Virus record (IMG/VR): IMGVR_UViG_3300042905_004053
Span: 1 to 36,610 of that record
Source of the DNA: a virus
Reading direction: 5' to 3' (one strand)
DNA: 36,610 bases
Positions within the stretch are counted from its first letter, which is position 1; each line of letters starts with the position of its first letter. The notes under the pieces are model-generated. The model had not been told where the DNA came from, searched no databases, and worked only from the letters and a program-made list of their open reading frames with translations. This document shows, in pieces, positions 1 through 36,610 of this stretch. The translations under genes were made by a program, and so were the position numbers.

Positions 1-158
1 ACAGTAGCCTCCGTGGCGAGCGTTGCTACAGTAGCTTCGGTGGCAAGAGTGCTTACCGTTGCCTCAGTCGCAAGCGTAGCAACCGTGGCTTCCGTAGCCA
101 AAGTGCTGACGGTAGCCTCTGTAGCCAGCGTGCTAACGGTCGCTTCAGTAGCCAGGGT
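1..158 (-). repeat. 27-bp coding tandem repeat (TLATEATV[S/A], about 6 copies, reaching the window edge)
   Basis: On the minus strand from 158 down to 1 a 27-base unit repeats about 5.85 times, encoding TLATEATVS or TLATEATVA each time. The amino acids are almost invariant, while third codon positions differ between copies (for example gct, gcc, gcg and gca for Ala; act, acc, acg and aca for Thr). The array is cut by the window boundary, so its true copy number is unknown. Confidence 0.9.
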
Positions 159-725
159 GGCGAGTGTCGTCTCGGTGGCTGCACCAGCTGGAAGGGCGCT
201 AGAAAGCACGTCAATCTGAAGGTGTCCATCCGTATCAGATAGCACTTGGCGAGCATCGCCGGAGCTATCCACGGCACCCATCATTTTTACTTTGCTATCA
301 GCGAGGGGCGACCCAGCTTCTTCGATAGCAAGCTCAGAAAGCGCAACAATCAGCTCACCAGCACCGTTAACTACCGGAGACTTATAGCGAAGGACTTGAA
401 TCGAGTCGCCAGCCGAAGGAGCTACTGAAAGCGTCTCAGCAAGGGAAAACGACGTCCCATCTACTTTCCAGACTCGGACCTCGGTCCCGTAAAGGCTGCC
501 GCCCGTAAAGTAGATGATATCGCCCTTGGCGGGGGTGCAGTCAGTAATGACCAACACCGAGGAAGTAGAACCAGCGTCTACCGTGCCAGTAGCCCATTCT
601 TGAACGGTCGAGTAGTTGGCTACCGACAGGCCAAACTGATGCTCTTTAATCGGCTCAACAGTAGAAAACTGCGCTGATAACCTGTCTTCTTTTTCCTGCG
701 AGCTATAACCTTTTGGCGTACTCAT
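1..725 (-). CDS. Tail/appendage repeat protein, N-terminal part (runs off window start)
   Basis: The reading frame starts at ATG 725, behind a very strong ribosome site (GGGGAGGGG, 2-3 bases away), and stays open to base 1 (241 complete codons). The N-terminus (MSTPKGYSSQEKEDRL) is followed by a beta-rich segment, then the linker VLSSALPAGAATETTLA, then six copies of a 9-residue unit TLATEATV(S/A) up to the edge. The same linker type (VTSALPTGAATETTLA) recurs twice in the open frame at the right end of the window, so I infer that these are two parts of one protein of at least 600 residues. Alternating beta and TLATEAT/TLAxI linkers are common in phage tail appendage proteins; the exact role (fibre, tip or adhesin) is unknown. 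It is the next late gene after the 176-aa protein at 776-1303. Confidence 0.8.
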   Translation of the reverse strand, partial: MSTPKGYSSQEKEDRLSAQFSTVEPIKEHQFGLSVANYSTVQEWATGTVDAGSTSSVLVITDCTPAKGDIIYFTGGSLYGTEVRVWKVDGTSFSLAETLSVAPSAGDSIQVLRYKSPVVNGAGELIVALSELAIEEAGSPLADSKVKMMGAVDSSGDARQVLSDTDGHLQIDVLSSALPAGAATETTLATLATEATVSTLATEATVSTLATEATVATLATEATVSTLATEATVATLATEAT

Positions 726-775
726 GTCCCCTCCCCGTCATTAAAGCGGATCTTTGTGTCATGTAAATTCTACAG

Positions 776-1303
776 TCACTCGTCTTTTTTACCAGTCTCG
801 ATTTGCAAAATTCTAGTTCTAAAGAAACCCATGGCCTCACCGATACCAAGGTGATTCACATAAATGTCTTTTGTAAAAGTCTTACCTGCACGCTGCAATG
901 TCGCTTTCACCCGTAGCGTGCTTTTACCCATGCAGAGGTTAGTAATTACGTCACCAGCTGGAATTACCCCAACCCATCGACCGATTGCATCCTCAGTGCC
1001 TGACACCGTATCAGTGTTTACCGCACTCCAAGTTCCGTCACCCGTCATCTCCGTAAGCGAAAACGTACACGATCCAGCCTGAATCGGGCGGCCAACAACT
1101 CGCTGCAAATAGGCCATCACATTAAGGTTGTCGCCCGTTTGAGAATACTGAGCGGCTAATTGCACGGCGATTGGCTTAAGCTCGCTTGAGAGTCTCGTGC
1201 AAATAACGGTCTGAGGCGCTACCGCTAACGGCAAATTGAAGGCAAGGTTTACCTCTTGCCAGTAATTCGTCGAAGTTAGCATTTGAGCGCGTCTCAGTGC
1301 CAT
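776..1303 (-). CDS. Hypothetical virion/tail-region protein (175 aa)
   Basis: I choose ATG 1303 (MALRRAQML) over the longer frame from 1333. It directly follows the stop of the upstream gene (1306), has GGAG about 6 bases upstream, and avoids a 28-base overlap. No family is recognised. The middle (about residues 50-140) reads as alternating beta strands with polar turns (QAGSCTFSLTEMTGDGTW), and the end is charged (RILQIETGKKDE). There is no signal peptide or membrane segment. Its place between two tail-type proteins in the late block suggests a structural or tail-associated role; this is an inference from context only. Confidence 0.75.
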   Translation of the reverse strand: MALRRAQMLTSTNYWQEVNLAFNLPLAVAPQTVICTRLSSELKPIAVQLAAQYSQTGDNLNVMAYLQRVVGRPIQAGSCTFSLTEMTGDGTWSAVNTDTVSGTEDAIGRWVGVIPAGDVITNLCMGKSTLRVKATLQRAGKTFTKDIYVNHLGIGEAMGFFRTRILQIETGKKDE

Positions 1304-1305
1304 GT

Positions 1306-2394
1306 TTACTCCGCGATGCTCAAGCCTACACAACCAGTCCGTGGGCCGCCGTGTGCCATAATTTCTATTTGAACTGTGTAGTGAGTTAAGGACGTTAACA
1401 CTGAAGCACTAACTGGAGCCATTTTGTAGAATCCGTTAACGTCAGCGACAAGCCCGGATTGAGCTATCCCAATAAGTGCTCCGTTTACGTCTCGGATGGA
1501 GAATGAGGCAGTCCCAAGGTCGTCAGTAACTTGGCCCGTATTATTAATCACCCAGAAGGTCCCTTGTAGTTGATTAATTGGGCTAATCGAGAAGACAGCC
1601 CTTGTCTCGTATTGAGGGAGTACAGGCTGCTGCGTAACAGGCAGCGTGTAGGTGATTGGCACCCCGTCTACTGCGATCGTCACTTTTGCCGCGTAGAAGT
1701 TGTGCTCAAAATCTAGAATTGACGGGATCGGTGTGATTTCGAAGAACCCGTTAATATCTGGAATAATCCCACTCTGCGTAAACCCTGGTACGGCGTTTCC
1801 GTTGTTGTCATAGACAATGAAAGAAGCGGTCCCAAGCCTGAGTGGGTTAGTAATCGTCCCCAATGAGTCAGCGACCCAGAAAGACCCGATAAAATCATTC
1901 GTATCATCGACCGCGAACATGCCAGAAATCGTGGCGATATTTGCGCCTGTAATCCCGGGGCTAACTAATGAGAGAGATACTAGGTTTGAATCTCTGTTCC
2001 CTACTGCATCCACTGCCCGAACGCCGACAAAGTAGGTTGTTGCTGGAACTAGCAGTGACCCGTCAGCGAGTGCGAACAGATCCGTAGTCAAAGACTGCGT
2101 CACAAGCGCGACATTGATCAGGTTAAAAAGCCCAGTCGCAGTACCCGCTTGAATGTAAATCTCGTATCTAACCGGGGTTGAGGGATCTAGGCCAGCTGAG
2201 TACTGCACTTGAAACTGGCCCAAAACCCCTAACCCTAAAAATGAAATCCCACCAAATACAGGCGGAATCAGATCGACAATGCACGCCTGACTTGACTCCT
2301 GTTTGACGTTCCCAGTGACAAGTTGGTTCCCCCAAATTGTAGCAAGGGACGTGCTCTGTACGACTGTTCCGCTCTGTATTAGTTGGTTACTCAT
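1306..2394 (-). CDS. Tail-region protein with FN3-like domain and a duplicated beta module
   Basis: 362 aa, start ATG 2394 behind AGGGGG. Residues about 44-145 resemble a fibronectin-type or Ig-like beta sandwich (RYEIYIQAGTA ... TYFVGVRAVDAVGNRDSN). Two copies of a roughly 85-residue module follow, at about 159-243 and 268-345. Both carry GSFWV/GTFWV, LGTASF, a D-N-G turn, QSG and a DxNGF(F/Y) motif. Secreted-adhesin-like beta modules of this kind are typical of phage tail or capsid appendages that touch host surfaces. No enzymatic motif is seen. The gene sits between the 783-aa propeller-like protein and the 175-aa unknown in the late operon. The appendage role is inferred. Confidence 0.8.
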   Translation of the reverse strand: MSNQLIQSGTVVQSTSLATIWGNQLVTGNVKQESSQACIVDLIPPVFGGISFLGLGVLGQFQVQYSAGLDPSTPVRYEIYIQAGTATGLFNLINVALVTQSLTTDLFALADGSLLVPATTYFVGVRAVDAVGNRDSNLVSLSLVSPGITGANIATISGMFAVDDTNDFIGSFWVADSLGTITNPLRLGTASFIVYDNNGNAVPGFTQSGIIPDINGFFEITPIPSILDFEHNFYAAKVTIAVDGVPITYTLPVTQQPVLPQYETRAVFSISPINQLQGTFWVINNTGQVTDDLGTASFSIRDVNGALIGIAQSGLVADVNGFYKMAPVSASVLTSLTHYTVQIEIMAHGGPRTGCVGLSIAE

Positions 2395-2403
2395 TGTGCC
2401 CCC

Positions 2404-4755
2404 TTAGGAGTCTCTCAAGCTCGGTCGGATATCCACCCCAGGAGGCGAGGTAAAGGTATACCGAATCAACGTCCCAATCGTGTTTGGAATGGTTCCCAAT
2501 GCCAACCAAGTAGTCCCACCATCAGTTGAGTATTGGAACTTGGTCGGCGCTGCCGTGATGCTTTCAGACACCAGCATATTGTTTGACAGGTCAAAAGCCC
2601 GGAAAGTGAGTGAGCTTGGCACCGCCACAGCATAGGTCTCTCGAAGCCTGAAACCGCAACGGGTCGGGCTTCCAACGCTTGAGTCGTCGTAAGAGTATTC
2701 CCAGAAATCAGACATCTCTTCGAGCGAATCATATCCAACCGCAAACGATGAGATCTGGATCGGTGTTGACTTTCCGATGCACTGGACCGCGACTCCAAGC
2801 TTGAATTGAATCTGAGATACCGACCCGATAGCTTGAACCTCATCTGGGTTAATCATCACCCATCCACCCGAGATGCTTCCGAACCCTGAGGTGCGGTAGA
2901 ACACTACGAGCTGAGAGCCTGGATCCCTGTTTTCAACCGTCGCTTTCAATCTCTTGATTGTAGTCGTAGGTACGAAATCCAAAACTTTCGTGACGATATA
3001 GGATGTCGTGCAGGCAATATCCGATTTCAAATCCATCGCGATAATGCCGCGTTGCCCGGGAGTAACCCCTGACGGTACAACAAAGAGCCAACCAAGCTGG
3101 TTTCCAAATCCGATCGGTGCGGCTTGCAGCTCTAGCTCAACCCCTTGTGGGCTTGTTCCCTCATATTGACGACTTCCGATCTGACCAAAACTCGCATCGA
3201 CGGAGTTGTTAATGACTTTTTTAGTCAGAAACTTGTTAATGACCGAAGTATTCACAATCGCTTGATCAATCGAGTTAGACCACGACGCATTGACAGCCGT
3301 GTTGGTGATATACTGCCCCACTCCGCTCGCATAGTTAGCAGCGGTGAGTGAGGGCCAGGTTGTTGCAAGTGGCGTCAATTCAGACAAGAGGCCCAAGTAC
3401 ATTGTGGTCGATGTTGCTAGAAATCCACACGATTGCCCATTGAGTATGCCGCCATTAACTGGTGCATCAACCGGAACCGCTTGGTTTTCCGAGTCAGTCA
3501 AAAGAATCGTTCCAGTCAGTGCTGGGAGGATGCTTGTGCGGTGCAACCACTGAGAGTTGGTGTAACCCCATGCGCGACCAATGGTGACCAAGCCAGCCGT
3601 CGAGGTCGTAATACCAGCGCCGCCAGCCGTTGCACTCAATTCGAAGTCGTTTGCTGTAGGGTTAGCGACAAAGTAGGTTGTGCCCAAGGTCAATCCGCCC
3701 GGGACAGTACCTGAGAGAATCATCACTAGGTCGTTTGCTTTGTAGCCATGCCCGACAATCTGCACCTTTCCTGGCGCTGCGGCAGTAATGGTGACGCTTG
3801 AGTCTGCTGCATATGTTACCGCAGCGGTAGTATCTCGAACAAAGTATTGGTGCGCTGAAGCAAGCCCGGTGTGTGTATAGAGCCGTCCATTGGTCGGATC
3901 ATAGATTGCGTTGGACGGTTCAATCTCGGTATTAATTTGCGTCATGACAACGGAAGTGGGACCCGCTGCCGCAGCGATTGCAGTACCGCCAAAGGTTGCA
4001 GAAAGTTGAAAGGTTCCGACGCCTGCGTTGACGACGAAATAACGAGTGTTTACAGCAAACGTGGAAGACGTCCACGCTGGACCAGCTTGGGAGGAAATGT
4101 ATACTTGGTTTCCGTTAACCCAAGGATGCCCAGCTACGTTGAACGTGACAGGCGTTCCAAGAGTTGGCGTTCCTGAAAGCGTGTTTGATGGGGAGAATTG
4201 CCCCAGGTGATAAACGGCTTTTTGGTTGGTCCCCGCTGCGATTGGGTATTGAATCGGGGTTGGTGATGGCCCCGCTGAAAAATCAGCTTGATCAATGTTG
4301 TTAACCAAAAACTGGCCCGACTGCGTAAAGGTTTGAAGCGTCGTCAGGTAAATCTTCCAACCAGTGGTGCCTGGCCCGTCCACGACCTTGATCGAGCGGA
4401 AGGTGTGCGCCGTTGTCCCTGAAATTGGAAGTTGGACAACAATCCTGCCCACATAGCTCGAAGCGCCCGTGGTCAGGTTGAAATTGTAAAGCATGATCGG
4501 ATGCTGTTGAGCAGTACCAGCAACCGCTCCGATTGCTGCGCCGACGATAAAAAGCCTGTTGTTTGTCGTGCAATAAACAAACCCGTTAGGTGAAATTCCG
4601 GTATCGGTGACCACGTCAACGTACTTGGTGACGGGCGAACCAAGGACGGGCACGCTATTGAAGGTTTTATTTTCAATATTCCCCTGAATCGTTGTTTTCG
4701 TTTGATCGTACACTGACACGACGTCGGCCAGTAGTTCTGTGTCTAACAGTTTCAT
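2404..4755 (-). CDS. Large tail-region structural protein with two FCCH-like beta modules (783 aa)
   Basis: Start ATG 4755 behind GAGGAGAATGAA. The protein is almost entirely beta-strand-like and rich in Thr, Ser and Gly, with propeller-like blades (NGFVYCTTNNRLFIVG; SNAIYDPTNGRLYTH). Residues about 203-263 and 330-388 are two copies of a module with the pattern G-H-x-(W/Y)-x-x-(G/A)-(N/D), then T-x-YFV, then (T/D)FxLSATxGG-x-(A/G)-I. This matches the FCCH-like insert known in many tail proteins. It is followed by QQLR-free beta repeats to the C-terminus. No catalytic residues are evident. The likely role is a tail, collar or appendage protein; the position after the putative decoration genes could also fit a head appendage. 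Confidence 0.8.
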   Translation of the reverse strand: MKLLDTELLADVVSVYDQTKTTIQGNIENKTFNSVPVLGSPVTKYVDVVTDTGISPNGFVYCTTNNRLFIVGAAIGAVAGTAQQHPIMLYNFNLTTGASSYVGRIVVQLPISGTTAHTFRSIKVVDGPGTTGWKIYLTTLQTFTQSGQFLVNNIDQADFSAGPSPTPIQYPIAAGTNQKAVYHLGQFSPSNTLSGTPTLGTPVTFNVAGHPWVNGNQVYISSQAGPAWTSSTFAVNTRYFVVNAGVGTFQLSATFGGTAIAAAAGPTSVVMTQINTEIEPSNAIYDPTNGRLYTHTGLASAHQYFVRDTTAAVTYAADSSVTITAAAPGKVQIVGHGYKANDLVMILSGTVPGGLTLGTTYFVANPTANDFELSATAGGAGITTSTAGLVTIGRAWGYTNSQWLHRTSILPALTGTILLTDSENQAVPVDAPVNGGILNGQSCGFLATSTTMYLGLLSELTPLATTWPSLTAANYASGVGQYITNTAVNASWSNSIDQAIVNTSVINKFLTKKVINNSVDASFGQIGSRQYEGTSPQGVELELQAAPIGFGNQLGWLFVVPSGVTPGQRGIIAMDLKSDIACTTSYIVTKVLDFVPTTTIKRLKATVENRDPGSQLVVFYRTSGFGSISGGWVMINPDEVQAIGSVSQIQFKLGVAVQCIGKSTPIQISSFAVGYDSLEEMSDFWEYSYDDSSVGSPTRCGFRLRETYAVAVPSSLTFRAFDLSNNMLVSESITAAPTKFQYSTDGGTTWLALGTIPNTIGTLIRYTFTSPPGVDIRPSLRDS

Positions 4756-4765
4756 TTCATTCTCC

Positions 4766-5011
4766 TCATGGGACTACTGTCCAGTTTACAGCTGAGATTA
4801 CATACCTGAAGGTCGTATCAGAGTATGTAAACGCTTTAGTGGCTTTTGCTGTCGCGCTAATTGATGCCGCTGTATATTCAATACTTGTTATAATTTCTTC
4901 GCAAGACCCGAGGTTTGAGTAGTTAATCACTGTCACTCTATCAATCGCCGTTAGGATTCTCTCCCTAAGCGGGGGGACATAAGGTGCGAAGGTTGATGAT
5001 ACGAATGCCAT
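4766..5011 (-). CDS. Hypothetical small structural protein (81 aa)
   Basis: The start ATG at 5011 shares a base with the TGA of the preceding gene (TGATG), so translation is probably coupled. The protein is short, neutral and rich in Ala, Thr and Ser (YTAASISATAKATKAFTYSDTTFRYVISAVNW). It has no recognised domain, no signal peptide and no clear membrane segment. It is one of three consecutive small coupled genes between the capsid region and the 783-aa tail protein. Such genes in this place often code for minor head or tail completion proteins; this is a context inference only. Confidence 0.65.
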   Translation of the reverse strand: MAFVSSTFAPYVPPLRERILTAIDRVTVINYSNLGSCEEIITSIEYTAASISATAKATKAFTYSDTTFRYVISAVNWTVVP

Positions 5012-5436
5012 CAGGCTAGCTCCAGTACTCTTAGTTCAGATGTCCTACCTGACTCACATACTGCCCAGATTTCCATTGCTGGATTCTCTTTGATGTCTAG
5101 CGCTAACTCTTCCAGCGTGGTTTTAGGATAACCGCTTGTAGACGTAACAGTTAGGTCCTCTCCAAAATAAACCGTCTGATCGCCCCAAACACGAATCGAC
5201 AGAGCGTTGCGGTCTGTTAACGGAGAAGGAGTCACCAACGCTGGTACGTCAGTAACCGTTACAACACTTGTTTTGACGTTCTTAGACAATCCGGTCGGCT
5301 CAAACGTGCCTGAGATTGATCCGCCAATTACATTGACGTCAGCAGCTACTTTATCCCCAGCAAAAGCTGTCCCAGTTTGAATCTGTGCCGTTGATGGCGA
5401 TGATTTGGTTGTAGGATAAAGATCCACCCGCGACAT
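5011..5436 (-). CDS. Hypothetical structural protein (141 aa)
   Basis: The start ATG 5436 overlaps the upstream stop (TAATG) and the stop overlaps the next start (TGATG), so it lies inside a tightly coupled trio. The N-terminal half is low-complexity Thr/Ser/Gly beta (GTAFAGDKVAADVNVIGGSI). The C-terminal part contains VWGDQTVYFGEDLTVTS and a short helical end (TTLEELALDIKENPAMEIWAV). I do not recognise a family. Context suggests a virion component near the head or tail interface. Confidence 0.7.
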   Translation of the reverse strand: MSRVDLYPTTKSSPSTAQIQTGTAFAGDKVAADVNVIGGSISGTFEPTGLSKNVKTSVVTVTDVPALVTPSPLTDRNALSIRVWGDQTVYFGEDLTVTSTSGYPKTTLEELALDIKENPAMEIWAVCESGRTSELRVLELA

Positions 5437-5771
5437 TAGCGCCTCTTATCGTAGCAAATTGCACCAGATACCGTTGCAGTTTGCACTCCACCGGTTAACG
5501 TCCAATCTACACGGACAAAGCTTAGGGGCGAAGGAACCGTAATCAGCTTAAGGCCCGTGGCCGTTGCGCTGCCGGTTGCAATCTCGGCAAAACTTACCCC
5601 GTCAATCGAGGTCTTGATGGAAAACGCAAGAGTCGTGCCACCGCTCAGAGCTGACACGTCGGCTGCAAACACATGGTCAACCGTGTGTTGCTCAAGGCTT
5701 ACTTTATCCGCCGATCCCGATGCTCCAGAGAGCGACCCAAGCCCGATGTTATATTTGCTGACAGAAGCCAT
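5436..5771 (-). CDS. Hypothetical beta-rich structural protein (111 aa)
   Basis: Start ATG 5771, about 20 bases downstream of the tRNA-like element. The pattern SIDGVSFAEIATGSATATGL ... SFVRVDWTLTGG resembles the small beta-sandwich discoidin-like or decoration-type proteins common next to phage capsid genes (x-S-x-DGxxF ... RVxxT-x-TGG). The basic tail YDKRR ends the protein. No catalytic motif. It may decorate the capsid or belong to a tail accessory; the family assignment is tentative. Confidence 0.7.
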   Translation of the reverse strand: MASVSKYNIGLGSLSGASGSADKVSLEQHTVDHVFAADVSALSGGTTLAFSIKTSIDGVSFAEIATGSATATGLKLITVPSPLSFVRVDWTLTGGVQTATVSGAICYDKRR

Positions 5772-5790
5772 AAGGTCTCCAAAAAGTTAG

Positions 5791-5870
5791 GCGCGGGAGC
5801 CGGACTCGAACCGACGACTGGTAGGGAAGCGTCCTTGCTCCTACCCGCTCTGCCTCTGAGCTACCCCGCA
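5791..5870 (-). tRNA. tRNA-like element with a 9-nt-expanded anticodon region (isotype undetermined)
   Basis: Read on the minus strand, 5870 to 5791. There is a 7-bp acceptor (TGCGGGG with TCCCGCG), a D arm GCTC-loop-GAGC, a 5-bp T stem (GTCGG/CCGGC) closing a canonical TTCGAGT loop, and a 4-nt variable stretch. The anticodon stem GGTAG/CTACC is intact, but it encloses 16 nt instead of 7, and the inner bases can pair further to leave a 9-nt loop without the usual U33. No CCA is encoded. A G at -1 could pair with the discriminator C. It lies between two structural genes in the late transcript, so it would be transcribed. It may be a degenerate tRNA, a mimic that attracts RNase P or other tRNA enzymes, or a tRNA that is not used for decoding. 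Confidence 0.6.
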
Positions 5871-5881
5871 CCTAAACTATC

Positions 5882-6217
5882 TTAGTATTCGTCTACGGCG
5901 TCAAAGCCTTGGACAACCAAATGGAAGTCCGCGTCTTGGTCTACGCCTGCTGCGTCATAAATACGGACGCTGACAGACGAGGCCGACGTTGCAGAGATAG
6001 AGGCAATGATACCAGCCGATCCGTAGATCACGCTCGCAATAGCCACGCACTCACGCGCAAATGGCTTTTCAAACGTAACAACGTAACGGCCCTGAGCGGA
6101 ACGAGCAACGGTAGCGTCTTTCGATCCAATCAGAAGCGATGCACTGCCACCCGTGCCATCCACCTTGAAGTGAAGCTGGCGCGGAAGACGTTGTGGGGAC
6201 TTGATTTCTCTCAGCAT
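5882..6217 (-). CDS. Putative capsid-adjacent decoration/minor structural protein (111 aa)
   Basis: First gene after the major capsid gene; start ATG 6217 with GGAGAAAG about 6 bases upstream. The protein is a small beta-rich fold (RYVVTFEKPFARECVAIASVIYG; SVSVRIYDAAG; DFHLVVQGFDAVDEY). The VRIYDxxGxxxDxxFHLVVxGFD pattern is one I associate with short phage proteins close to head genes. No enzymatic motif or membrane segment. A decoration role is inferred from position and size alone. The tRNA-like element begins 11 bases after its stop. Confidence 0.7.
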   Translation of the reverse strand: MLREIKSPQRLPRQLHFKVDGTGGSASLLIGSKDATVARSAQGRYVVTFEKPFARECVAIASVIYGSAGIIASISATSASSVSVRIYDAAGVDQDADFHLVVQGFDAVDEY

Positions 6218-6240
6218 GATTCTTTCTCCGTGGAAAGATA

Positions 6241-6264
6241 GGCGGGAGGCCGAAACCCCCCGCC
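6241..6264 (-). terminator. GC hairpin after the capsid gene (weak/leaky terminator candidate)
   Basis: On the minus strand GGCGGG and CCCGCC form a 6-bp stem around a 12-nt spacer, then the weakly T-rich TATCTTTCC. It lies between the capsid stop (6276) and the next start (6217). The tail of Ts is poor, so partial termination or mRNA 3' protection of the abundant capsid message is more likely than a full stop. Confidence 0.4.
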
Positions 6265-6275
6265 GATCAGTTTAC

Positions 6276-7487
6276 TTAGGTCGCAAGGCCCGTAATGACG
6301 CCGTGGAAGCTTGGGACGATGTACGACTCAAGGTATCCGCCGTAGCGTGCCTCGTAGGCGTCCGAAGAAGCCGTACGGAGGAACACGCTGCCGTCGTCGT
6401 CAAACCAGCCGAAGTCAGGCCGATGCTTCAGCTCAATGAAGTTGTCATTGAGCATGTACATGCGGTCGTCTTCGCAGAAGCGCTCTGGGAACACGCCGAC
6501 CGGACCAGCGGACGACATGAACTCGACGCCACGGAAGCTCACCTTGCCCTGAAGCTCAGGAGAGCGGGGCTCGATGATGTATTGCTTTTGGTCTTCGAGG
6601 ACGTTCAAGAGCTTACGGTACTGCGTGAAGCTCGTGATGATGAGGTTCGGCACCTTGCCGCACTTACGCTGAATCTCAAGCATCTGCTGATTCATGAGGT
6701 CAGGGGTGAGGCCAGCTCCGCCTGCAGCAAGCTGCGAAGCCTGCCAGCGACGGCCAACGGACACGCCATAGAGCGATCCGCCGGTTGCATCCAGAACGCC
6801 CTTAAGACCGCTTGGGTCGTTAGCTTGGGAGTTCTGCATGATGAGGGTCTTGGCGCCAGCATCAGCCGTCAAATCGACAGAGCCGGAGATACGAGCCAGC
6901 GAAACCTGCCGGGTAGCAGGATCAACCGACACGACTTCCCAGACGTTCGACACGCTGTAGGGGTTAGCCACAGAGTCAACGTTGATGTAGTCCTTCTCTT
7001 CGAAGTTAGCTTCCTTCCAGCTTGCAGCCGAAATGGTCACAACCGGAGCAGCAGCCGAGCCGGTAGCAACAGCAGCCGTGGACACGCCGAGCGAGCCCGA
7101 GCCGTCGTTGAAGAGAGCGCGGCTCATGTTGCGCATCCAAGATTCCACGCCCTTCTGGACGGAGAACTTGGTGAGTTCCACGAAAGCGCCTTCGTTGTTC
7201 GAAGCAGCCTTGATGGACTCGCGGTCAACTTGAATCACGGAGTACATCTTCTTAGCCGTGATCTGGGCGTCCTGAATCGCTGCGTAGTTCGGGGTCGGGA
7301 GAGATCCAGAGCCCACGCCGCCTGCGAAGGAGGTCGGGACAGCGATATCCATGCGCTTACCCGTGAAGTCGAAAGACTTCTTCACGCGGGCAAGGAGGAC
7401 GTTTGCCGAGTTGTAGGTGTTTTCAGAGAGCTTGCCGTACTTGATCTTGAAGAGATTAGTAGCGGTCGTCAGATTGAACTGAGCCAT
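6276..7487 (-). CDS. Major capsid protein (HK97-fold type)
   Basis: 403 aa, start ATG 7487 with AAGGG at a good distance. The gene directly follows the scaffold gene. Features of phage major capsid proteins are visible. The N-terminal arm leads into GKRMDIAVPTSFAGGVGSGSLPTP. A helical spine follows (ESIKAASNNEGAFVELTKF), then a P-domain/E-loop type region with VTISAASWKEANFEEKDYI, a DLMNQQMLEIQRKCGKVPNLIIT segment, and the C-terminal RYGGYLESYIVPSFHGVITGL, which resembles other capsid ends. Length fits the family (about 300-450 aa). It forms the procapsid shell around the scaffold. Assignment rests on context plus sequence character, without a search. Confidence 0.88.
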   Translation of the reverse strand: MAQFNLTTATNLFKIKYGKLSENTYNSANVLLARVKKSFDFTGKRMDIAVPTSFAGGVGSGSLPTPNYAAIQDAQITAKKMYSVIQVDRESIKAASNNEGAFVELTKFSVQKGVESWMRNMSRALFNDGSGSLGVSTAAVATGSAAAPVVTISAASWKEANFEEKDYINVDSVANPYSVSNVWEVVSVDPATRQVSLARISGSVDLTADAGAKTLIMQNSQANDPSGLKGVLDATGGSLYGVSVGRRWQASQLAAGGAGLTPDLMNQQMLEIQRKCGKVPNLIITSFTQYRKLLNVLEDQKQYIIEPRSPELQGKVSFRGVEFMSSAGPVGVFPERFCEDDRMYMLNDNFIELKHRPDFGWFDDDGSVFLRTASSDAYEARYGGYLESYIVPSFHGVITGLAT

Positions 7488-7498
7488 TGTTTACCCTT

Positions 7499-8659
7499 TC
7501 AAATGTCGTCAAAGAACAACGGGTCTTTGCCCGGATTCTTGACGGGAGTTTCTGCCGATGCCTTGCGGATCGACTTGTTGATCTTTTTTGCCAGCTTTTT
7601 CTCAGACTCAGACGTGTAGAGCTGTTCAATCACCTGGTCGATTTCTTCAGGGCTTGCCTGAGTTTGAATCGCCAAAGTTGCTAACTTCTCCACAAGGGCC
7701 TGATCTTGAGCCAGCTCTGGGTTCTTCTCGCCAAGACGAGTCTCAATCCGAGTAATCGTTTGCATATTCCGGTAATATGAACCGATTTGTTCTGCGGATA
7801 GATCGTCCGGCTTAAATCCAAGCTGCACCAGCTCGTCGTAACTCTTAACAAAAGCAGCCTTATCCATCCCGGTGCTTTGCATCACAGACTCAACCGTGGT
7901 TTCGAGTTCTTGCCTCGCTTTGGCCGTGGTTTGAGCTTGCTTTGCCTCTTCTTGCTTCCGGCGATAGTAAGACAGCTCCTCTTCAAGAGCCCGTGCCTTA
8001 CGTTCCTCGGGGGACAACAACTGAGCTTCCTCGAACTTTGCTTCCATCTGGCTCATAGTATCTTGATAGATCTGTGAGGGATCGACGCCCAAGGGTTCTG
8101 CTACAGTTTCGATGAAGCCGCGCAAGTCCTTCTTGTTCACAAGAAGATCATGCACTTTTTCCACCATTGACTTCATTTTGCCACGTTCCTGCTCAAACGC
8201 AGCTTTTTCTTTTTTATAGTCCGTGTAGATTTTATCTAGGTGCTTCTGCTGGGAATACCGCGCCTGAAGCTCAGACAGAGTAACTTGCTCAACCTTTCCG
8301 TCAATCTTAACTGGAAACTTCGCATCCAGAGGAAGGTCAAAGGCCTCTTCGCCGTGTTGGATCTTGAGTCGTTTGGCTTCGGCTTGTTTCTCACGAGTCT
8401 CCTCGTCCTTAGCCTTTGGTTCCTTGGCCTTAGCTTTGGCCTCTGCCTTGGAATCGGAGTCCTCGCCCTTATCCTTTGCCTTGGACCCTAGCTCACGCTC
8501 TGCGGCCTTCTCAGCTTGGATTTCTTCTTTAGCTTCGTTCTTGGCTACTTCGGACTTGAAGTTACTGACGGCATCAAGCTGTTCCCAGCTTACCGGCGAC
8601 TCTCCTCCACCTGTTTCGATGGGTTGGGATACGTTCGCCGTGGATTGGATTTCGCTCAT
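7499..8659 (-). CDS. Capsid scaffolding protein
   Basis: 386 aa, starting in a TAATG overlap with the portal stop. Composition is highly charged: a Lys/Glu/Ala-rich low-complexity segment (about residues 40-100), then long predicted coiled coils (YTDYKKEKAAFEQERGK; EELSYYRRKQEEAKQ) and a basic C-terminus (KKLAKKINKSIRKAS), typical of the capsid-binding helix-loop-helix end of scaffolds. Gene order portal-scaffold-capsid is canonical for P22/T7-like phages. It would guide capsid assembly and leave before or during DNA packaging. No protease motif is visible. Confidence 0.85.
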   Translation of the reverse strand: MSEIQSTANVSQPIETGGGESPVSWEQLDAVSNFKSEVAKNEAKEEIQAEKAAERELGSKAKDKGEDSDSKAEAKAKAKEPKAKDEETREKQAEAKRLKIQHGEEAFDLPLDAKFPVKIDGKVEQVTLSELQARYSQQKHLDKIYTDYKKEKAAFEQERGKMKSMVEKVHDLLVNKKDLRGFIETVAEPLGVDPSQIYQDTMSQMEAKFEEAQLLSPEERKARALEEELSYYRRKQEEAKQAQTTAKARQELETTVESVMQSTGMDKAAFVKSYDELVQLGFKPDDLSAEQIGSYYRNMQTITRIETRLGEKNPELAQDQALVEKLATLAIQTQASPEEIDQVIEQLYTSESEKKLAKKINKSIRKASAETPVKNPGKDPLFFDDI

Positions 8660-10914
8660 TAGATTCCCCGAGTTGGCTCAACGGGTCCAAGTTGGCCCAT
8701 GAGTTGAGTTTCGAGAGGAGGGGCTTCCGGCATAGCCGCCTGCTCTGGGATGGGTGAGTTTGCCGGATTAACTGGAAGGGGGTTTGCCTGCAAAGGACTT
8801 GCTGGCGGCATGGGAGGTGCCATCATGCCGAGAGGCATCTGCTCAGGTCCAGCAGGAAGTGGGGCTGGAGCTGGCATTGGCACTTCTGCCACCTTCACTT
8901 TGTAGAACATTGGGAAGAGTTCAAGCTGCGCCAAGAGTTCGGCGAACTTAGGATTCACCTTGGCCTGATCCAGCATGAACATTTCATGCACGAAAACATG
9001 GTCCACAAGGTTCCGCTGCTTATCGGGCGAAGTTTTATACTTGAAGCTAAACTCCTGAATCTGGCGGGTGTGAACCTTCCAGTGAACGATATGGTTCTCA
9101 AACTCCTGCGGGCTCATGGCCTCCGCCTCTTGCTCAGAAGCCTCAAGAAGCTTCTCAGTCTCAGCTTCAGCAGAACGAACCGCAACAGTAGCCGCGTCCA
9201 CAAACTTATCAGACTGTGCAAGATCAAGCATGTCGATCACTTGCTCGCCCGTAAACTTGTCTGGGAACCGCTCGGAAAGATCGAGAAGAGTCTGAGTCCG
9301 CGCTGCCACAGACTTAGGAAGCGCAGAAGAGTTTTGAATCCGAATATCGTAATCCGAGTTTAGATCCGAAGCCCTGAAGAACTCGGTCATGTACTCGTTA
9401 TTCTTACCCAATACCCGGACCATGCGCTTGTCCGAGTCATCGTAATAGTCATGCGCAACAGACAGCGTCATCTCGGCAATCTGCCGGATACACTCGTTCC
9501 ATTTGAGCACCAGCTCATTGTATCGCTCAGACTCCTGCTCGCTCAAAAACTGAAGCGCAACCCCAGCCTTAATGCCGGGAGGTGGCTCGCCACGAGACAC
9601 GCCAAAGACGCCTGAGATCTGCTGAAACTCTTCCTTCAGGTCCGCGCGGAACTTAAACACGTCCGCAGGCACGCTCTGAGCCACGGCAAGGGCTGGGGGC
9701 TGCGGTCCTTTGTATTGGACGATAGTTACGTCATTCCCAAGCTTCTGAATGTCCGTAGAACCTGCAGGCACCATCCACTTAGGATGGGACACTAGCAGGA
9801 TATTCCGCAGGATCATGTTCGTCAGGTTGTTGTAAGTGCCCGTCAACCCTTTGATGATCTCAAAGAACGAGTGGCCATAAAGCTCGCCAGGGTAATCAAT
9901 GTCCGTGAAACGGATGAATGGAAGCCCTTGGTGCGAGTATGGGCTTTCACGGTTCTCCAGAATGCAGTCCTTGGTAAACCGAATGACCCGGCCCTTTTCC
10001 ATGCCCGGCTGCTTTTTGGCGGTAAACGTGAAAACTGTAATCTCATTTCGAACGGGCCTAAGCTCCATTCGGTCGTAATCGTAAATCTGGTCATTGTGCG
10101 TCTTAATCTGGGACGCCTTGTCCGGGTACTGAATCCGAAGCGCGTCACAGTTAACCGTTTCCTTGGTGAAACAATACTTCACCATGTCCATCTTAGGCTG
10201 CTTATCGAGAAGCACCTCAGGAGATAGCTCGATGCGGTAGTCCACGTCCCCAATACGAACCGGGCGTTCAACAAACATAGGACGACCAGACTCGTCCTTG
10301 CGCTGATTCCCTTGCTCATCAAGAAGCGGGATCTTTTGCCCATGCTTCTTCCGCGCTTCAACATATGCTGGGGACAGCGGGCCTTTGCTATCGTCCCAGC
10401 AAACGAACAGGTAGCTTTCCCCCATGACCATAGCATGGGTAGCAAGCTGAAGCTGGATCATGCCCTCGAAATCGTTTTCGTACCAAATGTGGTCCAGAAG
10501 ACCCTTACAGGCCTTAGCTGACAGCTTGTCCTGCAGTTCATCGTTGGTCGGCAGAATGGCGACAGCAGGTTTAAACTTAATCAGCCTCGAAGCCCGATTC
10601 TTAGTCAGGTCGAAAAGGTGGTTGGCGACAATCTTACGAAGGAACGTAGAGCGGTCGGCTGCGCGGTCCCGGTTCTCTGCACGGGCCTCGGATTCCTGAT
10701 ATTGAATCCCTTTGTACAGAGCAAGATTTCGACGCTGAATCCTGATCCGCGGCTCGTTCTCATGCTCCAAGAAGTGAAGCTCGGCCTGAAGCCAGTTCAG
10801 GATTTCTTTCTCGTTTGACGGGTCGTCCAGGTCGATTGCGTAAATCGGCTTAGTCGGCTGGGAGTAAACCTTGTCCGAGTTCAGGTCGTCAAAAGAGTAG
10901 GCCGTCGTGCTCAT
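8659..10914 (-). CDS. Portal protein (P22-like, large)
   Basis: 751 aa, immediately upstream of scaffold and downstream of terminase. The N-terminal half shows the pattern of P22-type portals: EPRIRIQRRNLALYKGIQYQ, NHLFDLTKNRASRLIKFKP, a membrane-free alpha/beta body, then LPFIRFTDIDYPGELYGHSF with the long helical PGIKAGVALQFLSEQESERY stretch (wing/stem). The extreme C-terminus is a roughly 80-residue Pro/Met/Ala-rich tail (PMPAPAPLPAGPEQ ...), likely disordered. It forms the dodecameric DNA channel at one capsid vertex and docks terminase and the tail adaptor. The length (700+ aa) favours the P22 family over shorter HK97-type portals. Confidence 0.9.
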   Translation of the reverse strand: MSTTAYSFDDLNSDKVYSQPTKPIYAIDLDDPSNEKEILNWLQAELHFLEHENEPRIRIQRRNLALYKGIQYQESEARAENRDRAADRSTFLRKIVANHLFDLTKNRASRLIKFKPAVAILPTNDELQDKLSAKACKGLLDHIWYENDFEGMIQLQLATHAMVMGESYLFVCWDDSKGPLSPAYVEARKKHGQKIPLLDEQGNQRKDESGRPMFVERPVRIGDVDYRIELSPEVLLDKQPKMDMVKYCFTKETVNCDALRIQYPDKASQIKTHNDQIYDYDRMELRPVRNEITVFTFTAKKQPGMEKGRVIRFTKDCILENRESPYSHQGLPFIRFTDIDYPGELYGHSFFEIIKGLTGTYNNLTNMILRNILLVSHPKWMVPAGSTDIQKLGNDVTIVQYKGPQPPALAVAQSVPADVFKFRADLKEEFQQISGVFGVSRGEPPPGIKAGVALQFLSEQESERYNELVLKWNECIRQIAEMTLSVAHDYYDDSDKRMVRVLGKNNEYMTEFFRASDLNSDYDIRIQNSSALPKSVAARTQTLLDLSERFPDKFTGEQVIDMLDLAQSDKFVDAATVAVRSAEAETEKLLEASEQEAEAMSPQEFENHIVHWKVHTRQIQEFSFKYKTSPDKQRNLVDHVFVHEMFMLDQAKVNPKFAELLAQLELFPMFYKVKVAEVPMPAPAPLPAGPEQMPLGMMAPPMPPASPLQANPLPVNPANSPIPEQAAMPEAPPLETQLMGQLGPVEPTRGI

Positions 10915-10923
10915 GGTTTGATC

Positions 10924-11133
10924 TTACCCTACGTTCTCAAAAATATCTTTGGTGAGACTGTCCCGCACTTCGTCAGTCATCTTCTGGAATGCAGCGTCGG
11001 CTGGCATGTACTGAATCGAATGGGTGCTCTTCTGCATGGCTTTTAGCTCGGTCGTCGTCCACCAAAGGGCTGCAAGGCAAACAACCTGCACGATAAACAT
11101 CAAGCTAAACCCTACTGCCATCCAAAGCATCAT
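10924..11133 (-). CDS. Small membrane protein (69 aa) between terminase and portal
   Basis: I choose ATG 11133 (MMLWMAVGF). It has GGAG 5 bases upstream and overlaps the terminase stop (ATGA); the GTG at 11139 is the alternative. One strong N-terminal transmembrane helix (about residues 2-24, WMAVGFSLMFIVQVVCLAALW) is followed by a charged, helical cytoplasmic or periplasmic tail (DEVRDSLTKDIFENVG). No family recognised. A membrane peptide in this position is unusual; it could be a lysis accessory or a superinfection factor, but nothing in the sequence decides this. Confidence 0.65.
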   Translation of the reverse strand: MMLWMAVGFSLMFIVQVVCLAALWWTTTELKAMQKSTHSIQYMPADAAFQKMTDEVRDSLTKDIFENVG

Positions 11134-12557
11134 GCCCACTCCATGTCGTAATCGTCTACCGGCTCGCCAGTCTCAGTGAATCCGGGGAAGTCGTCTGTGA
11201 TCCTAGCCCCTCGGAAGTCCTCGGAAGCCTCTTTGTTCACTTCAGTAGTCTTGACCAGACTATACTTGTCTGCGTCCAAGACATAGCGCAAGCAATCAAT
11301 GGCGTGGTCATGCTGCTTTAGGATCTTCCCCTTGTCGTCCTTCCGGTAGTTCAGCATCTCCCATTTCAGATTCTTGCACCGATCCGAAAGGACTAGGCTA
11401 CCGTTCAAGAGAATGTCCTTGATGAGTGACAGCCCGGATAGCTTGTCAGACTTAGCCTTCTGGGTGGGCTCTAGGCCTTCTCCGAAGTGGTCCAGCATCT
11501 CGTTATGGAACCACGTCTCAGCTTCGTCATATCCTTGGCGCCAGTCCTTCCGGGGCATGAGTTCGTGCTTTTTATCCAATGCACGGCGCCCGATCTTTAA
11601 GACCGTCATCTCAGCCTGAGCCGTCTCGTAAATCTCGTCTAGGACGTACACCTTCCGGGTGTATGGATTGATCGCCACGAACAGGCAAGCGAAGCAGGAA
11701 GCGCCTGCAGGGTCCGCCCACCAATACCAGTCTAGCTTCCTGGCATCCTTGGCAATCTCAGCCATGATCGCAGCGTGAGGCCTGACATGCCTGCTGGGGT
11801 CAAACATGGGGAAGATAGTCGAGGCGCCGCCACGGACGAACAGGGCTTCGTATTCCCGCTCCCACTTGTCCCCCTCACTTTTGGAGTAAAGCTCCTCCTT
11901 CTTCACCTTGAGCCAGTCGGTCTGGATGTGAGGATTTGAGGACGTAGGAAACCGAAAGAAAGCCTTGGCGGGATCTCGAAGACACTCGGCTGCTAGGTGG
12001 ACAAAGTGATTCTCAGTCTCAGGCGGCGTGCCGATCACGAACAGAGGGGCGTCATGGGCTGCACGGTTCGGATCAAAGGCATCGTGGAACTCTGGCCTAA
12101 AGTCCTTGAACTCGTCGTAAACGATAAGGCCCTTAGGCTTAACCCCTCGGTAGGCGTCTACGTTGTCTGAGCCGTCCAGTTTGATGAATGAGCCGTTGTT
12201 GAACTCGATTCGGTTCTCAGTGTTATTGATGGACCTAATCCAGTCGAACGGCCCGAAGGTCTGGATGCGGCGGGACGCCCATAGGATTTCCTTTGCCTGC
12301 TTTTGGTAGGGGGCGAAGTAATAGTTCTCTGATCCCGGATAGGTCCAAGCCCACCGCCAAAGCAGGTAGGCCATGAGTTCGGTCTTACCGAAGTTTCGAC
12401 CGCACTGAGCGAAGACTAGGCGGCGACGCTCTGCAAGCAGGGCCCTTCCGATCATGATCTGAGCGGGGTGTGGCTGCCAGACTGCGTGTAGCTTTTCGAG
12501 GCCCGAGGCGATGCGATGGAGCTCCCGGAGCTGAACATCACGCGGGATCGGGTTCAT
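11130..12557 (-). CDS. terL: Terminase large subunit (packaging ATPase/nuclease)
   Basis: 475 aa. I prefer ATG 12557 (MNPIPRD), which has GGGAG 7-8 bases upstream, over TTG 12563. The ATPase half has a Walker A variant CGRNFGKT (about 52-59), Walker B LIVYDEF (about 144-150) with the catalytic Glu, and the coupling motif IGTPP (about 176-180). The nuclease half has the RNase-H-like first acidic site WADPAGAS (D282) and the final HDHAIDCLRY (D421). This is the motor that translocates genome DNA through the portal and cuts it at the end. The gene overlaps its upstream neighbour by 20 bases. All catalytic motifs look intact. Confidence 0.95.
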   Translation of the reverse strand: MNPIPRDVQLRELHRIASGLEKLHAVWQPHPAQIMIGRALLAERRRLVFAQCGRNFGKTELMAYLLWRWAWTYPGSENYYFAPYQKQAKEILWASRRIQTFGPFDWIRSINNTENRIEFNNGSFIKLDGSDNVDAYRGVKPKGLIVYDEFKDFRPEFHDAFDPNRAAHDAPLFVIGTPPETENHFVHLAAECLRDPAKAFFRFPTSSNPHIQTDWLKVKKEELYSKSEGDKWEREYEALFVRGGASTIFPMFDPSRHVRPHAAIMAEIAKDARKLDWYWWADPAGASCFACLFVAINPYTRKVYVLDEIYETAQAEMTVLKIGRRALDKKHELMPRKDWRQGYDEAETWFHNEMLDHFGEGLEPTQKAKSDKLSGLSLIKDILLNGSLVLSDRCKNLKWEMLNYRKDDKGKILKQHDHAIDCLRYVLDADKYSLVKTTEVNKEASEDFRGARITDDFPGFTETGEPVDDYDMEWA

Positions 12558-12894
12558 AGCCAATCTCCCGGGGCGTGAGTTCTACGGGCCGGGCGAACGG
12601 GTCGGAATGGAGGATGGCTTCCACCTCTTTGGGCGATAGCTGCACCTGCACCTCTTTGACTGTGGCGTTCACCTCGACAGCCTTGAGTTGGGCTCGGGTG
12701 TATTTGAGAAGCTGGGTCCATGCCTGCAGGCGTTCACCGTCTTTGAGGTCGCCATGGACTAGCAGCTCCAGGACGACGCGAAGATCTGCGTCGGGCCCGA
12801 AGTCCTTTCCTGTGAGTTCCTGCAAGACTTCCCGGATGGCGTCGATCGCAGCACGACGGGCCTTTTGCGGGACGCCTGCTTCACCCTTCAGCAT
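12538..12894 (-). CDS. terS: Probable terminase small subunit (118 aa)
   Basis: Located directly upstream of terL and overlapping its start by 20 bases; it starts in a TGATG overlap with the gene before it. The protein is mostly helical (RRAAIDAIREVLQELTGKD; LKDGERLQAWTQLLKYTRAQLKAVE), followed by a region like the oligomerisation core of small terminases and a flexible end with VQVQLSPKEVEAILHSDPFAR. Small terminases recognise the packaging site and load TerL. The call rests mostly on position, size and helical content; no definite helix-turn-helix is proven. Confidence 0.6.
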   Translation of the reverse strand: MLKGEAGVPQKARRAAIDAIREVLQELTGKDFGPDADLRVVLELLVHGDLKDGERLQAWTQLLKYTRAQLKAVEVNATVKEVQVQLSPKEVEAILHSDPFARPVELTPREIGYEPDPA

Positions 12895-13163
12895 CAGACT
12901 TTGCGGGGGCGACCTGGTCCCCTCTTTACTGCTTCGGAGTGTGGGGTCTGCACGGGCTCGAGGACGCTCAGGAGGATGAGCAGGTCACCGAGGGGCCAAT
13001 CTCTCCAGCGATTGCGTAGGTAGTCCTGGCAGCGTTCCTCGATGAGATCCCGGACGACTTGAGCGGCCAAGGGGTGATTAGGGTCTACTCCGAGGATGCG
13101 GGAGAAGTAGTCGTCTGCGGTTTCGAGTTCGGCGCGACAAGCGCTTTCGGTCCGTTTGAACAT
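12894..13163 (-). CDS. First late gene: small protein with AT-hook-like C-terminus (89 aa)
   Basis: The start ATG 13163 lies immediately beside the repeat-rich control region, and no Shine-Dalgarno is seen upstream, so the message may be leaderless or start very close. The body is helical and acidic (AQVVRDLIEERCQDYLRNRWRDW). The end RGPGRPRKV is a textbook AT-hook-like GRP core with flanking basics, suggesting minor-groove DNA binding. Position upstream of the terminase genes suggests a packaging-site or late-regulation DNA-binding protein, possibly the true small terminase partner. Function is inferred, not recognised. Confidence 0.65.
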   Translation of the reverse strand: MFKRTESACRAELETADDYFSRILGVDPNHPLAAQVVRDLIEERCQDYLRNRWRDWPLGDLLILLSVLEPVQTPHSEAVKRGPGRPRKV

Positions 13164-13164
13164 A

Positions 13165-13192
13165 TTACACGGTATGTAATACTTACACGGTA
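13165..13192. repeat. Two 10-bp direct repeats (TTACACGGTA) at the late-operon start
   Basis: TTACACGGTA occurs at 13165-13174 and 13183-13192, 18 bases apart, immediately upstream of the first late gene (ATG 13163 on minus). The surroundings are AT-rich and partly palindromic (ATTAC ... GTAAT). The spacing of roughly two helical turns suggests a protein-binding site or part of a phage-specific late promoter. Confidence 0.6.
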
Positions 13193-13260
13193 ATATTTAC
13201 AATAGAAAAGCGAAGTGGTCGGGTTCTGGCGGCCGGATGGGTGGGCTTGGGGTGTCTGAG

Positions 13261-13300
13261 TGTAGCAAAGTGCAACACTTTGTAGCAGAATGCGACACTT
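13261..13300. promoter_or_regulatory. 20-bp tandem repeat with inner dyad (operator/iteron candidate)
   Basis: Two exact-length 20-base units, 13261-13280 and 13281-13300, match at 17 of 20 positions (TGTAGCAAAGTGCAACACTT and TGTAGCAGAATGCGACACTT). Unit 1 contains a perfect dyad AAAGTG-CAA-CACTTT (13267-13281). They sit in the 239-base divergent gap between late (minus) and early (plus) genes, so an operator controlling both directions or a replication iteron is plausible. The rest of the gap shows no obvious sigma70 promoter; an inverted repeat TCTTT-AG-AAAGA lies just before the first early gene. Confidence 0.6.
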
Positions 13301-13402
13301 TTAGGCCTCCACTACCCTAACGCAACGCATTACTTCGTTACAGTGCGTCATGGCACGGACTCTGCATCTCTCCCTATTTTTTTCTTTAGAAAGAGACGAA
13401 AC

Positions 13403-13852
13403 ATGAAAAAGGCAAAGTCATTTATCGGTCGGATCTCCCTCAATCGCGAAGCAGCAGGGGATTATTACCATTACACGCTGAACTGCTGTTACTACCCCAG
13501 CGAGAGCCGCTACGCGAAGGTGACCTTCGGCTTTACTGCTCAGAGTGGAATCGAAAGCCCAGAGCATACCTACGCTCTGCGTCAAAGCTTTGGCCCGACC
13601 CTAGACGATTATGATTATTCTACGATGCTTTCCATCCTCGGGAAGCTTTCCAAGGGAATGAAGGCGGCACGCGTTCCTGTGGCTGTCACGGGTGACAATG
13701 GGAAGGCATACCTTTCAAATAATGACGTCCAGTCGTTCTGCCTCGCTGCTGAGAAGCTTGGCTTCGAGGTTCGGGAGAACAAGTCTTTCGACTGGGTTCG
13801 CACTCATCCTGCCGAGGAAGCGGAACAAGTCATTGCCGCACTCTCCGCGTAA
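13403..13852 (+). CDS. First early gene: unknown protein (149 aa)
   Basis: I choose ATG 13403 (MKKAKSFIGRISLNREAAG), preceded by an AGAAAGAGACGA purine-rich site; the frame could start earlier at 13343 but has no signal there. An N-terminal beta part (YYHYTLNCCYYPSESRYAKVTFGFTAQ) leads to a helical C-terminal half (STMLSILGKLSKGMKAA; DVQSFCLAAEKLGFEVREN). It has no Cys-zinc pattern and no membrane segment. It is separated from the next gene by an intrinsic terminator, so it may be expressed on its own as the first early product. Function unknown. Confidence 0.75.
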   Translation: MKKAKSFIGRISLNREAAGDYYHYTLNCCYYPSESRYAKVTFGFTAQSGIESPEHTYALRQSFGPTLDDYDYSTMLSILGKLSKGMKAARVPVAVTGDNGKAYLSNNDVQSFCLAAEKLGFEVRENKSFDWVRTHPAEEAEQVIAALSA

Positions 13853-13861
13853 CTTTCAACC

Positions 13862-13886
13862 GGGGCCACGGACGGCCCCACTTTTT
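13862..13886 (+). terminator. Intrinsic terminator between the first and second early genes
   Basis: A perfect 6-bp stem GGGGCC (13862-13867) and GGCCCC (13874-13879) with a 6-nt loop is followed by ACTTTTT (T run 13882-13886). It lies 10 bases after the first early stop and before the ribosome site of the next gene, so it could attenuate read-through into the early block. Confidence 0.75.
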
Positions 13887-13901
13887 AAAAAGGACGAAAA
13901 T

Positions 13902-14186
13902 ATGAAAGGCTCTTTGATCGTTACCAAATACTACGGACCCACCAATACGCGGTCCTCCCGCATCAAGGCGACAACGGCCTCAGGCCTCACGCACTGGGTG
14001 TCTTGGGATTATGACTTGGACGTAAACGACAACCATAACCGAGCGGCTATGGAGTGCTACAATCGGAACCTGATCCCCCATGTCGAGTTCATCGACGGGC
14101 GCCGGGGCTGGGTTCAAATCTCCCGCGATCTCCCAAACAATGCTGGGATTGTTCACATCGTCGATTCTGTAGCGGGTGGCCTATGA
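13902..14186 (+). CDS. Unknown early protein (94 aa)
   Basis: ATG 13902 has AGGA 8 bases upstream. It is a compact mixed alpha/beta protein: MKGSLIVTKYYGPTNTRSSRIKA reads as a beta start with a basic patch, followed by THWVSWDYDLDVNDNHNRAAMECY and HVEFIDGRRGWVQI. The SRIKA-T then NHNRAAMEC layout is seen in short phage proteins of unknown role. Its stop is shared with the start of the following tiny membrane ORF (ATGA), which suggests coupling. Confidence 0.75.
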   Translation: MKGSLIVTKYYGPTNTRSSRIKATTASGLTHWVSWDYDLDVNDNHNRAAMECYNRNLIPHVEFIDGRRGWVQISRDLPNNAGIVHIVDSVAGGL

Positions 14187-14260
14187 TCCTAGACACCCTG
14201 GAGGCCTTCGCCGCTATCGGCGTGGGCCTCGCCCTCCTCCTGATCTCACTTACTTACTAA
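14183..14260 (+). CDS. Tiny membrane peptide (25 aa)
   Basis: ATG 14183 overlaps the previous TGA (ATGA), giving MILDTLEAFAAIGVGLALLL ending ISLTY. Nearly the whole peptide is a single transmembrane helix with an acidic N-terminus. Coupling, clean ends and the following ribosome site (GAAGGAAG) for the next gene support it, but at 25 codons chance is not excluded. Small membrane peptides in early phage regions can act on host membrane functions; nothing here says which. Confidence 0.45.
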   Translation: MILDTLEAFAAIGVGLALLLISLTY

Positions 14261-14273
14261 CGAAGGAAGAACC

Positions 14274-14498
14274 ATGAAACAAAACCCTAAGGATATGATC
14301 CCAGCTATCGCTGACCTTGCTGAAGTTTGCGGTCTAGTCGCCATGCTTACCACTTCCCGAGATCGCCCGGTGGCTATCGAAGACATTAACTTCCCTGCTG
14401 CCTTGTGCCGCCTTGCGTTACATTTCGGGACTACACCGTGGGATTTGGTCGCCGAGGCTCAGAACCGGAGACTTGCAGCGAAAGGGACGGACGTATGA
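14274..14498 (+). CDS. Unknown early protein (74 aa)
   Basis: ATG 14274 is behind GAAGGAAGAACC, a good ribosome site. Mostly helical and mildly acidic: DMIPAIADLAEVCGLVAMLTT, then a FPAALCRLALHFGTTPWDLVAEAQ helix pair. No family recognised; the small helical form resembles early-gene host-takeover proteins, but this is only an impression. Its last codons overlap the next start (ATGA at 14495). Confidence 0.7.
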   Translation: MKQNPKDMIPAIADLAEVCGLVAMLTTSRDRPVAIEDINFPAALCRLALHFGTTPWDLVAEAQNRRLAAKGTDV

Positions 14499-14743
14499 CA
14501 TACCGCATCAAGCACTCTATCTATTCCACCCCTGCCTTCGGTGGGGAGCGCTCCCTAGTCTCTAGCCTTGAGCGCACTCAAAGCGCTCAAGAGCTTCGAG
14601 AGCTTATTGGCGAGACTTGCATGGCAGCGCAAAGAGTTTACGGGCACGGTTCCCGGCTCGAATACTCGGACGATATCTTCACAGCTAACGCAGGGCGTCT
14701 ACTGATCGAAGGGACGATCAGCTGGGAGACTGTGAAGCCATGA
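14495..14743 (+). CDS. Unknown early protein (82 aa)
   Basis: The start is the ATG at 14495 in the ATGA overlap with the gene before it; the frame is also open further upstream to 14405 but that would run through the neighbour. A basic N-terminus (MTYRIKHSIYSTPAFGG) is followed by an amphipathic helix (ERTQSAQELRELIGETCMAAQRVYGHG) and a short beta end. No recognised domain. It is part of a run of four coupled small genes (13902-14985). Confidence 0.7.
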   Translation: MTYRIKHSIYSTPAFGGERSLVSSLERTQSAQELRELIGETCMAAQRVYGHGSRLEYSDDIFTANAGRLLIEGTISWETVKP

Positions 14744-14985
14744 CTCTCGCTCATGACTACGGGCGTCACAAAGGTCGCTATGACGCTCTCAAGGAGTTTC
14801 TGAAAATGTCCGAAGACAATCTGAGGAAGAGTCTAGCTAGGGAGATTCTCGACAATGAGAAACCGAACGTTGCTGCAGTGCAAAAAGCCTTTATGCGTGC
14901 CGCTGGTTTGCAGAACCTAGACGAGTACCACGAAGGCTATGCTGCAGGGTGGCAGGAAACTTTTTCACTTCTAAATCGTTTATAA
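14740..14985 (+). CDS. Unknown helical early protein (81 aa)
   Basis: ATG 14740 overlaps the previous stop (ATGA). Strongly helical and charged (RYDALKEFLKMSEDNLRKSLAREI; VQKAFMRAAGLQNLDEYHEGYAAGWQETF), with no cysteine or membrane segment. It is the last gene of the first early run. A 210-base gap follows (14986-15195) that holds a weak promoter candidate and no clear gene. Confidence 0.7.
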   Translation: MTLAHDYGRHKGRYDALKEFLKMSEDNLRKSLAREILDNEKPNVAAVQKAFMRAAGLQNLDEYHEGYAAGWQETFSLLNRL

Positions 14986-15006
14986 GCCACTCTGGCAAGT
15001 TTTCTA

Positions 15007-15037
15007 TTGACAAGAGCTATGAGTCTCCCCCTATATC
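15007..15037 (+). promoter_or_regulatory. Weak sigma70-like promoter candidate
   Basis: A perfect -35 box TTGACA (15007-15012) is followed after 19 bases by TATATC (15032-15037). The long spacer weakens it, but it is in the 210-base gap upstream of the zinc-ribbon gene run and in the right orientation. The rest of the gap has nothing I can name. Confidence 0.35.
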
Positions 15038-15195
15038 CCCCTCATGGGATTAAAAGATAGAACGGCCTACAGGGCGTCTAGTGGCCGCCCGTAAGGCCTT
15101 CGAGTTGGGTGCGGAGACTCGGAGTTAACTACGAAGAGTCGCTTCGCGAGTGCTTGTTATTAGTTCTCGCGTGGCGTGTGTGTGGGGGAAATGGG

Positions 15196-15681
15196 ATGGC
15201 TGTTCGGTCGTATGTTTGCACGTTGTGTCTGGGTTCCGGGTTCGTCATGGCAGCAGCTCGTAACGCGGAGCAGCTAGGGGCGCCTTATGCGTTCCGCTGC
15301 CAGTGCGGGGAGGGGCGTGCCAAGGGTCAGACCGGCATCCCTCTGTGGTCTAAGAAGCATGAAGCAGGGTTCGAGGTCCTCGCTGCCATTCAAGTGCCTG
15401 ACGATGCTGTGAAGCCTGAGGTGAGTGCTACGCCTGTAAACGCTCCAGCAAGCCCTGAGGTCGACGAGGAAGCTGCGGTGACCCCTCCAGTCCAAGGGTT
15501 GACTGCAGAGGCTCTGGTGACCCTCTCCGAGTGCGTAGACGCTGCGAGGGCTGGTCAGCCTCTGAAGAGTCAGCCTCGTGTTGCTGCACTGATTCAACGG
15601 TTCGGGAAGGAGTCAGTTCTTGCCGCGGTGCGTTCAATACGCTTGCAGGATTCAACCCCACGGGTAGTCTCTAGAGGGTGA
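15196..15681 (+). CDS. Zinc-knuckle protein with N-terminal CxxCxGxG ... CxCG motif (161 aa)
   Basis: I choose ATG 15196 (MAVRSYVCTLCLGSGF), with GGGGGAA 5 bases upstream, rather than GTG 15109. The first 35 residues contain CTLCLGSGFV and FRCQCGEG, a four-Cys pattern like DnaJ-type zinc knuckles. A proline/alanine/valine-rich linker follows (SATPVNAPASPEVDEEAAV), then a helical C-terminus (VAALIQRFGKESVLAAVRSI). The domain order of metal-binding head plus disordered linker plus helix suggests a nucleic-acid- or protein-docking factor. The stop overlaps the next start (GTGA). Confidence 0.75.
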   Translation: MAVRSYVCTLCLGSGFVMAAARNAEQLGAPYAFRCQCGEGRAKGQTGIPLWSKKHEAGFEVLAAIQVPDDAVKPEVSATPVNAPASPEVDEEAAVTPPVQGLTAEALVTLSECVDAARAGQPLKSQPRVAALIQRFGKESVLAAVRSIRLQDSTPRVVSRG

Positions 15682-15866
15682 AGCAGCTAGACCATGACCG
15701 CCAGCAGCAGATTTGCCCCGAGTGCCACGTTGCGGTTCTGTACCGCCGGGAGGAAGCCCCAGGACTATTTGCTCTCCGGTGCCCCACCTGTGGCTATACG
15801 GTTCTTACGAAGAAGAAGAAGGACGAACATGGAAACGAAGAAGAAGCCGGTTCGGAGACTCACTAG
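15678..15866 (+). CDS. Zinc-ribbon protein with GTG start (62 aa)
   Basis: GTG 15678 overlaps the upstream TGA (GTGA). Clear zinc ribbon: CPECHVAVLYRREE then CPTCGYTVL, four cysteines in CxxC pairs about 17 residues apart. The C-terminal half is a Lys/Glu-rich charged tail (KKKKDEHGNEEEAGS). Ribbons of this type bind DNA/RNA or proteins such as RNA polymerase; the specific target is unknown. It overlaps the next gene by 38 bases. Confidence 0.7.
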   Translation: MKQLDHDRQQQICPECHVAVLYRREEAPGLFALRCPTCGYTVLTKKKKDEHGNEEEAGSETH

Positions 15867-16008
15867 GGTCTGCGCTAACTGTGAAGAACGGGCGCCAGTG
15901 CCGCTTAAAGGGTACTGTCAGCGGTGCCTCGACAATCGGCAAGAGTCGAAGGCGGAAGCCTGCGAGGACCGCTTAGAACGTGGCTGGTACGATGCCCGCT
16001 TCCGTTAA
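15829..16008 (+). CDS. Zinc-ribbon protein (59 aa)
   Basis: I choose ATG 15829 (METKKKPVRRLTRVC), 5-6 bases after AAGGA, rather than the long frame from 15694. Four cysteines as CANC ... CQRC (C-x2-C-x12-C-x2-C), with a basic N-terminus and a charged helical end (ESKAEACEDRLERGW). Its TAA stop sits in a TTAA palindrome that also supplies the stop of the convergent metallophosphoesterase gene, so the two genes meet tail to tail with a 4-base overlap. Confidence 0.75.
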   Translation: METKKKPVRRLTRVCANCEERAPVPLKGYCQRCLDNRQESKAEACEDRLERGWYDARFR

Positions 16009-16955
16009 AACGGTACGAACCGAGGCCCGAGGGAGTCGATAATCCCTACCCCTTGCGTCCAGTCTGTGATCTTTTGGGGAGTGTAGCTTAGGCCCTTGCT
16101 GGTCGGGTCTGCGAGGAAGCCGCAGTTCAGCTCCCAGAGGGTCTTCCCCCGGATATGTTTAAAAGCCACGCCCCCCCGGTGCGAGTGCCCCACTACCGCG
16201 TTGTGCATCATGTAACTGGCGTGATCTCCAAGGCGGGTCCTGTAGCCATGCAGGAACGCGATGCCGTCAATAATCAGTTCTTCGCGGTGGTCGGCGATGA
16301 GTTCGACGCCCTCGAAGCGGTAGAAGCGGTCTAGCTCCAAGAACACCTCCAAAGCGGGCGCCACCTCGAGGACCCTTTTAAGGGGTCGGATGTCATGGTT
16401 ACCCCTGATCTGGATCAGCCTTGCCTGCGGCACTATGGCACGGATCTTGCGCCACATTTCCTTCGCACCCTCAAACGCGCCTTCAATCTCCCCCTTCGGG
16501 GTGAAGTGCAGCTGAGAGGACGGGAACTTGCTCCACGATAGCATATCGTGCAGATCCCCCATCTGAATCACGACAGTCGGCTGCAGGCGCTCTGCTAGGT
16601 CGTAGACTCGCTCTAATGCCCGTGGATCGGCGAATGGAAAGTGAGTGTCCCCCAAGCACAGAAACACGTTGGAGATTGGCGCAGGGGCTTCCACGGGTTC
16701 CGCGGGCAGTCTCGCGTGCTGGATCTCTAGGTGCTCGGCCAAATCCCGGCGCATGAACGGGGTTCGGTCTTTCTTTCTCGGATTGTGCCCTTCGAGGCCT
16801 GCGGCCTGCAGCATGGCGGTGTAGCTTCCGAATGCCCTTGCAAGCCTGCTTTTCCCGCTTGGAACTCGATTGTCGAACTCGTCACGAGTTGGAGTCCTGC
16901 CGAGGTCGAGCGCGATCGCTTTCAGGGCCGCAAGTAGTTCGTGATGATCGTCCAT
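16005..16955 (-). CDS. Metallophosphoesterase with N-terminal HARE-like (homing-endonuclease-associated) repeat
   Basis: 316 aa from ATG 16955 (MDDHHELL). The frame is open to 17252, but that would cross the promoter and gene on the other strand. Residues 5-53 (LLAALKAIALDLGRTPTRDEF ... FGSYTAMLQAAGL) match the homing-endonuclease-associated DNA-binding repeat pattern. Residues 96-300 hold a calcineurin-like phosphoesterase with all motifs: GDTH (102-105), GDLHD (133-137), GNHD (185-188), HGY (236-238) and GHSH (256-259). Such enzymes cut phosphodiesters in nucleic acids or nucleotides with two metal ions. A repeat that reads DNA fused to it suggests a DNA-processing nuclease. It is the only gene on the minus strand inside the plus-strand early block. 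The ribosome site is weak. Confidence 0.85.
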   Translation of the reverse strand: MDDHHELLAALKAIALDLGRTPTRDEFDNRVPSGKSRLARAFGSYTAMLQAAGLEGHNPRKKDRTPFMRRDLAEHLEIQHARLPAEPVEAPAPISNVFLCLGDTHFPFADPRALERVYDLAERLQPTVVIQMGDLHDMLSWSKFPSSQLHFTPKGEIEGAFEGAKEMWRKIRAIVPQARLIQIRGNHDIRPLKRVLEVAPALEVFLELDRFYRFEGVELIADHREELIIDGIAFLHGYRTRLGDHASYMMHNAVVGHSHRGGVAFKHIRGKTLWELNCGFLADPTSKGLSYTPQKITDWTQGVGIIDSLGPRFVPF

Positions 16956-16983
16956 TGATGAAATCGTGAAGGATTTTTGCCGG

Positions 16984-17012
16984 TTGGCAAGGATTATGTA
17001 ACGGGCGATAAT
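16984..17012 (+). promoter_or_regulatory. Near-consensus sigma70 promoter for the 65-aa gene
   Basis: TTGGCA (16984-16989, one mismatch to TTGACA), exactly 17 bases, then GATAAT (17007-17012, one mismatch to TATAAT). A start of transcription near 17019 would give a leader of about 27 bases carrying AAGGAG. It is the best host-type promoter I can see in the window. Confidence 0.8.
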
Positions 17013-17045
17013 ACAGCCTAATCCCCTGCAGGGAAGGAGAACGGT

Positions 17046-17243
17046 ATGGAATACGGAAAAGGTAAAGAGCCAAGTTTGAAGGGTAAGGGCGGTCGGGACG
17101 CTTCCAGCTACAAGTCGGAAACCGGCGGAATGGCTGGCGGCAAGAAGATGGACAAGCTTGCTGCACAAGGCGGCGCCAAGGGAAAAGATGCTTCGCAATA
17201 CTCTGAAAGTAATGTAAACGGAGCACGTAAGGCTGGAGCTTAA
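17046..17243 (+). CDS. Small disordered basic protein in its own transcription unit (65 aa)
   Basis: ATG 17046 has GGAAGGAG about 8 bases upstream, the strongest ribosome site among the early genes. The protein is Gly/Lys/Ala/Ser-rich with no hydrophobic core (KGKGGRDASSYKSETGG, GGKKMDKLAAQGGAKGKDAS); two related segments G-K-G-x-DAS-x-Y-x-SE suggest an internal duplication. No signal peptide. It is flanked by a near-consensus promoter and a strong terminator, so it is probably made independently and in large amount. It recalls KGG-type stress proteins in composition only. Function unknown; a host-acting, DNA-binding or capsid-loaded protein are all possible. Confidence 0.8.
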   Translation: MEYGKGKEPSLKGKGGRDASSYKSETGGMAGGKKMDKLAAQGGAKGKDASQYSESNVNGARKAGA

Positions 17244-17252
17244 TTCGGCCAC

Positions 17253-17317
17253 GCCCCTCTCAAACCGTAAGGGTTTATTCGTCCTTTACCCATCCCAGTT
17301 TGAGAGGGGCTTTATTT
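17253..17317 (+). terminator. Strong intrinsic terminator with 13-bp stem
   Basis: GCCCCTCTCAAAC (17253-17265) pairs perfectly with GTTTGAGAGGGGC (17298-17310), with a 32-nt loop that can itself pair (GTAAGG with CCTTTAC), followed by TTTATTTT (17311-17318). It ends the 65-aa gene unit and separates it from the recT transcript. No T-run on the minus side, so it works mainly rightward. Confidence 0.9.
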
Positions 17318-17405
17318 TAGTTGCATCCGTATTACGAACCGTTTAAGTCTCATGCATGCCGAGCCCCAAGGAGCGAGACGAGTTGTTAGTTGTGTATGCA
17401 GTAAG

Positions 17406-17440
17406 GCTCCCGGCTTGGCACGTGAAACTCCTTCGGGAGC
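17406..17440 (+). promoter_or_regulatory. Leader hairpin in the 205-base gap upstream of recT
   Basis: In the gene-free stretch 17311-17515, GCTCCCG (17406-17412) and CGGGAGC (17434-17440) form a perfect 7-bp stem with a 21-nt loop and no T run. It lies about 75 bases before the recT start. No promoter better than TTGCAT-16-TTAAGT (just after the terminator) is visible. It may be a leader structure or protein site. Confidence 0.4.
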
Positions 17441-17515
17441 GTCAGTTGTCAATCGGTCCGTTAGTCCGTGAGTTAGTTGAGAAGGTTCTTGGATTGAAAA
17501 AGGAGAAAAGGTCCC

Positions 17516-18358
17516 ATGGAAAGTAAAGCCCTGTCCGTGTCCAGTCCGTCGTCTGCAGTCGTCCCGTTTAACGATATTGAACGCATGGCAGTAGCGTTCG
17601 CAAAGTCTGGTCTGTTCGGCATTCGTACCCCTGAACAGGGTATTGCCCTCATGCTCGTAGCCCAAGCCGAAGGTCTTCACCCCGCTACTGCCGCTCGGGA
17701 TTATCATGTCATTCAAGGACGGCCGGCTTTGAAGTCGGACGCGATGCTTGCACGCTTTCAGGCTGCAGGCGGGAAGGTGGTCTGGAACGCGTATACCGAT
17801 ACGGAAGTCTCAGGAACCTTCAGCCACCCAGCAGGTGGGTCGGCCACGGTTGCATGGACCATTGCACAAGCGAAGGCTGCAGGCCTTACCGGCAAGGACG
17901 TGTGGAAGCAATACCCGAGGGCTATGTTGCGTGCTCGCGTGATCTCCGAGGGGATCCGCACGGTGTATCCTGGAGTCTCTGTGGGCGTTTACACTCCCGA
18001 AGAAATTGAAGATTTTGATTCGAAGCCGCCGACGAAAGAAGTGCAGGCCGTTGCCTCTCCGGTTGAAGTGCAAGAGGCACCAAAGCCTGAGCCGAAAAAG
18101 ATTGTCCTCCCGAAGCCCGTCGACCCCGAAAAGAAAGCAGCCCTCGAAGTCCTCAAAAAAACGCAGTGGAGCAAAGAAGAACTCGCCGCATATTCGAAGG
18201 CTACCTTCGGCGCAGAGTCCTCGGCTACACTGAGCATCGAGCAGCTTAAACTCCTCGGCTCAGTTTGCACTCAGGTTACCTTTCAGCAGGCAATGGCAGA
18301 GCAGCAAGCGATGGCAGAAGCAGCGCACCCAGCCGATCAAGGGGATTTTGAGCTGTGA
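17516..18358 (+). CDS. recT: RecT-family single-strand annealing protein
   Basis: 280 aa, ATG 17516 with AAGGAG 10 bases upstream. The core, about residues 15-165, has the RecT pattern: ERMAVAFAKSGLFGIRTPEQ, then ALMLVAQAEGLHPATAARDYHVIQGRPALKSDAM, GGKVVW, DTEVSGTFSHPAGG, WTIAQAKAAGL, WKQYPRAMLRARVISEGIRTVYPGV. These proteins bind single strands and anneal complementary DNA during phage recombination and replication. The second half is a Pro/Lys/Glu-rich linker (EAPKPEPKKIVLPKP) and a helical tail ending DQGDFEL, an acidic tip like those that contact SSB-type partners. No lambda-Exo or RecE gene is adjacent. Coupled to the next gene (GTGA). Confidence 0.85.
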   Translation: MESKALSVSSPSSAVVPFNDIERMAVAFAKSGLFGIRTPEQGIALMLVAQAEGLHPATAARDYHVIQGRPALKSDAMLARFQAAGGKVVWNAYTDTEVSGTFSHPAGGSATVAWTIAQAKAAGLTGKDVWKQYPRAMLRARVISEGIRTVYPGVSVGVYTPEEIEDFDSKPPTKEVQAVASPVEVQEAPKPEPKKIVLPKPVDPEKKAALEVLKKTQWSKEELAAYSKATFGAESSATLSIEQLKLLGSVCTQVTFQQAMAEQQAMAEAAHPADQGDFEL

Positions 18359-18543
18359 GCGATTGCCTCAAGTGCCAGGACACGGGGCGGGTTTCCTGCC
18401 CTGTACTCCTGACTGAAGTAACCTGTTCTTGGTGCCACCTTGTAAACGGAGTCCATTATGACAGTGCCGAAAAAACCCCTAGCGTCGGACTATGCGCTGA
18501 TTCAAAGCCTGCTTTCACGGGCAAAGACTTCAGCGACCTATAA
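18355..18543 (+). CDS. DnaJ-like zinc-ribbon protein with GTG start (62 aa)
   Basis: GTG 18355 overlaps the recT stop (GTGA). The first 30 residues contain CLKCQDTGRVSC and CSWC, the CxxCxxTG form of DnaJ-type knuckles. The second half (about residues 35-62) overlaps the following gene by 86 bases in another frame and is low-information, so either this tail is real and constrained twice or the gene is decaying. Likely a RecT-associated accessory by position; no function known. Confidence 0.55.
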   Translation: MSDCLKCQDTGRVSCPVLLTEVTCSWCHLVNGVHYDSAEKTPSVGLCADSKPAFTGKDFSDL

Positions 18544-18925
18544 TCTAGTCCGTGATGTTATTTGGAAGGTATCGTTTGAACTCACCTTCAAGCGCACTCC
18601 TTCGCCCGAGGAACTCGAAGCCTTTAAGCGTGAAACGATCCACCGGGAGAAGCTTAACGCTAGTTCCATCCTGCTCTGTGCCTTTGAACTGGCAGACCGT
18701 CTGGGAGTGAAGGTTGAAGGGAAGGGCTACAACGCCAAGGTGGTACATCCTAAAGGCATGGCAATCGAACCTCTGGTTCGCCCGCGGATCGTCGAAGAGT
18801 GGGATCTGACTGGAAATGAGCATCAAGAGGCACGAGAGCGCCGGTTGATGGAAGCAGAAGACGACGCTAACTTTGAGGCCGTCTGGGGCGATTACATCGA
18901 CCGGAGGCCTGACAGAGAGCACTGA
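18458..18925 (+). CDS. Unknown protein after recT (155 aa)
   Basis: ATG 18458 with GGAG 6-7 bases upstream. Helical N-terminus (ASDYALIQSLLSRAKTSATYNLVRDVIWKVSFELTF) leads into PSPEELEAFKRETIHREKLNASSILLCAFELADRL. The C-terminal third is strongly acidic and charged (HQEARERRLMEAEDDANFEAVWGDY). No catalytic motif or membrane segment. Lying directly behind recT, it may be an accessory for recombination or replication; I do not recognise it. tRNA-Asn begins 8 bases after its stop. Confidence 0.75.
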   Translation: MTVPKKPLASDYALIQSLLSRAKTSATYNLVRDVIWKVSFELTFKRTPSPEELEAFKRETIHREKLNASSILLCAFELADRLGVKVEGKGYNAKVVHPKGMAIEPLVRPRIVEEWDLTGNEHQEARERRLMEAEDDANFEAVWGDYIDRRPDREH

Positions 18926-18932
18926 TAGGTTT

Positions 18933-19007
18933 TGGGGGGCAGCATGATGGTCATGCAACGCGCTGTTAACGCGTCCGATGGAGGTTCGATTCCTTCCCCC
19001 CCAGCCA
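18933..19007 (+). tRNA. tRNA-Asn (anticodon GTT), CCA encoded
   Basis: Complete cloverleaf: acceptor TGGGGGG/CCCCCCA with discriminator G and encoded CCA (19005-19007). D arm GCAT-GATGGTC-ATGC. Anticodon stem ACGCG/CGCGT with loop CTGTTAA, so the anticodon is GTT with U33 and A37. Variable loop 5 nt. T stem GGAGG/CCTTC with TTCGATT. All arms pair. It decodes AAC/AAT. It could serve phage translation or replace a host tRNA cut by defence nucleases; there is no integrase in the window, so an attachment site is less likely. Confidence 0.95.
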
Positions 19008-19010
19008 AAT

Positions 19011-19089
19011 CTCGCCGCATAGGGCGGTGAGTCCTCGAAAGAGGGTTGTGGTTCCCGGGGCGGGTTTCTGATCCTGTGCCTGCTCCGGG
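19011..19089 (+). ncRNA. Three-hairpin structured leader/RNA candidate after tRNA-Asn
   Basis: In the 101 bases between the tRNA and the next gene there are three consecutive stems. H1: CTCGCCGC (19011-19018) with GCGGTGAG (19024-19031), 8 bp, one G-U. H2: CCTC-GAAA-GAGG (19033-19044), with a GNRA tetraloop. H3: 11 bp, 19054-19064 with 19079-19089 (CCCGGGGCGGG and CCTGCTCCGGG, two G-U). No T run follows, so they are not ordinary terminators. H3 ends 8 bases before the GGGGGAGG ribosome site. It may be an untranslated regulatory leader, tRNA 3' processing structure or small RNA. It is not recognised as a known riboswitch. Confidence 0.45.
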
Positions 19090-19108
19090 TTTAACTCGGG
19101 GGAGGATT

Positions 19109-19264
19109 ATGCCACTGAAAAAAGGTTACTCGAAGGCGACCGTGAGCGGGAACATTCGCGAGATGATGAGCGCAGGCTATCCGCAGAAGCAGGCCGTTGC
19201 CGCTTCGCTTGAGAGCGCACGCCGCTCGAAAAAGAAGACCGCTAAAAAGAAGGCGAAGAAATGA
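19109..19264 (+). CDS. Small basic conserved-type phage protein (51 aa)
   Basis: ATG 19109 with GGGGGAGG 3-4 bases upstream; a GTG 63 bases earlier would read through the hairpins. MPLKKGYSKATVSGNIREMM, then a GYPQKQAVAASLESARRS core and a Lys/Ala-rich tail (KKKTAKKKAKK). I recognise this shape (MPLKKG...TVSxNIxxxxxxGYPQKQAVAIAL) as a common short phage protein of unknown function, with a helix-turn-helix-like core and a basic tail suited to nucleic acids. Coupled to the next peptide (ATGA). Confidence 0.8.
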   Translation: MPLKKGYSKATVSGNIREMMSAGYPQKQAVAASLESARRSKKKTAKKKAKK

Positions 19265-19344
19265 GCGACGTTCTCTCGGTACTTGTCTACGGAGTCTGTG
19301 TCTCCGCCGTGATTCTATTCTTTCGAGGATGCAACAATGACTAG
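19261..19344 (+). CDS. Tiny membrane peptide (27 aa)
   Basis: ATG 19261 overlaps the previous stop (ATGA) and the stop (TAG 19342-19344) overlaps the next ATG (19337). MSDVLSVLVYGVCVSAVILFFRGCNND has one clear transmembrane helix (about 3-21) and a short positively charged end. Coupled on both sides, with AAGGCG upstream. Role unknown. Confidence 0.5.
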   Translation: MSDVLSVLVYGVCVSAVILFFRGCNND

Positions 19345-19573
19345 TTCAGCACACGTTACGAAACTGGTGAAGGTGAAGCCAGACGAATTGGTGGAACTCG
19401 CCCAGAGAATGAAGTCTCAAGCCATGGACTACGCTTACCCTGGGGAAGTGGTCATGGTGCCACTCACGGCAGAGATTACGCTTCTCTACGAGCCAGAGTC
19501 TGAGTTCTGCAAACCTCTAACCCGCATCGGATTTGCGAGGACGCCTAATGTCGAGACTGCTGTCGAGGGATAA
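19337..19573 (+). CDS. Unknown early protein (78 aa)
   Basis: ATG 19337 with GAGG 8 bases upstream; it overlaps both neighbours. Helical N-terminus with acidic residues (VKPDELVELAQRMKSQAMDYAYPGE), then a beta part (VVMVPLTAEITLLYEPESEF). No Cys pattern, no membrane segment and no recognised family. Confidence 0.7.
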   Translation: MTSSAHVTKLVKVKPDELVELAQRMKSQAMDYAYPGEVVMVPLTAEITLLYEPESEFCKPLTRIGFARTPNVETAVEG

Positions 19574-19766
19574 GTGTGAGTGCAAAGTCTGCAAGAAGAT
19601 CATCGGCCTGAATCGGTTCGAGGTCTGCAAAGACTGCCGCAAGCAGAAATGCACCCGCTGCTCGTCTCCGATCTTCAGTCTTCAAGCTGATAAGCTGTGC
19701 GCAAACTGTCGGGGATACTTACGAGAGCGGAACAAACATCATCGAGCGAGCGTGCTACCAGAGTAA
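19548..19766 (+). CDS. Two-ribbon zinc protein, last early gene (72 aa)
   Basis: ATG 19548 (MSRLLSRDKCECKVCKK) with GAGG 8 bases upstream. Nine cysteines, eight of them in CxxC or CxxxC pairs (CECKVC, CKDC, CTRC, CANC), enough for two zinc ribbons, with basic residues throughout. Its last 92 bases overlap the 3' end of the VRR-NUC nuclease gene on the other strand. It is the fifth zinc-ribbon protein in the early block. Probably nucleic-acid-binding; no target evident. Confidence 0.75.
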   Translation: MSRLLSRDKCECKVCKKIIGLNRFEVCKDCRKQKCTRCSSPIFSLQADKLCANCRGYLRERNKHHRASVLPE

Positions 19767-20055
19767 TCGCACCCAGCCTGTTCATTGTTTCGAGGAACTC
19801 TTTCTGCTCAGGCCGAAGGGTTCCTCGTCTGCTTTTTACCTCGATACACAGCATTTTCCCTTGCCAGATGCCGAGAATGTCGGAAGACCCCTTCTCGGAG
19901 AATTTACTGTGATTAGCCCGGTAACACCCTCGGACGGGATCGTATGTCCCCATGCTTTTGTTCTTCCAAGCCCTGCATCCGGGCTGGAGGTTGAGCCATT
20001 CGAGAATGAGTTTCTCAATGTCTTTCTCTTTGAGGTCCCGCGATCCGATCTGCAA
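19675..20055 (-). CDS. VRR-NUC (PD-(D/E)XK) nuclease
   Basis: The frame is open to 20178, but that would overlap the upstream gene by 164 bases. I place the start at TTG 20055 (MQIGSRDLKEKDIEKLILEW, 126 aa), though another start is possible. Core: EKDIEKLILEWL (E14), FSEKGSSDILGIWQGK (D59), LCIEVKSRRG (E72-x-K74) and LRPEQKEFLE (Q84), the typical VRR-NUC layout used on branched DNA such as Holliday junctions. In phages this class resolves replication or recombination intermediates before packaging. It is the last late gene. The 3' end overlaps the early gene opposite. Confidence 0.85.
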   Translation of the reverse strand: MQIGSRDLKEKDIEKLILEWLNLQPGCRAWKNKSMGTYDPVRGCYRANHSKFSEKGSSDILGIWQGKMLCIEVKSRRGTLRPEQKEFLETMNRLGAITLVARSLDDVCSALVSIPDSLRTAYQLED

Positions 20056-20227
20056 GCTGGTCGATTTTGCCTTCGATTCTTTCGAGCCTCTTCTCCGTTG
20101 CAACCAGTCTCTCACGCGCAGAATCCTTAGGTTCGAAAGTTTCGTAGGCCCAACCGACCATAGCAGCGCCGCCGCCAAGCACTGTGGCTAGAGTCAGAAC
20201 AAGCTGAATGACGGCTCCCTCTTTCAT
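20015..20227 (-). CDS. Small membrane-anchored coiled-coil protein (i-spanin or holin-like candidate, 70 aa)
   Basis: ATG 20227 overlaps the upstream stop (ATGA). N-terminal transmembrane helix (about residues 5-27, AVIQLVLTLATVLGGGAAMVGWA) then a charged coiled coil (DSARERLVATEKRLERIEGKIDQLADRI). This is the layout of a very short inner-membrane spanin, or of a pinholin regulator. The overlap of 41 bases with the nuclease gene is normal for this tight cassette. Candidate only. Confidence 0.65.
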   Translation of the reverse strand: MKEGAVIQLVLTLATVLGGGAAMVGWAYETFEPKDSARERLVATEKRLERIEGKIDQLADRIAGPQRERH

Positions 20228-20781
20228 TTCTTCACCGGAGGGTACATCAGTTCATAAGCTTCTGACCGTCCAGGTTGGCCAGTCAGGCGTTCTAAAAGCG
20301 ATTTTTCGCGCTTAGAAGCTTCTTCTCTCATTTTATCAATAAGCTGATAAACAGCTATCTCGGCCAGATCGCTGCTTTGTTTTGGAGTGCCTTTTTCAGC
20401 AAAAGAAAAGTGCTGCTCAGGATACTTAACTGGTCTTTTCTCTCGAATATCCCGCCCATGAAGCAGCTCATGAACAAGTGTTGCTGCCATGCCTTCATAA
20501 CCCTGCGGGTGTACGAAAATCTCACCAGTAGGCATCATGTACCCTAGCGGTGCATTTTGTTCTTTTGGGCTCTTTTCCACTGGACCGGCAACATGCGGAA
20601 ACTGTTTCTCTGGAACGCTAAACTCTTGCCGATAAAAATCTATTAGGGCTTTCAGCTTTTGAGAGTCAGATAAGCTAGAAAACTCTTGAGAACTTTCTGG
20701 AGGAATAGCTCCAGACATGGCTGCAATATCTTGCCATCCCTTAGCTTGAGATTTGCTGTGCTTATCTGACTCTAGTGCCAT
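20224..20781 (-). CDS. Putative HExxH zinc metallopeptidase-like protein (185 aa)
   Basis: ATG 20781. The motif LVHELLHGRD gives HELLH at about residues 104-108, the classic zinc-binding and catalytic HExxH. An upstream beta strand, PTGEIFVHPQGYEGMAATLVHEL, places the helix as in gluzincin/metzincin folds. A third ligand is not certain (H123 or E128 in PEQHFSFAEKG are candidates). No signal peptide, so it acts in the cytoplasm or virion unless carried across. It is embedded in the lysis cassette next to membrane proteins. It might cleave a cell-wall or envelope protein or process a virion protein; the role is inferred. Confidence 0.7.
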   Translation of the reverse strand: MALESDKHSKSQAKGWQDIAAMSGAIPPESSQEFSSLSDSQKLKALIDFYRQEFSVPEKQFPHVAGPVEKSPKEQNAPLGYMMPTGEIFVHPQGYEGMAATLVHELLHGRDIREKRPVKYPEQHFSFAEKGTPKQSSDLAEIAVYQLIDKMREEASKREKSLLERLTGQPGRSEAYELMYPPVKK

Positions 20782-20782
20782 A

Positions 20783-21037
20783 TTATTTCACGCAGCGGGT
20801 CGCCATATAGTTGAGCATCTTCTGGAAGTCGCTCTGGCGCAGAGAGATAAAGCCATCGGCCTGCGCGAACGGAATAAACTCAACATTGTTTTCTGGATCA
20901 CTGCACTGGAGTCCGCCAGAGGTTACGTCTACCAAGCAGACCGTCACCTTAGGCCCGGTTCCGCAGGCACTAGAGCCTACGGATAAGCCGAGCAATGTCA
21001 CCAGCAGCAGACTGTTTTTCTTCAGGAGTTTTCGCAT
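20783..21037 (-). CDS. Secreted, probable lipoprotein-type protein (84 aa; o-spanin candidate)
   Basis: I choose ATG 21037 (MRKLLKKNSLLLVTLLG), with AGGG 7 bases upstream; the longer frame starts with TTG 21052. Signal peptide: basic N-terminus, hydrophobic LLLVTLLGLSVG, then SSAC with a Cys that could be lipidated (an imperfect lipobox, -3 is Ser). The mature part has three further cysteines (VCLVDVTSGGLQC, TRC) and acidic turns. It starts inside the preceding gene, overlapping it by 68 bases, the embedded layout known for Rz1. Candidate for the outer-membrane spanin; a free periplasmic protein is the alternative. Confidence 0.65.
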   Translation of the reverse strand: MRKLLKKNSLLLVTLLGLSVGSSACGTGPKVTVCLVDVTSGGLQCSDPENNVEFIPFAQADGFISLRQSDFQKMLNYMATRCVK

Positions 21038-21191
21038 TTTTCGCCCTTTCAAATATTTCAGCAGAATCCATAATAAACTTAGCCGGATTGTCTCCGAAAG
21101 TGGCTTTTAGCCAACCAGACAATTCTGAAATAAGCTTAATGATAGCTGGAAGCGCCTTCAGTAACTCGAAAAGGCCTAAGAATGCACTCAC
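20970..21191 (-). CDS. Lysis-region amphipathic protein (73 aa; holin-associated candidate)
   Basis: GTG 21191 in a GTGA overlap with the gene before it. Amphipathic and partly hydrophobic N-terminal helix (FLGLFELLKALPAIIKLISELSGWL), then a charged helical half (DSAEIFERAKNAKTPEEKQSAAGDIARLIRRL). The shape recurs beside phage holins. It may be a membrane-associated antiholin or an i-spanin variant, but no feature decides. Confidence 0.65.
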   Translation of the reverse strand: MSAFLGLFELLKALPAIIKLISELSGWLKATFGDNPAKFIMDSAEIFERAKNAKTPEEKQSAAGDIARLIRRL

Positions 21192-21373
21192 TCAATAGGC
21201 TTCCTGCTAAACTTCTTCAGGAAGTCCACAATAGCCTGCAGGGCTTTCTCAGGCTGCTCTCCTGGGATCAGCAGGCAAACAGCGATCACAGCACTGAGCA
21301 GGCCGATGATTGCGGACAACACCGCGGGTCCCTTCTCAACGATCATCTGAAGAACGTGCATAATCTGTTCCAT
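21188..21373 (-). CDS. Holin candidate (61 aa)
   Basis: ATG 21373, 8 bases after the transglycosylase stop. One strong transmembrane helix (about residues 16-37, AVLSAIIGLLSAVIAVCLLIPG) with a charged basic C-terminus (LKKFSRKPIE). An internal ATG (MHVLQM) could give a second start, as in holin/antiholin pairs. Its position next to a transglycosylase and spanin candidates supports a role in membrane permeabilisation at lysis. Confidence 0.7.
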   Translation of the reverse strand: MEQIMHVLQMIVEKGPAVLSAIIGLLSAVIAVCLLIPGEQPEKALQAIVDFLKKFSRKPIE

Positions 21374-21380
21374 AATAGCA

Positions 21381-21875
21381 TCACCCTTTCTGCGCGGCCT
21401 TTATGTCCTGGAGGTAGCCGTTCACCTTATCTACATACTGCTGATTTTTGTAACGCCCGTCCAAGTTTTTGACCGCTGATCCAGCGTTATAGGCCGCGAT
21501 CAAATCATCTTTCTGTGCATACTTTTTCGCGAGCCGTTTGAGCAGCAGGGAGCAATAAGTAAGGTTAGTCTTTGGCTCTAACATCTGGAAGATCGGCCCT
21601 TTAAGTCCTAGCTCCCGAGCTACTGCACCCATCACTTGAGTCAGACCCCAGCTCGTCATCTGCATGACAGTCTCTGTTGCTTCAGAAATCCGATTGTCCT
21701 GAGCATGTTCCTTAGTCTTAAACAGCCACTTATAATGGGGCTCAAATCGAATAGCGAAGCGATCTCCCCCGCTCTCAGTCTGAACGATTGCCGCGATGAT
21801 GTTAGCAGGGACATTCTGGTCGTCTGCTACGTCCTCAATCTCAACCCAAGGTAGTTTCTGAATCCAAGTGCTCAT
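21381..21875 (-). CDS. Lytic transglycosylase (SLT/GH23-like)
   Basis: 164 aa, ATG 21875 overlapping the stop of the 1052-aa gene (ATGA). Goose-type lysozyme/SLT motifs: catalytic Glu in IVQTESGGD (E34), SWGLTQVM (about 75-82), and AAYNAGSA (about 127-134). It cleaves the glycan of peptidoglycan between MurNAc and GlcNAc. No signal peptide or membrane anchor, so it needs a holin or is carried in the virion with the ejection proteins just upstream. Either endolysin or virion muralytic enzyme; the holin and spanin candidates just downstream favour endolysin. Confidence 0.92.
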   Translation of the reverse strand: MSTWIQKLPWVEIEDVADDQNVPANIIAAIVQTESGGDRFAIRFEPHYKWLFKTKEHAQDNRISEATETVMQMTSWGLTQVMGAVARELGLKGPIFQMLEPKTNLTYCSLLLKRLAKKYAQKDDLIAAYNAGSAVKNLDGRYKNQQYVDKVNGYLQDIKAAQKG

Positions 21876-24800
21876 TGGGTAAACTCAACCATTCTAGCCG
21901 CTAGAGGCTTCTCAGAGGCCCTCTGCATTCCCGACTCCAAAAGGTCCGCCAAAAGATCCCCCTCGATAAACCCGTTGGCGACCTGGAGGGATGCTCTAGC
22001 CTTCTTGATTGGACTCAAGCTGCTCGCTTTAATGTCATCAATCAAAGACTGCCGATTGACCTGAGCAACCTCAGTCACAGGTTGCTGACGCGCCCCGTTA
22101 GCAAGGTCTGAGACAAACTCGCCGATGGGCCCAGCAACCCGTTTAGAGTCTGGAAGGGCTTTCATGAGTTTCTCGTAGGTAAAGACCCCATTCATGTCTG
22201 CCATGGTTCGCAGGTAGGCTCTGGCAAAGCTTCCGCCTTTAATGTCCATCCATGCCCCTACTGCTCCAGCGATGCCGGCAATCGCATCACCTGTGCCGCT
22301 CAAGGCCTGTTTATTTACCGGGTCCGTCATTCCAAGGAACGAAACAATCGGTTTCATGATGGACTTATACTTTTGCACACCCCAAGAGCCACGGATGCGC
22401 TCGGTTTCAAGGCTACGTCTGACCCTTAGAGCGTCTGCAAGTTTGTCCAAATCCTTTGGGGAGCCCACTCCAAGAGACTTAAATAGTTCTTCAAACTGCT
22501 TCTGAGGGATTTCAGACAAGCCACGCATGATTCTGACAGCCTGATCGCTCATCGGGCCATCTGCATTCCGAAGGATGGCCTGCACGATAGTCTCGCCAGT
22601 TTCCTTCTGGCTGATGGGATTATACGCTTCGCGCCACGCCTCAAAATCTTGTTTTGCTTGTCTCTCACGGGCCGCCGCTTGCCCTAAGTCAGAGGTCTGT
22701 TTCAGTGTTGCGTTCTGAATAAATATTCTCCGACGCTCTGGATTTTTAAGATTCTCAATTAAATTCCTTAGAGAAATGATAATCTCTGCAGTTTCAACGT
22801 CTTGAACCGTTCTTATTACTGCAGCTTCAAAATCAGCAGCCTCGGCAAGATCAAGCAAGCCTTCAATCTGCTTCAGTCGTTTCATCGCAGGGAGCTCTGC
22901 TTCGAGTTCCTTGATGCGCTTCGGGTCTTTGGCTTGTTTCAGCTCAATCTCGGCTCTGGCTGCTTCCTCTGCGATAGGGATTTGTGCTCGAATGCGAGCC
23001 TGTGCCGCAGGGTCTGTAGTATTCAATAGGTCGTCGCGCAACCGCTCAAGAGCCCTGACTGATGGAAGATTCTTGATCTCTGCGTTAATCGCCGATGGAG
23101 CAGAAGCCTCAAGAGCCCTGTAGTATTCTGCAAGGTTCTCAGAGATCGGCATCCCACTGTAGTTTTCCAGCTCTGCAAACCTCTGTTGCATAACTGGATC
23201 AGACGCAGACTTTTTGATCGCAGATTCAATCTTGCTCGGAGTGGAAAAGGCTTTGGCTGCAAAGTCATTGATGAAAGCGGTCATTTTAGCGACCGGCTCC
23301 ATCTTTTCGGCGTAACCCGGATAGCGGTAGTTGCCTGACTCATCCTTACCTTTTAGGTAATCACTCAGATCCTTCCGAATGCCATTAAGTGCATTCTCAG
23401 CGGGTTCTGAAAACCGGATTACATCCCTGCCGGCCAGCATCTTCTGCAGGTCTTGAATCTCTTTTTTTAGCTCGGTTCCCGGCAGCGCACGGACTTCAGA
23501 CTTTGCAACCCGCTCCTTCATTTTAAAAAGCATTCGTTGCAATGCCTGAGAAACCGGAGAAATTCCGATTACCCTTCTCGTTTCATCAAGTTGCCTTTGA
23601 ATGGCAGTTTCAATGATTGAAACCGGGATAAACTCATCGTCGGTGAGAGTTTCAATTGCTTCTTTTGACGCAAGACCAGCATTCTTTTTTACTTCAGTAA
23701 CAGCGTCCTCAACCATCCGGACATAAGGACTCGCAAAAGGCTCCTGGCGCTGTGCCCTAAGAGTTGCAATCTCGGTTTGCGCCGCTTCTCTTGCGCGTCT
23801 TTCTGTCAATCCTGTCTGGTACTGCAGCTTTTCTTTAGAAAACTCTGCCGCTTCTTTGAACGGCTCGATCTCTTCTCGGATAGCAGCCTTTTGAGCCTTC
23901 AGTGGTCCGCCTTCTTCTCGAATCCACGAGGTTTCTCTCTTTAGCTCATCTTTTAGTTTTGTGAGTTGATCCTTAAATCCGGCAAGTTTTTCGTTTAGGA
24001 ATTCTTCATTTACTTTTTTCGCTTTTTCAGAGGCACGCTCTGCTTCGGCAAGCTGCTCAACAGCCTTATCAAACTCGATTTTTGACGCACTAAACTCTTC
24101 CTTGGCAAAATCCTTAACCTCTTGAAAAACATTAACGATGTTTTCTTCAGGAGGGAGTGAGTCAATAAACCTAGGATCTCGGAGATACTTCTCCTGCGTC
24201 TTGACGGGAGAGCCAAAGAGGAACCGAACAATATTCTTCGCGCCATCCGAGAGGCCAAAAGCCCTAATCTTAGGCTCAAGCGCCATCCCGCCAGCAATAA
24301 GGCCTCCGAATGCGGGAGCTGCTACAGCTCCTCCAGCCATGGTTACGCCTACACGCTTTGCCATTTCCTCTGGAGTACCCTGAGCGCCCTTAACGCCAGC
24401 CAGTTCTGCTGCGCCGCGCTCAACCTCTTCTCCTGAGGCCATCGCAAGGCCACCTTTAGCGCCAGCAACCCCAAGCTCTGCTAGGGCGCCTAGAGGCTTC
24501 TCAGCCTTTAATGCTCCAGCACCAAACTCAGGGACCGCACGCATCCCGGCTCTAATCGCCTTCTCTGCAGCAGTGGCGCCAATCTTAGCAGGTCCGACTG
24601 CTGGAATAGCTCCAGCGGCCATTTCCAAAGTTGCTGCTGTGGTCGGGTATTTCGCTTCGATTGCCTTTTGCTTGCTGTAGCCCTCGGCAACCCCTTCCTG
24701 CATCCGTTCGATAAGTCCCTTGGCCTTGTCGAACTCGCTGTTACGGGCATAGGACGCAATCGCTCCCATAACCGCATCAAGGGGCATGAAGTAAGCTGGC

Positions 24801-25030
24801 TCTGCAATCCCAGCCGTGGCTCCTCCAAGCGCAGCCCGGAAAGCCCCAGCCGCTAACTCTTCACCACTAAACTCTGGAGGCATCGCAGGCTGTGCAGCAG
24901 CAGGCTCAAGACCTTGAGCAGCAGCTTCAAGCTCCTCCATCGAGGGGATCTTCTTTGCTTCCTCCATCAGCTCATCAATCGAGGGTACTGCCGAAGGAGA
25001 AGGACCGGGAGAAGGGCTAGGCGTTGCCAT
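21872..25030 (-). CDS. Large internal virion/ejection protein candidate (1052 aa)
   Basis: TAATG overlap with the upstream gene. Pro/Ser-rich N-terminus (TPSPSPGPSPSAVPS), a Gly/Ala-rich hydrophobic part at about residues 60-260 (FRAALGGATAGIAEPAYFMP; VTMAGGAVAAPAFGGLIAGGMAL), then about 500 residues of charged coiled coil (SKIEFDKAVEQLAEAERASE). Size, location between tail nozzle genes and transglycosylase, and Ala-rich amphipathic segments resemble P22 gp16/gp20 or T7 gp15/gp16 ejection proteins that form a conduit through the envelope. No polymerase motif is visible. Function inferred from context. Confidence 0.75.
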   Translation of the reverse strand: MATPSPSPGPSPSAVPSIDELMEEAKKIPSMEELEAAAQGLEPAAAQPAMPPEFSGEELAAGAFRAALGGATAGIAEPAYFMPLDAVMGAIASYARNSEFDKAKGLIERMQEGVAEGYSKQKAIEAKYPTTAATLEMAAGAIPAVGPAKIGATAAEKAIRAGMRAVPEFGAGALKAEKPLGALAELGVAGAKGGLAMASGEEVERGAAELAGVKGAQGTPEEMAKRVGVTMAGGAVAAPAFGGLIAGGMALEPKIRAFGLSDGAKNIVRFLFGSPVKTQEKYLRDPRFIDSLPPEENIVNVFQEVKDFAKEEFSASKIEFDKAVEQLAEAERASEKAKKVNEEFLNEKLAGFKDQLTKLKDELKRETSWIREEGGPLKAQKAAIREEIEPFKEAAEFSKEKLQYQTGLTERRAREAAQTEIATLRAQRQEPFASPYVRMVEDAVTEVKKNAGLASKEAIETLTDDEFIPVSIIETAIQRQLDETRRVIGISPVSQALQRMLFKMKERVAKSEVRALPGTELKKEIQDLQKMLAGRDVIRFSEPAENALNGIRKDLSDYLKGKDESGNYRYPGYAEKMEPVAKMTAFINDFAAKAFSTPSKIESAIKKSASDPVMQQRFAELENYSGMPISENLAEYYRALEASAPSAINAEIKNLPSVRALERLRDDLLNTTDPAAQARIRAQIPIAEEAARAEIELKQAKDPKRIKELEAELPAMKRLKQIEGLLDLAEAADFEAAVIRTVQDVETAEIIISLRNLIENLKNPERRRIFIQNATLKQTSDLGQAAARERQAKQDFEAWREAYNPISQKETGETIVQAILRNADGPMSDQAVRIMRGLSEIPQKQFEELFKSLGVGSPKDLDKLADALRVRRSLETERIRGSWGVQKYKSIMKPIVSFLGMTDPVNKQALSGTGDAIAGIAGAVGAWMDIKGGSFARAYLRTMADMNGVFTYEKLMKALPDSKRVAGPIGEFVSDLANGARQQPVTEVAQVNRQSLIDDIKASSLSPIKKARASLQVANGFIEGDLLADLLESGMQRASEKPLAARMVEFTQ

Positions 25031-26184
25031 TATCGTTTACCTGCCTGTTCAAGAAGTTGCTTCTTACGCTCTGGAGTGGCCTTCATAAACTCCACCTTTT
25101 CCGCGTCCGAAAGCTTTTGGAGTTTAGCCCGCATATCTTGATCCGGAGCGGGCGATGGAGCTGGAGCTGCAGCCTTAGGCTTTTCTCCGGGTACTCCATA
25201 CTTCGACATAATCACGTCGATTTCGCCTTGAGTTGCAGCAGCTCGGTTTCTTGCTCTTTTAGCTGAGTTTGCAACCTGACTCTCAAACTCTTTAAGATCC
25301 CGACCAAAAGCAGGACCTGGCTTAGTAAGGTTTGGAAGAATGTTAAACTGAAGCAACCGGCCTACTCGTGCAGCTTCCTCAACGCCAACCGCATCTTTTC
25401 CTTCAGAAGAGTTCAGAAGCTTTAAAGAATCGAGTCCTGCCTGAATCTTTTGTGATGAAGAGATTTTTGGATCTTTTAGTTGCTTCAGAAGTGTCTCAAG
25501 ACCAATGGCCACCTTTGTCTGCCCTGCAAACCCACGAGCCAAATCATCAACAATCACTTTGTCTCCAGGGGCAAGCTTGACGTTTCCTGGAATATTTGGC
25601 TTTGGCTGCGCTCCAACCTTAACCTGTTCTTCTTTTTTTCGAGTTTCTTTGACTGCTTGAGTGGTAAACTCAGTCGTCTTTTTGCCGCCAGCAAGTGCGT
25701 CGTAATAAGCCTTTTCAAGGTTTCCAAGCCGCCTAGACTCAGACTCAAGCTTTTTAAACTCTGGGCGAAGCTTAAGCTGCTCTGCTGCACGCTTTCTTTC
25801 CTCTTCCCGAGCCTTATCCATACGCTCAAGACCAGTGAGTCCAGCCTGAGCGCCGGCTGAGATCCCAGCTTCAGCAACTCCGACACCACCAGCAGCACGA
25901 CCAGCACCGTAACCGATCAGGGCAGGCAGGAAGGCCACCATAGCTTCAGCAAGAAGATCTCGCTCTGGCTTTTGGGGAAGCCCTAGAACTAGATTTCTAA
26001 CGTCTTTTTCCCTTGCTTCTTCGCTCTTCCTCGCCTGCTCCATAAGGCCTTCAAGGGCCTTAATACCGGTCGCAGCTTCTTCCCGAGTCTTGAGTGTAGA
26101 CATCCCTTTCTCGCCAGTAGACTCCAAGTCTACGACTTTAGGCGTAAGTCTATACTCATTCATCAGCTCTTCGAGCGTAGGCAT
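25030..26184 (-). CDS. Internal virion/ejection protein candidate (384 aa)
   Basis: TAATG-coupled on both sides. Starts MPTLEELMNEYR, similar to the early part of the 1052-aa neighbour (SIDELMEEAKK). Residues about 70-125 form a Gly/Ala-rich hydrophobic segment (AMVAFLPALIGYGAGRAAGG), followed by long charged coiled coils (KAREEERKRAAEQLKLRPEFKKLESESRR). The C-terminus is Pro/Ala-rich then helical (AKLQKLSDAEKVEFMKATPERKKQLLEQ). Likely an ejection component that is packed in the capsid; inference from position and composition. Confidence 0.72.
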   Translation of the reverse strand: MPTLEELMNEYRLTPKVVDLESTGEKGMSTLKTREEAATGIKALEGLMEQARKSEEAREKDVRNLVLGLPQKPERDLLAEAMVAFLPALIGYGAGRAAGGVGVAEAGISAGAQAGLTGLERMDKAREEERKRAAEQLKLRPEFKKLESESRRLGNLEKAYYDALAGGKKTTEFTTQAVKETRKKEEQVKVGAQPKPNIPGNVKLAPGDKVIVDDLARGFAGQTKVAIGLETLLKQLKDPKISSSQKIQAGLDSLKLLNSSEGKDAVGVEEAARVGRLLQFNILPNLTKPGPAFGRDLKEFESQVANSAKRARNRAAATQGEIDVIMSKYGVPGEKPKAAAPAPSPAPDQDMRAKLQKLSDAEKVEFMKATPERKKQLLEQAGKR

Positions 26185-27143
26185 TAGACCACCTCACCGT
26201 TGCTACGGGTAAAGGGCTTGTCGCTTCCAAACAGGCCAAAGAACTTGATCCAAGTCTTGGTCAAAAGCTTGTCAAAGAACCCAGCCTTACCTTCAGCGCA
26301 GGCAACGGTAGGTTTGACGCAAGTATTAAAGAAGAACTTTGTCGCGGTTTTGTTCTTAGCTGCGTAATGGCCTACGGTTTCTGACAACCAATAATAACCG
26401 CGCAATTCTTCAACCGCGCACCAAGAGTCTCTGATTTTTCGAATACCTTGAAGATGCCGGATCATTTCTTTTTCAGCCGGGACTTCAAAGTTTAGTTCTT
26501 CTCCAAGCTTTGACATTTCCTTCAAATAGTCCGCTCTTGCTGCATCCACATTGAAGGCAATGGTTGTTGCTACAATCATAAAGCATGGGCACCCGCTTGC
26601 ACCAGCAGCGGCAGCACGTTGTGCATCTGCAGTAACATTCGCAGCCTGAAGCCCACGTTGTTGTCCAAGTTCGGCTGAGGCAAGTTGCATTCGAGCGAGA
26701 TCCGAGGAAAGACCGCCAAACTGAGCAGCTTTTTCTAGCTTCTCGCGTTCTGCGATGTTCTTAGCAAAAAGAGCCTGTTCTGCGTTTGCACGCTGAAGTT
26801 GCGCCTGCTCTGCAAGCCTCGCCTGCTGTGCTCCAGCAGCTCCACCTCTGACACCCGATCGTGCCTGCTGAGAGGCAAGCTGACGCGCTGCAAGCTGCTG
26901 CTGGCGCTGCGCGTCTTGAGTGATCTGGGCCTTTTGAGCGGCATACTCTGGCGTCCCGACTTGGCGACGACGCATGAGCTGAGAAAAGTCTACTTTTGGA
27001 AGCTCCGGAGTTTGAGCTAAAGTTCTTTCGAATTGAGAGGCACTGCTTCTTCTATTATTTAACTCAAGAACTTCAGGAGTACCCCACTGTCCTTTTCTTT
27101 GAAGCTCCAGCAGCCTTTCTTCATCTTGTCTGGTCCATGCCAT
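26184..27143 (-). CDS. Internal virion protein candidate with CxC-F and RGYYxLSE motifs (319 aa)
   Basis: N-terminal half is Gln/Ala/Arg-rich coiled coil (QQQLAARQLASQQARSG). At residues 180-188 a Gly/Ala patch leads to GCPCFMIVA, then RKIRD (235-239), and RGYYWLSETVGHY (248-260), then FFFNTCVKPTVACAEGK and a hydrophobic end (KFFGLFGS). From memory this C-terminal pattern (CCF ... RKxRD ... RGYYxLSE) is shared by proteins near tail genes of many podovirus-like phages, with no known function. The conserved Cys pair suggests metal or disulfide chemistry. Position fits an ejection protein. Confidence 0.7.
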   Translation of the reverse strand: MAWTRQDEERLLELQRKGQWGTPEVLELNNRRSSASQFERTLAQTPELPKVDFSQLMRRRQVGTPEYAAQKAQITQDAQRQQQLAARQLASQQARSGVRGGAAGAQQARLAEQAQLQRANAEQALFAKNIAEREKLEKAAQFGGLSSDLARMQLASAELGQQRGLQAANVTADAQRAAAAGASGCPCFMIVATTIAFNVDAARADYLKEMSKLGEELNFEVPAEKEMIRHLQGIRKIRDSWCAVEELRGYYWLSETVGHYAAKNKTATKFFFNTCVKPTVACAEGKAGFFDKLLTKTWIKFFGLFGSDKPFTRSNGEVV

Positions 27144-27147
27144 TTGC

Positions 27148-27492
27148 TCACCTCAAAATAACGACTGTTAGACTAGCCGCGTTAGATCCTTCGTTCTTCA
27201 GATAGATATAGTCCGAAGTCCACGCTGTATCCCCGTCTCGAACCTGATAGCCCGTGCTTTTAAGGATCAGCTTCCCGGAGGGGATAACACCGAGGTTGTG
27301 CTGGATCTGAAGCTCTTGGCCTGCGTTAATCGTAACCCGGGCCGTATAGGATTTGAAGTTATCCTTGAAGGTCAGGTTTGTCAGGGCCGTCGTAATGTCG
27401 GCCAAGGTATTGGCTAGGTAAACTTCTAAATACTTTACGATTTCCTCAGCCGTCCGGCCTACCCTAAGCTTTTTAGGTCTTTGAATCCTCAT
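27148..27492 (-). CDS. Small tail-associated beta protein (114 aa)
   Basis: ATG 27492 directly after the nozzle gene (3 bases). Basic N-terminus (MRIQRPKKLRVGRTAEEIVK), a helix (LEVYLANTLADITTALTNL), then a beta half (YTARVTINAGQELQIQHNLGVIPSGKLIL ... IYLKNEGSNAASLTVVIL). The HNLG-x-IPSG core recalls short structural proteins that follow tail-nozzle genes in podoviruses, perhaps bridging nozzle and ejection proteins. Unnamed family. Confidence 0.75.
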   Translation of the reverse strand: MRIQRPKKLRVGRTAEEIVKYLEVYLANTLADITTALTNLTFKDNFKSYTARVTINAGQELQIQHNLGVIPSGKLILKSTGYQVRDGDTAWTSDYIYLKNEGSNAASLTVVILR

Positions 27493-27494
27493 AC

Positions 27495-30236
27495 CTACAC
27501 CTTAATGGCAGGCATATAGGGCGCCACAACCTCTAGTTCGTAGCCGGTAATCACAATGTCCGTTTGAGGCTCATCGTTCGAGAAGATCAATCGGAGAGAC
27601 TTAGCCCGACCGTTGCTGATCTTGTGCTTTACCGAGCTATCCTGCGGGTCGCCGTAGAAACTCCCATAAGGCGTCACGCCATACCCATCAGCCCCCACGT
27701 TTAGGGTGAACTCAGAGATAGGGCTAGTCGGAATGAAGTTTAGCTCCGTTTGGCAGTCCAGGGTGAAGTTGTTCGGAACAATGTCGGTCGTAAACACCCG
27801 AAGTGTCAGATAGTTCTTCAAGACCGAGGCATTGCCCATAAAATCCCATGGGCTCTTATAAACGATCGTAATGGGCTGCGTGTGATCGTTATAGTCGTAG
27901 GCTGTGCCAGTATCTTGACGACGCCAAGAGATCGTCCTGAGGGCGCCTACTTCATCAATCCTGCGCTCTGTGAAGATCAGGTCGTCATTGTACCGCACAA
28001 TACCAGCCGCAGCGTTAAGGCCTTCCCACTTGAGCCAAGCGTCCCGAGCATAGTCGTAAACCAAAAGCACGCTGCCAGAGTTGCAGTACCTAACCCCCAC
28101 CTGCTCGCTCTCTTTAGGAACGAACAGCAGGTATTTCTGCTCTTTCCGGTCATGGAATGCCCAAGACTTCCCAAGCCTAAACAGATCCTCGTCATCTACG
28201 TTAGCAGACTGATTAAACAGGGGGTCAATCCGGCTAACCAAAGGCACTTCCTCAAACGTCCCGAGGGAGCTCGGAATCTGAGCCCCTGACATTTTCCGAG
28301 GTCCAATCTTAGACAGGAAGAAGATAACGCCTCGAATATCCCTGACAGACTGATGGGCGATGCAGCCTACGTCGTTTGTGATCTGGTCGAATCGGATATT
28401 CCCGTCCGCAAAGTCACCAGACCCCGCATGAATGGCTTCCCGCTGGAACACGATCAACACTTCGTTAGAAGGCGCAACCGCAGTGATTCGATCCGCCTCA
28501 AGGCTCTGAATGAGCTGTTGATTGTCCGGTGTCGGGAAGTATTCAGCGCCCTCAATATCCGACCAAGCCACTACGTTAGGGGCAGCAGTCAGACATCCGG
28601 CTACGAGCAGGTTCTGGAACACTGTCAGATAGCGCGCTTTGGGAGGGGGGGAACGATCCACCAAAGGAACCAGCAGGTCCACGCCGAGGTTAGCGTCGGA
28701 AGTCTTGTCTTGATAAACCTGTGTTGGCGCAAAGCTATTATTAGGGATCTGAACCACTTCGTACCAAGTCGTGGGCTCGGTCGCTGAAGTCTCGTTCCGG
28801 TAAATGCCGATTCTCAGGTTTGCAGAGATGACTGCATTATCCAAAACCTCAACGCCTGCTCCAGCAATCGTGATCGTGTTTGTGGTTACGTTTGTAACCT
28901 TTCTCTGAACATAAGTATTTAGGTTGCCATCATAGAAGTAGGCCGTATCCCCAACCTGTAGCGTATGAGGTCCGCCAGAGCCGTTATCTACGTTAATCGT
29001 GTTGACATAAGACGATGGGCCAAAGCCTTGATTGCCGTTTACGATAGCGCAGCCCGTGTTAAACCCTGTGCCTGCCTGTACGTTTGCCACCGTCACGTCA
29101 ATCCGGCGTGCGTTCGTAGACAGGATCTCGTCCGCATCAGCAACCGTTACAGCGGCCCCTGAGATCGTAATAGCAAGAGGAGTCGTAGAAACGCCTGTGA
29201 CTGTGCGCGTCACAAGGCTTGCGCTTACGGAGTCGTAGAACTCAACGGTGTCGCCGTTCAGAATGTCGCTGCCGGGCTCGACGTTAATCGTCGTAACCGT
29301 TGTCTGAGCGCCTTTAATAATCGCCCGGTGCTGCGTGCTGATCGGAGTGGAAACTCGCGCCAGATTGCCCTCTGTGAAGTTATCAGAAGCATCTACTTGG
29401 ATATATCGCGCCCGGTGAACATAGTTTCGGCCTACAAATCCGCCTGCGTCTAAAGCATCAGCAGAAGTAAGACTTGCAGGAGTAGGGACACCAGCCCGAT
29501 ACACCGAAAAACCGTCATATTTCTGAATCTCGTCCTTGCCGGTAGCCACATAAAGCACGTTTTGGATCTGAACAGCCGACGCAGGCTCAAAATCCTCGTC
29601 ATTTACAGCCGCCATGCCGTTCGCAAAGGGACTTGCAACTGGGCTAATGGCATTGGTCCAGTACCCTGCGTTCAGCGTGTAGCCAGCAAGCACGTCCTGG
29701 TCGATCGCGTTCTTGATGTAAGCCGCAGGAACCGTGCCAGTCCCGGTAATCGTGGCAGACCAATCAGCCAGAGCGTCAATCGAGTTCCTAAGCTGCTGGC
29801 AGGTATAGGGAGTCGTCTCATCCACTCCAAGGCCTAAACCTTGGTTAAGAGCCGTCGTGGCGCCAGCCGTCAGGATGCAGCGATACTGGCTTGTCACCGT
29901 ATCGTAGTAGACTGAAACACTCGCGGAAGCCTCTGCGCCAGAATACGAAATGGCGATTCGAGTTTCGGCCCATTTCTTGACCGTAGATCCGATGGAGACA
30001 AGCTCTGGCGCCTCATCCCCGTTCTCGTCAATCCGGTTATAGATAAACGAGCCAAGCGGACCAGCGCCTTCAGCGTGCGGCGTCGTACCCTTTCGCTTAA
30101 TCAGACTCCCCACCGCGTTTAGATCGAGGTTAGAAATGTCTGTTGCGTACTTCTCAGGATAGTTCAGGTCTGAGCTTTTGAGATCAAAGCCAAAGAAGTT
30201 CTTGTATCGTTTAATGAACTGATTTTTGGCTGCCAT
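27495..30236 (-). CDS. Tail nozzle/stabilisation protein (P22 gp10 / T7 gp12 type)
   Basis: 913 aa, ATG 30236, 3 bases after the adaptor stop. N-terminal FGFDLKSSDLNYPEKYATDISNLDLNAVGSLIKRKG is the hallmark of tail nozzle proteins. Propeller-like beta segments follow (VLYVATGKDEIQKYDGF), with VLIVFQREAIHAGSGDF and VLLVYDYARDAWLKWEGL near the C-terminal half. Two copies of a roughly 65-residue beta insert lie at about 311-375 and 409-473 (TINV-x-G-x-GDT-x-YFYD). It forms the hexameric nozzle below the adaptor and closes the DNA channel. Length is in the family range for gp12/gp10-like proteins with extra inserts. Confidence 0.85.
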   Translation of the reverse strand: MAAKNQFIKRYKNFFGFDLKSSDLNYPEKYATDISNLDLNAVGSLIKRKGTTPHAEGAGPLGSFIYNRIDENGDEAPELVSIGSTVKKWAETRIAISYSGAEASASVSVYYDTVTSQYRCILTAGATTALNQGLGLGVDETTPYTCQQLRNSIDALADWSATITGTGTVPAAYIKNAIDQDVLAGYTLNAGYWTNAISPVASPFANGMAAVNDEDFEPASAVQIQNVLYVATGKDEIQKYDGFSVYRAGVPTPASLTSADALDAGGFVGRNYVHRARYIQVDASDNFTEGNLARVSTPISTQHRAIIKGAQTTVTTINVEPGSDILNGDTVEFYDSVSASLVTRTVTGVSTTPLAITISGAAVTVADADEILSTNARRIDVTVANVQAGTGFNTGCAIVNGNQGFGPSSYVNTINVDNGSGGPHTLQVGDTAYFYDGNLNTYVQRKVTNVTTNTITIAGAGVEVLDNAVISANLRIGIYRNETSATEPTTWYEVVQIPNNSFAPTQVYQDKTSDANLGVDLLVPLVDRSPPPKARYLTVFQNLLVAGCLTAAPNVVAWSDIEGAEYFPTPDNQQLIQSLEADRITAVAPSNEVLIVFQREAIHAGSGDFADGNIRFDQITNDVGCIAHQSVRDIRGVIFFLSKIGPRKMSGAQIPSSLGTFEEVPLVSRIDPLFNQSANVDDEDLFRLGKSWAFHDRKEQKYLLFVPKESEQVGVRYCNSGSVLLVYDYARDAWLKWEGLNAAAGIVRYNDDLIFTERRIDEVGALRTISWRRQDTGTAYDYNDHTQPITIVYKSPWDFMGNASVLKNYLTLRVFTTDIVPNNFTLDCQTELNFIPTSPISEFTLNVGADGYGVTPYGSFYGDPQDSSVKHKISNGRAKSLRLIFSNDEPQTDIVITGYELEVVAPYMPAIKV

Positions 30237-30239
30237 AGT

Positions 30240-31178
30240 TTATGGGTAATAATCCTCAACCCCGAGGAACTGAACATCAAGCAAAGGAATGCGATCCGGG
30301 TCGCCATCCGGCTCTGCAAAAGCCATCCGCAGAGTTTCCTGCACCTTGGATAGAATCTGACTGATTTGGGCGGAATCCGTCTGGGAGTCACGCATCAGGA
30401 TTCGCAGATTGCAGTACTCAAGCAGGTACTTCTCGCAGACTTCGGGAAGCTCAGAGTTGGTCGTAGCGAAGTCGCCAGCGCACACATAATCGCCCGCGAC
30501 AATGGTTTCACCAGACTGGAAGGTAAACCCTGGCTCAACCGTAACTACCCCGGTCGTCGTATCAATAGCCGTGACAGGGATAGAGCGCATCTTTACGACG
30601 CCGTTCTTATCCACAACCGTCATGAACTGCTGTTCAATGATCGAGTCCGCATCCAAGAAAATCGAGGCATCAAGAGTCAGGCTAGTGATGCTGCTCGTTC
30701 CAAGAACTACTGCGCTCACAGTGCCGCGGCGCACATCAAGTTTCGGAATGGCCTTTTGATAAGACCACCGGATCTTCCCGGCCTGTTGCGGTCTTGGCTG
30801 AATGAGGATCTCTGCGCCACGCCGGATGTAAAATGCAGGATTACCAGCCTGCGTGTTCAGACGTTCCTTAATCTGCCCTTTTTTCAGGATATAGTAATCC
30901 GTATCAATCCCAGATGGGCTGTACTCAATCTGGTCAATACGGGTGCCAAGGTACAAATCCCTAGGCATACTATAGGCTTCCTGACTCTGTACTGCCGTCT
31001 GAATCTTATAGGCAGTCAGGATGCTAGGAAACGTACTCTGCAGGATCGAATGGATCTCCTCCTGGCCGTCATTCAAGTATTGAAGAAACTCAACGTCTTG
31101 AATCCCAGCCGTAGCCGTAAACTCTTGATTTTCAGTAGCCCGACGGCTCGCAGTGATGAGGAGATCGACTCGACGCAT
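30240..31178 (-). CDS. Head-to-tail adaptor (gp4/gp11-like)
   Basis: 312 aa, ATG 31178. Helical N-terminus typical of adaptors (DVEFLQYLNDGQEEIHSILQ), then beta with RDLYLGTRIDQIEYSP and YYILKKG, a central sandwich (FMTVVDKNGVVKMRSIPVTAI), and a C-terminal helix (CEKYLLEYCNLRILMRDSQTDSAQISQILSKVQETLRMAF). The gene lies directly upstream of the nozzle gene, the standard adaptor-nozzle order of podoviruses. It would form a ring of 12 subunits on the portal. Confidence 0.82.
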   Translation of the reverse strand: MRRVDLLITASRRATENQEFTATAGIQDVEFLQYLNDGQEEIHSILQSTFPSILTAYKIQTAVQSQEAYSMPRDLYLGTRIDQIEYSPSGIDTDYYILKKGQIKERLNTQAGNPAFYIRRGAEILIQPRPQQAGKIRWSYQKAIPKLDVRRGTVSAVVLGTSSITSLTLDASIFLDADSIIEQQFMTVVDKNGVVKMRSIPVTAIDTTTGVVTVEPGFTFQSGETIVAGDYVCAGDFATTNSELPEVCEKYLLEYCNLRILMRDSQTDSAQISQILSKVQETLRMAFAEPDGDPDRIPLLDVQFLGVEDYYP

Positions 31179-31430
31179 TTATTCCTCTGCTTTCTGCTGG
31201 CCTTTCATCTTGGCGACGATGAGAGCAACCTTGCCCTTGTCAGGACCGGCGCCCATTTCTTCCTCTTCGCCTTCTTCCTCTTCGTAACCTTCCTGATCGG
31301 AGCACATTTCAACAAGGTGCTCAACCGACGTTCCAGACTTCTCGGCAAGCATTTGAAGCTTGGCAACAAGCCCCTTGGCTTCCGCCATGTCCTTCTCAGC
31401 AATCGGTTTGTGATCCATTTTTTCCATCAT
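31179..31430 (-). CDS. Small acidic protein (83 aa)
   Basis: ATG 31430, stop adjacent to the adaptor start. Helical (AKGLVAKLQMLAEKSGTSVEHLVEMC) followed by a dense Glu run (EGYEEEEGEEEEMG) and a short helix. No enzyme motif. Very acidic small proteins beside adaptor genes may act as DNA mimics or assembly chaperones; nothing specific can be said. Confidence 0.7.
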   Translation of the reverse strand: MMEKMDHKPIAEKDMAEAKGLVAKLQMLAEKSGTSVEHLVEMCSDQEGYEEEEGEEEEMGAGPDKGKVALIVAKMKGQQKAEE

Positions 31431-31431
31431 A

Positions 31432-31686
31432 CTAGCATCTCCATCGCTTCAGGGCTGCGCCCTTTGGGGTTAGCTTTCCGCCTTCACTCGTCGGACCTTT
31501 GACTCCAGACATTCGAGCGCAAAAACTACGCCTACGAGCAGCTCGACCTGGGTCTGGATTCTTCTCTGTCACAGGCGCCTGAAGCTTAGATCCGGTTTCC
31601 CGGTTCATTCGCTTCCGAGCCTTCTCGTTCAAACCGCCCGTCCGAGCATGGCGTTTAGGATTATAGCCTTTAAAGGGCTTGCTCAT
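31432..31686 (-). CDS. Conserved-type basic phage protein (GGLN ... FCARMSG, 84 aa)
   Basis: Overlaps its upstream neighbour (ATGA). I recognise the pattern TGGLNEKARKRMNRETGSKLQAPVTEKNP ... RRRSFCARMSGVKGP ... LTPKGAALKRWRC as a widespread small phage family (DUF6321-like in form), found in many tailed phages with no known function. Basic with two cysteines. It lies between small virion-region proteins; it may be packaged or act on nucleic acid. Confidence 0.85.
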   Translation of the reverse strand: MSKPFKGYNPKRHARTGGLNEKARKRMNRETGSKLQAPVTEKNPDPGRAARRRSFCARMSGVKGPTSEGGKLTPKGAALKRWRC

Positions 31687-32219
31687 TGGCTGGCGCTCCG
31701 AAACGACGCAATCAGCTCCGCAAGGGCTCTGTGCGTGCCTCTGCCTGCTCGTTGCTGGGCCGACCGAGTTGCGCGTCCAGCTTGAATGGCGGACTCTTGC
31801 CCAATCTTTGATTGCATCTCACGCATGGCTGCAGCTTCTTTTGCAACCGTACCAAGTGCCTGAGCGCCACTCTTGATGGCTGCCGAACCTGCCTCCGTAT
31901 AGTCCTTGCTTTCACCCTCTGCGAGAGCCTTCTTTAGATTTGTGTCTGCACCAAGAGAGTATTGCTTAGGAGCCTCTTCAGACATGCTCATGGGCTTAGA
32001 CTCAAAGCCGCCAGTCATCGAAGGTGGCTTAAGATCGCTTTTAACCCCTTCGAGCATCTTTTGGACTGACATTTCCTTCTCAGTCATGGGCCCAAGCTTT
32101 TCTCTTTCGCTCTCAACAAGCGCAGACAAAGGGCTTTGGGACGCCATGTCAGATGCCCGATCTGTTACAAGCCCAAGTTTCTTCCGAGAAGACATTGCGT
32201 TAAAGGGGTTCATACTCAA
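31683..32219 (-). CDS. Hypothetical internal virion-region protein (178 aa)
   Basis: ATGA overlap with the preceding gene. Met/Ser-rich, mostly helical and basic at the end (ATRSAQQRAGRGTHRALAEL). The middle has a Pro/Gly break and an Ala helix (GSAAIKSGAQALGTVAKEAAAM). Low complexity and lack of a fold signature recall small internal virion proteins. Function not recognised. Confidence 0.7.
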   Translation of the reverse strand: MSMNPFNAMSSRKKLGLVTDRASDMASQSPLSALVESEREKLGPMTEKEMSVQKMLEGVKSDLKPPSMTGGFESKPMSMSEEAPKQYSLGADTNLKKALAEGESKDYTEAGSAAIKSGAQALGTVAKEAAAMREMQSKIGQESAIQAGRATRSAQQRAGRGTHRALAELIASFRSASQ

Positions 32220-32440
32220 CCCATCAAGCTTTCTCTGTAAGCCTGGATCAGGCTAGACAGGGCTGATGCCTCTTTATCCTGCTGCTCGGAAAACTCTTCC
32301 TGCATAGCCTTCCCTTGCTCGGCAATAGCAGACTGTTCGCCCTGGTACTTAGCGCGCTTACCTGCGGCAATCCCGGATCCAACCCCACTAGCAAGAGTTG
32401 TTCCTGCTGCAATCAAAGCTGATAATGTAATCGGATCCAT
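32216..32440 (-). CDS. Small amphipathic virion protein candidate (74 aa)
   Basis: ATG 32440, 2 bases after the fibre-associated gene. MDPITLSALIAAGTTLASGV: a Gly/Ala-rich membrane-active N-terminal helix, then a charged coiled coil (KYQGEQSAIAEQGKAMQEEFSEQQDKE). This MDPITLSxLIAAG start recurs in small podovirus proteins near ejection genes; possibly it inserts in membranes during DNA ejection. Inference from sequence style. Confidence 0.7.
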   Translation of the reverse strand: MDPITLSALIAAGTTLASGVGSGIAAGKRAKYQGEQSAIAEQGKAMQEEFSEQQDKEASALSSLIQAYRESLMG

Positions 32441-32441
32441 A

Positions 32442-32963
32442 TTACCCCCAGTTCACTTCCCACTGACCGCGATAGTCGCTGCCAGTATAGTATAGTTCTA
32501 CCAGATCCACGGCGCCATTAGACTGCGTAAGAATCGGAGCCTGAGCCTGCGGCCACTTCACGCCAGCAGGGAAGATGAGGTCACGGAAGACAGCGCCTTG
32601 AATCACCCAGATTTTGTAGACTGCGCCTGCCTGTGGATTCGAAAAGCTAAGCGTTACGTCGCCCGTTGCCGTGCTCAAGTCGAGCGTCTGGATGTTCCCA
32701 AGGTCGAAGTCGATAGTCTGAGTCGTGCCAGCAGGGGTAAGTGTCGCAGCCACGCCAAGAGCGATGTTCTTTGCAAGCTTGGCAGAGGTAACCGAGTTTG
32801 CAGCGTAAGAAGCGGTAACGAGTTGTTGCCCGTCACCGCCTCCCGTGTGCCTGTGTTGACTAATCTTGGTCCACGTCGTGTTTTTAAGCGTGGTCCCCCA
32901 GTTACTCGTCCCTGTAGTGGGAAGAGTTAACTCAATCCCAAGATTTAGTGTCTCGTAAGGCAT
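32442..32963 (-). CDS. Tail fibre/appendage protein with HRHTGGGDG motif (173 aa)
   Basis: ATG 32963 in an overlap with the upstream stop. N-terminus NLGIELTLPTTGTSNWGTTL is the tail-fibre-like opening. ISQHRHTGGGDGQQL (HxH-Gly, about residues 34-48) is a known motif in trimeric fibre shafts that may bind a metal ion. The rest is Thr/Ala-rich beta (LSTATGDVTLSFSNPQAGAVYKIWVIQG) with a conserved-style end (FRDLIFPAGVKWPQ). Probably a short fibre or fibre tip that works with the C1q fibre upstream. Confidence 0.78.
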   Translation of the reverse strand: MPYETLNLGIELTLPTTGTSNWGTTLKNTTWTKISQHRHTGGGDGQQLVTASYAANSVTSAKLAKNIALGVAATLTPAGTTQTIDFDLGNIQTLDLSTATGDVTLSFSNPQAGAVYKIWVIQGAVFRDLIFPAGVKWPQAQAPILTQSNGAVDLVELYYTGSDYRGQWEVNWG

Positions 32964-33430
32964 TAGACCCCCGGCTTCGGATACTTAGCTTTCACTTCCA
33001 ACCGCTGCTGCATCAGCACACCCAAGGCTGCTGGACCCCCGTCAAAGTACGCGTTCATGAACTCTTCAGCCGAAGGATACTCAGCCTTTCGGGCTGCGAT
33101 CACTTGAGCCAGCTCGTGCTCTGCGGTCACGTCCACGATCTCGACCGTGTACTGAGCCCGGAGCTTGACGTGCTTCTTAACCACCGCAGGGATGGCTTCT
33201 TGCACAATCTCGCCTGCGTCATTCATCACCGCAGGGATCTCAGGGCTCATGACGACGTCTACTTCCTCAAGGACGTCTGAAGCCTCGTGTGGCTCATCCT
33301 GAGGGACAAGGCGCTCTTTCTTGCCCCAATAGTCATGCTCAACGCAGTCTGCGATCCATTTGGTCGGATCTTCCATCTGCGCACCGTGCGTCTGTACGCC
33401 TTCAAGATTTTTAACGATTACTTTTTTCAT
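32963..33430 (-). CDS. Fibre-adjacent hypothetical protein (155 aa)
   Basis: ATG 33430, 3 bases after the C1q fibre stop. MKKVIVKNLEGVQTHGAQME, ... WIADCVEHDYWGKKERLV, a proline-spaced middle, KLRAQYTVEIVDVTAEHELAQVIAARKAEYPSAEEF. The order (short basic start, DC-x-x-x-x-YWGK, LRAQYTVEIVDVTAE helix) is one I have seen in small proteins beside tail fibre genes. It may be a fibre assembly factor, but no function is established. Confidence 0.72.
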   Translation of the reverse strand: MKKVIVKNLEGVQTHGAQMEDPTKWIADCVEHDYWGKKERLVPQDEPHEASDVLEEVDVVMSPEIPAVMNDAGEIVQEAIPAVVKKHVKLRAQYTVEIVDVTAEHELAQVIAARKAEYPSAEEFMNAYFDGGPAALGVLMQQRLEVKAKYPKPGV

Positions 33431-33432
33431 GG

Positions 33433-35505
33433 TTAGTTACCGATTCTGAAGATTTCAATGTGATTTGATGCGCTAGCCACAAGACTTTGCAAAGATCCAA
33501 GGTTATTCACAGCCTGAACATAAAGCGTGTCCCCGGCTAAAGCATCAATCGTCCAAGTATTCCAAGCCTCTGGGATTCTAGAAAAAGTGCTGTTTTGATT
33601 ATCCCAATAAACAGAACCGAACTGATTTCCTGTTTTAAATGGATTCAAAGCACAGCTCGCACCAACCGACCATGTTCCTGCTGCAAAACGGATCTGCGCT
33701 GAAATCAGATATTTTCCACTTACAGGAACCGTAAACACTCCGGTTGAAGCGTTAAAAGCTCCGTGAGTATCGAATGCTTTAGAGTTATAAATAACGGTCG
33801 CTGCCGCTCCATTCGCGATTGATTGTCCAGCGGAGATCGTGGCCCTTACAGCAACCGTCTCCGTCGCAGCGATTGCGGAAGTTCCGGAGAGGCGTTCGAC
33901 CGTTATAACACCAACTTCAATCGTTGCCGCATTATCAGTTCTGATGTCGAGATATTGACCAGCATTTAGGTAGACAGTTGTTGCTCCACTCATATACGAA
34001 GTGGTTCCACTGACATTTGTCATGACAAACTGATAAATAACCCCACTTACATAGACCACGTGCGACTGAACGCCTGAAGTTGATCGGGTCGCACTTAACT
34101 GTACCCTGTAATAACCGCTAACCGGAGCCGTAAACTTCCAACCTGCGCCGGTCGTAATAGCGCCGTGAGTATCATAAGTAACGCTATTATATTGTAAGAT
34201 ACCACCGGCACCATAAGCGGAAGAACCGCCCGAGGCACGAGCAGCCACAACCCTCGTATCCGTGTCATTCGACATTTGGACCGTGGAGCTAAGACCAAGT
34301 ACGGGATAGCTAAACCTCAAGACATAAACGTCATTTGCTTTGGCTGTGCTTCCGGTTCCACCTCCCGGATAACTAGAACCAATAATACCAAGCGCATTTC
34401 CTGTGTTGTTGGTCGTCGTAATCGCAGGAGTAGCAATCAAAACTGTATTGCTTGATGCAAACTCAACTTCGCCAATAGATCCTGCGATTGTAGAGTTTAG
34501 AACATAAGCTGTTCCAATGCCTCGTACGTCGGAGCTAGCCAGCTTGGTAGTATCAATGGACGAAGGTGTACTAAAAAAGTAGTTACCAGAACCGATTGTT
34601 GTTGTTGTTCCAAGAATAACTGTGATGGCTACCTCATGGTTTCCACCTACTCTTCGATATTTTCCGGCTAAAGTTCCGTTTCCGATAGACGGATTACTAA
34701 CAGATGCCGTCCAAACCGGTGTGTAATCCACCCAATCCGTTACAGGAGCGCCGTACTGAACGGTCTGCGGTCCGACTACGACGTTATCAATCGCAAGCGA
34801 GTAGGCCAACGCGGACGTGGACGCGACGTGGAAGCAAACGCGATAGGTCTGTCCCGTTGCTTGCGTCTGGAACGTGGCAATCTGACGCATCTTGGTTCCA
34901 GCCGTAGCAGCTTGAACCTGATAACCTGCAGGCTGAATGACAACCGGAGTGCCAGCAGGATCAGCAATCAGATATACCGTAAGGTCGCCAGTAGCGTAGG
35001 TCCCGCTCAGGACTTCGTAATCAAAGCTAACCGTCAGAATCTTGGCTTGGTCTGCAAGATCAATCGTAATGTCAGTTGCAACGCCTTGTCCTTGGCGGTT
35101 TGCTGCGTCCTTAGTGAAGTTAAAGTCTGCAGCGCCACGGAGAGGACTGCTAGTCGAGCGCGTCCAAGTGACCGTAGGTGAACCACCAGTGCCATCTACC
35201 GGAGCAGTACCGGCAGCATCGGCATAAGTTGCCCATCCGGAGGTATCGGTCGAAGCCGTGGGATTCGTGACGTAGTTAATCCCGCTTCCGCCCGATCCCA
35301 CTTCAGACCAGTTGGTCGAGCTGCCTGAGTCATTCTTCCGATACAACTTGCCGCTCGTCGTATTGAGAAGCAGCGAGCCCGGAGAAGCATCAACCGCGAC
35401 ACTCGTCGGATCGGTCGCAGAGCTGATGATATCAGCCCCCCCGTTCAAGTTCATTGTGCCCTTTAGGGCTTTGACTTTTGATCCTGCAAAGATTGTTGCT
35501 GGCAT
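33433..35505 (-). CDS. Tail fibre with two C-terminal C1q-like domains (690 aa)
   Basis: ATG 35505. Domain order by inspection: N-terminal fibre module with GKLYRKNDSGSSTNWSEVG (about 1-75); beta sandwich like a carbohydrate-binding module (76-245: PTVTWTRSTSSPLRGAADF ... SLAIDNVVVG); a further beta part (250-405); and two C1q/TNF-like jelly rolls, about 418-538 (SVTYDTHGAIT ... WKFTAPVSGYYRVQL) and 550-688 (KAFDTHGAFNASTGVFTVPVSGKYLISA). C1q domains trimerise and bind surface ligands, so this is the likely receptor-binding protein. Gene order (fibre then small fibre-associated genes) supports it. Confidence 0.85.
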   Translation of the reverse strand: MPATIFAGSKVKALKGTMNLNGGADIISSATDPTSVAVDASPGSLLLNTTSGKLYRKNDSGSSTNWSEVGSGGSGINYVTNPTASTDTSGWATYADAAGTAPVDGTGGSPTVTWTRSTSSPLRGAADFNFTKDAANRQGQGVATDITIDLADQAKILTVSFDYEVLSGTYATGDLTVYLIADPAGTPVVIQPAGYQVQAATAGTKMRQIATFQTQATGQTYRVCFHVASTSALAYSLAIDNVVVGPQTVQYGAPVTDWVDYTPVWTASVSNPSIGNGTLAGKYRRVGGNHEVAITVILGTTTTIGSGNYFFSTPSSIDTTKLASSDVRGIGTAYVLNSTIAGSIGEVEFASSNTVLIATPAITTTNNTGNALGIIGSSYPGGGTGSTAKANDVYVLRFSYPVLGLSSTVQMSNDTDTRVVAARASGGSSAYGAGGILQYNSVTYDTHGAITTGAGWKFTAPVSGYYRVQLSATRSTSGVQSHVVYVSGVIYQFVMTNVSGTTSYMSGATTVYLNAGQYLDIRTDNAATIEVGVITVERLSGTSAIAATETVAVRATISAGQSIANGAAATVIYNSKAFDTHGAFNASTGVFTVPVSGKYLISAQIRFAAGTWSVGASCALNPFKTGNQFGSVYWDNQNSTFSRIPEAWNTWTIDALAGDTLYVQAVNNLGSLQSLVASASNHIEIFRIGN

Positions 35506-35527
35506 TTAAGTAGGTCTCCCTAGTTCA

Positions 35528-36610
35528 TCATCCGATGAAGTTAATCGCCACGATACCCGAAGAGATCGCAGTGGTAGAATCCAGCCGCTTCAGGCTGATG
35601 CGAGTAGAAGCTGGGATTGCATGTTCAATAGTTTGGTCCGAACCCGGCCCGATAACAAGCTGAAGCACTTCGCTTGCCAAGGGTCCGGTATAAAGGCCGA
35701 TAAAAGCCCCCGTCGTGTCCAGAATCTGCATTTTCTTAGTCGCCGCAGCCGTAGAAGCAACCACCTGAGTCGGGCTGGATGCGCTGCCAGCGATATTGGT
35801 GCTGGAAGTGTCGAGAATGCCAGCGTCCAAAAGGTCGATAACCGACAGGGTGTTGACGTCCACCTTGCCGATCGTATTGGTCCCGCTTGGAAGCGCTCCA
35901 ACAACGTCAACCTGAACCTCAGACCCGCTTACGCAGCCAGCCAATGAGCTAGTGTCGCCCTCAATCGAGGCAAGCGTCGTTTCCGTAGCTGCACCCGTAG
36001 GGAGTGCAGACGTCACCACGTCAACTTGAAGCTCATTCCCGCTGACAGCGTTATCAAGAAGCTCAACAGCGGTCTTGATAGCAGCCAGAGTCGTTTCCGT
36101 AGCCGCTCCGGTCGGAAGCACAGAAGACGTAACGTCTGCCTCAACCGTCAAAGCGCCAGAAGGGTTAACCTTCACCGAAACATAGCCACCACCGCCACCA
36201 GTCGTCTCTCCAACAATAATCCCTTTAGTCAGGATTACTTGAGACTGAGAACTAAAGGTCTGGCTTGCTCTGTAAGAGCTTGGGAATAGAGCTGTAGGCT
36301 TAAGGTTACTCTGAAGTAGGAAAGTAGCCTGTGCGCTTGCTCCGTTCGTGTAGTTGATACGGAAGTATCTGAACTCAGCAGAGAGCTGATATCCGATACC
36401 GTTCGCACCACCAGGGAATGTCCAGAGATGGAAGTGATGAACCGATACACCGTCAAAGCTGTACTCAATCCGGAGGCCATCGGTCGCAGACGCTACGTTT
36501 GAGAAGACCCCGAGATTAATCGAGTTATAGTCTTTAATCTCGGTCCAAGCGCCAGTGAAGTTACCGCCAGCAAGAAGCGGGGTTGACGTTGTATTGTTGG
36601 CATCAATGAC
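35528..36610 (-). CDS. Tail/appendage repeat protein, C-terminal part (enters from window end)
   Basis: The frame is open from base 36610 to a stop at 35528 (360 residues); the first internal start (GTG 36175) would miss a clear upstream domain, so the gene continues outside. Residues 1-135 are beta-rich and sandwich-like (NNTTSTPLLAGGNFTGAW, FDGVSVHHFHLWTFPGG), then VSVKVNPSGALTVEADVTSSVLPTGAATETTLAAI, and a second copy of the VTSALPTGAATETTLASI linker, and a C-terminal beta domain. It resembles the N-terminal fragment at 1-725, of which it is most likely the continuation. Probably a tail appendage. Confidence 0.8.
   Translation of the reverse strand, partial: VIDANNTTSTPLLAGGNFTGAWTEIKDYNSINLGVFSNVASATDGLRIEYSFDGVSVHHFHLWTFPGGANGIGYQLSAEFRYFRINYTNGASAQATFLLQSNLKPTALFPSSYRASQTFSSQSQVILTKGIIVGETTGGGGGYVSVKVNPSGALTVEADVTSSVLPTGAATETTLAAIKTAVELLDNAVSGNELQVDVVTSALPTGAATETTLASIEGDTSSLAGCVSGSEVQVDVVGALPSGTNTIGKVDVNTLSVIDLLDAGILDTSSTNIAGSASSPTQVVASTAAATKKMQILDTTGAFIGLYTGPLASEVLQLVIGPGSDQTIEHAIPASTRISLKRLDSTTAISSGIVAINFIG

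Follow-up and report, generated by a model that had tools for sequence, protein, structure and literature searches.

An uncultured tailed phage genome with a circular map, very probably opened inside a modular tail-fibre-like gene

Microdiversity fragments short-read viral assemblies (PMC6487183). The contig described here resembles the microdiverse tail-region breaks of viral metagenomes in that work, with a strain-variable tail gene and a neighbouring contig that bridges the break. It differs from them in that the break lies within one gene with a degenerate 9-residue array, and in that we infer its cause rather than derive it from reads. For the array, the described counterpart is the IANMATKDD repeat of Tcar0761, which crystallography showed to form a trimeric alpha/beta coiled coil (PMC4786415). 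The phage as a whole is comparable to phages with SU10-type portals and T4-like terminases, as its portal scores above the SU10_portal cut-off and its large terminase (TerL) matches Terminase_6N, but the best named phage TerL is only 23% identical.

The window, that is, the whole stretch of DNA analysed, is a complete IMG/VR record of 36,610 bases that IMG/VR classes as linear. Our results very strongly favour the reading that it comes close to the complete genome of an uncultured tailed phage with a circular map, opened inside a modular tail-fibre-like gene that probably encodes a nonad-shaft protein, with about 367 bp unassembled between the two edges and strain variation as the likeliest cause. 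The contig thus covers essentially one whole genome, about 37.0 kb long, in which the late genes form a single block. Both the phage genome and the assembly break are ordinary, and the assembly comes near to closing the genome without quite doing so.

Both edges of the window cut open reading frames on the minus strand. The frame running from 725 to 3 begins with an ATG and stays open for 241 codons to the left edge, and the frame from 36610 to 35528 is open at the right edge and holds 360 codons plus a stop. A linker motif occurs in the left fragment (SSALPAGAATETTLA) and in the right fragment (SSVLPTGAATETTLA and TSALPTGAATETTLA). The only overlap between the two ends is 2 bases long, read as GT on the minus strand and as AC on the plus, and no terminal direct repeat was found in the window beyond these two common bases. 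The contig is therefore not closed by assembly, which does not deny a circular map. Plain end-to-end concatenation gives a stop 39 codons past the junction, while a 2-base merge keeps the frame open for 360 codons. An earlier note on this DNA had described the open frames, the linker on both sides, the array, the 2-base overlap and the stop positions, all of them correctly.

The two fragments are joined in another contig. G001 (IMGVR_UViG_3300044638_003006), a 16,712-bp IMG/VR contig from another sample, is otherwise 99.5-99.98% identical to the window. Over window positions 1-11983 it shows 2 mismatches and a single 27-bp gap, and over positions 32276-36610 its identity is 99.54%. In G001 the two matches are neighbours on one strand, and 367 bp separate the two window edges. 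The intact tail gene of G001 is one open frame of 733 codons that holds both window fragments: the N-terminal part (1..725, minus strand; residues 1-241 98% identical) and the C-terminal part (35528..36610, minus strand; 100% amino acid identity). Along this gene, the left fragment is followed by the array end (VATLATAAAQTDG), then by about 110 codons of linker, and then by VIDANNTT as on the right fragment. A single frame with both halves was seen in every relative whose frames were inspected (G001, G002, G003, G004, G007 and G011), none of which had the two pieces as separate genes, and the proposal of the earlier note that both ends are halves of one tail gene holds. Chance as the source of the linker motif at both ends is excluded, because an independent near-identical contig and several relatives hold both pieces in one frame.

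The same comparison overturns the junction that the earlier note had proposed, in which the terminal AC bases are merged and the protein continues as EAT-V-IDANN. The 2 leftover bases of the left fragment plus the 367 bp make 369 bp, or 123 codons, and because of this the AC merge stays in frame yet omits 123 codons. One may ask whether the virus in the window carries a 369-bp in-frame deletion, in which case the merged junction (ACTGTCATTGATG) would be genuine and the contig complete, its ends overlapping by 2 bases. The merge does keep the frame for 360 codons, and relatives gain and lose modules in this stretch. However, the otherwise near-identical G001 has the 367 bp; the initial 261 bp of the missing segment persist in G002 and G011, and G002 likewise retains the sequence leading into VMDANN. 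Moreover, a 2-base overlap is far below what an assembler uses or leaves, and the 24-mer of the merged junction was in no contig of the viral collection, from which the window's own record was possibly left out, while the 30-mer of the true right junction was found there in G001. We thus regard such a deletion as very improbable. The 2-base overlap and the agreement of frames are cheap coincidences, and the in-frame merge proves little; contig ends joined in frame may look convincing and yet miss the true sequence by over 100 codons. In the preferred reading of an unassembled gap, the missing 367 bp are known from the virus of another sample, and the window's own virus could differ there.

The map closes at the window ends, as the earlier note had expected: G001 bridges them, and more distant relatives extend the observation. 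The N- and C-terminal parts of the tail gene (tailN and tailC) lie side by side in G001 and also in G002, G004, G005, G007, G011, G018 and G020, these seven being divergent from the window. G007 (35,626 bp) and G018 (34,711 bp) are rotations of the window gene order: G007 opens within the early plus-strand genes and stops shortly past the small genes upstream of TerL, and the break in G018 falls in the area of the 1052-aa protein. The genome map is therefore circular. If the genome were linear, with its fixed ends in the tail gene, this would agree with the linear class of the record, and with the fact that contigs G009 (L018 start) and G019 (L068 start) likewise end inside this gene. But all eight contigs with adjacent tailN and tailC read through the gene, a terminus within a gene that is intact elsewhere is implausible, and the contig ends of relatives are scattered. 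Fixed linear ends are rejected as contradicted by the bridging contigs, and we give this reading next to no credence. The tail gene may break assemblies repeatedly, as the ends of G009 and G019 indicate.

Circularity of the map is distinct from permutation of the DNA molecule. Among about 25 related records, contig ends are scattered across the map, which fits a permuted or redundant genome without proving it. IMG/VR gives a terminal repeat for none of the relatives listed, and none of them is a finished circular member. Virion DNA probably is permuted or carries terminal redundancy, and headful (pac) packaging with permuted DNA is compatible with the scattered ends. For the circularly permuted genome that had been suggested, the circularity is demonstrated and the permutation is compatible with the data.

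What, then, broke the assembly? The left edge sits inside a tandem array of 27-bp units (4..159, minus strand; 5.8 copies, 72% matches) that encodes the nonad VSTLATEAT, and the earlier note had accordingly proposed a cut at a repeat with loss of bases or repeat units. Bases are indeed missing, but the 367-bp stretch consists of the last array unit and the linker region, so that about one unit of it is array and the rest is non-array linker. The idea that identical 27-bp repeats simply collapsed within a single genome draws on the position of the left edge. However, the right edge lies about 340 bp outside the array. No exact repeat of at least 18 nt exists in the intact tail gene of G001, and the missing segment has no 15-mer in common with the minus strand of the window; for these reasons simple repeat collapse is unlikely. 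A cut at a repeat thus applies to the left edge only, where the copies are too degenerate on their own to stop a k-mer assembler, and exact-repeat collapse as the sole cause was rejected. The earlier note was right about closure, and wrong about the exact junction and the cause.

We then propose a model for the break. The contig starts in the 27-bp array and ends in a downstream domain of the same tail-fibre-like gene, and the break most likely arose because short-read assembly failed to resolve strain variation, in the form of array length changes and segments common to co-occurring phages. Such diversity is likelier than repeat collapse because the region is modular, variable in length, and has exact stretches of at least 100 nt in common with other phages. 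The array ranges from 3 to 11 nonads among relatives, and the middle of the gene is modular, with variable nonad number, SALPTGAATETTLA repeats and inserted domains, such that modules are gained or lost. Two contigs that are otherwise divergent, G002 and G011, match the missing segment at 94-97% identity over its first 261-273 bp, and the gene also has exact runs of at least 100 nt in common with them.

Variation is visible even between the window and G001. An in-frame indel site lies at 128..128 (gap after window base 127), where G001 has one further 27-bp unit. The unit boundaries at this site have TGGCTAC in common, and the second unit of the window looks like a fusion of the second and third units of G001 at this word. 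It is tempting to speculate that the 27-bp array is a natural length-switch, in which single in-frame nonads are gained or lost by recombination at short common words and whole shaft modules are exchanged with phages that co-occur, which would adjust tail-fibre length or host range; we consider this possible but rather doubtful. A separate stretch of variation lies in the tail-fibre-like gene at 32442-32963 (minus strand), where about 120 bp (32754-32870) hold nearly all G001 mismatches of 32276-36610. Here the divergent G009 (L018) matches the G001 version at 97% and the window version at 88%, and the stretch appears from these identities to be a recombination tract.

A tail-fibre shaft is probably the best functional reading of the gene, from its position among tail genes and the character of the repeat. 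No Pfam model matches the tail gene. In a PDB search, the intact tail protein had 5APZ, a Tcar0761 nonad construct, as its only match (E = 1.5, weak), and so did the longer array of G002 (E = 0.23, weak). A permutation test of the register of the repeat against IANMATKDD gave p = 0.037, and when the tail alignment was run as a profile against the PDB, it returned chance-level matches only. The array is like the Tcar0761 nonads (5APZ, PMC4786415) in its 9-residue period, in the alignment of VST-LAT-EAT to IAN-MAT-KDD, and in a hydrophobic a position and an (L/M)AT layer. It differs in that E/A/T replace K/D/D and in its setting in a phage tail gene, and the match is statistically weak and confined to sequence. 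This is weak evidence, and the resemblance to the nonads of alpha/beta coiled coils is suggestive only. The protein probably has a virion-side domain at its N-terminus, followed by a nonad shaft folded as a trimeric alpha/beta coiled coil, by middle modules that can be exchanged, and by a C-terminal part that is conserved. An AlphaFold2 monomer model of the intact relative (5 sequences) was poor (pLDDT 38) and unusable. This tail gene supplies nonad shafts that naturally vary in length, a set on which alpha/beta coiled coils in phage fibres could be tested.

When the window is closed, the terminase, portal, head, tail and lysis genes form a single late block on the minus strand, which the window as given splits in two. 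The first arm (776..13163, minus strand), whose order is kept in G001 and G007, has a small terminase candidate at the block start. It is followed by TerL (11130-12563), the portal (8659-10914; Pfam SU10_portal, 34 bits against a cut-off of 30), a scaffold candidate (7499-8659) and the major head protein (6276-7487), and structural and tail genes lead from the head protein down to the tail gene. After the tail gene, the second arm (20224..35505, minus strand) is continuous with the first in G007 and G018. It encodes a tail protein (33433-35505) whose C terminus carries a C1q-like domain (Pfam C1q, 37.8 bits), the tail-fibre-like gene at 32442-32963, a structural protein (27495-30236), the 1052-aa protein (21872-25030) and an SLT transglycosylase (21381-21875).

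The head protein had no match among 50,697 phage records, and a near-DNA search with the first 25 kb of the window against the same records returned nothing. The portal had no relative in genome contigs, and hence no host or prophage was found. Elsewhere in the window, a homing-endonuclease-associated repeat (HNH_repeat) shares one minus-strand frame (16005-17252) with a metallophosphoesterase-like domain, and a single tRNA-Asn (gtt) lies at 18933-19007 on the plus strand, near the switch between plus- and minus-strand genes. In G027 (L063; IMGVR_UViG_3300044621_002641), positions of about 5600-9700 correspond to window 21.9-26.2 kb. The flanking genes are 98-100% identical there, a 384-aa protein falls to 58% and the 1052-aa protein is unmatched, which we read as an apparent module swap in putative ejection proteins.

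Follow-up and report, generated by a model that had tools for sequence, protein, structure and literature searches.

The window, i.e., the whole stretch of DNA analyzed here, is a 36,610-base IMG/VR virus record in which the terminase, portal, major head protein, and tail-type genes are all carried on the minus strand. Between two genes of this strand, each specifying a product of 111 amino acids (aa), lies an element which folds as a tRNA cloverleaf but whose anticodon arm is enlarged (minus strand, 5870 to 5792), hereinafter termed the TLS (tRNA-like element). Its numbering follows that of tRNA, with T1 at 5870, G72 at 5792, and N73 at 5791. The features of the locus, all on the minus strand, are as follows.

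6276 to 7487, minus strand: major head protein gene, the upstream neighbor (phrog_14242, 2.6e-23), used as the query for relatives
5882 to 6217, minus strand: gene for a 111-aa structural-type protein, immediately upstream of the TLS, its stop codon 11 nt ahead of it
5792 to 5870, minus strand: TLS core (acceptor, D arm, extended anticodon arm, and T arm)
5864 to 5870, minus strand: acceptor 5′ strand, TGCGGGG, partnered with 5792 to 5798 and paired in 44 to 45 of 45 copies per position
5847 to 5861, minus strand: D arm, GCTC-AGAGGCA-GAGC, including G18-G19, the GG being invariant in A2
5820 to 5845, minus strand: rebuilt anticodon arm, GGTAGG / AGC bulge / AAG-GACG-CTT / C / CCTACC, with arm covariation in relatives
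5830 to 5833, minus strand: GACG tetraloop, the conserved apical loop, from alignment to the terL-lineage model
5799 to 5815, minus strand: T arm, GTCGG-TTCGAGT-CCGGC
5792 to 5798, minus strand: acceptor 3′ strand, TCCCGCG
5789 to 5791, minus strand: positions 73 to 75, C-C-T (N73, C74)
5436 to 5771, minus strand: downstream 111-aa gene, its ATG 20 nt past the TLS with GGAG in between

Elsewhere, the window harbors an ordinary tRNA-Asn(GTT) gene with an encoded CCA (18933 to 19007, plus strand, i.e., opposite to the late genes) and a fusion-like open reading frame (16005 to 17252, minus strand) in which a homing-endonuclease-associated HNH repeat is followed by a metallophosphoesterase domain.

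The acceptor stem (TGCGGGG/TCCCGCG) comprises 7 bp, two of which are G-U, and could be lengthened by the flanking bases; TA separates it from the D arm, which is followed by G26, while the variable region is AGTC (4 nt). The 5-bp anticodon stem (GGTAG/CTACC) encloses 16 nt and U33 is absent. A preliminary description of the locus had reported intact acceptor, D, and T arms, a variable region of normal length, a 16-nt anticodon interior, and a missing U33, and exactly this arrangement was recovered on the minus strand. The 9-nt loop which it had placed within that interior was not: the minimum free energy (MFE) fold of the lone window TLS has a hexaloop in the anticodon arm, and the relatives support an inner stem, AAG/CTT, closed by a GACG tetraloop. 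When the window anticodon arm is folded alone, the GACG register costs 1.7 kcal/mol relative to the MFE fold, and its assignment in the window is therefore taken from the relatives. The fold of the window TLS has a z-score of -3.6, with 1 of 200 shuffles being equally good.

Neither ARAGORN nor the Rfam tRNA model (RF00005) called the window TLS, which falls below the cutoff of the latter, the tRNA-Asn at 18933 to 19007 being the only call of either in the window. Its best match within the tRNA clan is tRNA-Sec (RF01852), at 18.4 bits against a cutoff of 47, and the 4-nt variable region differs from the long variable arm of that family. The TLSs of many relatives score approximately 39 to 58 bits against the RF00005 cutoff of 29, and the likeness to tRNA extends to the acceptor, D, and T arms, U8, A14, G18-G19, a T loop of the form TTCGAN, and the 15-48 pair. 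The TLS differs from tRNA in having an inner hairpin that extends the anticodon arm, in lacking U33 and an anticodon, and in retaining CC rather than CCA.

A search with the major head protein yielded 78 related viral loci, many of which carry a TLS on the same strand, approximately 400 nt downstream of the head protein gene in a gap of approximately 100 nt. Among the 64 slots analyzed in these relatives, the TLS is present in 33 (32 by script and L047 by reading). The slots of this family are tight, the preceding stop codon mostly being positioned 7 to 13 nt ahead of the TLS and the next ATG 11 to 23 nt beyond it. In four loci (L018, L019, L022, and L047), the downstream gene begins 11 to 12 nt past the TLS and, unlike in most relatives, a Shine-Dalgarno sequence is not visible; the TLS may form part of the ribosome-binding context there.

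A second lineage, found by means of a pattern search (D arm, GACG, and T arm) and expanded through a terL search, carries the TLS directly after terL, and the large terminases of the two lineages are only 26% identical across 200 aa. The first covariance model matched in 35 of 51 whole records scanned; in one record (L046), the TLS occupies another place, and in another (L133), it lies near an endolysin-like gene. GACG-capped TLSs were also found in unrelated contigs, near an endolysin gene (L161), 5′ of a small terminase operon (L151), and after an exonuclease gene (L146), as well as near the tRNA genes of larger phages (L156, L163, L165, L169, and L089). The copies in unrelated contigs were identified by requiring GACG and thus provide no measure of its frequency, whereas the two main lineages, sampled mainly via proteins, do. 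A near-identical pattern returned 3 matches in 85k genomes, compared to 36 stretches in viral contigs (a few being ordinary tRNAs); none of the 3 is a clear member, and a cellular origin was discounted. Head protein and DNA searches of the annotated phage set returned no isolate of the window's family, and the terL of the second lineage matched isolates only at below 60% identity. No family describing the TLS was found in Rfam, nor any paper on it in the open-access literature searched.

Structural conservation was assessed across 45 distinct copies. Up to five standard pair types occur at individual positions of the acceptor stem, while the D stem is paired in 44 to 45 and the T stem in 38 to 45 of the copies, some terL-lineage members containing an additional nucleotide there. 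The 15-48 (Levitt) pair varies in step, being G15-C48 in 30/45 and A15-T48 in 6/45, an indication that selection acts on the L-shape. Compensatory changes affect every helix, both portions of the anticodon arm among them, at a level reached by 0 of 500 shuffles of the clade alignments, and whole-structure covariation also exceeded that of all slid controls; covariation in the arm was scored mostly clade by clade, since MAFFT mis-registers the anticodon arm between clades, and relatedness inflates the sequence counts.

A covariance model built on the terL lineage alone (R2) recovered the window copy within the 36.6 kb at 54.7 bits (E value of 5.7e-11) and placed GACG in the loop; as this model derives from another phage lineage, the match is far beyond chance. 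R2 also scored the true tRNA-Asn of the window (34.7 bits, with the inner hairpin treated as absent) and ordinary T4 tRNAs (up to 49.9 bits), and it is, therefore, the anatomy of the arm rather than the score which separates the TLS from tRNA. The TLS is a conserved RNA and not a decaying tRNA, its arms and placement being retained in a manner that implies selection. The preliminary description had preferred a tRNA mimic to decay, a preference strongly supported, since two lineages conserve the arms, the tertiary pair, and the position and show compensatory changes. It had also named relatives with a normal 7-nt loop, or arms lacking conservation, as grounds for abandoning that reading; none of the 45 copies has an anticodon region of normal length, and the arms are kept.

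In these copies, approximately 28 to 37 nt lie between the D and T stems. From base to tip, the enlarged arm consists of a 5-bp stem, a bulge or internal loop, a second (inner) stem, and the apical loop. In 29/45, this loop is GACG on a stem of at least 2 bp (26 by script, with L019, L020, and L022, which contain overlapping GACGACG, added by eye), closed by G-C, C-G, or U-A; flanking pairs and stems change while GACG persists. The conserved insertion with a covarying stem which had been predicted is thus borne out, its shape being that of a hairpin usually capped by GACG and not that of a 9-nt loop. GACG is absent in 13 copies, and the other apical loops are CGG (in one clade), loops containing GTCGAC or CGACGTCG, GAAAGA, AGGA/TGGA, and a few more. 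Palindromic loops, namely, GTCGAC in L010/L041, CGACGTCG in L011, and TGTACA in L014, are suggestive of kissing in these individual cases; as general support for kissing they were set aside, since self-complementary loops among copies without a GACG tetraloop were not significant overall (combined P of about 0.15). A tRNA intron was also discarded, as removal of the inner hairpin still leaves no 7-nt loop with U33, and guanidine-II riboswitch hairpins (ACGR loops) differ in register.

In the RNA of murine retroviruses, GACG tetraloops are known to dimerize with one another by kissing, through two C-G pairs only (PMC7357161; PMC516450). The GACG hairpin tetraloop is common to the TLS, SL-C/SL-D of murine leukemia/sarcoma virus (PDB 1F5U; PMC7357161), and Maedi-Visna virus (PMC516450); the retroviral hairpins reside in genomic RNA, whereas those of the TLS are borne on a tRNA scaffold in the late operons of DNA phages. 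The invariance of GACG suggests a second role for the TLS.

At the 3′ end, C74 is present in 40/45, C75 in 34/45, and A76 in 10/45 copies, while the tRNA-Asn genes of three TLS-bearing phages all encode CCA (3/3). Pairing of RCC with RNase P RNA is known to aid cleavage (PMC12710915), and retention of CC but not of A76 is as expected if the contact between NCC and RNase P matters and charging does not. The combination of NCC at positions 73 to 75 with stacked acceptor and T arms, as expected of RNase P substrates of the non-tRNA type, is found in the TLS set, the window copy having C74 but T75. Positions -1 and 73 are complementary in 30/45, compared to a shuffled mean of 20.5 (P = 0.002, relatedness being ignored).

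Among the 64 slots, 33 contain a TLS, 8 a strict intrinsic terminator, and 23 neither, the terminator rate in shuffled TLS-free slots being 1.5%; by reading, several of the 23 have looser hairpins and T runs, and others are nearly gapless. The presence of terminators in TLS-free slots is as expected if both TLS and terminator mark a transcript boundary, and the two seem to be interchangeable in this capacity.

On these grounds, an explanation is tentatively favored, at a confidence short of even, in which the TLS is a tRNA mimic cut by RNase P at a late-mRNA boundary, with a rebuilt anticodon arm whose GACG loop perhaps pairs copies. The TLS would be a structured RNA on a tRNA scaffold, cotranscribed with the late (virion) genes, and its likeness to precursor tRNA suggests that host RNase P would cleave the polycistronic late transcript around 5870/5871, where the TLS begins on its 5′ side. 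Such a cut would separate the upstream message, encompassing the major head protein gene and the decoration-like gene, from a downstream message which would then start with a stable tRNA-shaped cap, unless the TLS is freed as a small stable RNA. The rebuilt anticodon arm would preclude any action in translation, and the GACG loop, being of the self-complementary kissing type, may pair two TLS copies. Within this explanation, we infer the cutting step to be the likelier component and the pairing step the weaker one. Probably, a tRNA has here been converted by the phage into a nontranslating RNA tool. Among the three functions that the preliminary description had offered (an RNase P processing mark in late mRNA, a decoy for tRNA-cutting defense nucleases, and a binding site for a tRNA-binding protein), the first appears to fit best because of the tight intergenic slots, the CC at positions 74 and 75, and the terminators in the corresponding slot of relatives.

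Several observations count against this explanation. The complementarity of -1 and 73 is untypical of the best RNase P sites, a pure cutting mark needs no invariant GACG, and kissing is opposed by the copies devoid of GACG and by the register in the window, which is not that of the MFE fold. The genomic position also differs by lineage (after the gene that follows the head protein gene, after terL, near endolysin genes, 5′ of a terS operon, and after an exonuclease gene), which would be explained equally well by a small RNA acting in trans. In that case, the late transcript would be only a vehicle and the tRNA scaffold a means of stabilization and maturation, the GACG hairpin being the working part, which kisses a copy or another RNA or binds a protein. 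This second explanation is possible, if doubtful: it accommodates a GACG which is kept while closing pairs and stems vary, a loop already known for RNA-RNA contact (PMC7357161; PMC516450), and the location near tRNA genes in larger phages (L156 and L169). It sits less easily with the single, nearly fixed intergenic slot of each of the two best-sampled lineages, often occupied by terminators in TLS-free relatives, which points to a role in cis, and with the existence of non-GACG loops. By analogy with the retroviral loops, the TLS might represent a class of phage RNA not described before, namely, a tRNA body with a GACG kissing loop that pairs late transcripts, or RNAs released by RNase P, by their anticodon ends, with a role in late expression or assembly, although we consider this unlikely.

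An improbable third reading is that of a decoy or sponge for host defenses which target tRNA (anticodon nucleases or tRNA sensors), the TLS presenting a tRNA body whose anticodon could not be productively cut. Anticodon nucleases are widespread and phage tRNAs bear changes in the anticodon loop (PMC10264068), and the retention of the tRNA body with loss of the decoding part would suit such a function; the TLS arm, however, imitates no 7-nt anticodon loop, lacks U33, and carries a GACG loop conserved across lineages rather than varied to fit targets, while expression from late structural slots would be late for defense. Even less credence is given to a boundary of the terminator or attenuator type, at which the GC-rich acceptor stem and T-rich sequence would stop or pause the polymerase and the likeness to tRNA would be secondary. 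Terminators do occupy the slot in some TLS-free relatives, T is common at positions 76 to 79, and a run of at least four T residues occurs within 14 nt in 14/45 copies, with eight T residues directly behind the stem in L036. Such a run is missing in 31/45, so that most copies lack the GC-rich hairpin directly followed by a U tract of an intrinsic terminator, and the D loop, T loop, and 15-48 pair are conserved though a terminator needs none of them.

It is very improbable that the TLS is a functional tRNA which contains a 9-nt intron or decodes in an unusual way: the cloverleaf is complete, ARAGORN calls some relatives as tRNA, and the Lilbooboo relative is annotated as tRNA-Gly, yet U33 and a common anticodon are lacking, N73 may be C, T, G, or A, the insert varies in length, and CCA is not kept. 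A decaying tRNA gene or a chance fold, as the lack of an ARAGORN call in the window might suggest, is ruled out by the conserved slot, the covariation in every arm, and the cross-lineage model match.

The favored RNase P-cut mimic has partial counterparts among known RNAs. The C4 antisense RNA of phages P1 and P7 possesses a tRNA-like fold which is cut by RNase P. The same is true of plant-virus tRNA-like structures (PMC7881203) and of MALAT1/mascRNA (PMC9777231). These non-tRNA substrates differ from the TLS, a putative RNase P substrate, in anatomy and context. A division of phage mRNA by a host RNase at intercistronic structures is exemplified by the RNase III sites of phage T7. These sites are simple hairpins, served by an enzyme other than the RNase P proposed for the TLS. 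The pseudo-tRNA tRNA-Other of Bacillus cereus (PMC3399842) is, as is proposed for the TLS, a tRNA-like RNA outside translation, but it retains the anticodon for Trp and serves in regulation of the cell itself. Noncanonical arm lengths and a longer anticodon stem are shared with tRNA-Sec, allo-tRNA, and tRNA-Pyl (PMC7609411), all of which, unlike the TLS, keep a decoding loop. The T4 stable RNAs rnaC and rnaD were considered and not accepted as members; rnaC (L206:1109-1247) has a canonical T arm at its end and GACG near its apical hairpin, a possible distant parallel, but its predicted fold has no clear cloverleaf.

A tRNA call in a phage is commonly interpreted as codon supply or escape from defense, whereas the TLS set cannot decode and sits at boundaries within virion operons. 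Should RNase P cut the TLS, phages divide their late mRNA via the host tRNA-processing enzyme, and pairing of the GACG loops would mean that phages make independent use of an RNA contact known from retroviruses. Calls of “tRNA-???” in phages deserve reexamination.

GNRA-capped tRNA-like genes with an extended anticodon arm were also observed in phiC31 (L147:4262-4347, about 31424 to 31509 of NC_001978, unannotated) and in the Streptomyces phage Lilbooboo (NC_048155, 30716 to 30803, the gene annotated as tRNA-Gly), in both cases near a sigma-factor-like gene. The phiC31 element is capped by GAAA, and this cultured phage makes a non-GACG version testable in the laboratory.

Three further observations concern the genomes surveyed. 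A strongly folding insert of approximately 230 nt interrupts the major head protein gene at the same position, after codon 19, in the TLS-bearing relatives L036 (2480 to 2711), L045 (2988 to 3215), and L047 (6058 to 6288), and also in L062. The L047 insert, with short exon flanks, has a fold z-score of -4.9, and that of L036 gave no Rfam match even at an E value of 5; P1- and P7-like pairing suggests a small group I intron. A recurrent tRNA-like gene with an ordinary anticodon loop and a long variable arm (GACGGCCAGATTAGCCGACG) occurs in L143, L148, L149, L152, L153, L158, L159, L162, L168, L170, and L171. Finally, in Streptomyces sp. AJS327 (L109:2233-2545), two odd tRNA-??? genes flank a tRNA-Leu call.
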